A stretch of DNA of 64,000 bases from the NCBI GenBank assembly GCA_037974665.1, contig CM075777.1, forward strand, positions 15,337,001 through 15,401,000, given 5' to 3'. The position numbers and the translations under genes are program-made. Positions 1 through 64,000 of the stretch are shown here, piece by piece; the stretch's first letter is position 1, and the number at the start of each line of letters is the position of its first letter. The notes beneath the pieces are model-generated. The model was not told the DNA's origin and made no database searches. It worked only from the letters and a program-made list of their open reading frames with translations. The DNA comes from Ehretia macrophylla (taxonomy: Eukaryota > Streptophyta > Magnoliopsida > Boraginales > Ehretiaceae).

Positions 1-184
1 ACACCTGGTAAATGCTTTAGCGCAACAGACAAGAAATTACCATAGATCTGTGCTGTAGTTAGGAATCTCTGTTAGCATCATGACTTTTATCTGCATATGT
101 TCAATACAACTTCAAAACACAAAAAAAAAAAAAAAAATCCCTCAAGTGACAATTTTCAAAGAAGGAAAGATATGAAAGCTTCAC

Positions 185-597
185 TTATCGACGAAAGCAC
201 AGGACGCTCGCCAGCGACGAGGAGATCCGACGACTGGATCTGAAGCTTTGGTGGCTATGGTAGCTGATGATGATGACGAGGGCAAGGACAACGGAAGCAC
301 ATGAGGCTTGCCGGCGACGAGGAGATCCGACAACCAAGAACTGCAGCATCTTCGATGTCAACAAGATCTGGCGACCAAGATCTGAAGCTATGGCAGCTCG
401 ACGGCTCTTAACGATGACGACGCCGACGTCGATGAGATCTGGTGAGCACGACGGCTATGGCCGCTCGTTGGCGATGGCAGCACGACGGTTCACGACGACG
501 ACGACATCAATGAGAGCCTGCAGCTCGACGATACTGTAGTTGCTCACGACGACGACGACGACGTCGATGAAAGCCTGCAGCTCGACGGTACTGTAGC
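185..597. repeat. GC-rich region of degenerate direct repeats
   Basis: This patch is rich in GACGA and CGACGACGA triplets and is far more GC-rich than its surroundings. Two near-identical 22-bp words (GCCRGCGACGAGGAGATCCG) begin near 210 and 313. A longer unit ending in GCCTGCAGCTCGACG occurs near 501-538 and again near 559-597. A 90-codon open frame (267-539) falls here, but its low-complexity composition and lack of any recognisable domain argue against a gene. It may be a decayed minisatellite or part of an unrecognised transposon. Confidence 0.5.
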
Positions 598-889
598 TAA
601 GTTTTTTATTTATTTATTTATTTATGTGTTCTGTTTGTATATGTTGAAACGTAGTTGTGGCTCTAGATATCAAGTAGAAACTAAGAGTTTAAGAAATACA
701 TACTTACAATCTCACTTCTTCAGAAGATGATACAATCAGTTTAAATACTACAAACAAGTCACATAAAAAAATGTATTACAATGTTCTAGGCAACACACTG
801 CCCTAGATTCACATGTCTCAAGACTGACAAGCACATTGTTCAAGAAATATATTTAGATATTTCAACACTCCTTACTTTTGACGAAGTAT
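598..889. other. AT-rich intergenic DNA
   Basis: It starts with a short TTTA repeat (about 604-624). No gene or element was recognised in it. Confidence 0.4.
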
Positions 890-1290
890 TCATTAACTTG
901 GATAACTCATTTTGAATTGTCTAATTACCTTTTATGAGACAATTATGTTCATCAGACTGTAATCATACTTGTGCAATGTGAACAGTGCTGCCTACAATTG
1001 AAGGCTGCAACACAAAAAAATAGTTTTCAATTATTGATTCAAAAAGGAAGCCGTGTAATCATGTAAGTGGCTACAAGTGTAAATTGTTGGATTTTCTTTT
1101 AATCTATTAAAGAAAAATGTAAATTGTCGAATCTTTTAATATTTTCACTAACTGATGTAGTAAATAGTTCCACAAAAATTCTAGCATTAAATTTCCATGT
1201 ATTTCTTCAAAGATCTGTTGAGGTTCCTGGCTTTAGATTTGTAATCATTGGAGCCGTTTATTACATATTTCAAGTCTGGAAGATGGCACT
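890..1290 (+). repeat. Diverged duplicated flank, paralogue of 41.95-42.30 kb
   Basis: The run of words TTGTCTAATTRC, GGAAGCYGTGTAATCA, GTGGCTACAA-type text, AATGTAAATTGT and GTGGTTCC or GAGGTTCC recurs in the same order and orientation at about 41,950-42,300, in the 3' flank of PPR copy E. This makes it part of the duplicated neighbourhood and not unique DNA. No coding function is apparent. Confidence 0.6.
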
Positions 1291-1296
1291 GACTAT

Positions 1297-1669
1297 CAGC
1301 TCTAACCCCTGCTTTACCTATGGCCTCAGCCTCATGTTCAAGCACGGCATCATACTTTAATTTCAAAATCTGGAACTGCACCCTGCTCTTGATCCCTTGC
1401 AGCCTCGAGGTCCTATCCAGCCTACAAATTTATTGTAAATGATTATCTTTTGGCCCACCAGTAAACTTAGACTCTTTTGCAACATAAGAGGTCGAAGTCT
1501 CAAGTCAGGGCCTATTCTATCTCTGAATCTTTTTGCTTACCTCCAGGCCCAGGTTCGCCCTTTTCGTCCTCTTGCATAGTGGAACTGATATTCTCAGGCT
1601 CAACCCCATGCTCAACCTCTTGATCAGGTATCGTGTCCGGAATTTTCAGACAGATGTCCAACTCTTCAG
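1297..1669 (-). other. Possible decayed coding exons, unidentified
   Basis: On the minus strand, 1669-1541 is a 129-base open segment with a splice-acceptor-like CCTGTGCAG before it and a donor-like GTAAGC after it. It would encode an acidic peptide beginning EELDICLKIPDTIPDQEVEH. A second segment, from 1421 downward, follows a TTTGTAG acceptor and reads LDRTSRLQGIKSRVQFQIL in one frame. The phases of the two segments do not join cleanly, and no family was recognised. The plus strand here also shows scattered Q- and P-rich words. It is best treated as a possible gene remnant. Confidence 0.2.
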
Positions 1670-1949
1670 CTGCACAGGATAATAATGGAGCAGAATATGG
1701 AGAAGACAGATTTCTGAAGGCTGCTAACAGTCTAACACAACCACAAGTTAAGGTGCAAGCATAGCAAGTTCATCAGGATCTAGGCTACACAGTTGCTGCT
1801 GATGATCACCTCTTGCATCAGCCACAAACTCCGGAACATGACAGCATTTTGCTTCTACTCAGTTTCAGACTCAGGTGCAGCCTTGTAGTCAGCTCAGGCC
1901 AACAGTTGCTGATGCTATCCCTTTGCATCTTGCAGTTGCTCAACATTAG

Positions 1950-2395
1950 GTTTCAGCCCTAGGTTCAACCCCCTAATCATTTTCAGATGAGTGAGTAGCT
2001 CAGAACTCCATCCCCTATTGCAGGTTGAGTTCTACCTACCCCTGGTTATCTTAAATGCAACTTAAGATGCTTCTTTTTGTCCAAGCAATTTGGAATTTAG
2101 ATTGGTTGTGCTGCTTAGAGAGCACCATGGATTCCTTATTCATGGTTCAGCCCGAAAATGCAGGGCTCTGAATGCCTTGCAACCTAAGCTGTGGCCCTGC
2201 ATGAAGCTTGCCTTTATGTCGAGTCCTTAGGTGTGCGCATTTCCCATTAGAGTGGATTTGTAATATCCCACCCCTTTAGCCTTCGATTTACAATGTTCTT
2301 CTCCCTCTTGAGGGTTGGTTAACTTTGTGACTGAACAATATACTGAATTACAGACTATATGTATAGTTTCCTTCAAAATCTAGCCGTTGCGAATT
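1950..2395 (+). repeat. Truncated paralogue of the DNA upstream of the right-edge gene
   Basis: From CCCATTAGAGTGGATTTGTA through GGGTTGGTTAACTTTGTG to CTTCAAAATCTAGC this segment matches about 63,360-63,790 in order and orientation. The match fades earlier, in a Q-rich-looking stretch, and ends sharply near 2,390. At the right edge, the corresponding point is followed by an open frame with a membrane segment. Here that frame is missing, so this is a truncated copy of the neighbouring gene's 5' region. Confidence 0.7.
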
Positions 2396-2399
2396 AGTG

Positions 2400-2739
2400 A
2401 CATCTAGTTAAAATTCTTCAGTTCAATGCTCAATGCTTCTTCCATACCCTACCCCATCTCTTGCTAGTTCTCTTCCCCAATATTTTCATTATCTGATGTT
2501 AAGCTTCTCTCTCTCGATGTATACATACATCTGTACATACATATACAAAATCTATAGGTAATCAAGATGTACATCTAGTCTTAAGTTCACAAATAATTCT
2601 ATTTCAACTGTGTCAAATATAAAAAAGGTCGTGTCATCAACCAAGGCGAAATACAAAGACATCCCAACACATATGCTATAAGAAAACTAAAATATTGTGA
2701 CATGGTAATACGATATTAATCAAAAAGAAAAGATTGCAT
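2400..2739. other. Intergenic DNA, nothing recognised
   Basis: AT-rich sequence with a short ATACAT-type run near 2,520-2,550. No gene, RNA or element was recognised. Confidence 0.4.
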
Positions 2740-3055
2740 TCTGTTATGTGTCCATATATATGTACATAGACAAACAAATGTAGTTTTTCTATATTTATCT
2801 TGGAAAACATTGTTTTACAAGATTTTGACAAAGGACATAACGTACTTTTTCTAATCAGCGTCAGCATCTTCATCAGACTGATAAAAGATACACGATTGAA
2901 TTACCTTGTATGTTACAAACGTAAAATCTCTAGAAATTTTGCATTTGCATATCCAACACCACCCCTTATGTATGATAAATGAAGCATAGTCGAGTCTTTG
3001 ATTATGAAGATCTCGTTACGTAAAAATTTCTTAGTCTTATTCAATAATCATGGTC
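2740..3055 (+). repeat. 5'-flank module of the PPR unit, no gene attached
   Basis: The words CCATATATRTACATA, ACAAACAAATGTA, TTGAATTACCTTGTATSTTACAAA and ATCTCTAGAAAT, followed by a CCAACACC word, also occur in order upstream of PPR-B (17.69-18.26 kb) and PPR-F (46-47 kb). The end of this segment also resembles about 4,775-4,820. No PPR coding sequence follows; a 3'-flank module begins about 100 bases later. Confidence 0.6.
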
Positions 3056-3139
3056 TTGTCCTTCTGCAGAAAGTGTTTCGAGTAATGGAAAATTTAACCA
3101 GTACTATCAAATGTTTAATATAAGTGTCCAAAGTAACCT

Positions 3140-3490
3140 CTACCGTTTATCTTTTTGTCCAATTGTGATGTTGCCTTAATTTTTTGCTGCAGCAGACAAC
3201 TGTGCTTCATACAAAACATGGTACAGTTGTAGAGATTGCATTGGAGAATCTGCGTATATGTCCAATTCTTTCAATGGTTTCAAGCCTTCTGACTTTATTG
3301 TGTGAAAATACTTGAAATGCATGACAAAAGCAAAGTGGTGAAGTTTTCAGCATATGACAAGCCGGGGAGTGGATTTCTGCAAGGTATCACAGTGAGCACT
3401 TTGTTTTCATGTGGTTTGCTATATGAGGTGTTGGCAACTGATATGCTTTTTGTGATGTTTTCACAAATGTGTAATCAAGAACAAAATTAA
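3140..3490 (+). repeat. 3'-flank module of the PPR unit, no gene attached
   Basis: The series GTGATGTTG, GCAGCAGACAACTGTGCTTC, AACATGGTACA, GTAGAGATTG and, further on, TTGAAATGCATGACAAAAGC matches the DNA downstream of PPR-G (62.94-63.24 kb). Shorter stretches match flanks of A (17.45 kb), B (27.05 kb) and D (32.7 kb). Short open frames here are incidental. Confidence 0.65.
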
Positions 3491-4389
3491 GTTTGCTTAG
3501 GCATCACAGTCACCAACACCTTATATAACAAACACCTTACATATTTTTCTGAGCCTGCAAAATGTCTCTACACTTTCTAGACATGGCATTCATATATAGA
3601 TATGGTACCAAAGAGTGAATCTCTTTGAGCAACACTATGGTAGGGACTTTGTATTGCTACCCATATTGTGTTTCACGTAACTTTTACAAATATAACCAAT
3701 ATATGGAAATTATTTGATTTAAATGACTGCAAAACTAATAGGAAAACATCAATGGTGGACTGGGTAAGAGATTTTCAACTATGCGTAAGATACAAAGTTG
3801 TACCTTGTCCGAGAAACCATTAGAATAATACCCAATAATTTGATGATCCTCATATAACCTCTCTCTCCTTTTCTTTTCAACTGAGTTTTCGACTGTCGAG
3901 TCTACTCTAAATGATATCCATCAAGATTCTTTCTCTGAGGGTATTGTGCACCAGCCCGAACTAATTCAATGATTGTAGCAAAACTGACTGCAATGAGCAG
4001 AAATATCATTCGTGGGTTAGACCTCAACTTCATTCGTGGGTTATAAGAGCCTGTAATTATCATTTGGGTACAACCATGATCTTTCAAATGGTACGGATTG
4101 AAACTCGACTCTCCATGATATTGGCTCTTATAATGTGAATTCTTTTCGCCTAATCTTCATATTTCTGGTTTGGCAGCTAATCTGCAGAGATCACAGATGT
4201 AAAATTATCACTACTTTAGCTTAACACTTCAAGGTAAGACATTGGCCCCGAAAGAAGTTTGTCAATCTGTATCAATTCACTATTGAATCCAACTGCTTGG
4301 GACTAGTTAATAGTTAATAGATATTACTCTCGAACCAAACCAACCATTTTTCCACAAGGTGAGGACAATTATATGGATATTTTAACGCT
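3491..4389. other. Intergenic DNA
   Basis: AT-rich sequence between flank modules. No convincing gene or element was recognised. Confidence 0.35.
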
Positions 4390-4665
4390 ACTTATTTCTG
4401 TCAAGAATTATCTCCTTTATTAGTTCCATATAAGTGAGGTCTCGTCTAAGTGTTTCTATCCAACTCATTTTAGGTCTTTCTCTACCCCTCGTATGAGGTG
4501 ATATTTTCATACCTTTGCACCTTATAACATCGTCTCCACGAGTCGTCTTCTAATACATCTATATCGTCTCAGATGATTCTCTCGCATTTTATCTTAAATT
4601 GGGGTCACCTTCATGTTTTCTCATATTACTTGTTCTTAATCTTGTCTTTCATAGTTAATAAATAC
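4390..4665 (-). mobile_element. RTE-type LINE 3' fragment, decayed
   Basis: The text from AGTGAGGTCTCGTCTAAGTG through TTTAGGTCTTTCTCTAC and GGGGTCACCTTCATG parallels 42,545-42,800, the 3' coding end of the larger RTE LINE, in the same orientation. Only the tail of the reverse-transcriptase open frame remains, and it is more diverged than the later copy. It is a 5'-truncated LINE remnant. Confidence 0.65.
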
Positions 4666-4739
4666 TATTCTCCTCCTGCAGCTAGTTGGACAATTAACGC
4701 CTTCTAAGATTAGGGGAAATATCTTCTAAGATTAGTTGG

Positions 4740-5530
4740 CTAGAAAATCGAACACCACCCAATCTGTCGCATAATGAAGCATGTCGAGTATTCGATTATG
4801 ATTTATGAATAACCAAGGCCTTGTAGTTTTGTACAACACATATAATAATGACAAATTTCATTACTAGTATTTAATGTTTACTCTCTCATAGAAAGTCAAC
4901 AATTTTTTATAATGCCCATCTATCTATACTAAAAAAGCTCCTCCAACACATTATTGTAAGTAATAATATTGGGCTCCAATCCTCTTATGAGAATAATAAT
5001 ATTCACTCCTCCACGTCCATGAGGCATCTCTAAGTGTTCATTTTCTTACACTTATAATATGATTAATCAATGTCATTGCTAATAAAATATGTTGTTTTTT
5101 TTTTTGTGCTAAGCAAACAAGTAATTCTATTAAGCTCAACAAATCTCTTTACAATAAATTTAAAAAAAAAAAAATCAATCTCACTCACATTTGAGATGGT
5201 ACCTCAAACCTCTCAATTAAAAAGCATTGATAGGGTGTCTAGACACTTTCGACCAAGAAAGACCTCCAACCCAAATTCAAATTGAGAAACTACAACTGAA
5301 ATACAAATGCTCTCTTGTTTCCAAAACCATTCCACAACACACACATAGACCATTAATTTGCATACCTCAGGATGTATCATGTGCTCTTACAACATTATTA
5401 AGAGTTATAATTCAAAAATATATATTTTGGGTACCAATTTAATGATCATTATACGAAAAAGTACTAAAGTGGTACAAGAGTATGACATAGTATTGGTAAC
5501 TGCAATAGTGATGTTAAGGGTTGAAATTTA
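4740..5530 (+). repeat. 5'-flank module upstream of PPR-A
   Basis: The words CTCCAACACATTA, CAATCCTC, ATGATTAATCAATGTCATTG, TGCTAATAAA, ATCATGTGCTCTTAC and TGATCAT recur at 20.4-20.7, 47.2-47.5 and 50.4-50.65 kb, each time upstream of a PPR copy. Here the module is separated from PPR-A by the nested elements at 5.8-14.4 kb. The module resumes after the nest near 14,450. Confidence 0.65.
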
Positions 5531-5811
5531 TTACATTCGACCCGAGATACTTTCTGTAAAACAAAAAAAGGGACAACGGGTGTTATTTGTCGTGAACTCT
5601 CTCCAGTATGAGAGCTAGTATTCTGCTGGGGAATAACTTTAGTGACAAATTTAACAATAGATAATATTAGTTATTTTTGAGTCACATTCCATGTTCTATT
5701 TATAGTAATGGATAAGAAATCTTTTTGGGATATGGTTGTGGGCTTCAATAGTCCTTGGTTCTTATTATTATACCAAGTGGCTAGTAGGAAATGCTCCTTT
5801 TACTTTGGGTC
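5531..5811. other. DNA between flank module and nested elements
   Basis: Sequence not found in the sister 5' flanks, so it is either an insertion or diverged flank. No gene was recognised. Confidence 0.3.
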
Positions 5812-6183
5812 TGTTTGGATTGAAGGGAAAAAGGGGAAGAGGAAGTAAGGGGAGATATTAGAAAGTTCTCTTTCTTGTTTGTTTTGGAAGTTTTCAAGGG
5901 AAAAAAAAGTGGAGAGATCAAAGCAACCCCTCCCAAGCTCATTTTTTCTTTACCCCAATTTGAGGTAAAATAGAGGGATGGGAGAGTAAGTCTTCGTTAT
6001 GAAAGTTATGATTGGCCTAAAAAGCTTATAATCTTTATTTTGATAATAACAAAACATCTAAATTGTGCTTTAGTATTCTTTTTGTATTTTGGGTAAGACA
6101 TTCAATCCAACAAAGCAAGTCCACATCAACATGGATCAACTAAATTCAGTCAAAGGCTAGAAAGCTATTGGGTCAAGTCAAAG

Positions 6184-9100
6184 TGTCACGCCCCAACCCG
6201 ACCTATGAAGGCTAGACTAGGGTATGACCTAATTCATTTATGCTATTTTGCCTACTTAATCATTTTTTATGATTTAACACTTAACGTTGGCCTAGAACTC
6301 CAAAAGTTTTTTCAAAAAATCGGCAGCATAACGGTTGTATTTAAGACCTTTGGTTTGACCTAATTTTCTAGAATGCCTCAAAATTTTCAATTGTTAATCC
6401 GACTCCGATAAAGATTCCTGTTTTGTCATCAATAGATATGCCTACTAATTTATCTCGATAGTCTCGTTTGATTAACAAGGCTAACATGATAACTATGTCC
6501 TGTTTGTTTGCCAGTTCCTGTCTTGGCAAGTACTTATTATCCCTTAGCTTACGCATAAGCACCTAAGTGAGATTAGACAGAGTTTCATTATATGCTTCTT
6601 CACCTAGTGGTTTAAACGCCTATGATAACTACTATTCAAGATAATGAAAGCAAATAACCAAATAAAGAGTTCGTCCGGTTATAGATAGTACAATCCAAAG
6701 TTAGACCCAAATTACAACAGGGTCATTTACATCAACGAAATAAAGAGTCCGCAAACAAACACAACATCCCTAATAGCATCCATGTTCACAAAAATCATGC
6801 AATGCACATAGTTGTTCCAAAGGTTCATCAACTAGCACAATTTCTTCAGGTACCTGTTCCAAATTTGCTTCACTTGTGACAAAAAAGAGGGTGAGTCCTT
6901 ATGAACTCAGCGAGGGGGGAACAAGTGACAAGGTTTTGAAATCCTTTTCCAGTTAATCTTATGAAAACTCCTTTGGAAACATGTCATATAAAATAAGTAA
7001 GTTCATAATATAACATAAATATAAATGAACACATTTACCCGTTTTTCTTCCCCGAGGTTCTCTAGGAACCAAGCGAGAGTACTTAAACACATAGTGAAAA
7101 TGATACGGTGAGCTTTCGCTCTTAAGATCAATCGGTGAGCATTTGTTCTCAAGATCATTTTCAATAACCATTGTTGTAGCCGACATCAATCATCCACTTA
7201 TCACTCCAAATGGGTGTACTCCGGATGTACACCAAACCTACGACCCAACTCTACGAGGATGGAATGCCAAACGAGAGAGGGAATTGGACCATAGTAGTCA
7301 CGGGAGTACTGGCAAGCCCTATGCCGCCCGGCATTCGTGAAACGCTACCATACCACAATAAAAGGTTGTAACCTTGTATGCAATGCACAATTGTACCATT
7401 TAACATTTTACATTAGGAGGTCAACAAAGTAAGTTGCCTCCGAGCAATTATAAGATCACATTTTGACAAGTAAACATATGAAGCATGCTTTGACATGTAA
7501 ATTCACGTTGTAAAACACTTAGGAGCATGTGAACATTTAACAGACAGCCAAGTAATATCATATAAAACAAGTCATATAACTCATTTTAGTTCACATATCA
7601 AGTGTTAAGATCATACAAGCATGCTATGACACTTACACAAAATCGGGTGCAAGAATAGTCTACTTATCAATATGCAATCATCAAGAATCATGCTTAGAGC
7701 TATAAAGACAATTCCGGGCAGCCTATTAACATTCCTCAAAATCAATTATAAGTCACACAAAAGTGGTTTATGACTTAGGAGTCTACGTGGCTATTAGGGT
7801 TTACAAGACCGTGCTCGAGTGTTGATTTTGTTTGCTAAGGACCACAAGTGACACTTAAACCTTTTCAAGCATACTTAGAAATTATTGGGCAGCCTACTAA
7901 CCAATCAATTGAACACACTTAACCATAAGATCATCACTTAGCAAGTATTCATAAGCAATAAGGCCTCAATTTCGTGCTTACACATGCGATTAAGCAACAA
8001 TTCGTCATGTAATTAAACCCAAGCCATACATCAATTAATTAAGCATCCTCAACCACCCAAAACAGCCCACACAACTTCTAATTTCCACAATTCCAAGCAT
8101 TCAACACCTCAAGTAAAGTTACAACATGATTCAAAGCATATTACCAAGCAAAATTTCTACTGCAATGGTCTGTTTTTTCTCATTCGTTTAGCCAAGTAAA
8201 TAACCTCAAAATTTCAGTGAACCAAATTTCAAATTTAATCGTAATGAGTGTTTTAAATCTAGGAACAAACCTCGCTGCATTCCGAGTTTGGACTTAGGAG
8301 TTATGACCAAAACCGTGAGACTACGCAAAACTGTCCAGATTCATACACATTTTGATATTTTCCATTTTTGAGGCCTTTAAACTCAAAATTAGCCTTAGCC
8401 TATTTCTGAAAAATATGTTCATAACTGACCAATCTAGTGACCTACCAAATTTCATGCATTTTTATCAATTTTTATGAGGCCAAAAACACTTCGTTCTACA
8501 AGGTCAGTAATCTGCCAGAAAAACGTGTTTACATATCTCTAAGTTTATAGCCATTATCAAGCCATGCATGAGTAGATAGGCTCATATAAACACATATACA
8601 TGAAATTAAAGAGTAAATACAGCCATATGAGAGCATGCATGTGAGTTTTGAAAGCATTTAAAAGGTTTTAACCCTCACCTTAGCAAGTTGATGGATGAAA
8701 ATGCAAGAACGCCCTTGAATCGCACGAATAGCCTATTTTCCTTGCTTTGGCCGAGTGGTAGCTTGTTTTTCTTTAAATCCTAGCTTATTTAGCATATACT
8801 TAGTGTGTGCATGTGATTGGAACAAAAATAAATGGAAGAAAACTCTTAAAGTTACCTATGGCCGAAAATTATGAGTTTTGTGAACTTGTGCGAATTTCTT
8901 GCTATGTTGCTTGCTTGTTGCTTGCTTTGGCCGAAGCTTGAGTGGTCTAGAGAGAAAAATTTCAGTCTTGGGAGCTCAAGGGAGCCATGGCTGAAATGAG
9001 AGGAGAAGAGAGAGAGAGTTTGAGAGAAAAATTGATGTTGAAGAGTTGTGTGTGTGTGTGTGTCGGCCTTAGGCCTTGCAATAGTTGAATTTTGTTTGTT

Positions 9101-9736
9101 ATTTGAGCATTTTTTTTTGAATTTTAAGCATGCTTGGGTGAGTAGGCCGAGAAAGGAAGCTTGGGGTAGGGTGTATAGGAATTTTTTATGCATTGTGTTT
9201 TGTGTGTGTCATAGATTGTCTAGGATTATTTGAAATTATGCAAAGCTTGACCAAATGCTAGGCATGGCCGGCCATGGCATGCTAGATTTCTTGGCTTTTG
9301 AGTTCTATTTATGCTTAATCTATTGTAGGCTAAGAGTATTTTATGTTTAGGAGTTTGTATTGTAAGAGAATGTTAGGAATTTAGGGAACCTAGGTAGAAT
9401 TGAATATAATAATGTTTGAGATAGTTTAATATTATTTTAGTGTTAATGGAATTTGTAGGATTTTTTTATTGTCTAGTTCTTTGTGTAGGAATCTTTATTG
9501 ATTAACGTGTAGGCAGGCTTTCTTAGGTCTAGGGAACGCACTATGAGATAAGGCACGAACTTTAAGACAATGCACGTACTCCAAAGTAAATGCACGCAAC
9601 CCTAGGTAAATGCACGTAATTCAATGCAATGCACATAATTTCAAGGTACAACTCTTAAACCTAGGTTAGGGCATGTAGTTCAAGGTTAGGGCGCATGAAT
9701 CGAGGTAAGACAAGTTATTCGGGGTCGAGCCTCACA
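6184..9736 (-). mobile_element. Solo LTR, 3.55 kb, same family as 37743-41303
   Basis: It starts TGTCACGCCCCAACCCG and ends CGAGCCTCACA, the inverse of the copy at 37.7 kb. A perfect 5-bp target duplication, CAAAG, lies at 6179-6183 and 9737-9741. The TG...CA ends, 5-bp duplication and length fit one unusually long LTR left by recombination. No gag or pol domain is visible. A Ty3/gypsy origin is likely from LTR length, but unproven. Short open frames inside are not considered genes. Confidence 0.8.
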
Positions 9737-9939
9737 CAAAGCCCAATCAGAAAATGTATCAAAGCCCAAAAAGGTAATCTTTTGTCTTGTCTCATTCAAA
9801 TGAAGACTCTTAGGGGAATCAAGTTATGAAGACCCGAAGAAAAAGGCATGTTAACTCAAAGAATTTGAGTTAAAGATTCGACGATAAAGAGGGAGTCACA
9901 AGAAAGGAGACATGGCGACAAACTTATATGCTACCTTGA

Positions 9940-12925
9940 TCTTTCTTTGTCTCCATACCCATACCCCTATAATAATTGTAGAGTAAGGGGTGGCCCCAAA
10001 GCTGAATGAATCGGTGGTGGTTGGTCGAAGTTGCAGTAGGTAGCCACTCCCTTCTTACGTGAGACTTCCACCTCATATGGCTCCGTCCTGAGCTTCTATC
10101 ATCGGCCTCAGCATTAGACCACTATCTATGCAAGTATTTTCAGCCTGGACTCTCGAATCTTTTGCTTCTCGGGTGGTGGCGAACAATGGTGCTTGCCTTG
10201 CGAGCGATGCTCGCCCTTTGGGCCCAGCCTATTTCCTGCCTGAAAGAACCGCTAACTAGCTAGCCAGACTAGTAGGGGCCCTATCTAGAGCCATATTGAA
10301 AACCATGCCTTTTGAATCGAACGCAAGGCCCGTCTTTCAAATCAAAAGAAAAATGAGCTCGTTGGGAAGAAAGATGGAGTGTGGCTTGTAGAGCACATGT
10401 AGGGCACAATTAGGTTGCTCAAATCGACTCTTCCCACTCTCTTGTGAGTTCAAATCTTTTCTATGGTGAGGTTGACCGGTCCGCTTTCCCTTCGACCCTT
10501 GAATCTATCTATTTCAGCTACAGAGCATGAATGACTCTTGCTCTCGGTGAAATCCCTTTAGATTAATAGAAGACAGTTCCAGCAGAATCCTAAGAAGACT
10601 TGAACCTGTTACTCACTCCTAAAGCAAGCATTTCCTTTGCGCCTGCTATTCCCTCTTCAAGAAGGTAATCCGGATCCTCATCCTCATCTCTTGAACTCTC
10701 GGCTGATTCAGCAGGACGGTTTATACTTTGTAGGTTCTTGGGGGAAACTCGTAAATATGCGAAAAAATAGCCCTTTCTTTTGGTGGTGTACAGTTGTGGT
10801 TTTGGAATCAATTTTTCTAGAGCCCGCCCGAAATCGACAATTTAAAAAGGGCTATTCGATAGAATAATAGATCCGAAGGGGTAAGGCATCGGTCGGTCCT
10901 AGAAACGGCGGTAGCGGCGCGAGGAGTTAACGACCGGACGTGCTGCAACCTAGGGATCACCAGGCAGCTCTTTCGCTCTATAGGGATCGGGGGGGCATAA
11001 CACAATTCTTCTTGGAGGAGGGTTGTTTGCCCGGGTGACTGATCCTGCCCGAGACGCGTTCGTTGACAAAACCGCCATAGGAATTCTGACTTTCCCGATT
11101 TCTGAAAGAGTAGTGGCTTGTGTCTCCGGCTCTGGGAGAACTTTACCTATAGCTAACCGTTAGAGCTTTAGGCATGATCTTTGTAATGTAGTTCAGCGCC
11201 TCTACTACCAGTCTGTAGTAATTCAAATTGCTTCTTTGGATCAGTAAGGAAAATATTGACTCACACATATCGCATTGTATTGTTGTCAACTCACATAGTC
11301 GCACGTACCAGCAACAAGATGACTACACCCTGCACGCCACTAAACGGCGCTATTTAACGCTTTGGTTCGCCCAATACAAGAACTATAGCCCAACCTAGCT
11401 TAAGGCTAAAGCCGTGGACTACGCCCCCGTGATAGCCCAATCTAAGGTAAAGAAAGAAAGATAGAGTGGAAGCACTTTTGCTCTGCTTGGATTGGCATGG
11501 CTGTCCCCCTTTGCTGGTTGAGGCTCGGCCTTTGACTCCACTTGCCTCTACTTTTCTCATGTCAAGCGTACAAGTGTAGTTTAGTAGGATTAACTTCTAA
11601 AGACAGAAATCCTTTTTCATCTCCCTTGTATAATTCGACGTCTTAACCTGACTTCCTGAACTTAGTTGATTGTTAAAGTAGTAGCTCTGGATCGAGAGTT
11701 GGATGCTTACCTTATTAGAAAAGGAGAAAAGGCTCTACTAGTTGGAAAGGAAAGGACAAGACCACATTTCGTACATTTCTACTGGTCTAAGATGTTTGGA
11801 TTTTTCAAAACTCCATGGACATGCAGAAGAGAAATGCTATCCCCACTCGGACCAAGACATAACTTTTACTTGTTCAAATAACAATTAAGGTGAAGCAGGG
11901 TCAGGAACGGCAAATCTCTTTATGATAAAAAGATCCATTTTGCAAATTTGTTATTACGGGTAGTTCCTACAAAGAATCGGACTAATGACGTATACAATAC
12001 TGGAATTCTCGATGTAGATGCTACATAGTTGGTTCTCATCCTTCAGAGACTACGAGCAGCCCCAAAACAAGCAACTAGGCTTTCTGTCCGAGTTGAGGCA
12101 AAGCGTCGAAAACTCTAGCGGTTTCGCTTGGCGTCTCATCAAAGAAGAAATTAGTAGATGGCGACCTGACGAAGATTGATGGGTCAAGTTGGTCAGAGCA
12201 AGGTGGGTTGGGGTATAGAGCCGTAAGCGCGGTGGGGGGTGACAGAGGACGTGCTCGGCATTTTTGGTAGTGAGCGGGTACGAAATCATCAAAGTTATGT
12301 TTTACCGCTATATGGGTAGCGAAAAAGGAAAAGATCAATGTCTTCATGTGAAGCAAGCACCGAGTGAAAAAATCAGTCACTTCATTGCCTGGCGACTCCA
12401 ACTTGACCAATCTACATCTTCTTCCTGATCGATCAGAAAGAGAGTTGGTTAAGAAGCACGAGTCGAAGGCCTTAACAGAATATCCCTGTTCGAACGTATG
12501 AGTAGCTGTCACAAATCGAAGGGGAAAGAAAGAGTTAATCTACGAGGAGGGAGGGAAGAAGATGGCTTAGCTCTTAGCTGATCTTTTTCTTTTCTCTGAT
12601 GATTCCTCTCAATGAAATTTGCCATGTTGCACTAAGTTACTTACGAATGTATGCATGCAGTCTGGGAACACTTTGAGGTAAACACCCATTCGAACAAGTA
12701 GGGTCAATAGTTAAGCATTGAGGCCGTAACATTTATCAACAAAAAAATCTTTAACCCAACAAGTGCTCTCCGAACCAAGCTAGATAGTTTCCTATCACTA
12801 AGCACTTCCATAGTTACAGGCATAGCTATGAGGTACTGCCCGATATCCATGAATCCTCTCTTTGAAGACCTATTCCGCGAGATCCAAAACATCGCCATTG
12901 CTACTAACTATAGTATAGCCATTGC
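9940..12925. other. Organelle-like (probably mitochondrial) DNA insert
   Basis: Base composition rises abruptly to roughly balanced GC. The text style (GAAAGAAAGA and CTTTCTTT runs, CCGGG-rich words, many short unrelated open frames, no plant-repeat words) is that of plant mitochondrial intergenic DNA. The longest frame is 145 codons (12512-12075, minus strand) and has no recognised domain. No standard mitochondrial gene, rRNA or tRNA could be named. AT-rich LTR text resumes near 12,925. It could be a NUMT or DNA carried by a transposon. The call rests on composition and style and needs a database match. Confidence 0.5.
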
Positions 12926-14402
12926 CTAAATATGATTTGTATAGCTCATAATTTCTCCAAAAATGTTTTTCATAAAATATTTTTCATATTTGCAAAATAT
13001 CTTTCGAACAAATATCAATTTGAAATCATTCTTGAAAAAAAACAGACTTTTTAGATTTCAAACTCTTGTGTTATAAAAATCGATTTAAATATTTATCAAG
13101 AGTTTTGAAAATGTTTTGAGATGTTATAAATGCTAGAAACACTTTTTGAACAAGTGTCCTTAAAAAGTGCCCAAATGACTTACTATTAAATAAATTGTTT
13201 TGGGGCTCAAAATATCACTTTTCAGCATTTTTCAGCATCCGGGCATTACTGCCCTTATCCGGTCGCCCGGATAGGAACCACAACGACCGGCAGAGAAAGC
13301 TAATCCGGGCGATATATGCCTTTTCCGGGCGCCCGGAAGAAGGCCTCAGCGACCGGATGGCTTAACGGGAAAATTCAGGATTTATGCATTATATCCGTTT
13401 TGTGTCTAACTTTTCTATCTTTTTAAGCCATGCTCTCTCACCATCTCAAACATCTCTCCAAGCCTTAATCTTCAGATTTCTAAGCTATTTCAAAGAGTTT
13501 TTCATATCTTTTTCATTGAGAAATCTTAAGCTATCACTTTCATATCTTTGAGCATTCAAAGTGTTATTCAATTGTAATATCAAACTCAATTAGGAATTGT
13601 TATTCTTATTCATATTTTCATACAATCATTGTATTACACTCTTACACATAGATTGAGAGAATCATTGTGAGAAGAAGTGTCGTAATCCTTTGTGGACTCA
13701 AAGGAAGAGAGATTAGTAGATTGAGCTTCACTTACACTTGAAGAAGCTTGTGTAACTCTTGCGGACTCAAGAGTAATTGTAGTTGGTTCTTTGCTTCATC
13801 AACATTTGAAGAAGCATCTTAGTGAAGACTGTTTAAATCCTAAGGGAAGGGAAGACCTTAGGTGGTGAACTAGGCCTCTGGGAGTGCGAACCACTTGAAA
13901 ATCATTGTGTTTGATTTCTCTTACCCTCTCTCTTTATTTGTCATTTAACTTCCTTTGGATATTGCTTACATTGATTGTTTAATTGTTGTTGATTTATCCA
14001 CTTGAAGTTCAATCCTTGAAGTGCTAAATATTTATCTAGTGCTATAAACCTATATGCTTACTAAGTGCTTGATAAATTGCCTATAAGAACTTCTAGAGTA
14101 TAATTATCTCTTGCTAGATAGTATTTCCGCATTAAGATTTTTAAATTTAGTAATTTTGCCCAACACCCCCCCCCCCCCCCCTCCCTAGGTTATATAGGAC
14201 CAACAGTTATTTTACACATAAAAATTTATTCATCCCTTCTATTTTTTTTTTCAATCCAAACAAAAGATACAAATACTCTTTTATGATACTCTCCTTTTCT
14301 CAAATTATTCAATCCAAACATAATTTAATCATCTCCTCTCCTGGCCTTTATAATTCTCTCATTTTCTCTCATTTATTAACTTTTTCCCCCTCAATCCAAA
14401 CA

Positions 14403-15645
14403 CTCTGAGAAGTATTGTGGTTACTCACGTAATGTCTCCATTATCAGTGAATGAGATCATTTGGAATTTACCCATAAACTTTTGGGGGCTATATGGCTTT
14501 TACCTCTGATTAGCCACTATTTTATTTAGGTATTACAATTTAATGTACATGCGGGCGAGCTTTTATAGGAGATACAATATATGATTTATCAGAACTCATA
14601 GAGAATATAAGCAGAAGCATTTTCGGTCAACAATACCTTGCTACTCTCAAACCTAGGCTTATAATTTGGTCAACGCATGCCAAGTTCACGAGGCTTATAA
14701 TTGCTCATTTTGGAGATCAAAATTGCATCCTTTATGAGATTAGGTTATTAAAAGCATCCTTTTGATTTTGTTTACTTTAACGTGATTAATAGATTGGGGT
14801 AATAGTGTTATTGACTAGGTTGCACGCAAAGTTTTGTTTTTGTTTTTTTGTTTTTTTTTGGTTAAGAGTTGTACACAACTTAAGAAATGTGTTTTGGCAT
14901 TAGATTAGTTAATATTCTAAATGCTTTGATTGAATCTTACCAACAAAACCATTGCTTCCGAAATAGGATAATTGCTCATGTATCTATTAGTAAGGTCTTT
15001 ACAATTTTATAGTGAAATGTGCATCAAGTTTTGTTCCTGTAACATTTGTTCGAATAGTCTTATCTAAGTCAATTTCACTCATTTGCGGGTACAAATTAGT
15101 TTTGGAAACATAAAACTATTTGCATTTGATACAATTCTCCTAAATTGAATCTTAAATTCATTCTAAAATTGTAAATTATATAATACGACCGCACACTTAA
15201 TACATATCAATATTATATTACTTGATGAAATTAGTTAATTTCTTAAATTTATATTTAAGGTATCACTAACACATTTGGAATATATGTTATCAATGGTGGA
15301 TGCATATTGCAACTCCCATTGAACTCATTTTTCTTTTAAAAATATGTGTATTTATATAATATTTTTAGATAAAAAATTTATTTAGAGCGGACCAAACAAA
15401 AAGTATTTATATATTTGTAGTAAACTAGTTTTTATCCCATTGAACAAATAAGCTTTATTCGCCCCGACATACTATTATATATTCGATTCATCTCCATCTT
15501 ATATTCGGGTCCCAAATAATAAAATAAAACCGTGGAGCTCCATTTTCAAGGAATCGGATCCACGGCGCAGGTCTTATTGACTCACCCACTTCATATTATG
15601 TTTCTTCTGCATCTTGTTGTTTCGTTTCTCCAATTGCAGCTAAAG
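14403..15645 (+). other. 5' flank of PPR-A
   Basis: After the nest, words such as TTAGGTATTACAATTTAATGTA and CTCAAACCTAGG match the flank of PPR-B at 21.0-21.15 kb. No other gene is seen. The bases just before the PPR start include a CAATTGCAGCTAAAG leader resembling those of copies D and G. Confidence 0.5.
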
Positions 15646-17206
15646 ATGAAGAAAACTAATGCGGCAGCGATTGCTTTTGCATTTGGTAGCTCAAGATTTT
15701 TCTCTTCCGCCAAACTAAGGTACATTTGTTCTTCCCTATATTTTTACAAATCACCGCTCCATTTCATTAAAATCAAGATATGGGTTTGAATCCATTAAGG
15801 ATGTTGATGATGCTATTTCTCTATTTCATCGAATGGTTCGAATGAGACCTAAGCCTCCCGTTGAACAATACAATAAACTACTGACTGTTATGGTGAAGAT
15901 GAAACATTATTCGTCTGTTGTTTCTTTGTTCAAGAATATGCGCATTTTGGGTATTCCTGTTGATGAAGTTACAATGAATATTGTGATAAACTGTAATTGC
16001 CGTATGAAAAGTGTCGATTTGGGTTTTGGAATCTTAGCCTGCTTTTTCAAGCTTGGGCATGTACCTGATGTCACTACTTACACCACTCTAATTAAGGGGT
16101 TGTTTTTGAAAGATAAGGTTGTTGAGGCCGTAGAGCTATTCAAAAAGTTGATCAGAGAGAAACTTTGTGAGCCGACATACAAACAAGGCGGTTGAGCTGC
16201 TCAGGGTATTGGAAAAAGGAGATTGTAAACCAATCATTGGGGCGTATAACACTGTTATTGCTAGTCTATGTAAAGATAGAATGGTAGATGATGCTATGAA
16301 CCTCTTATCCGAAATGATTGATAACGGCATTCCACCAAACGTTGTCACCTACAATTCGTTAATTCAAGGATTGTGCAACTTTGGCCGATGGAGTGAGTTT
16401 ATAGAAGTATTGAGTAAGATGGTTCAATACAAAATATCTCCAGATTTATATACATTTAATATTATTATTGATGCACTATGTAAGGGCGGGCTAGTAAAAG
16501 ATGCAGAGAATGTATTAAAAATCATGATCCAGAGGGGTGTGCATCCTGACAAAGTTACATATGGCGCACTCATGGATGGATATTGTTTGCAAGGCCGGCT
16601 AAATGAAGCAGAAAGAGTTTTTGAACATATGATGGCTGAAGGCTTGAAGCCTGACATTATTCAATATAACATTTTATTGAATGGATTTTGTAAAAATAAG
16701 AAAATAGATGATGCTATGTGCCTGTTTCGACTGATGGCTTGTGAGGATATGCAGTTGGCAGGTGTAGTTCCAAACCTTTTCACTTACGGTATTATGTTGG
16801 ATGGACTTTGTAAGAATAAACACATTGAAGAAGTTTTGGCCTTTTTTTGTGATGTCGAGTACAAGGGACTAGTTCACGATATTCGTATTTACAATATCAT
16901 AATTGATGGACTGTGCAAGAGTGGGAAACTTGATGCTGCTCACGATATGTTCAACAATCTTGCTTCCAAAGGGTTGCATCCAACTGTTACGACATACAAT
17001 ATAATGATAAAGGGACTTTGTCAACATATGTTTTTGGAGGATGCGAGAAGGTTTTTGAGAAAATGGAAAATTACGGTTGCTTGCCAGATGAAACTACTTA
17101 CAATGTTATTGTCCGAGGATTTCTAAAGCAGGGTATCTCTCATGATGCGATGATGTATCTTGAGCAAATGGTAAGATACGAGGTTGTACCCTGTTTGAAT
17201 TGTTGA
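15646..17206 (+). pseudogene. RFL-type PPR pseudogene, copy A
   Basis: The start is the ATG of MKKTNAAAIAFAFGSSRFFS, the same leader as copies B, D, E and G and probably a mitochondrial presequence. A small deletion near 15.72-15.76 kb shifts the frame before the RYGFES motif. P-class motifs then run from EQYNKLL onward. About 47 bases are missing at 16,178 (after LCEP), shifting the frame again. At about 16,740 some 30 codons, most of PPR motif 10, are lost in frame. A one-base loss near 17,048 breaks motif 13. The last 60 or so codons are replaced by 3'-flank DNA. RFL proteins bind mitochondrial RNA, but this copy cannot make a full protein. A truncated 319-codon frame (16167-17126) remains without its own ATG leader. 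Confidence 0.85.
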
Positions 17207-17639
17207 CCTGGATAAATCTTGGATCATGTACAATGTCTTTTAACTGAAATCTCCAGATGCAAAAAATATAGTGTCAAATGAGATATGGGAGGCAATGTGT
17301 TGATTCACTTTTCAGTTCTAAATCATAATAGAGATTCAAGATTCACTCCTACACTTTAGTTCTTGAGATTGACGCATGAAAGATCTTTTTGCGGATGCTT
17401 CCATTTGTTATATGTGGCAGGTTGTTTTTTATTTCGACAATTGCATAATTGTGATGTTGGCGTGATTTTTACTGCAGCAGAAAACTGTGCTTCCTACTAT
17501 ACATGGTACAGATGTAGAGTTTGAAGACCTCATGACCAATTGGGTCAAAAGACTTTAACCGCATGACAAAAGCATTGTGTGAAGGCGTAAGCGGAGGAGC
17601 AAACACGCTACTTGCATTGTTGATCTTCATAGTGCATAA
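17207..17639 (+). repeat. 3'-flank module of PPR-A
   Basis: GATAAATCTTGGATCATGTACAATGTC parallels the flank of PPR-D at 32.47 kb, and GCAGCAGAAAACTGTGCTTC with CATGGTACAGATGTAGAG matches the flank words at 3.2, 27.05 and 32.74 kb. The frame ending at 17206 runs directly into it because intervening CDS and flank were deleted. Confidence 0.6.
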
Positions 17640-18343
17640 ATGTCCAAAGCAAACTTTTAGCTGCACAACACAAACACAATCATAGTGCATAAATGTGTCC
17701 ATATATGTACATACAAACAAATGTAATTTCTTTAAATTTCTCTTTTAAAAATTTATTTTTACAAGATTAAAAAACTTTTTCTAATTGGCACGAACAATCT
17801 CATTAGACTAATAAACATAGTGTTGGATATTTTAATTATTTTACATAGATAAATTAAGATATTTAAAATCAGTATTTAAGATCTTCTTGAGTTACTCCTC
17901 TTAGTTAGTACTAATTAGTTTTAGGATGGAAGTCCAGACTAATTTATATATCATAATAATATGAGAGTTCGCCTTGGTCTTCCCTGTTCTTGTGCCACGT
18001 CATTCGCCTTCAACAATTAACTTTAATCATGAGTCACACGTGGGGTGTTAGAGAATTTAATTATCTTACATGAATAAATCAGGACATTCAAAACTAGTAT
18101 ATGAGATCTTACATTACTATACTTTATAGCAATTGGTTCATGTTAATCTATTACATATGTGATTGAATTACCTTGTATCTTACAAATGTTCCATCATGTT
18201 GTTGAAGAAATCTCTAGAAATCATGTATTTGCAAATCCAACACCATCCCTTCATATTATACCATACTATATAATCTTCACCATCTCATAGAAAGTGAACA
18301 ACGTTTTATTAATGCGCATCTACCTACGCTAAAACAGATCCTA
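17640..18343 (+). repeat. 5'-flank module of PPR-B, uninterrupted form
   Basis: This copy keeps pre-insertion sites for two elements found in the 45.7-46.7 kb copy. The GCCTTGGTCTTCC site near 17,963 lacks the L1 tail, and the ATTTCTCTTTTAAAAATT site near 17,735 lacks the Mutator-like MITE. It ends where another inverted-repeat element begins. Confidence 0.6.
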
Positions 18344-18825
18344 GTAAATGGCACGAAACCCCCCTGTGATTTACGCGAAGTGCATGTTTGCCTCATGTAG
18401 TTCATAAAGTGCACGTTTTTTCCTTGTGATTTGATAAAAGAGTGTGTAATATCCCTTTCATTAAAAAATATGTGCAACTTAAAGGCATTTGTGCTCCACA
18501 CTCGCTATTTATGAATTTGCAAGTGATTCACTTTAAAAAAAATATTTTACTAAACCAAAATACCCTTATCATTTTATTTTTTTCTTTTATTCTCTCACTA
18601 CCAGCTTTACAAAAAAAAAAAAAATCGATGTCCATCGTCCCCAACCACCCCAACACCCCCTTCACCACTAGCTTTCCAAAAAAAAAAAAAGTTTGATGTC
18701 ACATCATCCTCAATAACCACCCCTCCCCACCGTACCCTGTTAGCTTCTCATCCCCCCCAACCCACCCCCTATAACTCATCTCACCCCAACCTTGTTAACC
18801 CCTTACTCTCCCACACAAGGGCGGA

Positions 18826-19800
18826 GCCAGAATTTTAGTGTTCGGGGGCCAAAGTTTAAATAGAAGGTTGACGACATTGAGTATTTTAAATACAAATAAG
18901 GGTTACAAATAATATTTTAAAACAAAAATGTAAGGTTATGTTTTAATTTTTACAGTTTACTTTTTAAAGAAATTTTTATAATTTTATTGAAGAAAATTTG
19001 ATTTTTAGAAAGCAAAATAATCGTTCTAAGTATATTTTTCAATATCTATTGGTTTATATTTTGGATGTATTAGAAAAAAAATATAATAATTCTAAATTAC
19101 ATACTTAACTATTCATTCTTGTTCATTGTATAAATTAAACAATTTATCTCATAATTAGACATACAAGCCAAAAAAAAAGAGAAAATATCTAAGTAGTAAA
19201 ATTATCAATTAACGTTAAAGAATATAGACAAATTATTTACCTTAGCTAATTTATTTGTGTTGTTTCTCTAATCTTCAGATATTCATCCACTAATAATAAA
19301 AGAATTAAGAAAAAAAGAATTATGTATGAATTACCTAACCAAAAAATAAGTAAAGTAAATATTATACAATAATTTTTCATGATTTACTACTTTACTTTTA
19401 AGTGTGTATGTTTTAAAAATTAACACTGAGTAGGGGAAAAAGCTGCGCACCTATCCATGAAAAGAGGAAAAAAGCTTGTACTAAACTTGTTCAAAGGGTG
19501 GAGAAAGAATCGGGTACGGGAATGAGCCAAAAGGGGAAAAAAAAAGCAACGAAAAACGGAGGGGAGGAATGGGTAAAAATAAAAAGTAAAAAAGCAAAAT
19601 AGGTAAAAGGGAAAAGAAAATGAGGAAATTATCAACAAAAAAAAAAAAGAAAATGAGGAAAAGAATAGAACATGTGTAAAAACGAAAAGACAAAAAAAAG
19701 GGCTAGTTCTTATTTTTAAACCACTGAAGTGGAGACGTACATAAAAAATAAAATAAAGATTTGAGGTTGGGGGGCCCGAGCCTCCACTTGCCCCCTTCTC
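18826..19800. mobile_element. Nested inverted-repeat element (GGCGGAGCC type)
   Basis: The left end reads GGGCGGAGCCAGAATTTTAG, then TTCGGGGGCC. Near the right end is the inverse of GGAGGCTCGGGCCCC. This pairing is typical of short non-autonomous DNA elements common in plants. The interior is AT-rich with no gene. A 166-codon minus-strand frame is low-complexity. The exact right end is uncertain. Confidence 0.4.
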
Positions 19801-19968
19801 ATTCCGTCTTTGCCCCCACAACCCACCCCACCATACTTTAACCCCGTCAGCCCTATATTCTCCCACTCCACCCCGCCCCGCCCCGCCTCGCCTCATTCCG
19901 TTAGCCCCAAATTCCCCCACCCACCTTGTCAGTTATAATTTCTCTTTTTTAGTTATGGTATGTGTGTG

Positions 19969-19972
19969 TATA

Positions 19973-20007
<35 letters not shown>
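19969..20007. repeat. (TA)n microsatellite
   Basis: An alternating TA run follows a short TG run within the inverted-repeat element. Confidence 0.9.
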
Positions 20008-20009
<2 letters not shown>

Positions 20010-20443
20010 TTTTCTTTTGTTTTTTTTTGTGGTATGTGTGTGTGTTCGTCATTGCCGCGTGGTAGAGGTGTGTAATGGGATGTGTGGGGGAGTGGGGGTG
20101 GGGGTAGGGCCTATAGGGGTGGTGGTGATGTTCATGGGGGTAAGGGTGGTGATTTTTTCTTTTTTTTTTGCTAAAAGTATGATTTTATTTTATTTTTAGC
20201 TCAAATACCATTTTCATATTTTTTTAAAAGGCATAGTTTTATCTAATTTTGATTTCTTTTGCTCACCTTTATAAAAGGGTATAATTGTCAAATACCTACT
20301 GCTGTTAAAAAAATAAACGACTAGTAAACGAATGGAGATGTTTAAACAATTTTAATAAGCACAGAGGGCATTAACAACTTTATAAGACATAGGGGGCAAA
20401 CATGCATATAAATAAAACCACAGAGAAATTTCGTGTCATTTAT

Positions 20444-21810
20444 CCAAAAAAACCCTCCAACACATTACTGTGGGTATTTATTATGGGGATGCAATCCTCT
20501 ACAAGCCATGTATTGGAACAATTGAGAGCATTAGTCATTTTCTTACACTTATCAAATGATTAATCAATGTCATTGCTAATAAAGTATGTTATATATAAAA
20601 TAGTGGTATATCATGTGCTCTTACCATGCTATTGAGAGTTATAATTATATTTTGGTAATAAATATAATGATCATGGTAGAAAAAAGTACTAATGAAATAT
20701 AACAAAATGAAATAATTTTGGAAGCGGGAATGAGGTTATTTGGGATTTATTCATAAAATTCTTAGGGCTATTTAGCTTTTATCATATTTCCCATTACAAT
20801 GATGGATACACATTTGGGACAATATGAATTGCACTCTTCACTAACCCTGAATTTAAAAAAAAAATATAAAGATATTGTAAAGGCATTTTTAGTTTAAATA
20901 TTAATCAGCCACCACTAGAAAAGTAAAAAATTATATATCAACATTGATTATATATTACAGTTCTACTAAAAACATATTCTAGATGCGCTATTGTCCTATT
21001 AACGACTATTTTATTTGGGTATTACATTTTAATGTACGTGTTTGATTTATAGGTGATACAATATTGGATTTATAGGAACCCATTGAGAATACAAGTAGAA
21101 GCATTAGTAGTCAATACATCCTTACTACATGCAAACCTAACAAATTATAAAAGCCTAATCGAGGAGACTGGTACAAGTGAAATTCATGAGGCTTATAGTT
21201 GCTCACCTGTCCGCCATTGGTTCTTGTGAGAATGATTTAGAAGATCCAAAGCTCCTTTTATTTTCCATTTATTTTGTTGTCATGTTCATGGATTAATAAA
21301 AATGTGCAAAAGTTCTAGTAATCTGGCTAAGTATTCATTCTCCATACATGCCTTCTAATGAACCTAAAAAATAAATAAAGACCCATAATTAAACAAGAAT
21401 AAAAGATATCCACCGTAAAATATCATTCATGTTATCAAGTTATTACAAGCTTTCTTTGATTTTGTTTAGTTTAGCCTGATTAATAGAGTGTGCAATAGTG
21501 GTTGCACACACATTTTTTTGTTTTCGTCTTTTTTTTTTTCAAGAGTTATAAATAACCTAAGAAATATTTTTTGCCATTAAATTAGTTAGTTAACATTCCA
21601 AATGTTAGTAGGGTCTTTATAATTCTCCTCATTTTATTAGTTTTATGGAACTTTTAATTTAAAGACTAAAAATAAATAAATAATCTAAAAAATATCTAGC
21701 CCGATATTTGCCTTTACTCTTTTTTTTTTTTGGTCAAAAAGATATTGTTTACTCACCCACTTCTCTTTTGCATCTTCTCCTTTCTATTTTCCCCAAATTG
21801 GAGGGGAAAG
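20444..21810 (+). other. 5' flank of PPR-B
   Basis: It matches the 47.2-47.5 and 50.4-51.6 kb flanks of PPR-F almost word for word in places (ATGATTAATCAATGTCATTG, ATATATAAAATAGTG, ATAAATAAATAATCTRAAAAAT). No separate gene is seen. The leader just before the ATG (CCCCAAATTGGAGG) is shared with copy G. Confidence 0.6.
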
Positions 21811-23885
21811 ATGAAGAAGAGCAACACAGCAGCTGCTTTTATTACTTTTGGCAGCTCAAGATTTCTCTCTTCACCTAAATGAGGTACACTTACATCTACA
21901 GGTCTTTTCTTTATGCACCCACTAATTTTCTCATCACCTCTTCCATGTATTACAACCTACCGCTCCTTTTCACTAAAATCAAGATATGGGTTTGAATCCA
22001 TTAAGGACGTTGATGATGCTATTTCTATTTTCCATCGAATGGTTCGAATGAGACCTATGCCTTCCGTTGTAGAATACTGTAAACTACTGACTGTTATTGT
22101 GAAGATGAAACATTATTCTACTGCTGTGTTTTTGTTCAAGAAAATGCGCATTTTGGGTATTCCCGTTAATGAGTATACAATGAGTATTGTGATAAACTGT
22201 TATTGCCATATGAAATGTGTCGATTTGGGTTTTGCTATCCTAGGCTGCTTTTTCAAGCTTGGCCATGTACCTAATGTCACTACCTACAGCACTCTAATTA
22301 AGGGTCTGTTCTTGAAAGATAATGTTTTTGAAGCTGTGGGTTTATTCAAAAAGTTGATCAAAGAGAAACTTTGTGAGCCAAATGAAGTTACTTTTGCCAA
22401 TGTATTAGACGGATTGTACAAATCAGGATATACAAAGAAGGCAGTTGAGCTGCTCAGGGTATTGGAGAAAGGAAATTGCAAACCTACTATCGAGTCGTAT
22501 AATACTATCATTGATTGTTTATGTAAAGATAGAATGGTAGATGATCTATGAACCTCTTATCGGAAATGATTGACAAGGGCATTCTGCCTGATGTTGTCAC
22601 CTACAGTTCGTTAATTCAAGGATTGTGCAATTTTGGCCGGTGGGATGAGGTTACACTGTTATTGAATGAGATGGCTGAGTATAAATTATTTCCAAATTCA
22701 TTTACATTTAATATTATTATTGATGCACTTTGTAAGGAAGGGTTGGTAAAAGATGCAGAGAATGTATTACAAATTATGATCCGAAGCGGTGTGCATCCTA
22801 ACATAGAAGAGATTTCCAGCTATTGACTCTAATAAGACTAATAGCCGTACCGCAGAAAGAAGGTCAACCTCACCTCGAAATGATTAAGAAGACGACCCTC
22901 GCTGTGGCTCATCATCATCGAGAGGGAGCCCCTTGCACGGTGAATCGAAGAGAGGATTGACATGTCGAGATTATGCTGGATTATACACGAATATAGCGCA
23001 CTAATGGATGGATATTGTTTGCAAGGCCGGTTAAATGAAGCAGAAAAAGTTTTTGAACGAACGATGGCTGAAGGCTTGAAGCCTGAAATCACTATGTATA
23101 ACATTTTACTGAATGGATATTGTAAAAATAAGAAAATAGATAATGCAATGTCCCTGTTTTAACAAATGTCTCGTCAAGGGTTTGTAGCCAGAACTGATAC
23201 TTATAACATCATAATACAGGGATTGTTCCGTATAGGTAAATGTAAAACTACACAAAACCTTTTTGAGGATTTGCAGTTGGCAGGTGTAGATCCAAACATT
23301 TTCACTTACGATATTATGTTGGATGGGCTTTGTAAGAACAAGCACATTCAAGAAGCTTTGGCCTTTTTGTGTGATATTGAGTGCGAGGGACTAGTTCACC
23401 ATATTTCTATATTCAATATCATAATTGATGGATTGTGCAAGAGTGGGAAACTTGTTGCTCAAAATATGTTCAATAATCTTGCTTCCAAAGGATTGTATCC
23501 AGATGTTAAGACATATACTATAATGATAAGTGGGCTTTGTCAACAAGGGTTCCTGGAGGTTGCAAAGAAGCTTTTTGATAAAATGGAAAAAAACGGTTGC
23601 TTGCCAGATGGAGTTACATACAATGTTATTGTCCAAGGATTCCTAAAGTAGGGTATCTCTCATGATGCGATGGTATATCTCGAGCAAATGGTCAAAAGAG
23701 GTTTCTCACCTTATGCGTCCACATTTTCCATCTTGATAGATCTACTCCCAGCAGAAGGTCATGATCCTTTGTTCCAAAATATGATTCAAAAATTGGTTCC
23801 AAGTGATAAAAGAAGTCTCCAAGATTCACATGTTGCTTTAGCTTCCTCTCTTTGACATGAGATGTTGATAGTTGCAAAGACGTAA
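21811..23885 (+). pseudogene. RFL-type PPR pseudogene, copy B
   Basis: It starts at MKKSNTAAAFITFGSSRFLS. An in-frame stop (CGA to TGA) follows at codon 24, after which the frame continues through RYGFESIKDVDDA and the first PPR motifs. A two-base loss near 22,545 shifts the frame, and foreign DNA of about 183 bases interrupts motif 8 at 22.81 kb. Later the frame has TAA after AMSLF, TAG after VQGFLK and TGA after ALASSL. The final AKT-stop matches copy F. About 14 motifs can be traced. This is a clear pseudogene of the mitochondrial RNA-binding RFL family and is unlikely to give a functional protein. Confidence 0.87.
22807..22989. other. Foreign insert within PPR-B
   Basis: It lies between ACATAG and the resumed GCGCACTAATGG of motif 8, where sister copies have only about ten bases. 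Its core (inverse of CGATTCACCGTGCAAGGGGC, then CTCCCTCT) recurs in inverse orientation at 27,611-27,622 plus 28,079-28,137, where it is itself split by a solo LTR. It is a repeat of unknown class. Confidence 0.6.
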
Positions 23886-24454
23886 TCATCAGGTTTCTGC
23901 AGTTTTGTTGTGTTTCTCCCTTGCTGATATTACTATAGTTTATAATCTGATTATATTTGGAAAGAAATTCCTTTCCTATATAGTTTTTTTGAAAAAGTTT
24001 TTCTATGTCGAGCCTAAGAAGATGTCTCTATCTTTTCGAGATGTGGCATTCGTAAGTATTCATGGTATTTGATATAATAAATATCTAGAGAGAGATGCTA
24101 ATTCGTCATGAAAACAATTTTACTGATAACAGTGAGAATAGTTGATCCATTTCAGGCACTTGTTATCCCTTGACACAGCCTTGAAGAAGTTTCAATTGAA
24201 AGATTAAGCAAGACAGACGAGCATCTTCCATGTTTGAGATATTTGTGGTTGCTAATCAGATTACTAACTAAAGGAGGAAATAACTTGCAGTTGAAGTCTT
24301 AGATGCAGAATGAGGTTTAACTAATATCTGCAATCATAGTATCTCCCTTCTTATCCTGATTCACAATTTTCTTTTCTAATAGTGTAGTAGAAACCTGAGT
24401 GGCATCCAAATCTTGGTGACTGGAGCCAGAGGATTGGAAGTGGCTTGGTAATAT
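23886..24454 (+). other. 3' flank of PPR-B
   Basis: It matches flanks of D (32.08-32.35 kb) and G (62.57-62.8 kb), including AAAGAAATTCCT, ATATAATAAATRTCTAGA and CTTGAAGAAGTTT. No gene was recognised. Confidence 0.55.
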
Positions 24455-24829
24455 GGCAAAGGAATATTGTGATAAACTATTATTGCTGTAAAAACAATGT
24501 CCATTTCGGTTTTGCAATGTTAGCCTGCTTTTTCAAGCTTGGCCATATACCTGATTTGACTACCTTCAACACTCTACTAAAGGGGCTGTTTGTAGAAGAT
24601 AAGATTGTTGAGGTAGTGGAATTATTAAAAAACTTGAGCAGAGAGAATTTTGTGAGCTTGATGAAGTTATTTTCATGGCTGTATTCGATGGACTCTGCAA
24701 ATCCGGAAATACAAGAAAGGCGGTTGAGCTGCTCAATGCCTTGGAAAAATGAAATTGCATACACGACAAGAAAGCATATATCATTGTTGTTGACAATTTA
24801 TGGAAAGATAATAGAATAGATGATATATA
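24455..24829 (+). pseudogene. RFL-type PPR fragment, copy C
   Basis: Frames read NIVINYYCCKNNVHFGFAML, then ACFFKLGHIPDLTTFNTLLKG. A one-base slip follows near 24,650, and then text corresponding to DGLCKSGNTRKAVELLNALE, a stop, and a remnant of DRMVDDA (as DNRIDDI). This covers only PPR motifs 2-5 of the family (about 125 codons). Neither end carries a start or the remaining motifs. It lies within the 3' flank of copy B and is more diverged than the other copies, so it is probably an older remnant. Confidence 0.85.
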
Positions 24830-25401
24830 AATGGTTTCTTCTGATGGTAATGACCTTTGATATCTTTTCTCAGGATAATGTATGAAGTTTGTTTGTCTGG
24901 ATGCTGTTCTTATAAAACATCTCCATGTATTTGTTGCACCTACTGGACATCCACCTCAGCTGCGATGAGGGAGTAACAGAGTTAGGAACATTCCCCAACA
25001 CTGGGAGGACTATGTGTCACGTAAGCTCTAAAATTTTGTTACAAACATCTGTGGAATCATTGGAGATTATTGGTATGGCAAGATGGTGCAAGACTAGCTA
25101 TATAAGAATCAGAGGTGAAGATACAGAGCAATAGAGTTTTTATCTTACTTTTTCAGCTCACTCTATTCTAGTTCAGTATTTCAATTCCTCCAAAGAAGGG
25201 TCAGTCTCTTGACCTCTTCATTTGATTGTATTTCCTTTTCATAAAATTACTAAAAAAGGTTATGAACACCAGGGAAATCTTCTGTCAATTAAAATTACTA
25301 TCTTGAGGTTGCAATTTTTATGGTTATTGTAAGAGTGATCATTACAATATCCACTGCAATCTACATTTAGTCTCTCATTGTCTAGCATATGTTTTCTGCA
25401 G
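24830..25401 (+). other. Intergenic or intronic DNA
   Basis: No gene is recognised. The end (TCTCATTGTCTAGCATATG then TTTTCTGCAG) looks like an intron 3' end leading into the decayed exon at 25402. Confidence 0.35.
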
Positions 25402-25788
25402 GCCATTGATGAAGGTGAAGATTAGTAGAGCCATCACGACACTAAGAAGCTTATCAATACAAGTCAGAAGGGATTGTTGGGTTCAATCCCTGAAAAACTC
25501 CCAAGTTTCTATGTCGGATTTCGCCTTGATAAGGGGTTTGCTCATGTGATTGATGATTAAAAACGATTTCAGAGCAGCTTTTGCCTCACCATGATAAGAG
25601 GTATTCTACACTTGACGGCTGAGGACATGCATCAACTTCGGAAGCACGAGTTTGTGGATAAACAGATCCAAGATTACAGGGGATTAGAAACCTTTCGACT
25701 GGACCAGACAACTAGGCAAATTGTTTATCTTGAAGATTACAATGGAGCAGCTAGCCAGCAATCATACTCTTCGGTATGGCGGTGGTGA
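25402..25788 (+). pseudogene. Decayed exon of an unidentified conserved gene
   Basis: After a TTTTCTGCAG acceptor, one frame can be followed for about 128 codons with only three stops (two adjacent near the start and one in the middle). Readable text includes TKKLINTSQKGLLGSIPEKL, PSFYVGFRLDKGFAHVIDD, MIRGILHLTAEDMHQLRKHE and LEDYNGAASQQS. The composition is that of a real soluble protein, not a transposon. No family was recognised. It could be a terminal exon of a host gene that was trapped in the duplication. Related downstream text (CACCTCTTGTGGTGAAAT) recurs at 32.38 kb after copy D. Confidence 0.5.
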
Positions 25789-26009
25789 CTATCTGTGTCT
25801 CCTGCATCACCTCTTGTGGTGAAATTTCCTCATGCTTGAAATGGGTGGAAGGATATCGTCTAACTGTGAGCAAGATATAAGATTGTTCTCCTTTTTAACT
25901 ATGGTAAATTTTAGTTCATGTGCACTATTCTTGTGATTGACACATGAAAGAACTTTTGTGCTCCTTCCATTGTTATATGTGGCAGATTGTTATATGTCCC
26001 ATCAACACT

Positions 26010-26960
26010 CAACTGCAGCAGCCCTGGCATAGTTCCCTGCTTCAAGATCATCCTTCTGTATCTATCTCTGCAGCTTTTGCATATCAGGATTAGGATTCCC
26101 ACAGCATGCTCTCAGGACGGTTGTGAACCTTCCTCCGCTGCCTTTACTAATACCTGAATTACATCACCAATACCAATAGCCTCTGATGAAGCAAGAACTT
26201 TTTCGACAGTACTATTGCATTTTCAACAAACTTGGGATGACTTCTCTAACTCATAGAGTAGTTGAGAAAGAGCTACTATTATGCCAGACAGAATGAAGGA
26301 ATGATCTGAGGGCAAGTTGTTAGATTATGAAGGGTGGATCTGATATCGAGCTTGGCCTGCATGCTGATAGTCTCGTCCACTGTTCTTAGAACTGAATTAC
26401 GAATTGAGGATTTCAGCCAGAAGACGAATAGCCCCAGATGCAACAATGCCCACCTTATTTTCCATTGAAGAACAGAAGATTAAGAGGGCTGCTATTGCAA
26501 GCTCAAACAGCTGTGCGCTTTGCCAATGGACATTCAGTAGCGGTGGTGTAGCCCTAGATTTTGCAATACAGACCTTTTTTCTGCAAAATCACACAGAAGA
26601 TATTAAGCAAACTATTCCAAATGACATGTTAGTAATATGATGTGAATAATTGATCACTGAACTAAGAAAATTGAGAATCAATGCATGCAACCCTTTTGCT
26701 GCCACAGGCAAGGCTTAGCAGGGCAGCGAGTGCAGCTTCAATGGCTCCATAATCTTGCATATGAAGCATAAAGAATAATGGAGGAATGACTCATTTTTCA
26801 ACCAACTTGTGCCTCTGCTTACTGGCAAGATTACCAAATTCTCTACTGGCATTGACCTTTGCATCTATATCACCATAGAGAAGAACTTATGCTATTGTTT
26901 CCCTTTTTGAACTTGAACTTAGAAGCCTCTCTCTATCCCACCCTTCTGAACTAACTTCCT
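26010..26960 (-). pseudogene. Armadillo-repeat protein pseudogene
   Basis: On the minus strand the first part reads DAKVNASREFGNLASKQRHK, a stop, VIPPLFFML and GAIEAALAALLSLACGSKR. After an intron ending in TTTTGCAG (26,583) it continues KVCIAKSRATPPLLN, QLFELAIAALLIF and GIVASGAIRLLAEILNS. Later come AKLDIRSTLHNLTTCPQIIP and, near 26.0-26.1 kb, GILILICKSCRDRYRRM with ILKQGTMPGLLQLSVDG. These are armadillo repeats of the plant U-box-like ARM protein family. No U-box is present. Stops and frameshifts break it repeatedly. It is antisense to the PPR array, so it came from a neighbouring host gene. Confidence 0.75.
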
Positions 26961-27617
26961 TTTGGCTGTGTGTCTTTCTATTGTTTGGATTGGAAGCAAC
27001 ATAACTATTCCCTGAAAGTACTATTGGCTTGAATTTCTTGTAGCAGGAGACATCTATGCTTCCAACTAAACATGGTACAAATGTAGAGATTGTTTTGGAG
27101 AATCTCTATATGTCTATTTTGAAGATGTTAGCAAGATGTTTGGCAAGTTATTGTATTTTGTTCAGTTTATCTACCTTGTGAATGTGCCTTGGCCTGACTG
27201 ATACTTTTTCCTTTTTATTTTTATTCTCCGGTGTCGCACATTGTGCAAATATCACTGTCAAAGTACTAGTAATTGACTTAACGACTGTGTAACATTGTTT
27301 TGTCTTCCAAAACAATATGTGGTAACATGGAAATGACAACATCATTAAACAATAAATTCTTATTCTGCAGCTCCTTAAAAAAGTTGCAATGGTTTCGCAA
27401 TGTTATTTTCAAGGAAGGAAAACCTTGACATTATGTTTGGATTGGACAAAGTGGGTGGAAAGAACTCGTTGTTTGGATTGACTTTTCGATAAGGAAAAAT
27501 AAATAAATGGAGGTACTGCGATAAGAAGAAAATACATAGAGGTATCATCGAATTTCTTAATAAGATCATTTTTATTTCCCCTCAAATTAAGGTAAGATGA
27601 AGGGTATCTCCGATTCA
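26961..27617 (+). repeat. 3'-flank module after PPR-B
   Basis: GCAGGAGACATCTATGCTTC, AACATGGTACAAATGTAGAG, ATTGACTTAAYG and TTGTTTTGTCTTCCAAAACA match 32.74-33.79 kb after copy D. TGTTTGGATTG words at 27,435-27,480 hint at a small MITE remnant. No gene was recognised. Confidence 0.5.
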
Positions 27618-27622
27618 CCGTG

Positions 27623-28078
27623 TGTTATGGTAAAAGTTCCCGGAGCACTTTCCTGGACTGGACCTGCAAAAATGAACGTTATGGTGCTATAGAAAGTGTC
27701 TCTCCAATTAGTACTCTTGCTTTTTGGAGAACATGAATATTGTATAGAAAGTGTGTATGATCTATGAGTTACCTTTTCTCTGAGAGTTTAGGTGCTATTT
27801 ATACCTTTGTAAAAGAGTCTTTTTCTCTATTATCAAATTTTCTGGGATTGTGTCAGAGTTAGTAATAATTGCCTTTCCGAAGTCCTTGAGAGTCCTCTGT
27901 CCATTAAGCTCGGATTAGATGGCCCATTGACGCATTAGACCTCAGGCATCGAGGTACTAGTCCCCGGGCCTCAGGGTACTGAACCTCGAGGTTGAGATTG
28001 GATATGGCCCTAGCTATACAAGTTCATTCAAGGGTATTTTGGTAATTATGTTCCAAGTCTGGATTTTACCTCATATCA
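27623..28078 (-). mobile_element. Solo LTR, 456 bp
   Basis: It runs TGTTATGG...ATATCA with near-perfect 5-bp flanks, CCGTG at 27618-27622 and CCGTT at 28079-28083. On the minus strand a TATAAATAG promoter-like word lies in the middle, so the LTR probably points that way. It has no internal region. The pre-insertion sequence is preserved, inverted, inside the PPR-B insert. Copia or gypsy affiliation was not determined. Confidence 0.65.
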
Positions 28079-28083
28079 CCGTT

Positions 28084-28885
28084 CAAGGGGCTCCCTCTGG
28101 ATGACGATGCGCTACAGCGAGAGCTGACAAAAACCCTACCTTATCTGCTTGATAATTCCCTTTTCTCAATTCATCCCAGCTATGGTCAACAAGTTCTTGT
28201 GTGGGGACATGTATAATAAATCTTTATTGAATGTGTGGATCTATACATTTTTTATGATCTAGTAAGCTAGAAGACCACTGGAACACACCCAGGACTAGAG
28301 CATGTTGTGCAAAAAGCACACTGGGAAGGCGTGCTTCGATCGTGTCACCGGAAAAAAGTTGTCGTTTACTAGTATAATATAGATGTCTTCTCTGGTAATA
28401 GCCAAGTTTACGATAGAAGAATAGGACAACAAAAGATCCATTAGGTTGAAAAATATAAAGGTTTTTTTAACTTCTTTGTCAACAAAAACCCTGCCTTGGT
28501 CTTCAATCCCTTTGAGAACATAGGTGCTTTAGGTGTGTGATCATGTACTCTAATAGTTACTTTGAGATTATCCGCATGTCCAAGGCGAGGCCCTTTATTC
28601 AAATGCTTGAAAATCGGAAACTAGACTTGAAAGAATAGGAAATTAACTCAAGTGGGAGAGCCATGTCATGGTGACCTTATTGCACAAGTCACTTTCACTA
28701 ATGTTTATTCCTATTCCAACATATCTTTTGTAGTAAGACAAAAAATTGTTACTATTGTATATTTTAGTAACTTGATATTTAAAATTATTCTTACATTCTT
28801 TTTTTTCCAATCTAAGCAAGAAACTATAAATTCGTTCCTCAAAACATTCAACAAATTTTAAGAATTTATTAGCCTGTAAGTCTAA
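28084..28885. other. Intergenic DNA
   Basis: After the repeat core shared with the PPR-B insert (to about 28,137) no gene or known element is recognised. Confidence 0.35.
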
Positions 28886-29413
28886 AATTTGGGTGAAGTG
28901 AACCATACCCCCTTTTTGTTTGGCATAAGTGCATCGGTGTCCCCTACATTTAAAAAATTATCATAAGTAGTCATTGTGTTTTGGTAAAAGTGCACATGAC
29001 CCCTTGTTATCCAAAAAATGGTTAATTTTGATGGAGATTGACACGCATGTGCTTCAGATGCAAATGGACGGATGTTTTAATGTACATGTGAGCAAAATAA
29101 TTTGATTTTTAGACATAAATGCCCTTTCAAAAAATAAATAAAAAAACACAAAAAAATACACAAAAAAGTAAAGAAAAACAAAAAAGAAAAGGAAAATAGT
29201 CATATTCCCTACCCCGCCTCCTACCCAACTAGCCTCCCTCCCCTAGCTCGACACCCACCCCACCTGGCCCCCTACCCAGCCCATCACCCATACCCACACC
29301 CACACCCACACCCACCCCCACCCCTACCTCATCAGCTTCCCCTAGCATATCACCTCTACCCAGCCCCCTACCCCCAGCCCTGTAAATACATTTTTTTTTC
29401 TATGTTATGTGTA

Positions 29414-29450
<37 letters not shown>

Positions 29451-29652
29451 GGACAAAAGAGAGAAATGAAAAAAAGGCATTTACGTTTTTTTGCAAATTC
29501 TGTTAGCTTTTTTGATGGAAAAGGGATAGAAGGGGCACGTGTGCACTTTTACCAAAATACAAGAACTACTTATGTTAGTTTTTGAAAATACAGGGGGCAC
29601 CGATGCACTTATGCCAAATAACAGGAGGGGTCTGGTGCACTTCACTCTTAAA
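28886..29652. mobile_element. Inverted-repeat element, about 770 bp
   Basis: The left end GGTGAAGTGAACCATACCCC, with GGCATAAGTGCATCGGTGYC, is matched by the inverse of the right end over more than 100 bases. The interior holds C-rich tandem ACCCAC runs (29.28-29.33 kb) and an AT run (29,417-29,444). No transposase is present. Class is uncertain; Mutator-like or another MITE type would fit. Confidence 0.65.
29417..29444. repeat. (AT)n microsatellite
   Basis: An AT dinucleotide run inside the inverted-repeat element. Confidence 0.9.
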
Positions 29653-29780
29653 ATTTTAACAGATTTGACTATGAGCACTTACCCTGTAATTGAAAACTTT
29701 GCAACTTCAAGGGGCAGTTGAGAGGCTACAATTTGAATCTCATAAGATGGGGGCAGGTGGGAGTAGGGGAATACATACAT

Positions 29781-29811
<31 letters not shown>

Positions 29812-30282
29812 TATATTTGTATTGACGTTCAGTTCAAAATAAAAAATTAAGTACTATGTTAGACTTACCGATATATTAATTTAATAATTATAAATGCAAA
29901 ATATGTAGTGAAACAAGTATACATTTAAGATTGATCTAATAATTATGCCAAATTGGAAAGTACAAATTATGAAAAACTTACACCTAGTAAACAAAATCAA
30001 CATTACACTACTCGATAAACTCATTTTTTTATTAAATTTATATTCTAAGATGTATTTGGCACATATGAAGCATATAATATATATTCAACACTCATGTCTA
30101 GATATTACTATTTTTAAATATAACATATAACTCCTGCCTATTCCACCACGTCGATAGTATATATCTTTTTCCTATAAAAGTAAAATTAACCCAATTTGCC
30201 TTAAATTTATCCTATTAATTAACCCACATTCTTTGTGCTGCTTCTCCTCTCCATTTCCCCAAATTTGTATTGAAGGCTAAAG
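29653..30282 (+). other. 5' flank of PPR-D
   Basis: It includes a compound (ACAT)n(AC)n microsatellite at about 29,772-29,820. The 5'-flank module of copies B and F is not recognisable here. The leader near 30,250 (CCCCAAATTTGTATTGAAGG) resembles those of E and G. Confidence 0.45.
29772..29820. repeat. Compound (ACAT)n(AC)n(AT)n microsatellite
   Basis: A tetranucleotide run grades into AC then AT dinucleotides. Confidence 0.9.
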
Positions 30283-32074
30283 ATGAAAAAGAGTAACGTA
30301 GCAGCTGCTTTTGCAATTCGTAGCTCCATAACTTTTTTCTCTTTAGCTAAACAAGGTACATGTGTTCCTTCCTCGTTTTCACATAAAACAATTGTTACTC
30401 TACAACACAATAAATTACTGACTGTTATGATGAAGATGAAACATTATTCGGCTGTTGTTTCTTTGTTCAAGAATATGCGCATTTTGCGTATTCCTGTTGT
30501 TGAATATACAATGGCTATTACATGTGATAAACTGTTATTGCCGTATAAAACGTGTCGATTTGGGTTTTGCAATCTTAGGCTACTTTTTCAAGCTTGGTTG
30601 TGTACCTGATGTCACTACCTGCAACACTCTCATTAAGGGTCTGTTCTTGAAAGGTAATGTTTTTGAAGGTGTTGGTTTATTCAAAAAGTTGATCTCACAG
30701 AAAATTTGTGAGCCAATTGAAGTTTCTTTCTCGACTGTACAAGGCGTGTTGTGCAAGTCAGAACATACAAGCAAGGCGATTGAGCTGCTCAGGGCATTGG
30801 AGAAAGGAAATTGCAAACCAACAGTCGAGGCGTATGACACTGTTATTGATAGTCTATGTAAAGATAGAATGGTAGATGATGCTACTAACCTCTTATCCGA
30901 AATGATTGATAAGAGCGTTCCACCAACTGTTGTCACCTACAATATGTTAATCCAACGATTGTGTATACAGAAAATTGATGCTAATTACGTAATTTTGGCT
31001 TGTGATGTGAGTTTAAAGAAATATCAAGTGAGATGGTTCGTTACAAAATATCTCCAACTTTATATACATTTAATATTATTATTGATGCACAATGTAAAGA
31101 AGGGTTAGTAGAAGATGCAGAAAATATATTCCAAATCATGATCAAGAAGGGTATGCACCCAGACTTAATTACATATGGTGCACTAATGGATGGATATTGT
31201 TTGCGTGGCTAGCTAAATGAAGCACAAAGAATTCTTGGATGCATGATGGATGATAGCTTGAAGCCTGACATTCTTCGATATATCATTTTATTGAACGGAT
31301 ATTGTAAACATATAAAAATGGATGACGCAATGTTCCTATTTCGAAAGATCTCTCATCAAGGGTTGGTAACTGCGAGTGGTACTTATAATATCATGATACA
31401 AGGATTGTTCTGCATAGGTAGATGTGATATTGCACAAAAATTTTATGAGAATATGCAGTCAACAATTGTAGTTTTAGACATTTTCACTTACGATATTATG
31501 TTGGATGGGCTTTGTAAGAACAAGCACTTGAAAAAGCTTTGGTTTTTTCTTGTGATGTCGAGTGCAGGGGACTAGTTCACCATATTCTTATCTACAATAT
31601 CATAATTAATGGACTATTTCGAGAGTGGGAACTTGATGTTGCTCACAATATGTTCAATAATCTTGCTTTATAAGGGTTGCATCCAAATGTTACGACATAC
31701 AATATAATGGTAAAGATGTTTTGTCAAGAAGAGCTGCTAGAGGAGGCAAAGACCTTTTTTTGTGAAAATAGAAGAAAACGGTTGCTTTCCAAATGAATGT
31801 ACTTACAATGTTATTGTTTGCGGATTCCTAAAGCACAGACTCTGTCATGAGGCGATGATGTATCTGGAAAAAATGGTGAAATGAGGTTTCTCACTTGATT
31901 TGTCTACATTTTCTATATTGATACATCTACTCCCAACGAAAGGTCAGGATCCTTTATTTCAAAATTAATATGATTCAGAAATTGGTTCTAAATGATAAAA
32001 TAAGTCTCCAAGTTTTAGGCGTTGTTTTACGTTTCTCACTTCAACAGGAGATGTTGACAGTTGCAATGACGTGA
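30283..32074 (+). pseudogene. RFL-type PPR pseudogene, copy D
   Basis: It starts MKKSNVAAAFAIRSSITFFS. The segment that should hold RYGFESIKDVDDAISLFHRM is deleted, joining the leader directly to HNKLLTVMMKMKHYS. A small insertion near 30,515 shifts the frame. Motifs 2-6 then read through to about 30,960, where another break occurs within motif 6. Motifs 7-11 can be followed with a stop in CLRG-stop-LNEAQR and a shift after CKNKH. Text continues in fragments to the terminal TGA. RFL family membership is clear, but no functional protein is expected. Confidence 0.85.
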
Positions 32075-33230
32075 TCTCCAAGTTTCTGCAACATTTTTTT
32101 GTAATTTCTCTGTTCCCTATATTACTATAATTTATAATTTAATTATTTGGGAAAAAATTCCTATCCTATATAAGTATCTTGGCACATTTTTTAACATTGA
32201 ACTTGAGAAAGTCTTTGTCTATCTTTTGGAGATGTGGCATTCATTTGTAGTCACGGCATTTGATATAATAAATGTCTAGATAGAGATGCTAAAGTGTCAT
32301 GAAAACAATTTTACTGATAATAATGAGGATATCCTCACCTCTTGTGGTGACAATCTTTGTCTCGCGATCGTGCCTCACCTCTTGTGGTGAAATTCCTTAT
32401 GCTTGAAATGGTTAGAAGGATATCGTCAACTGTGAGCAAGATATAAGGTTGTCCTCTGCTTGAACTATGGAGCTAAATAAATCTTCGTTCATGTGCAATA
32501 TCCTTTAGGGGAAATCTCTAGATAACTAGAACACTATCTAATGAGATATGAGAAGGCCATGTATTGATTCACTCTTCAAATTTAACAGATATTCGAGATT
32601 CACCCCTCTTCACGTGAGTATATGTGTTATGATTGACACATGAAATAACTTCTTTTGTAAGATTGTGTAACTTGCATTGTTATATGTGGCGATTGTTTTT
32701 CATTCTACAATTGCATCATTGTGATGTTGGCTTGATGTTTTGTAGCAGGAGAAAACTGTGCTTCCAAATAAACATGGTACAAATGTAAAGATTGTTTCAA
32801 AGTATCTGTTAGCAAGATGTCTGACAAGTGATTTTATTTTGTTCAGTTTATCTACCCTGAGAATGTACCTTGACCTAACTAATACTTTTTCCTTTTTCCA
32901 ATTTGGTGAAAAAATTGCCCCAATTTGGTGAGAAAAGTGCCTACCGGACTTGAAGCATGCTGTATCAAATGATTATTTGCTTCAGCTGCCAATTATTTAG
33001 TAAAACTATCTTAATTTGTGATGTCATTAATACTTTTTTCTCTAATTGTGTTGGGTAGGGTGGTGCTTATCTTAAATGCCTTAACTAAACTCTACGAGAG
33101 CAAAGTAGCTTGGCAGTATCCCTTGGAATATTTGTATGCAAGAACAAGTTGAGAAATGTTAAGAAAGTAAGTAGTGAGTGACTACATATTGGATTAACCT
33201 AAAACATGTATTTGCATTACAAACTTTGCA
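32075..33230 (+). repeat. 3'-flank module of PPR-D
   Basis: It contains CACCTCTTGTGGTGA twice (32,335 and 32,385) and GTGAGCAAGATATAAGGTTG, matching 25.8-25.9 kb, followed by GCAGGAGAAAACTGTGCTTC and AACATGGTACAAATGTAAAG. No gene was recognised. The double CACCTCTTGTGGTGA suggests a small internal duplication. Confidence 0.55.
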
Positions 33231-33683
33231 GGAAATCTCACATTTAGCCCCTATTATTTGCAAAAAAAGATTAGTTTAGTCCCTATTGTTTAAAATGTCT
33301 CAATTTAATCTTTATTGTTTCCCTAAAAGTTTCAATTTCGTCCCTATTGTTTAAATTTTCTCAATTTCATCCTTATTATTTTCTAAAATTTTCAATTCCA
33401 TCCCTATTGTTTTCAAAAAGTTTCAAATTTGTCCTTATAGTTTCTCAAAAGTTTTCAATTTAGTCATTGAATAATAAGGACGAATTTGAAACTTTAAGAA
33501 AATAATAGGGACGAAATTAAAACTTTTTGAAAAATAATAGGGACTAAATTGAGACATTTTAAACAATAGAGACGAAATTAAAACTTTTGATGAAACAATA
33601 GGAACTAAATTGAAAGATTTTAAATAATAGGGACTAAATTGAAACATTTTGCAAACAATAGAGACTAAATGTGAAATTTTCCC
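33231..33683. mobile_element. Long foldback (hairpin) MITE
   Basis: The whole element is an imperfect palindrome centred near 33,465. The left arm is full of TAGTCCCTATTGTT and CATCCTTATT-type words, and the right arm of their inverses (AATAGGGACTAAATTGA). The ends are GGAAATCTCACATTTAG and the inverse of GGGAAAATTTCACATTTAG. It has no coding potential. Confidence 0.75.
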
Positions 33684-35702
33684 TTTGTTCCCACAAACTG
33701 TGCAGATTTTACGGGGTTTCTTTTGGGAGTACTAGGAATTGACTTAATGGCTGCTTGACATTGTTTTGTCTTCCAAAACAAGATGTGGTAACATTGAAAT
33801 AATAGCATCATTAAGCAAGAAATTCTTATTATGCAGCTCATTAAACAGTTGCAATGCTTTCTCAATATTATTTTCAAGGAAGGGCGACTTTTGCACTATG
33901 TTTGGTTTGGGTAAAATGGTGGAAAGTAAAGGAAGGGAATTTTTTCTCTTATTTGGGATGATATTTTATCTTCTTTTATTTTATTTTATTTTTTAAATTT
34001 ATGAGTATTCGGATTTTACCCAACTTAAAACTTGACAAAAGATGCTATATGATGCTTCTTAGCACTCATTGTTACTCTTGTATATTGGAGTAATTTTACA
34101 TATGAAATTATCCTTTTATTTTTTTTCTTTCTCTAACCCAAAAAAATGACAAAATTCCTTCCTCTCTTTTCCCTTCTTCAATTCTTTGATATCCAAATGC
34201 GAGAATTTCCTTCCCTTTCTTTTTCTCTATGTTTCTTCCTTTATTTTCTCTTGCAAATTCATGTTTGAGATATTTGTGCTTGCTGACTAGATTATTAACT
34301 AGAGGAGGAATATATAAGGTAGAGAAGTTCAAGGTACTGACAACTGCAAAATCTCATTCGAAATAAAATAGTTGATTATGTTTTGCCCCCTTAATGCATA
34401 AAGTAGTGTAACGATTTATCCCTTAATGTAACTTTTGTATCATTTAACGTCTCTCATTGTATTGATCAGTAAAAATCACAACCAATATATGACATAGATA
34501 GATGAATGTACATATAATTGCCTTTAAGGGATTGAGTAATACAAACAAATATAAGGAAATAGATCATTACAATTTTATCCACATTAGGGGTAAAATTATA
34601 TTGACCTTTACAAATAAAAATATTATTTCATTATTCATATTAAAGGATAAATGCTTGATTGCACATTTCTTAGCACGATTGGTAACATGGCACGGTATTC
34701 TTCCTTGAATTCTAGGCAAGATAGCCATTCAGTGCAAGTGGTATCCTATATAACTAAAGTTATCTTAGTTGTCAGCGAATCAAAAGAAAAGAAAAAAGAG
34801 TGAAAAAGTTTAAGATTGAGAGTTTGGCAGTAGCTTCATGGCTCGATATCACTAGACTAGAAAAGAAAGGGTTCAGTGATTGATTGATGAGATACGTTTT
34901 CAAAAAAAAAAATTGAAAAACAGTTATGCTTATTACCGGTCAAACCTAATTAGGAAGCTATAGTTGTACCTTCTTTATCTTTTTAAAAGTTATATTAGTA
35001 ATTTGTTTGTCATTTTTCATTTATAGTTAAGCTAATTGCAATAATGAAATAGCTTCTCGTGGTTATATTTAAAGATTGACATTGTTTACTAGTAGTAGAA
35101 AAATGTAAACAAATTAAGAAGAAAATAAGCTGTAAAACTTTTGGCACTATTACACACATTGCTTTACATTTGGAAAATGAGAACTTGAAAATTGTAATTT
35201 TCTTTTCTGAAATGATGGGATTTTATTTTTTAATTTATTATTTCTACTAAGATTTTTTGGACTAAATAGGGAAACAAGCTTTTTCCCACTTTGATAAATT
35301 TTACCATTGTTAGAAACAATGTTTATTTTAAAAACGAAGCACAAGAAATAATTTTTTTTGCACAAGGACAATGCATAATAATCAAATAGGTCATGATATT
35401 TTCATTATACTACAGCATAGTCGGTGAAGACAACTTTTGCAGTAGCCTGTAATCTTCATTTGGGCTGTAGAGTGCATTGCAAGCTAAATCACATAAATTA
35501 GAGTATAGAACATTAGTTTATTGGCTATTCTAGAAGACTTCACAAATAAGCATCAATAGTTTTAAAACAAAAAAAAAGGAGAGACCTTTACACCATTTCT
35601 TCATTCAATATAATTCTCATGGATGTTTAATTTCATATGCAAATATTTTCCCCATTTCAACCATTCTTTAACAACTTCACCAAATTGGATCGGAGGCTAA
35701 AC
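33684..35702 (+). other. 3' flank of D and 5' flank of E
   Basis: ATTGACTTAATGGC and TGTTTTGTCTTCCAAAACAA match the B flank at 27.28-27.31 kb. Between 33,900 and 34,190 a TTTGGTTTGGGTAAAA word and later CTAACCCAAAAA words suggest a small inverted-repeat remnant. No gene is recognised before the copy E start. Confidence 0.4.
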
Positions 35703-37574
35703 ATGAAGAACAGTAACAAAGTAGCTGTTATTATTGCTTTTGGTGGCTCAAGATTTTTTTCATCACCTAAACGAGGTATATATATTCTTTTCTCATCACG
35801 TTTCCATACTTGTATAAACCACCGCTCATTTTCAATGAATTCAACATTTGGGTTTGAATCTATTAAGGATGTTGATGATGTTGTTTCTCTTTTCCATCAA
35901 ATGGTTTGAATAAGACCTGTGCCTTTTGTTGAACAATACAATAAACTACTGACTGTTGTGGTGGGGATGAAACATTATTCAGCTGCTTTTCTTTGTTTAA
36001 GAATATATGCATCTTGGGTATTCCTTTTGACGAATGTACAATGACTATTGTTATAAACTGTTATTGCCTTATGAAACGTGTCGATTTGGGTTTTGCAATC
36101 TTCGGCTGCTTTTTCAAGCTTGTCTATGCACCTGATGTCACTACCTACAACACTCTAATTAAGGGGCTGTTTTTGAAAGATAAGGGTGTTGAGGTTGTGG
36201 ATCTATTCAAAAAGTTGATCAGAGAAAAACTTTGTGAGCCAAATGAAGTTACTTTCTTGACTTTACTAGACGGATTGTGCAAATTAGGACATACAAACAA
36301 GGCGGTTGAGTTGCTCAGGGTATTAGAAAAAAGAAATTGCAAACCAACCGTCAAGGCATATATCACAGTTATTGATGGTCTATGTAAGGATGAAATGGTA
36401 GATGATACTATCAACCTCTTAGTTAAAATGATTGACAAGGGCATTCCACCAGATGTTGTCATCTACAATTCGTTAATTAAAGGTTTGTGCAATTTTGGCC
36501 GGTGAGATAAGTATAAAGAAGTATTGAATGAGATGTTTCATCACGAAATATCTCCAAGTTTATATAGATTTAATATTCTTATTGATGCACTATATAAGCA
36601 AGGGTTAGTAGAGGATGCAGAAAATGTACTGCAAATCATGATCCAAAGGGGTGTACGTCAGTACATAGTTACATATGGTGCATTGTTGTATGGGTATTGT
36701 TTGCAAGGCCAGCTAAATGAAGCACAAAGAGTTTTTGAACATATGATGGCTGAAGGCTTGAAGCCTGATATTACTGAGTATAACATTTTACTGAATGGAT
36801 TTTGTAAAAATAAGAAAATATATAGATGATGCGATACCCCTGTTTTGACAGATGTCTTGTCAAGGGTTTGTAGCCAGAACTGATACTTATAACATCATGT
36901 TACAAGGATTGTTCTGCATAGGTAAATGTAATATTGCGCAAGAACTATTTGAGGATATGCAATTGACAAGTATCGTTCCAAACATGTACACTTATTGTAT
37001 TATGTTGAACGGGCTTTAGAAGAACAGGCACATCGAAGAAGCTTTGTCATTTTTTTATGACATCGAGGCCAAGGGATTAGTAAGTTATATTTCTATCTAC
37101 AACATCATGATCGATGGATTATGCAAGAGTGGGAAACTCGATGTTGCTTGGAACATGTTCAATAAACTTGCTTCCAAAGGGTTGCATCTGGATGTTAGGA
37201 CATACAATATAATGATAAATGGGCTCTGCCAAGAAGAGCTGCTCAAGGATGCGAAAAAGATTTTTGATAAAATGGATCAAAATGATTGCTCGCCAAATGA
37301 AGTTACTTGTAATATTATTATCCGAGGATTTCTAAAGCAGGGTCTCTGTAATGAGGTAATGATGTATCTTGAACAAATGTTAAAAAGAGGTTTCTCACTT
37401 AATGCATCCATATTCTCCATCTTGATGGATCTACTCTGTGCAGAAGGTCAGGATCCTATGTTTCAGTATATCATTCAAAAATTAGTTCGGAATAATAAAA
37501 GAAGTCTTCAAGTTTCACGTACTGATTTATGTTCCTCACTTCAACATAAGATGTTGACAGTTACAAAGACGTGA
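35703..37574 (+). pseudogene. RFL-type PPR pseudogene, copy E
   Basis: It starts MKNSNKVAVIIAFGGSRFFS and continues FGFESIKDVDDVVSLF. A TGA follows where other copies have CGA, then a one-base loss near 35,985. One frame covers motifs 2-6 (35993-36505) until TGG becomes TGA after NFGR. The same frame resumes for motifs 6-9, until a two-base TA insertion near 36,823. The rest carries TGA after AIPLF and TAG within the GLCK site of motif 11. The last 176 codons (37044-37574) are clean and end in TVTKT, matching the family C-terminus. It has about six breaks over nearly full length, so it is one of the better-preserved dead copies. Confidence 0.87.
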
Positions 37575-37742
37575 TCTCCAGGTTTCTACACCTCTCTTGT
37601 GGAAGCATGCATGATTTAGGGTAACATGATTGATTATATCTCAATTTCTTAGATTACTAGAACGTAGAATGTATATTCAACATATCTGGAAAGAAATTAT
37701 TTTTTGTAGAATTTCTTGGCATATGTTTTTACATGTTGAACC

Positions 37743-40700
37743 TGTGAGGCCCGACCCCGATTTGCGTGCGATACCTCGTTTCATGTGCCCTAATCTAGAT
37801 TTGTGTGCCTTGACCTAGGTTTAAGAATTGTGTTCGTTTTCTGTGCCATGCATTGAATTACGTGCATTCCTTTAAGGTTGCGTGCATTTACTTAGAAAAC
37901 GTGTGTTCGTCTCGTAGTTCATGTCCTACCTCATAATGCGTTCCCTAGACCTAGGAAAGCGTGCCCTCACGCTAAACAAGAAAGCATCTTACATGAAGCA
38001 CTAGGTCATTAATTAATCCTACAAAATCCACTAACTATTATTAAATTACTAATTCAACCCACTAGAAGACAAAATCTCACAAAAAGCTAGATATTCTTAT
38101 TATTTATTCCTTATTCTTTTTGCACTTTAAAGCCACAATTAAATAATACTCCAATAGATGACAAAAATTCAGAATTTTTATAGCCTTGGCCGACCAACTA
38201 GGTAGTATTTGTGCATGTTGCTCAATTCAAATTGGTTCTAGACAAGTTATGACAAAAACACTTATCAAATGCATAAAAAAAATTGCTCCAAAGCTCGACC
38301 AAACACACCTTGCCCATGCTAGCAATTTTAAATTACACCTTGAAGACACAAAAAGGCTGAAATTGGGCTGCCCAAGGCCGAACATGCTTCATCAAACTTC
38401 AAGGCCTTTGTTTTTTTTTCATTTCACTCATTTTCCTCTCATCTTCTCTCTCTCCCTCTCATTCTACTCTCTCTCTCTCGGCCTTGGCTGAACTTCTTAC
38501 CATCTTAGCTCATCTTCATCATCCTATGGTTATTCAAGGCAAGCCCAAGCAAAGGAAAACATGTAGCTAGCTCAAAAGATGCATGCAAGCACATAGAGTC
38601 TTCATTTCGGCCCTAGGTGAGTTTTTAAGCTTCCATTTCTTTTCTTCTTGTTCTAACCACATGCATGTACTAAGAGCTTGGTCACTAAGCTAGGAAAAAT
38701 AGAGAAAATCTAGTTGGAATCTAGGCTAGGCAAAGGAGAAGAAGAAAATTGTGCTTCAACAAGTTTTGTGCATCTTCTTGGTTGATTGCTAAGGTGAGGG
38801 CTAAAACCTTTTGAAAATCCTTCAAAAATCCACATGCATGCTCATAAATGTATGTCTTTGCTTCTGTTCTTGAGTTATATGTTCGTTCATAAGCTTTTAC
38901 AACCATGCATGGCAAGATTTTGGCTTGAAGATGATGAGAGGTGAAATCGGATTATGTGACAGTTCTCTGACTTGTTGTTTCGAGGTACGTTTGGCTAGGA
39001 AAATTATGTTGAAAATACATGAAAATTGGTAGGTGACTATTTTTGCCAGTTTTGAACACTTTTCTAAGAAATAGGCCAAAGCTAATTTCGACTCTAAGGT
39101 CCTCAAAATGGCAAATTATTAAAATGTGTCCAAATCTGGAAATCTGGAAAAATGAAGCAGGTTTTGGCAGATGCACTGACCTTATAGAACGAACCAGATT
39201 TGACTTAGTAAATGATATCCAAAATGCATGAAATTTTTTTTACTGCTATATTTTTCAGTTCTGGACATTTTTGTCAGAAATGGACTAAGGCTAAATCTGA
39301 CCCTAAGGACCTCAAAAACGTCAATTATCAAAATATGTGCAAATCTGGACAGTTTTGTGCTATTCCACTGTTTCGGTTATAACTAATGATACCGAACTCC
39401 AAATGATGCAAGGTTTGTTTCTGATTTTAGTCACTTCTTAAGCTTTAATTTGACATCTTATTCATTGGAATTGGAGATTGTTTGCTTATCTTAATGTTTG
39501 TGAGAATACAGCCTATTGCAGTAAGGGTTTCACTTAGTGTTATGGTTAGAAAAAATGTTGTAACTTCTCTTGTTGAATTAAATGCTTGGGATTGTAGCTT
39601 TGGGATGTTGTGTGGACTGTTTTGAATATTTGAGGATGTTGAATTAAATGATGCATGGCTTGAGATTGACATTGAGTTGGTTTTGGGCTCAAATTGCACG
39701 GAGATGCACTAAATGGAAGCCCTAGTGACTAGGCGAACTTGCTAAGTATTGATCATTTGGTGATTGTGTGGAAGTATACGCTTAGTAGGCTGCCTGTAGT
39801 TTCCCTTATAACCTTAAATGTGAATTTGATCATTGCATGTTGACAAATAGACTTTTCTTGCATCCGAACCCACGTAGATGTTGTTGCATGTTGAATAATC
39901 TTATCACTTGATTACGTGGACTTCGAAATGAGTTATATGGCTTGATTTACATGTGTTACATGGCTGCCCGTTTAATGTTCATATAACTCTATATGCCTTT
40001 CAAGTGAAATTACTTGTCTTATCGTGCCTTGCTTGTTTACTTGTCAATGTGCAATCTTATGACTGTTCGGAGGCAACCTACTTTGTTGTCCTCCTAATGT
40101 TATATATTAAATGTCATAAATGTGCATTGCATACAAGGTTGCAACCTTTCATTTCAGCATGGTAGCGATCACGCACACCGGGTGGCATCGGGCTTGCCGG
40201 TGCACCCGTGACTACTATGGTCCCATTCCCTCTCTCACTTGGGGGCTAGACTTCCTCGGAGAGTTGGGTCGTAGGATTTCGGGGTACATCCGGAGTACAC
40301 CCACTTGGCGTGTTATGAGGATGATTTGAAGTTGACCGCAACAACTGATTCTGAAAATGAACTGAGAGCAGAAGCTCACCGTATCCTTTTTACTATGTGT
40401 ATAAGTACTCTCACTTGGTTCCTAGAGAACCTCGGGGAGGAAAGACGGGTAATTGTGTTCCTTTACTTTTGTATTATTATTTTGTACTTAATTGTGTTAC
40501 ATTCATGCTTGCAAAAGGATTTCATAAGTTGAACCGGAAAATGAGTTTCAAAACCTATTTCTCGTTCCCCCTCACTAAGTTCATAAGGACTCACCCTCTT
40601 TTATCATCTCAGGTGAAGAAGATCAAGAACAGGTACCCAAGGACAATGTGCCTAACTATGATTCCTTGGAGTGATTGCCTGTCTTGTGTGCTTTGCGTGG

Positions 40701-41303
40701 TTATGGCTACTTGTGAACTCTATGCTACTTGAAGACTATTTCTTTTATGTTGCTTGTTATTTGTAATGTAAAAGACCCCGTTGTAATTTGGGGTCTAATT
40801 TTGGGTTGTACTAATATTTCTAGACAATCACTAGATACTGCTCTGGTTGTTTTGCTTTTATTATCGCTAGTAGCTATAATAAGATTATGAAGTATTAGGT
40901 AAGGGCTAAGTAAGATGAACCATCCAAACCTTAAACAGGTACTCGCTATTAAGCTAAGATCAACAGGTACGTTTGTAACGAGGATAAACAAACAAACGAG
41001 ACATAGCATCATGCTAGGTTATAAATCAAACGAGACGTCGAAATAACCAATAGGCAATTCAATTGATGTTAAATGGTAATCCTAGTTGGAAAAGAAATTG
41101 AGAATGGAAAAATTTGAGGCATTTAGAGAATTAGGGCAAACCAAATAGCTTACAGCCGTTATGCTGCCGGTTTTCCAGAAATTTTGGAGTTTAGGCCAAA
41201 AACATTAAGTGTGAAATCTTCATAAATGGTTAAGTATATGATATGACTTGAATGTTTAGATCACACCCTAGTCTAACCTTATAGGCCGGGTTGGGGCGTG
41301 ACA
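37743..41303 (+). mobile_element. Solo LTR, 3.56 kb, same family as 6184-9736
   Basis: It begins TGTGAGGCCCGACCCCG and ends GGGTTGGGGCGTGACA, with a perfect 5-bp target duplication GAACC at 37738-37742 and 41304-41308. It is inserted in the 3' flank of PPR-E, whose sequence (TTTCTTGGCA...GTTGAACC) can be followed across the gap. It contains no gag or pol text. The two copies keep recognisable colinearity over their length, so the family was active more than once here. It is likely Ty3/gypsy with long LTRs, by inference only. Confidence 0.82.
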
Positions 41304-41308
41304 GAACC

Positions 41309-42464
41309 TACCGAATTGTCTCGCTACCCTTTCTATATGTGCATTCATGGTATATCATGGTATGCGATATAATGCTTGTCTAGATAACATGTTCATTTGT
41401 CCTACAAACAATATTTTTTCTGATAAAACAATGAGAATATTCAATCCGTTTCGTCTTTCATGTTATAAGGAATTTATTGTACCTTGATGCAGCCATGAAG
41501 AAGTTTCAATAGGAAGATTATGCAAGAGACCATGTTTGAGAAATTTGTGATTGCTGATTCAATCATTTACTAAAGGAGAAATATATTATGGTAGAAGTTT
41601 AAGATGCAGATTTAGGTAAGCTTCATTAATATATTAGCAATCTTACTATTCCATAATTATGATAGCATCTGATAGTGTATTAGAATCTTGAGTAGTGTCT
41701 AATCCTTGCTGATTGATCATATGGGAAATGCTCAAAGAAGTTTATCTGGAATTTGACAATAATGATAGCATCTTTTGTTCTTACTTTTCTGATGGTGTTT
41801 TCAGTTTAAAGACACGTGCAAAAGATGGAGAAGGAAAACTTTCATCTTAGAGGGACCCAAGTATGTGCAAACTGCAAATGTCCTAAAAACTGCTGTTATA
41901 TTAATGAACATAAGAATGTAGACAGATTCTTTAGTTCGCTTTACTTTTGTCCAAGTATAAATCCACTTGAATAATGGCGAAATTAGTGTAATAAATTGTC
42001 TAATTGCGTTTTATGAGGCGAGTTTTTTCTGTCAGGGCATAATCACACTTGAATGTGAACGTACGACTATCTAGATTTGAAGGTTGCAATAATTCAAAAG
42101 GAAGCTGTGTAATCACATAAATAGCTACAATTGTAAATTCTTTGGTTTTCTTTTGATCTACAGAAAAAATGTAAATTGTTGGATCTTTTAATATCTTTAC
42201 TTACTGCTGCAATTTATATATTTCCATACAAATTCAAGCGTTTAATTTTTTGTATTTCATCAAGATAGTCTGATGTTGTGGTTCCCGGATTTAGATGATA
42301 TTTTACAGATATGAATAAGCAAGACACATTTCTGGCCTTTCCATGTGTTATGACCACATAGATCTTTGCCGTTGATGTGCAATCAATTAAGGCTGGACAC
42401 GGTTTAGTACATTGAGTTTTTCGTTAATCCTGTCTCTTGGGCTTTCGCTATCTTCAGGGTTTTG
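41309..42464 (+). repeat. 3'-flank module of PPR-E, continued
   Basis: It continues the flank words (ATATAATG-CTTGTCTAGA, GCCATGAAGAAGTTTCAAT). At 41.95-42.30 kb it parallels 890-1290 at the left edge. No gene was recognised. Confidence 0.5.
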
Positions 42465-44365
42465 TTCCATAAACCAAATCAAATCAAACTAAGCCTTGTC
42501 CCACTAGATGGGGTCGGCTACATGGATCATGTGACGCCATTCCTTCCTGTCGAAAGTATCTCCTCTATAAGATCTATACACGTAAAGTCTCGTCTAATTG
42601 TCTCTGTCCAAGTAATCTTAGGTCTACCTCTACGTCCCTTCTGGTGTATTATTTTTAAACCTTCGCACCTTCTAACAGGCGCCTCAACAGGTCGTCTCCT
42701 TACATGGCCAAACCATCTTAGATGATTTTTCCTCATCTTATCCTCAATCGGGGTCACTCTTACTCTTTCACGTATCACCTCGCTCCTAATCTTGTCCTTC
42801 CTAGTTTTGCCAGACATCCATCTCAACATTCTCATCTCAACCACTGACATTTTATAAACATGTTGATATTTTACCGCCTAACACTTCGAACCATATAACA
42901 TAGCAGGCCTAATGACTATCTTATAGAACTTTACTTTTAGCTTAAGTAGTATTTTTCGATCACACAAGATTCGTAACGCATTTCTCCACTTCGTTCATCC
43001 TGCTTTGATTCTATGATCAATGTCCGCATTAATCTCCCCATCTTGTTGAACCGTAAAGTCCAAGTATCTAAAACTCTCTTTTTATTGTATTCTTTCTGAG
43101 TCTAATCTTACATCTATATCATTTATCGACTTATTTTTGCTAAACATACATTCCATATACTCTGTCTTTGATCTGCTTAGCTTAAAACCCTTAGATTCTA
43201 AAGTTGATCTCCATAATTCTAGCTTAGTATTTACACCTTCTCTAAACTCATCTATCAAAACAATATCCGCAAATAACATGCACAACAGTACTGCATCTTG
43301 AATTTGACTAGTGAGTTCATCTATAACTAGTGCGAAAAGGTATGGGCTCAAGACAGATCCTTGATGTAGTCCTATTATAATTGGAAAAAGACTAGACTCT
43401 CCTCCCCTCGTACTTACGCTAGTCATCGCTCCATCGTACATATCTTTTATCAGCTCAATGTATGCTACACACACACTTTTTTCTCCAATACTCTCCACAG
43501 AACTTCCCTAGGAACTCGGTCATATACTTTCTCCAAGTCAATATATACAATGTGTAAGTCTTTCTGGTTCCCTCGATATTGTTCTATTAACCTCCTTAGC
43601 AAAAAGAGAGCTTCCATTGTTGATCTTCCAGGCATAAAATCAAATTGATTTTCTGACACCCGTGTATTTCTCCTTATTTTCCTTTCAATCACTATTTCCC
43701 ATCCCAGAGTTTCATAGAGTGACTCATTAATTTAATTCCTCGGTAATTGGCGCAATTCTAGATATCTCCTTTATTTTTGTATATTGGAACTAAGGTGTTC
43801 TTCCGCCAGGCATCAAGCGTCTTCTTGCTCCTCAAAATTACGTTAAAAAACCTCGTTAGCCACGTTATACCCTCATCGCCCATGCATCTCCATACTTTGA
43901 TTGGGATACCATCTGGACCTACAACCTTTCTAACTTTCATCTTTTTAAGTGCCCCTTTAACCTTTTTTCTTCCTATCCGTCGATAAAATGTGCGGTTTAA
44001 CTCCTCTTCTGATCTTTTTAGTTGTCCCTAGTTTATGTTACTAGAATGACCCTCGTTAAAAAGCTTGTAAAAATAGTTTTTCCACCGCTCTTTTATCTCA
44101 TCTTCTTTGACTAGTACCTTATTATCTTCATCCTTAACACATTTCACCTGACTTAGGTCCCTAGTTTTCCTTTCCCTAACTTTTGCAAGCTTAAATACCT
44201 ATTTTTGTCCTTTTTTTGTATCAAGTCGCTTATAAAGTTCCTCGTATGCTTTTGTTTTAGCCTCGCTAACTGCCTTCTTTGCTTCTTTTTTTGCTACTTT
44301 GCATCTCTCCAAATTTCCATGATTACAATCTTTTTTTGCCTCTGCTTTTCCTTGTTAAGTTTCTC
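42465..44365 (-). mobile_element. RTE-type LINE, 5'-truncated
   Basis: Read on the minus strand, it lacks the endonuclease and begins in the linker before the reverse transcriptase (KKEAKKAVSEAKTKAYEELY). It then gives [52 protein letters not shown] and [19 protein letters not shown]. The catalytic FADD motif reads FADI ([14 protein letters not shown]). The 3' end encodes RMLRWMSGKTRKDKIRSEVI then HLRWFGHVRRRP, typical of plant RTE elements, and finishes with TTTGATTTGATTTGG. Several stops and frame changes make it inactive. Confidence 0.85.
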
Positions 44366-45778
44366 TAGAACCTAATGATATTGGGATTTTGGTTCTGAAA
44401 ACTCCATTTCTTTCTGTTGTTATATGTCATCTGCAGCAGTTGATTGTGACATCGGTGATATTTCTCACTACATTGCTCATATTTTTAGGTGATGATTTAA
44501 GAAGATGACTTCTGTGTTTGTGACATCATTGGTCATCTTATTCACTCTAGTATTATCATATGAAAATCACTCCTTCCCGCATGTGTCATCAGAATGCAGC
44601 CTCTCGAGGGACATAACAACTAGACTCGTTATTTGTCCATGGAATATAATACCTAAACATTTCAAGTTATGAAATATATATCACAGTGCAGAAAAAATTT
44701 CATTGCTTTGTTGGTTTGACCAATGAGGAATTCACTTGTAAATGCAGTTGTGGGATATATATCTTTAAAGCACACTGCTTGTTTCTTCTTTCTTTTTACT
44801 CATGTCTTCAAGGAGCGGAAATAGATTGGAGAGCAATATTTGAACAGTCAGCAAAACACATTTCTGTTTGAGCCTTTTTGGAGCCTCTAACTTGGGATTA
44901 AAGATGATCGCGTGGATAGGTTTTACAAGTACACGCCTCACCACCATCTATATTTGGAGGCTACTAGAGTGGTGAATTGCAAACGCTGGTGGGGGTTGCG
45001 AGTTGATTCTTACTCCATGAGTGGAGATGCGGTTGGGGGCTCGGGATAGGTGTTCCATGCTAAGGTACTTGTTTGATAAACTTTACATCTTAATTCTCTA
45101 CGTACTCTTTAAACCAAAGAGTTATATGTATGGAAAATTGTCACCGTTGCCAATGTGCTTACACCTCAGTTTTCAAGATTTTGTGTAAGATATTCTTTCA
45201 TTTTTCTAATAAAGTTGTTTGTAAAAATTTGTTAACGATTTTATTTTTCTTTTATTGGTTTTTAGTGCCTAAATTTCTCAAGCATTGACTATTGAGTCAG
45301 CTTTGGTTTTTTGGGAGAACTTGGTACCTTTCATATAACGGCTTTGGTTTGCCTATGAAATGTGTCGCAGAGGGAAAAAATTTACCCATGTCGGATTCGT
45401 TATTGCAACTTGTATCTTGAGTTTTGCAATTTATATGGTATATATATATATTGATATTTGAACTTAAAGAAAAAAGGAAGAGTTCAAGTTAAGTAGTACA
45501 AACCTAGTTTAGTAGGCCAGAGCATGTTCAAGAAAAATTATTTTCTCATGCCAAACGGTCATTTAGCTGTGGAATAAAAAAGTGAGTATCCCGTTATAAA
45601 AATGGAGTGATGTGGACCTCATAAAAAACTAATTCCACGCTTAATCTCTAATTAGGTACAGAGTAAAAAATTTCAGACAGAAGTCCAAATCAGACTTTTA
45701 GCTGCACAACTTGACCATAGAGCATAAATGTGTCTGTATACGTAAATCCAAACAATTGTAGTTTTTTTAGATTTCTTT
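44366..45778. other. Intergenic DNA and start of the F 5' flank
   Basis: No gene was recognised. Near 45.67-45.77 kb the words CATAAATGTGTC and AACAATTGTAGTTTTTT start the 5'-flank module seen at 17.69 kb. Confidence 0.4.
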
Positions 45779-46289
45779 TGAATAAATTGCTTGTCGCCCC
45801 CCTGTATTTTACTTGAAATACTCATTCACCCCCTATAATTTTAAAATAGGCTTATTAACCCCCTGTGTTTTTTCGATTATAGCTGACGCACCCAAAATCT
45901 CTTATTTCGTTAACAAACATTACCAAATTAGTTAATTGATCGTTATACCGTTACATAAAGTTAAAATTAAAAAAGTACAGAGGGATAATGAGCATATTTT
46001 AAAATTACAGGAGGTGAATGAGTATTTAGGGCAAAATACAGGGGGGCGGTAAATAATTTACTAAAAGGGCATTTTTATCCAGTAACAAATTTATTTAAAC
46101 CGAAAGCATAAAAAAATCACATTTTAACCGCGTATGTTGTAATTGCTGTTAAATTAGACGGTTTTTTTAACGGAGAGGGGCAGTCAGCCCACTTTAAAAA
46201 TCACAGGGGAGTAATGAGCCTATTTTAAAAATACAGAGGGTAAATGAGTATTTACGACAAAACACAAGGAGACAACAAGCAATTCACTC
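45779..46289. mobile_element. Mutator-like MITE, 511 bp
   Basis: Long inverted repeats begin near AAATTGCTTGTCGCCCCCCT on the left and the inverse of the right end (GAATTGCTTGTTGTCTCCTT). A 9-10 bp target duplication GATTTCTTT(T) lies at 45770-45779 and 46290-46299. The paralogous site at about 17,735 lacks it. It has no coding region. Confidence 0.75.
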
Positions 46290-46528
46290 GATTTCTTTTT
46301 TTAAAAATTGTTTTTAATTACAAGATTATAATACTTTTGCTAATTGGCACTGACATCCTTATCATACTAATAAAGATATTGTCAAAGATTTTAATTATTT
46401 TACATGAATAAATCAAGATATTTAACACCATTATATAAGATTATGAAATATTTCACGTAGTACCAATTAATTTTAAGATAGAAGACCAGACTAATCTATC
46501 ATAGTGATTTCAGAGCTGGCCTTGGTCT

Positions 46529-46653
46529 CCTATGTACCTTTGCTGTAAATTTCAAAGCTACAAATTTTTTTTAACCAGGAGCATATATACTCTTGTGTAC
46601 TTGAGAAAGTTGCAATGAAATTTCCCTTTGCTGATTGAGCAAAAAAAAAGAGA
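46529..46653 (+). mobile_element. 5'-truncated L1 3' tail, first copy
   Basis: A 125-bp segment ending in an A run is flanked by TGGCCTTGGTCT at 46517-46528 and 46654-46665. The site is empty near 17,963. The text (GTACTTGAGAAAGTTGCAAT, then a GCTGATTGAGC poly-A) is that of a plant L1 3' untranslated region. Confidence 0.65.
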
Positions 46654-47550
46654 TGGCCTTGGTCTTCGCTACTCTTGTGCCACGTCATAAGCCTTCAACA
46701 ATTGACTTTAATCATGAGTCACGCATGAATAGGGTGAGATAAATCAGGATATTTAGGTGGGTGTTGGAGAATCTAATTGTTCCACATGGATAAATAAGAT
46801 ATTCAAGATTAATAATTAAGGAGAACTTCTTTGGTCAGTCTGGACTGATCATTAGCCCATTCATATACAAGTGGATCCCACAAAATGTGGAGTCCAGCCT
46901 ATGTGTCTATGATTGATGGTCAACCTGGGTTGTTCTAAGAATTTTCAATAATTGAGATCTTAGCCTACTCTATTTTATACCAATTGACTCAGACTAATCT
47001 ATCACATACTTGAATTACCTTGTATGCTACAAACATAAGCATTTTTTATGATGATTATTCCATCATGTTGTTGAAGAAATCTCTAGAAATTATCAATTGG
47101 CAAATCCAACACCACCATTTCGTATTACGCTATAGTATCAAATGTTTACCATCTCATAGAAGGTCAACAACATTTTATTAATGCGCATTTACCTACACTA
47201 AAAAAATCCATCCAACACATTACTATGGGTGTTATTATGCGGGTGCAATCCTCCATAACAATAATAGTATTCACTCATCTACGAGTCATCTCTTGAAACA
47301 ACTTCACAGCATTATTCATTCTTACACTTACAATATGATTAATCAATGTCATTGCTAATAAAATATCTTATATATAAAATAGGGATATATCATGTGCTCT
47401 TACAACACTATTGAGAGTTAAAATTATATTTTGGGTATAAATATACTATCACTGTACAAAAAAGTACTAATGGAGTATAACAAGACGAAATAATTTTGGT
47501 AACTCTAAAAGGGAATGAGGTTATTTGGGATTTATTCATAAAATATGTAA

Positions 47551-47965
47551 GCAGTGATTGATATGTGAGAATGTGTTTAAAATTGAATGACATTCCCAAT
47601 TCTATTTTAATTCCTATGTTTGGTATGAGGGAATGAACTTGGGAATGTCATTCCCATATACATGAGAATAACCATTCAAGACCAAATACATGAGAATGAG
47701 AATCCCATTCTCATATACATGAGAATAACCATTCCAGACCAAATACATGGAAATGACTCATTCCCATGTGTTTGGAATAAACTTGACTACCATACTCTTA
47801 TATAACATAACTTTTATAAATAATTTGTTTTACAATTAATAATTATTATTACGAAAATTATAATGAAAATAAAAATAAAATAAAAAACAAAAATAAAAAA
47901 TAATAACAGTGATTAAATAATAATAAAAATAATAATAATTAAAAATACAATAATATTATTATGAA

Positions 47966-48005
<40 letters not shown>

Positions 48006-48847
48006 GTAATAATAATAATAATAAAAATAAAATAATAATAATAATAATAATAAATAAATAAAAATAAAAAAATAAAAAATAATAATAATGATTAAAATAA
48101 TAATAAAAAAGATTAATAATAATAAAAAAGTAAAATAATAATGATAAAAATAAAAACAAAAATAATAATAATAATAATACCAATTTAATAATAATAATAA
48201 TAATTGTTGTTGTTATTATTATTGTTATTTTAATTTTAATTTTTATTTTAATTTTGTTATTAATTATAATATTTATTTTTATTTTTATTTTTTATTTTTA
48301 TTATTATTTATTGTTGTTGTTGTTATTATTATTATTATTATTATTTATTATTTTTATTTTGTTATTACTATTATTATTATTTATATTTATATTATTTACG
48401 GTTATGTTTATATTTATTCTTATTTTTAATACTATAATAATAAAAGGAAAATTTTGTTATTAATTTGTTTTACAATTAATAATTATTATTATGAAAATTA
48501 TAATGAAAATAAAAATAAATAATAAAATAATAATAAAAACAAAAATAAAAAATAATAATAGTAATAAAATAATAATAAAAATAAAAATAATTAAAAATAC
48601 AATAATATTATTATGAAAATAATAATAATAATAATTATTATTATTATAATAATAATAATAATAAAAATAAAAATAAAAATAAAAATGATAATAATAATAA
48701 AAAAATAAAAAAATAAATATAATAATAATAAAAGCAAAAAATAATAATAGTGATTAAAATAATAATAAAAAAATACTAATAATATTAATAAAGTAAAATA
48801 ATAATGATAAAAATAAAAACGAAAATAATAATAATAATAATACCAAT

Positions 48848-48888
<41 letters not shown>

Positions 48889-49048
48889 TGTTGTTATTAT
48901 TATTGTTATTTTTATTTTTATTTTGTTATTAATAATAATTATTATTTTTATTTTTATTTTTTATTTTTATTATTATTTATTGTTGTTGTTGTTATTATTA
49001 TTATTATTTATTATTATTTTTATTTTGTTATTATTATTATTATTATTT

Positions 49049-49081
<33 letters not shown>

Positions 49082-49316
49082 ATTATTATTAATATTATTA
49101 TTTATATTTATATTATTTACGGTTATGTTTATATTTATTCTTATTTTTAATACTATAATAATAAAAGGGTAATACTGTCATATTATACAAGTTATTCACA
49201 TTATTATTCTTAATTCCTAGAGCATATCAAACACGTCATTCTCATTTCTAAGTTCATTCTATTCCCAATTTAATTCCATTAATGTCCAAATCTATTTCAG
49301 TATATCAATCGCTACC
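47551..49316. mobile_element. MITE-like element filled with AAT/ATT repeats
   Basis: The ends GCAGTGATTGATAT and the inverse of ATATCAATCGCTACC form short inverted repeats, followed by GGGAATG/CATTCCC words on both sides. The paralogous site in block 2 (about 50,720-50,745) has no insertion. The interior is a trinucleotide-repeat palindrome and is itself duplicated. A clear target duplication was not found. Confidence 0.6.
47850..49165. repeat. AAT/ATT trinucleotide foldback, duplicated
   Basis: Two units of about 650-700 bp (47.82-48.46 and 48.47-49.17 kb) each begin TTTGTTTTACAATTAATAAT and end TTTACGGTTATGTTTATATT. In each unit the left half is AAT-rich and the right half ATT-rich, so each can fold into a long hairpin. 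A TTG triplet run lies at about 49,051-49,080. Apparent poly-Leu/Ile open frames here are artefacts. Confidence 0.9.
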
Positions 49317-49591
49317 TTAGGGCTATTTAGCTTTTACATAGGGACAATGGGGCTGCAACGCTCTTTAACCCCGGATTCCTTTTAAAATATAAGATATTAT
49401 GAAGATATTTTTAGTCTGAAATATCAATTAGACCATTACTACATGTAAACCTAACAAACTATAGAAGCTCAATCATAGAGACTAGTACAAGTAAAGTTCA
49501 TGAGGTTTATAGTTGCTCACCTATCCGCCATGGGTCCAAATCTCCTGCGGGAATGATTTGAAAGATCCAAAACTCCTTTCTTTTTTTAGTT

Positions 49592-51038
49592 AACACCATT
49601 ACATAAGATTACATAAGATTATGAGTTATTTCATGTAGTACAAATTAAATTTAAGATAGAAGAGTAGATTAATCTATCATACTGATTTCAGACCTGGCCT
49701 TGGTTTCCTATGCCTCTTTGTTGTAAATTTCAAAGCTGTAAATTTTTTTGACTAGGAGCATATATACTCCTATGTACTTGAGAAAGTTGCAATGAAATTT
49801 TCCTTTGCTAATTGAGTAAAAAAAAAAAAGCTGGCCTTGGTCTTCGCTGCTCTTGTGCCATGTCATAAGCCTTCAACAATTGACTTTAATCATGAGTCAC
49901 GCATGAATGTGATGAGATAAATCAAGATATTCAAGTGGATGTTGGAGAATCTAATTGTTCCACATGTCTAAATAAGACATTCAAGATTAGTAATTGAGGA
50001 GAACTTCTTTGGTCAGTCTGGACTGACCATCAGTCCATTCATATATAAGTGGATCCCACAAAATGTGGAGTCCACCCCATGTCTCTATGGCTGGTGGTCA
50101 ACTTGGATTGTTCTAAGAATTTTCAGCAATTGAGATCTTAGCCTACTCTACTTTATACCAATTGACTTAGATTAATCTATCACATACGTGATTGAATTAC
50201 CTTGTATGTTACAAACATAAGCATTTTTTTATGATGATTATTCCATCATGTTGTTGAAGAAATCTCTAGAAATTATCTATTTGCAAATCCAACATCACCC
50301 TTTCGTATTACGCTATAATATCAAATGTTTACCATCTCATAGAAGGTCAACAACATTTTATTAATGCGCATTTACCTACACTAAAAAAATTCATCCAACA
50401 CATTATTATGGGTCTTATTATGCGGGTGCAATCCTCCATGACAATAATAGTATTCACTCATATACGAGTTATCTCTTGGGAACAACTTCACAACATTATT
50501 CATTTTCTTACACTTACAATATGATTAATCAATGTCATTGCTAATAAAATATCTTATATATAAAATAGTGATTTATCATGTGCTCTTACAACACTATTGA
50601 GATTTAAAATTATACTTTGGGTATAAATATACTATCATTTTACAGAAAAGTACTAATGGAGTATAACAAGATGAAATAATTTTGGTAACTCTAAAAAGGA
50701 ATGAGGTTATTTGGGATTTATTCATAAAACACTTAGGGTTATTTATCTTTTACCACATTTCCTAGTACAACGGTGGATGCACGTTAGAGACAGTGGGGGC
50801 TGCAGCGCTCTTTGACCCCAGATTCTTTTTAAAATATAAGATATTATAAAGATATTTTTAGTCTGAAATATTAATTAGCCCCTTACTACATGTAAACCTA
50901 ACAAACTATAAAAGCTTAATCATGGGGATTAGTGCAAGTAAAGTTCATGAGGTTTATAGTTGCTCACCTATCCGCCACGGGTCCGAATCTTCTGCGGGAA
51001 TGATTTGGAAGATTCAAAACTCCTTTCTTTTTTTAGTT
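49592..51038 (+). repeat. Tandem block 2 in the 5' flank of PPR-F
   Basis: It is colinear with block 1 from AACACCATTACATAAG to CTCCTTTCTTTTTTTAGTT, including the L1 tail, but lacks the AAT-rich element. The junction near 49,590 joins the block end directly to the next block start. Confidence 0.75.
49707..49831 (+). mobile_element. 5'-truncated L1 3' tail, second copy
   Basis: It is the same insertion as at 46529-46653, carried along by the block duplication. It is flanked by TGGCCTTGGTTT and TGGCCTTGGTCT. Confidence 0.65.
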
Positions 51039-51798
51039 ATTTTGTTGTTCATAGATTAACGAAAATGTGCAAAAGCTCTAGTAATTGAGGCTAAACAAAA
51101 CAATATCAGAGCCATAAAGATAAATTGTTTAATTTGGCAAAAGATTCACTCTCCATTCGGTCAGAGGAAATCTTTGCATGTTTCCTAATGAACCTGAAAA
51201 AAGGATAAAGATTCGAAATTAAACAGAAAAAAGAGATATCCACCGTAAAGTATCATTTGTGTTATCAAGTTATTATAAGCTTCCTTTAAGTTTGTTTAGT
51301 TTAGCCTGATTAATGGAATGGGTGATGGTGTAACTGACCACGTTACAAACAACTTTTTTTGTTTTCTGCCTTTTTTTTTTTTTTTTTGGTCAAGAGTTAT
51401 AGACAACATAAGAAATGATGTTTTGCCATTAGATTAGTCAGTTAGCATTCCTAATGTTTTGTGTTGTACTTTGTCAACTGAAATGTTGCTTCCGAAATTG
51501 GCTAATTGCTCGTGTGCCTATTAGTATGGTCTTTAAAATTAATTCTCCTCCTTTTATTAGTTGTATAAATATTTTAATTTAGAGACCAAAAATAAATAAA
51601 TAATCTGAAAAATATCTAGACCTATATTTGTCTTTATGTCATAGTTTACCCGGCAAACTTGTACCATGAGGGCTTAATTAAGAATTTTAAAACTTTAGGA
51701 GCTTAAATAGAAACGTGGACATCAGTATTGTATTTGTTTCAGAATCGATCCGGCTCAGATAATTGTTTACTCACCCAGGTACATCTATTCTTTCCTTT
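51039..51798 (+). other. 5' flank of PPR-F
   Basis: It matches flanks of B (21.27-21.70 kb) and G (60.50-60.63 kb), for example GGGGGCTTAATTAAGAA-type text and CAGAATCGATCCGGC. The TTGTTTACTCACCCA word is joined directly to GGTACATCTATTCTTTCC. In G these are separated by about 110 bases holding the leader and usual ATG. Confidence 0.6.
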
Positions 51799-53598
51799 AT
51801 GCACCCCCTACTAATTTTCTCATCACCTCTTCATACTATTACAACCCACCGCTCCTTTTCACTAAAATCAAGATTCGGGTTTGAATCCATTAAGGATGTT
51901 GATGATGCTGTTACTCTTTTCCATCGAATGGTTCGAATGAGACCTAAGCCTCCCGTTGAACGGTACAATAAACTACTGACTGTTATGGTTAAGATGAAAC
52001 ATTATTCGTCTGCTGTTTCTTTGTTCAAGAATATGCGCATTTTGGGTATTCCTGTTGATGAATATACGATGACTATTGTGATAAACTGTTATTGTCGTAT
52101 GAAACGTGTCGATTTGGGTTTTTCAATCCTAGGCTGCTTTTTCAAGCTTGGCCATGTACCTAATGTCACTACCTACAACACTCTAATTAAGGGGGTGTTA
52201 TTAAAAGATAAATTTTTTGAGGCCGTAGAGTTATTCAAAAAGTTGATCCGAGAGAAACTTTGTGAACCAAATGAAGTTACTTTCGGGACTGTATTAGACG
52301 GATTGGGCAAATCAGGACATACAAACAAGGCGGTTCAGCTGCACAGGATAATGGAGAAAGGAAATTGCAAACCCGGCACTGTTGCATATAGCTCTGTCAT
52401 TGATAATTTATGTAAAGATAGAATGGTAGATGATGCTATGAACCTCTTATCCGAAATGATTGATAAGGGCATTCCACCAGATGTTGTCACCTACAATTCG
52501 TTAATTCGAGGTTTGTGTAGTTTTGGCCGATGGAATGAGGTTGAACTGTTATTGTATAAGATGGTCAATTACAAAATCTCTCCAAATTTACATACTTTTA
52601 GTATTTTGGTGGATGCATTTTGTAAGGAAGGATTAATAGAAGATGCAGAGAATGTATTACAAATTATGATCCTGAGTGGTGTGCATCCTGACATAGTTAC
52701 ATATGGCGCACTAATGGATGGATATTGTTTGCAAGGCCGGTTAAATGAAGTAGAAAGAGTTTTTGAACATTCGATGGCTGAAGGCTTGAAGCCTGACATT
52801 ACTCAATATGACATATTACTGAATGGATATTGTAAAAATAAGAAAATAGATGATGCGATGTGCCTGTTTCGACAGATGCCTCATCAAGGATTGGTTCCTG
52901 ACACAGTAAGTTATAGTATCATGATACAGGGATTGTTCCGCGTAGGTAAATGTAATACTGCACAAAATCTTTTTGAGGATATGCAGTTGGCGGGCGTAGT
53001 TCCAAACATTCACACTTACTGTATTATGCTAGATGGGCTTTGCAAGCACAAGCCTATTGAAGAAGCTTTGTCATTTTTCCATGATGTTGAAGGCAAAGGA
53101 TTAGTTCGTTATATTTCTTTCTACAGCATCATAATCAACGGACTATGCGAGAGAGGGAAACTTGATGTTGCTCGCAATATGTTTAACAATCTTGCTTCCA
53201 AATGGTTGCATCCAAATGTCACGACATACAATATAATGATAAAGGGGCTGTGTCAACATATGTTCCTGGAGGATGCGAAGAAGCTTTTTGAGAAAATGGA
53301 AAATAATGGTTGTTTGCCAAATGAAATTACTTATAATGTTATTGTCAAAGGATTCCTAAAGCAAGGTATCTCTCAAAATGCAATGATGTATCTTGAGCAA
53401 ATGGTCAAAAGAGGTTTATCACCTTATTTGTCTACGTTATCAATATTGATACATCTACTCCCCGTAGACGGTCAAGATCCTTTGTTTCAGAATATGATTC
53501 AGAAATTGGTTCCAAATAATAAAAGAAGTCTCCAAGTTTCTGGTACTGCATTATGTTGCTCACTTCAACAAGAGACGTTGAAAGTCGCTAAGACGTGA
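51799..53598 (+). CDS. RFL-type P-class PPR protein, copy F, intact frame
   Basis: The first in-frame ATG gives 599 residues; upstream, a TAA closes the frame just before 51763. The N-terminus MHPLLIFSSPLHTITTHRSF is rich in hydrophobic, Ser and Arg residues and could still be a mitochondrial presequence, but the MKKSN leader of the sister genes is deleted. After FGFESIKDVDDAVTLFHRMV come 14 tandem 35-residue P-class motifs (about residues 53-543), one of 36 residues, then a degenerate fifteenth and a tail ending LKVAKT. No DYW or E domain is present. RFL proteins bind single mitochondrial RNAs and can restore male fertility by processing chimeric transcripts. It is intronless, as usual for the family. 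Expression cannot be judged from the sequence. Confidence 0.88.
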   Translation: MHPLLIFSSPLHTITTHRSFSLKSRFGFESIKDVDDAVTLFHRMVRMRPKPPVERYNKLLTVMVKMKHYSSAVSLFKNMRILGIPVDEYTMTIVINCYCRMKRVDLGFSILGCFFKLGHVPNVTTYNTLIKGVLLKDKFFEAVELFKKLIREKLCEPNEVTFGTVLDGLGKSGHTNKAVQLHRIMEKGNCKPGTVAYSSVIDNLCKDRMVDDAMNLLSEMIDKGIPPDVVTYNSLIRGLCSFGRWNEVELLLYKMVNYKISPNLHTFSILVDAFCKEGLIEDAENVLQIMILSGVHPDIVTYGALMDGYCLQGRLNEVERVFEHSMAEGLKPDITQYDILLNGYCKNKKIDDAMCLFRQMPHQGLVPDTVSYSIMIQGLFRVGKCNTAQNLFEDMQLAGVVPNIHTYCIMLDGLCKHKPIEEALSFFHDVEGKGLVRYISFYSIIINGLCERGKLDVARNMFNNLASKWLHPNVTTYNIMIKGLCQHMFLEDAKKLFEKMENNGCLPNEITYNVIVKGFLKQGISQNAMMYLEQMVKRGLSPYLSTLSILIHLLPVDGQDPLFQNMIQKLVPNNKRSLQVSGTALCCSLQQETLKVAKT

Positions 53599-54458
53599 TA
53601 TCTAGGTTTTTGCAGCTTTGTTATATTTCTATAATTTATAATTTGAATATTCTTTTACAACATCTTTTTCATAAATGATTAGTTTATTATTCTAAATTTG
53701 ATAACTAAGATTTTAAAAAAACAAATAGATGTGATGACCCATAATATAGATGAAAAAATTGGTATAGGAGAAGATCCTTACGTCGAATAGAACCCAAGGG
53801 TTATTCTGGTGGTAGTGGTCCTCTTATTATTGGAGATTATACTTTAACTTACTTGGTACATGTCTTGAGTCGGGCCGTTGTATTTCGGGGATTTTGGTTA
53901 ACATTCAGCTGTTAGGCCAACGAGGGGATGCCGACGTATCTCATCCGATGTCAATGGGTAGTGGTTAATTCAATTTATGTCTAACGAGCTAATTGAGTGA
54001 GAATGTTTCTCTAAATTAGCCAAAAAAAAAAAAATTCATACATAGACAAATTACACCTAATTCTTTGCTTTCCATCTCATGAAAGATCAACAACGCTTCC
54101 ATCAATGCAACCTTTTTACCAAAGCGCAAGTAGCATGAAACAAGTAGTTATACGTATTTGAAACATGGTCTGCCACTTTTATGGCACAAAGAAGTTTTTG
54201 TGCATTAGCACATTTACCTATAGTAAAACAAATTCAAAAAAAAAAAAAAAGAGTAAAAATTCCCTCGGACATTCTATGTAAGTACTAATATTGGGGTTCA
54301 ATATCTACACGACAATATACACTAATATTCAATCCTTTACAAGACATTTCTGGGAACAACTTCAAAGCATTTTATTTTCGTACACTAATAATATGCATTT
54401 ATCAGTATGCCATTGCTAATATGTTAAGTATAACAACAGTGATGTATCAAGTGCTCTT
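53599..54458 (+). other. Short 3' flank of F and 5' flank of G
   Basis: The F 3' flank matches G for only about 40 bases (TTTTTGCAGCTTTGTTATAT), then changes to unrelated text. From 54.0 kb, 5'-flank words appear (AAAGATCAACAACG, TGCCATTGCTAAT, TGATGTATCAAGTGCTCTTA). The flank breaks off at 54,458, where the LINE nest begins. No gene was recognised. Confidence 0.45.
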
Positions 54459-57400
54459 AAGAAAAGATGGAACTTACACAGTTAAGAGTGGGTATAGAAG
54501 TGTAAATAATAATAACAATAATAATCAAATAGGCCTCGGATAGGGACAATGCCCAAGGTAAAAACCTCATGATTTCCTTCTCAGTTTTTCGTGTATATGG
54601 TAAAAAATCTACTATATAAAGAAGGGTGATAAAATGAAGGAGTAATATATAGTATTACTCTTGTGATAATTACGATATTCAAAAATATCGAAGCAGCTAT
54701 TCGAGACCTTTTATCTAAAGCTTAAGCAAGGTCGTACACAGGCGGGGAACCAGTCTAAAACCCCTGAACCCCCAGATGTTTAGTTTTGCAGCTTGGAACA
54801 TCAGGGGCTTTAATAGACCCCTGAAACACAAAGATGTACATTTTTTTTGTAAATAATAAGAAGCTCAGTGTCATCTGCCTCCCTGGAACCAAAATCAAAG
54901 AGAGCAGCTCTGGAGATCTTATGAAAAGAAAATTTTGTGATTGGGAACTGGTGCATAATTACGATTTCTCTCACAGAGGTAGAATTTGGATCCTTCCTCA
55001 CAAAAATCGAGTCAAAATCTCAAGATTGGCAGCTACAGCTCAATCCATTCTGACCACTGTTCGCTTACTGTTCGAATGGACAGAGTACATTGGCAAAGCG
55101 AAGCCTTTTAAATTCTTCAATGCTTGGACTCAACACGAAAATTATGAGCAAGTGGTGCGAAGAGCCTGGAACACTAGTGTTAATGGTGCTCCTATGTATA
55201 GATTGGTGCAGAAGCAAAAGCAACTTAAGGCTGAACTCAGAAGATTTAATGCCCAATATTTTTCTAATCTATCATCCGGGATTGAGAACACTCGTAAGGA
55301 GCTCTTATCAGTCCAATCTCTTATTCTCAATGGCCAAAATTCCGACACTCTCTACAGAAAGGAGAAGGAGCTAATCCATAATCTCGAAGAATTGCCTTAA
55401 ACAAATAGCTAAAGTGAAATGGCTCAAGATGGTGATAGTAATATTGCCTACTTTCACAAGGTAATTAAAGGGAGAAGAACTACAAACTCTTTTAGAAGTT
55501 TGATCTCCTTGGAGGGTAACAGGTTGAATTCGGAGGAGGAAATTGCTAAGGAAATTGTTGGGTACTACAAAGCTCTTCTGGGTTCTAACAGGAACATTCA
55601 AGCCCCAATTCTATTTCCGAAAGCGAATGCGAGAGTCTCACATCCCCAATTCTGAATGAGGAGATCAAACAGGCCATGTTTTCTATCCACAGTGATAAGA
55701 GCCCTGGTCCTGAAGGCTTTACTTTGCATTTTTATAAATCAGCTTGGAATTTGATTGGCAGCGAAGTTTGTAATGCCATCAAGTCTTCTTTAGATTCCGG
55801 TAAACTGTTGGGTGAATTAAACTGCACAATCATCACATTAATCCCCTAATGTGACAATCCAAGTACTGTGAGTGATTTTAGACCAATTTCTTGCTGTAAC
55901 ACCCTGTATAAATGTCTCTCTAAAGTTATTGCTAACCGGTTGAGGAGCACCCTCTCGAGCATTATCTCAAATAAGCAGACAGCCTTTGTTGAAGGTCGGA
56001 GAATGCTGGATAATGTGTTAGTTGCTCAAGAAATTATCAGGGATTATGGCAGAATGAGCAAGAACCATAAGTGCACACTTAAAGTTGACATCCGCAAAGC
56101 GTTTGATACTATCAATTGGAGATTTATTCTGAATGCTATGAGGGCTTTCGGCCATCCCAACAAATTTGTAAATTGGGTTAGGATGTGCATCTCCACGACC
56201 AGATTCTCCATTTCTATCAATGGGCATTTGGAAGGATATTGAGGGAACTAACAGGTTGTGCCAAGGGGATCCGTTATCCCCGTATTTGTTTGTCATAGCG
56301 ATGGAAGTTTTGTCTCAAATCTTCAAGCTCACTGCTAGTCGCGATGACTTCACTTATCGTCTCAAGTGCAGCAAAATTGGTCTCACTCACTTGAGTTTTC
56401 CAGATGATCTTCTGGTTTTCTTCAAAGGCAACATTAATTCTGCTATTGCAATCAGAGAAGCTTTGGGGTTGTTTTCTAGAATGTCGGGTTTGAACATTAA
56501 TCAAGAGAAGAGCTCAATTTTCTTTGGTGGTTGTCCCCCTCCAGTTAAGAAAATCATTTGCAACACTTTAAACATCAGTGAAGGTAATTTGCCGATGAGA
56601 TACTTGGGAAGTCCTCTTGTCCCTGGCAGAAATAACGCAGCAGTGAGGCTTGGTGTGCCCAGTAAAATCATTGCAAAAACGAAACAGTGGACTAGAAGAT
56701 TCCTTTGGTGTGTAGGGCATTTGCAACTGGTTAAGCATGTCCTCTACAGTGTCTTTAACTTCTGGTGCGCAGCCTTTATTTTGCCGAAAGGCGTATTTAA
56801 GGAAGTTCAGAAGAGGTTGTCTTCCTTTCTCTGGGGTAATTAGGATGACCACACGAGAGCTAAAGTTTCATGGGCAGAGATTAAACCTCTGGATGAACTA
56901 GGCCTTGGGATTCGGAATCTTGAAGAGGCTAACAAGATTGCAATTCTGAAACAATTTTGGCATATGTATACTGATTCCAAGTCACTTTGGGGCACTTGGA
57001 CTAAGAAATTCTGTTGAAGGACCAAAGTATTTGGAGTATGGCTATTCCTTCTGACTGCTCATGGGCGTGGAAGAAAATTTTGAATCTCAGGAATGATGCA
57101 GCTCCTTTTATTCAGCACGTGATTGGTAATGGAGACAATACCTTTCTGTGGAGGAATAATTGGCATCCCCTTGGTGAGCTTGCTCAAATTGTCCATCCTG
57201 ATCTTATCAATGGGTCCAGGCTTGGTACACAGTGTAAAGTAAGTGAAATCATTCGTAATGGCTGTTGGCGTTGGCCAAGAAATCTTTCTTACCACAGTTC
57301 TAACATTCCAGGTATGTTTTTCAATGTTGATGGAGTTGATTCAATTAAGTGGACTATTGGTACGAATGGAACTTTCCACACTCACTCCTCCTGGGAAGCA

Positions 57401-58275
57401 CTGAGAACCAAATATCCCAAAGTCCAGTGGTTCCATTTACTTTGGAAGAAGAATTTTATTCCCAAGCATAGCTTTTGTTGTTGGCTAGCTATCCTTGATA
57501 GGTTGTCGACGAAAGATCGCATGATTGGTTGGGGAATGCAGGTGAATGGGCTGTGAACTCTTTGTCATATGGTGTTGGAAACTAAAGAACATTTATTCTT
57601 TGAGTGCTCTTTTAGTCGAAAAATCTGGTTTGCATGTGCAGAAAGGGCGAAAGCTGGTAGTATGGGCTATCACTGGAATCAGGTCTTTAGTAAATGTTGT
57701 ATCTTGGCCAAGAAAAAGTCTCTTCAGGCGTCCATTGTTAAGCTGCTTTTCTCTTCATGTGTTTATCATCTTTCGAAGGAGCGCAATGGACGAATTTTCA
57801 GGAATGAATTTGGGAATGTTGAACAGGTGATAAGAAGGATCACGGATGACGTGCGAGCTAAAATGCTGTTCGGAAAGAAATTTCAAAACAATAGTATTAA
57901 CAGGGATCTTTGTAATAGTTGGAATCTCTGTGAGTTAATTTCTTAGTTTCCTCTTTTTAGTCTAGTCGTTGTATTTTTTATCATGTTCACGGCTTTGCCA
58001 AGTTTTTTGTTGTTGAATAGAATTGATCTTGCTGACCCAGCAAAAAAAAAAAAAAGGAATAATAATCAAGCTTGTGGAAGCTCATTTTACCAAGTATCAA
58101 AGGAAACTCTGGCAGGTGATTTGGAAAATTAAGGTGCCTTTACAAATGATCCATTTGATTTTGAAGGCATGTAAAAATGTTATCACAACTGAGGCAAACC
58201 AATAGAGAAAGTACTCTACAGAGTCTCCTTTATGCAAAATTTGTAATCAAGAGGCTGAGACATTAAAGCAGGTTG
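54459..58275 (+). mobile_element. L1-type LINE fragment, split by another LINE
   Basis: The left piece (54459-54528) encodes KDGTYTVKSGYRSVN, the usual start of the C-terminal region of plant L1 ORF2. The right piece (58070-58275) continues LWQVIWKIKVPLQMIHLILK and CKICNQEAETLKQ, the reverse-transcriptase zinc-binding domain (zf-RVT). It was a short LINE remnant before the second LINE landed in it. One stop (NQ-stop-RK) is visible. Confidence 0.7.
54529..58057 (+). mobile_element. L1-type LINE with decayed ORF2
   Basis: It is flanked by a 12-bp target duplication AATAATAATCAA (54517-54528 and 58058-58069) and ends in an A run. ORF1 is absent. ORF2 starts with an endonuclease remnant (FAAWNIRGFNRPLKHKD) that has lost most of its middle. 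It continues with QDGDSNIAYFHKVIKGRRTT, then reverse transcriptase (DFRPISCCNTLYKCLSKVIA, KVDIRKAFDTINW, RLCQGDPLSPYLFVIAMEVL). The catalytic box reads FPDD in place of FADD or YADD. The C-terminal zf-RVT region (57014-57946) has ETKEHLFFECSFSRKIW. At least five stops or frameshifts are seen. It is inactive but well preserved, so fairly recent. Confidence 0.88.
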
Positions 58276-59555
58276 TCACGGATTAACAGAACCCCCGCAC
58301 TTGGGCGTCTAGTTGGCTAACCTCTAGTTATACGGGATGCACTTATGCCTATTATTTACTTACACGTGATATTCTTGATTTAGGTATTGCTTTGCTATGT
58401 TGAATTTTCTGGACTAGTTGTATTTTTGTTATTTATGTTTGCTGACCTGTTACGGCTAGCTGGCCCATCCTTAATCTCTAGAGATTGGGTGCAGTATGAC
58501 GAAATATGCGCTCAACCTGTGAAAATGTTCTATTGTTGCCCTTGGACTCATACTGCAAGAGGAGTCCATTTCTATCCTAAATAATTAGATTCTTTATGTA
58601 GTCCAAGATTGTTCGATATCAATAGGGGTAAAAAAAACAATCATCTTTCTTTTTTCTTTTTTCTTTTTGTTAGAAAGCAAACAATCACCTTTTTTTATTG
58701 TCAGAAAGTAAACAATCATCTTTAAAATGTTAGTTCATTTAAAAGGAATGAATTCTTTTATGTTTTAAGGACAATTCCTAGACCCTATAAAATAGAACAA
58801 GATGCAATCCACAACTAGATGGCCTACAATGCTAATTTTCCACACCAAATGGTTGCAACTTGGAATAGAAAAGTACCTTAGGTGTGATTCAAGAAATTAA
58901 TTTTTTTTATTTTTTTTGGGCAAGCTTAAGGAACCAGATGGAATCAACTAATACAAGGCGTTATTAAGATTAACACTGGTGATAGGTTAACTTCTAAGGC
59001 AACTATAAGTAGGGATTAGTCAAATTGATGATTAGTGCTGGTACTAGGAAGGCTCTTTGTGAGTTCCCATTACAAGTAGAAGAGTTAGCCGTCAATAATT
59101 CTTAGTTACTTGTGAACATAGCAGGTTCTGATCATAGAGACTAATGCAAGTAAAATTTTGAAGGCTTATAGTTGCTCCTTTTTGAAAATTTAAGAGTATC
59201 ATTAAAGATACCAACCTTCCTTGTTAGTTTAGACTAATTAATAGAATGGAAAATAGTATCACGGACTCGGTTTCAAGCAACTTAAGAAAAGGTATTTGCA
59301 TTAAATTGATTAATTAACATTCCAAACACCTTAAATTGTGTTGTGTCGGTTAGAATTTCCAAAATAGACTAATTGCAGAATTTCCAAAATAGACTAATTG
59401 CTCCTATACCTATTAATAGGGTCCTCGTAATTTTTCTTTTACTAATGAAACTTAACACACTGTTTAGAAATACTTGTGATGTGGAATTCATTTGATTTAT
59501 AAATAAATTCTTTTATTTGTACGATAAAATAAATAAGCAACTAATTTGGTGACTT
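58276..59555. other. Intergenic DNA
   Basis: Unrecognised sequence (58.28-58.6 kb), simple T-rich runs (58.64-58.72 kb), then flank words related to the B and F 5' flanks (ACTAATGCAAGTAAAATTTT, AGGCTTATAGTTGCTC). No gene was recognised. Confidence 0.35.
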
Positions 59556-60234
59556 GGGCTCCGTTTGTTTGCTGTAAAATATTCTTCCGGAAAACATTTT
59601 CCTACTTTTATGGTGTTTGGTAACACCGAAAAATTGGTCAACCGGAAAACATTTTCCAGTCAAAAATGGTGGGCTACTTTTTGGAGATTTTCCGGTGTTT
59701 GGTAACACCGGAAAATTGGTCAACCGGAAAACATTTTCTGGTCAAAAATGGTAGACTACTTTTTAGAGATTTTCCACTGTTTGGTAACACCGGAAAATTG
59801 GTCAACTGGAAAATATTTTTCGGTCAAAAATAACGGCTAGTTCAAAATTTGGAAAAATATTTTCATTTCTTTGGGAGATGAAAACATTTTTCGGAACTTA
59901 ACCACCCTTATTTTATGTGTATTTTTTTTTGTAAATCTCATGTCAGAAAATATTTTTTATTGTACATCCAAACACAAGAAAATATTTTCCAGTATTCTAT
60001 TTTCCAAAAAAATATTTTCATCTAATAAGTTATTTTACGAAAACAAACAGAACTCAGGAAAATATTTTCCTCTGAAAACATTTTTCAAGAAAACATTTTC
60101 CACTAAAAACATTTTCCATAAGCAAGTTATTTTACAGTAAACAAACGAAGGAAAATATTTTATTTTTCAAGAAAACATTTTCCACAGAAAATATTTTCCA
60201 CAAGTAAGTTATTTTACGGCAAACAAACGGAACC
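59556..60234. mobile_element. Inverted-repeat element with internal GGAAAACATTTTCC repeats
   Basis: Terminal inverted repeats are GGGCTCCGTTTGTTTGCTGT and the inverse of the right end, AGGTTCCGTTTGTTTGCCGT. Inside, roughly 110-bp units with GGTGTTTGGTAACACCGGAA and CAACCGGAAAACATTTTC repeat about three times on the left, and GAAAACATTTTCC palindromes recur on the right. No coding frame is present. It is probably a non-autonomous hAT- or Mutator-like element. Confidence 0.65.
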
Positions 60235-60684
60235 TTGAAATTATAAATTCAACCTCATGAGCAAATATTTGACCCGAATTTACAAATATTAAAATTTTAA
60301 TTTATTTAAAAAGTGCTTCCAAACGAAAAAGGCTAGTTTTGCAAATGAATTATGCAAAATTCTATAGAATTCATTTGTTCTCAATTTGAAAAGACCAAAA
60401 AATAAAATAAACAAACATACAATCCAAAAAATGTCTAGGTCGCAATTTATCTTTTTTCAATTGTAGTAGGTAAATACCAGGCAAACTTGAAAAATTTCAC
60501 CCAAAATCGAGACAAGTTAGCTATGGGGGCTTAATTAAGAAATTTGCAAGTTTAGGGGCTTAAATAGAAGCGTGGACATCATCAGTATTGTATTTTCAGA
60601 ATCGATCCGGCGCGGATCTTGTTTGCTCACCCATTTTTCTTTTTTCATTTCTCCTTTCTATTTTCCCCAAATTGGAGGCTGAAG
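60235..60684 (+). other. 5' flank of PPR-G
   Basis: GCTTAAATAGAAGCGTGGAC and CAGAATCGATCCGGCGCGG match the F flank near 51.70-51.75 kb. A TATTTTCAG before this word could be a 3' splice site of a leader intron, but that is unproven. Confidence 0.5.
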
Positions 60685-62563
60685 ATGAAGAAGAGCAACA
60701 CAGCAGCTGCTTTTATTGCTTTTGGCAGCTCAAGATCTAGACGAGGTGCATCTACTCTTTCCTTTATGCACCCACTACTAATTTTCTCATCACCTCTTCA
60801 TACTAGTACAACCCACTGCTCCTTTTCACTAAAATCAAGATATGGGTTTGAATCCATTAAGGATGTTGATGATGCTATTTCTCTATTCCATCGAATGGTT
60901 CGATGAGTCCTAAGCCTTCAGTTGTAGAATACAATAAACTTCTGACTGTAATGGCCAAGATGAAACATTATTCGGCTGCGGTTTCTTTGTTCAAGAATAT
61001 GCGCATTTTGGGTATTCCTGTTGACGAATATACAATGGCTATTGCAATCAACTGTTATTGCCATATGAAACGTGTCGATCTGGGTTTTGCAATCTTAGCC
61101 TGCTTTTTCAAGCTTGGCCATGTACCTAATTTCACTACCTACAACACTCTAATTAAGGGTCTGTTTTTGAACGATAAGTTTGTTGAGGCCGTAGAGTTAT
61201 TCAAAAAGTTGTTCAGAGAGAACCTTTGTGAGCCTGATGAATTTACTTTCGCGACTGTATTGGACGGTTTGTGCAAATCAGGACATACAAACAAGGCTGT
61301 CGAGCTGCTCAGGGTATTGGAAAAAGGAAATTGCAAACCAACTGTCGAGTCGTATAACACTGTTATTGATAGTCTATGTATGGATAGAATGGTAGATGAT
61401 GCTATGAACCTCTTATCTGAAATGATTGACAGGGACATTCCACCAAACATTGTCGCCTACAGTTCGTTAATTAATGGATTGTGTAATTTTGGCCTGTGGG
61501 ATGAAGTTGAACTGTTGTTGAATAAGATGGCTGATTACAAAAACTCTCCAGATTTACATACTTCTAGTATTTTGGTGGATGCATTTTGTAAGGAAGGATT
61601 AATAGAAGATGTAGAGAATGTATTACAAATTATGATCCAGAGCGCTGTGCATCCTGACATAGTTACATATGGTGCACTAATGGATGGATATTGTTTGCAA
61701 GGCCGGTTAAATGAAGCAGAAAGAGTTTTTGAACGTTTGATGGCTGAAGGCTTGAAGCCTGACATTACTCAATATAACATATTATTGAATGGATATTGTA
61801 AAAATAAGAAAATAGATGATGCAATGTGCCTGTTTTGACAGATGCCTTGTCTAGGGTTGGTACCTGGCGCAGAGAGTTATAGCATCATGATATAGGGATT
61901 GTTCTGTGTAGGTAAATGCGCTACTGCAGAAAAACTTTTTGAGGATATGCAATTGACAGGCGTAGTTCCAGACACTTTCACTTACGGTATTATGCTAGAT
62001 GGGCTTTGCAAGCACAGACCCATTGAAGAAGCTTTGTCCTTTTTCTATGATGTCGAGGGCAAGGGATTAGTTCGTTATATTTCTTTCGACAGTATCATGA
62101 TCAACGGACTATGCAAGAGAGGGAAACTTGATGTTGCTAGCAATATGTTCAACAATCTTGCTTCCAAAGGGTTGCATCCAAATGTTACGACATACAATAT
62201 AATGATAAAGGGGCTTTGTCAACATATGTTCTTGGAGGATACGAAGAAGCTTTTTGAGAAAATGGAAAATAGCGGTTGTTTGCCAAATGAAATTACTTAT
62301 AATGTTATTATCCAAGAATTCTTAAAGCAGGGTATCTCTCATGATACGACGATGTATCTCGAGTAAATGGTCAAATGAGGTTTCTCACCTGATTCGTCTA
62401 CATTACCATATTGATACATCTACTCCCCGTAGAAGGTCAGGATCTTTTGTTTCAGAATATGATTCAGAAATTGGTTCTAAATGATAAAAAAAATCTCTAA
62501 GTTTCTGGTGTTACATTATGTTCCTCACTTCAACAGGAGACGTTGAAAGTTGGTAAGACATGA
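60685..62563 (+). pseudogene. RFL-type PPR pseudogene, copy G
   Basis: It starts MKKSNTAAAFIAFGSSRSRR and continues through RYGFESIKDVDDAISLFHRM. A single-base loss at about 60,902 (CGAATGAGACC to CGATGAGTCC) shifts the frame. From 60903 a 311-codon frame covers PPR motifs 1-9, closed by CGA to TGA after CLF. The same frame then has TAG at 61893 (CAG in F) and continues 155 codons to TAA (CAA in F) at 62364. Further breaks lie in the tail. It is the closest relative of F in this window by eye, including the RYIS motif 11/12 junction. Read-through is not expected, though a truncated nine-motif product from the internal ATG at 60903 is conceivable. Confidence 0.87.
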
Positions 62564-63753
62564 TCTCTAGGTTTTTGCAGCTTTGTTATATTTTTATAAT
62601 TTATAGTTTGATTATATTTGGAAAGAAATTCTTATCATGTAATGTTTCTTGGCAAATTTTTTTGTGTTGAACCTGAGAAAATGTCTCTATCAATCTTTTC
62701 TGGATCATGGTATTTGATATAATATATGTCTAGAGGGAGATGCTAATAACAATAAGTTTGTTATCCCTTGACACAGCCTTGAAGAAGTTTGAAAAGAAAG
62801 TTTGTTTCTGTAAGCTGAATAGTAGCTTTGAAGCAAAATCTGGCATATATATCTGTAGCAACGAGCTAGTGAACCTGATATCAGGAACATTAGGGCGGAA
62901 GATAGTTTTTACTGTGGCAGAAGATCAGGTGCTCTTGTGAATCCTTCCATTGTTAAATGTGGCATATCGTTTTCCATTGTACAATTTCATAATTGTGATG
63001 TTGGCTTGATTTTTCACAAGTAAACATGGTATAGATGTGGAGTTTGTATTAGAGAATCTGTGCTATTTCACTATGTCAAAAGACTTGAAATGCATGACAA
63101 AAGCAAAGTGGGAGGCATTCAGCTCATGATAAGCCAAGTAGTGGATTTGTGTAAGGTATTAAATTGTGCAATTTTTTGTCATGTGATTTTCTATTTGAAG
63201 TCTAGGCAACTGATATGTATTCATTATGTCTATAATAACCTGTAAAATCTGGAACTAAATTATGTCTCCATTTTGTAGCATACTTCTTACTCATAACTGT
63301 GCCTATGAACTTTAGTACCTAAACACGTAAATTATGAAATATGTTTGACTGTGAAAAGCATCAGGCTTAGGCCCAGGTTCAATCCCCTGAAATATGTATC
63401 CAAGTCAGAAACCCAAAGCCCAAATTGTGCACAGATGCTCAGTTGAATGAGCAGCTCAGACCTCCATCCCCTCCTGCACGTTGACTTCCACCTCTCCTTG
63501 GATATTTTTGAAACTGAAAGCGAAGAAGTTTCTTTGACATGTGTTCGGTTCAATTTTCTCCCTCTGCCCTGATTACTTTGTGCAAAGAGCTGCAAATGTG
63601 GCAGTGAATTTTGTTGCTTGATCAATTAGGTGTGGGTGTTTCCCATTAGATTGGATTTGTAATGTCCCACCCCCTTTAGCCTCTGTTTTGTTCAGTGATC
63701 TTCCCCCTCTAAGGGTTGGTTAACTTTGTGATTAATCAATACATTGATTTCAG
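62564..63753 (+). repeat. 3'-flank module of PPR-G and 5' region of the right-edge gene
   Basis: The first part matches B and D flanks (AAAGAAATTC, TTTCTTGGCA, CTTGAAGAAGTTT). The part at 62.94-63.24 kb matches 3.14-3.49 kb, and 63.36-63.75 kb matches 1.95-2.36 kb. No separate gene was recognised. Confidence 0.6.
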
Positions 63754-63813
63754 ACTGTTTGTATATACTTCCTTCAAAATCTAGCTGTTTCCCCAGACAA
63801 GAGAAAGTCAAAA

Positions 63814-64000
63814 ATGAGGAAGATGGGAATATACATCGCTCTGAGTGGGGTTGCTTTTGCCATAAGCATTGGTATCGTGGCAGCTTTCTTGATCATTCGA
63901 GGGAGGAAGAAAAACGACTCGTGCAAGACTGAAGATGGGGAGCTACAACAGCTTAAGTTGAGTATAAGAACTGTCAGTGAAAAAAGAGTTTTATTTGATG
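63814..64000 (+). CDS. Single-pass membrane protein, 5' part only
   Basis: The frame from this ATG stays open to the window end (62 codons). It begins MRKMGIYIALSGVAFAISIG and continues IVAAFLIIRGRKKN, a hydrophobic segment of about 22 residues (6-27) followed by a basic stop-transfer stretch. Then comes an acidic, Gln-rich juxtamembrane part (EDGELQQLKLSIRT). The frame is also open back to a TTTCAG acceptor-like site at 63753, so this may be an internal exon starting TVCIYFLQNL. A receptor-like kinase or related receptor is the best guess from this layout; no kinase is in view. The upstream DNA has a truncated copy at 1.95-2.4 kb. Confidence 0.5.
   Translation, partial: MRKMGIYIALSGVAFAISIGIVAAFLIIRGRKKNDSCKTEDGELQQLKLSIRTVSEKRVLFD

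Follow-up and report, generated by a model that had tools for sequence, protein, structure and literature searches.

Background

Each repeat of a PPR protein reads one RNA base through its residues 5 and 35. Diversifying selection on RNA specificity has already been published for the restorer-of-fertility-like (RFL) genes, in which its targets are positions 5 and 35, in barley also 2, 7, 8 and 29, with the stronger effect in clusters (PMC7380019, PMC5075784). One such cluster lies on barley chromosome 1H, and of 26 such genes in barley 9 may be pseudogenes (PMC7380019). Fujii et al. 2011 compared PPR genes of 11 angiosperms and, as described in PMC5138203, found selection in RFL genes to be concentrated at residues 1, 3 and 6 of an older numbering.

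The window analysed here (the whole 64-kb stretch of DNA) carries a cluster that is best read as a new example of this selection. Like the barley and rice RFL clusters, it consists of tandem P-class PPR genes, some of them broken, with positions 5 and 35 standing out, and it shares with the rice RFL genes (PMC5075784) the common occurrence of SD and SN pairs. It differs from them in belonging to a different plant, in having seven copies in 64 kb of which six are broken, in the loss of the usual start region from copy F and, relative to barley, in the slowness of positions 7 and 8. A literature search recovered no paper joining restorer-of-fertility-like genes, pseudogenes, positive selection and the PPR code; most subscription journals were outside its coverage, so this says little.

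A tandem cluster of broken and open PPR copies

We detected seven PPR copies (A–G) in the window, of which F is open:

15646..17200, + strand: copy A, broken PPR gene; an upstream ATG lies at 15646 in a different frame from the body, which starts at 15737; two frameshifts and deletions of ~15 and ~30 codons, the aligned body being without in-frame stop
21811..23882, + strand: copy B, broken; the body begins at 21913, preceded by an upstream ATG at 21811; a frameshift, a ~180-base insertion (22806-22991), stops at codons 358, 522 and 590 (F numbering), plus a further stop in the presequence
24466..24824, + strand: copy C, fragment of ~120 codons (motifs 2-5); one frameshift, one stop
30403..32071, + strand: copy D, broken; five frameshifts, three stops; N-terminal part unaligned, the alignment beginning at F codon 55
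35703..37571, + strand: copy E, broken, with two frameshifts and four stops; its upstream ATG at 35703 shares the frame of the body
51799..53598, + strand: copy F, open reading frame of 599 aa with 14 PPR motifs and a degenerate 15th
51955..53427, + strand: motifs 1-14 of F, whose register defines positions 2, 5 and 35 of every repeat in the rate tests
60685..62560, + strand: copy G, broken, with two frameshifts and five stops; its upstream ATG (60685) is in frame

The original prediction had placed the copies between 51799 and 62563, which holds for F and G, but the remaining copies sit at 15.6-37.6 kb. The motifs of F are 35 aa long in 13 of 14 cases and 36 aa in the other, and their register matches, by alignment, that of dPPR-U8A2 (PDB 5i9d). 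A, B, E and G retain the upstream start codon, as do the ten open paralogues analysed below; F has lost it by a 111-base deletion with its junction near 51777, and the presequence region, present in G, E and the open paralogues, is shorter in F. The nearest relative of F is G (89%). Among ten further open frames of the window, Pfam recognised one reverse-transcriptase piece.

Judged by its homologues, the cluster is likely restorer-of-fertility-like: several of them, among the matches listed, bear names after At1g12700, At1g62670 and At1g63330, which we take to be Arabidopsis RFL genes. The best-listed protein matches are mostly from asterids.

Open relatives lie close by. All 15 loci taken from C14:15.31-16.15 Mb, which were picked from PPR hits, carry a relative of F with 75-79% protein identity, and 13 of these 15, the loci having been chosen for open frames, contain frames of 520-632 aa. 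Altogether 20 loci were taken by place from the PPR hits, mostly for long open frames, and 14 open frames were aligned with F. We removed L010, L018, L019 and L021 from the aligned frames (98.6-99.8% identical to others) and kept out L015, L020 and L023 (broken or short) and L026, L027 and L028 (too distant, at 50, 49 and 27% identity). Eight other loci, L001-L008, are more distant (27-38%) and did not enter the set. The resulting 11 paralogues are F and ten from the same chromosome outside the window; L012, L014 and L024 end early and may be non-functional.

Contact residues differ most among the window copies

All 23 position-5 residues that the original prediction had assigned in motifs 2, 4, 5 and 9 were correct, the alanine of copy D in motif 2 standing directly before a 4-base insertion. 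Position 5 varies in 12 of the 14 motifs, so these four were no lucky pick. The mean pairwise amino-acid difference among the window copies is 0.53 at position 5 as against 0.287 across all positions, and over the 14 motifs the highest raw differences of the 35 positions are those of 35, 2 and 5. Shuffles of positions within motifs matched the observed value 11 times in 20000 for position 5, 0 in 20000 for position 35 and 6 in 20000 for position 2. Residues 1, 3 and 6 of the older numbering are presumably positions 35, 2 and 5 as used here. If so, the sites of Fujii et al. 2011, as described in PMC5138203, are the window's top three by raw difference, most window copies being broken, in which the window differs from the set of that study as described there.

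Neighbouring residues had been said to barely change. This is true of position 6, the slowest of all 35 (0.095), and of position 4, also slow (0.149), but not of position 3, which lies above average (0.323); omega at position 5 exceeds that at positions 3, 4, 6 and 7 combined (0.95 versus 0.34, p=0.00023 in the window). In all rate tests the fragment C was excluded, and codons beside frameshifts and the 15 stop codons were treated as missing. The alignment was hand-corrected from the window letters at codons 92-93 of D and 299-301 of B, and the 'exposed' class was defined by hydrophobicity in homologues, not by structure.

Codon rates in the window and in open paralogues

Elevated dN/dS at positions 5 and 35 had been anticipated. 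In the window the plain omega of position 5, 0.95, is fifth of 35, with p=0.052 against other exposed positions and no excess over positions 22, 29 and 30 (p=0.67). As a class, the contact positions are clearly faster than the exposed ones (1.25 versus 0.61, p=1.3e-7), and pooled Nei-Gojobori ratios agree (1.40 for the contact class versus 0.39). The plain value of 1.25 is not significantly above 1 in the window (p=0.058) and becomes marginally so once dead time is taken into account (p=0.035 when stop counts are included, p=0.043 when they are not). On the branches with less dead time (the internal ones, F and A) the contact omega is 1.60 (CI 1.09-2.29, p=0.019, marginal), and that of position 5 alone, not significantly raised on the same branches, is 1.27 (p=0.50). 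Two further measures were set aside. Single-position Nei-Gojobori ratios (0.77 at 5, 0.65 at 35, 8.96 at 2) were too noisy, because the synonymous counts per position are small; the comparison of M1a and M2a on the six window copies gave p=0.023 but did not favour the contact positions (posterior >0.5 at 1 of 42 contact sites versus 4 of 449 others).

In the 11 open paralogues positions 5 and 35 rank first and second of 35 (omega 1.25 and 1.09), and both are faster than the exposed positions, as predicted (p=9.5e-10 and 5.5e-8, respectively); position 5 is here also faster than 22, 29 and 30 combined (p=0.0043). Position 2, unlike in the window, is not fast in this set (0.69, or 0.51 with segment trees). 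M2a fits the open set better than M1a (p=0.00029), and posteriors >0.5 fall on 13 of 42 contact sites versus 38 of 449 others, with no site of this set above 0.95. Plain omega in this open set does not significantly exceed 1, whether for the contact class (1.01 or 0.88) or for position 5 alone (p=0.14).

As a control we used 56 relatives of At5g39710, a single protein group in which the measure is cross-species amino-acid difference rather than omega among paralogues. The first 66 identifiers listed were taken, those of 720-830 aa were kept, orthology was judged from rank and identity, not from a tree, and 13 motifs were located by a profile blind to positions 2, 5 and 35. This protein type is like the window cluster in having P-class PPR repeats with variable positions 22 and 29, which rank second and first in it, but unlike the cluster it conserves positions 5 and 35: positions 5, 35 and 2 rank 34, 28 and 18 of 35.

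Switching within a small alphabet of code residues

A plain contact omega of about 1, as seen both in the window and among open paralogues, is what neutral drift would give, and the excess could accordingly be ascribed to relaxed constraint, with positions 5 and 35, being exposed, free to drift in decaying copies and positive selection unnecessary. Several observations speak against this. In the relatives of the ordinary PPR protein, positions 5 and 35 belong to the slowest, and in 69 homologues of other plants (those of 480-760 aa, from 120 listed of 543 found) their diversity ranks merely 18 and 19 of 35. The residues are moreover confined: in the open paralogues 134 of 153 at position 5 fall within a set of four and 127 of 151 at position 35 within a set of three. 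Long-term entropy in the 69 homologues, considered as a test of tolerance, fits such a small alphabet but is no rate.

We applied a model in which changes are limited to the residues that the family uses, the alphabets being drawn from the same family in other species. This alphabet-restricted test tells code-residue switching from lost constraint, a distinction that plain dN/dS was unable to make in this case. In-alphabet omega in the 11 open paralogues is significantly above 1, at 5.19 (CI 3.47-7.78) for position 5 and 4.53 (2.76-8.51) for position 35, and simulations with a true value of 1 reached at most 1.90 and 1.86, respectively (60 runs each). Only these two positions exceed 1 at p<0.01, and they do so at all six alphabet thresholds. 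Free drift predicts ~1 in and out of the alphabet, whereas the open paralogues show ~5 versus ~0.4. On this evidence we regard relaxed constraint as an improbable source of the excess.

Recombination or gene conversion among the copies, by which a wrong tree would make contact residues seem fast, is more improbable still. Topologies do differ among segment trees, and the stop codons common to several copies are discordant with the tree (codon 358 in B, E and G; codon 538 in D and G). However, all 35 positions occur in every motif and should thus suffer equally from a wrong tree, and the window ranking is unchanged with segment trees. The in-alphabet excess of the open copies likewise survives six segment trees (5.2 at position 5, all positions other than 5 and 35 at <=0.94), though position 35 falls from 4.53 to 3.05, and tree-free pairwise counts place contact positions above the rest for every one of the 15 pairs that the window copies form (p 3e-9 to 0.009). 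Mutational hot spots, such as CpG decay across codons 34/35, can hardly be the cause: at position 35 D becomes N through a G to A change, and codon 34, if it ended in C, would form a CpG there, but C rarely ends codon 34 in open copies, removal of the three motifs in which it does leaves an in-alphabet omega of 3.99 at 35 (11 sites), and the commonest position-5 contexts are without CpG, though TCG and GCG each occur three times among the top 20.

Having weighed these alternatives, we consider it highly probable that this is a tandem, likely restorer-of-fertility-like PPR cluster whose open copies, fastest at positions 5 and 35, have been selected for new RNA targets. The prediction of diversifying selection on RNA specificity is supported in part: positions 5 and 35 far outpace the others, no such excess is seen in relatives of one ordinary PPR protein, and the in-alphabet rate is several times the synonymous one in open paralogues and still detectable in broken copies, at 2.66 (p=0.02) for position 5 and 3.87 (p=0.0006) for position 35. 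Its wording on dead copies requires correction.

Timing of decay and relic copies

The prediction had set the selection before the copies died. This is wrong for F, whose open frame has 0 stops when ~4.8 would be expected had it always been dead, and it ignores the open copies surrounding the window. The broken copies diverged to a large extent while still constrained: all six tips have a non-contact omega below 1 (0.35-0.59), and a joint model assigns dead shares of 3-41% to the five broken ones. The timing is rough, because stop counts alone yield higher dead shares (0-45% for A, B, D and E, 114% for G).

A scheme that would accommodate these results is that the copies are, or formerly were, imported into mitochondria and help to silence harmful mitochondrial transcripts, for example those causing male sterility. 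Selection for new RNA targets would act during the active life of the genes, making positions 5 and 35 fast; once the harmful transcript vanishes or is altered, a copy would become useless and gather frameshifts and stops, and the relic would keep its old code-residue switching visible, as N/S/T/G at 5 and D/N/S at 35. The pattern is that expected if restorer-like PPR genes run a continuing contest over RNA targets, and it is legible even in broken copies. Tentatively, dead restorer-like copies might even preserve, as fossils do, a legible record of the RNA targets they once had, a reading that we put forward with some doubt. The in-alphabet excess persists in them (2.7 at 5, 3.9 at 35) while out-of-alphabet omega at 35 relaxes to neutrality (1.1 in broken copies versus 0.37 in the open set). 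If true, broken RFL clusters of any plant genome could be used to count and date past mitochondrial-genome conflicts.

For base prediction in F and G, the pairs ND and NN were given the bases that we take them to read. The other code pairs came from PMC5075784. Of the 8 motifs that can be read in both copies, which are 89% identical, 4 have different predicted bases, and the cluster therefore supplies natural variants for binding tests.

PPR copies of the window and their state

The window (C14:15337001-15401000, in an assembly of 1.58 Gb and 20 contigs) has protein-level matches from plants, mostly asterids among the best matches listed. Its longest open frame, searched against the window, recovered seven relatives, all on the + strand.

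Copies matching the longest open frame, and related features
15.7-17.2 kb, +, copy A
21.9-23.9 kb, +, copy B
24.5-24.8 kb, +, copy C, a fragment
30.4-32.1 kb, +, copy D
35.8-37.6 kb, +, copy E
51.8-53.6 kb, +, copy F
60.7-62.6 kb, +, copy G
51777, deletion junction of F, by comparison with the G region 60500-60860
43082-43507 and 55868-57556, reverse transcriptase pieces

PPR repeats cover the whole length of F (Pfam), with 14 motifs and a degenerate 15th in the register of the designer protein dPPR-U8A2 (PDB 5i9d), as determined by alignment. In a frameshift-aware alignment with F as reference, F reads through 599 codons without interruption; all six other copies carry frameshifts, and all of these except A also contain in-frame stops. 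At codon 358 (F numbering), A, D and F have CGA where B, E and G have TGA or TAA; at codon 538, D and G have TGA where B, E and F have AGA. Each of these stops is shared by copies that do not group as sisters in the tree, which suggests conversion between the copies or recurrent mutation. Gene conversion between RFL (restorer-of-fertility-like) genes is reported from a Brassica/Arabidopsis comparison (PMC5080715).

Variation and codon rates at the RNA-contact positions

The residues at motif position 5 listed in the original prediction were all correct (23/23), and variation there extends beyond its four motifs to 12 of the 14. Mean pairwise difference in the window is highest at positions 35 (0.651), 2 (0.547) and 5 (0.533), which we take to be the RNA-contact positions, followed by 22 (0.451) and 29 (0.434), and lowest at position 6 (0.095); a random order would place 35, 2 and 5 as the top three with a chance of 1 in 6545. 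Change at contact positions exceeded that at other motif positions in all 15 copy pairs (p from 3e-9 to 0.009).

Using a purpose-written codon model on the tree of six copies, we obtained omega values of 1.45 at position 35, 1.36 at 2, 1.26 at 29 and 1.04 at 22, with 0.49 for the non-contact motif positions together. Position 5 (0.95) was borderline against other exposed positions (p=0.052) and did not significantly exceed 22, 29 and 30 (p=0.67). As a class, the contact positions exceed other exposed positions (1.25 versus 0.61, p=1.3e-7) without being clearly above 1 (CI 0.99-1.55). This contrast is blurred because decay draws every position towards 1. When the model let each broken copy have been dead for part of its history, with stop counts informing that share, the estimates became 1.33 for contact positions and 0.40 for the rest, the former differing from 1 at p=0.035; pooled Nei-Gojobori counts, noisy for single positions, gave 1.40 for contact and 0.39 for other motif positions.

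Of 20 stretches picked by PPR matches from the same chromosome, the 15 from C14:15.31-16.15 Mb all carry a relative of F at 75-79% identity, 13 of them with frames of 520-632 aa; shorter frames in this region (93-371 aa) are probably broken. At C14 15.73-15.87 and 15.95-16.08 Mb (the same chromosome) PPR matches form equal-scoring pairs spaced 206-226 kb from each other, and the loci L013/L018, L014/L019 and L017/L021 share 99% sequence identity within each pair; this reflects either a large duplication of recent date or haplotypes that the assembly left uncollapsed.

In the eleven non-redundant open frames (ten and F), position 5 ranks first (omega 1.25) and 35 second (1.09) of the 35 positions. 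Both exceed exposed positions (p=9.5e-10 and 5.5e-8, respectively), and position 5 also exceeds 22, 29 and 30 (p=0.0043); position 2 is down to 0.69 in this set, and the contact class as a whole to 1.01. In this set M2a fits better than M1a (p=0.00029), its mean posterior being highest at position 5 and next at 35; posteriors above 0.5 were found at 13 of 42 contact sites versus 38 of 449 others, and above 0.95 at no site.

Plain omega underrates selection at 5 and 35, because residues there are mostly confined to few amino acids. We therefore defined an alphabet of residues that reach >=3% among homologues from other plants (GNST at position 5, DNS at 35). In the open set, change within the alphabet proceeds at 5.19 (position 5) and 4.53 (35) relative to synonymous change, and out of it at 0.37 and 0.39; simulations at a true value of 1 (60 runs for each position) reached at most 1.90. 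With six segment trees the in-alphabet values were 5.2 at 5 and 3.05 at 35, with other positions at <=0.94. Across six alphabet thresholds from 0.5% to 8%, only 5 and 35 gave p<0.01 (values 1.95-7.58), and leaving out motifs open to CpG decay gave 3.99 at 35.

Comparison with an ordinary PPR protein and with known RFL genes

As a control we used 56 relatives of an ordinary P-class protein (At5g39710 group, 13 motifs, median identity 56% to the query), in which variability peaks at 29 and 22 and the contact positions show no speed-up, 5, 35 and 2 ranking 34, 28 and 18. Hence both sets vary at 22 and 29, and 5 and 35 are fast only in the gene group of the window, in an unmatched comparison of a control spanning species with a set of paralogues. 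Papers on barley RFL clusters (PMC7380019) and rice RFL proteins (PMC5075784), and a review recounting Fujii et al. 2011 (PMC5138203), already describe residues 5 and 35 as under diversifying selection. The barley text also lists 29, which is likewise fast here; the control suggests that its speed reflects general tolerance. The Ehretia cluster is a new example, in which broken copies stand next to open ones.

Broken copies and the start of F

In the five broken copies, position 35 keeps an in-alphabet rate of 3.87 (p=0.0006) and has an out-of-alphabet rate of 1.1; the corresponding rates at position 5 are 2.66 (p=0.02) and 0.59. In-alphabet residues at 35 drop from 127/151 in open copies to 45/67 in broken ones (p=0.007); the drop at 5 (134/153 to 55/67) is not significant. 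This pattern fits selection while the copies were alive, followed by decay, as originally predicted, although that prediction had counted all copies, F included, as dead.

The omega of non-contact positions on the F branch is 0.35 (CI about 0.24-0.50), so constraint acted on F for most of its branch. Copies A, B, E and G have an upstream ATG and, after it, a related presequence; in E and G this ATG shares the frame of the body. A related presequence was also recognized by eye at the start of all ten open paralogues used. From F, 111 bases of this region are missing, among them the start codon and the first codons common to A, B, E, G and the ten open paralogues used; the segment is present in G, and the rest of the F frame is intact. 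The first in-frame ATG of F is at 51799, in the context TCCTTTATGCAC, presumably weak for plants.

Other features of the window

Segments 6184-9736 and 37743-41303 are a collinear repeat pair in inverted orientation, about 3.5 kb long (69-76% identity), within which two open frames tested had no match in Pfam. The region 46430-51085 is A/T-rich, with repeats at 47.8-49.2 kb lying between copies of a 1.1-kb direct repeat (92% identity). One reverse transcriptase set (RVT_1 and zf-RVT; Pfam) sits between F and G.
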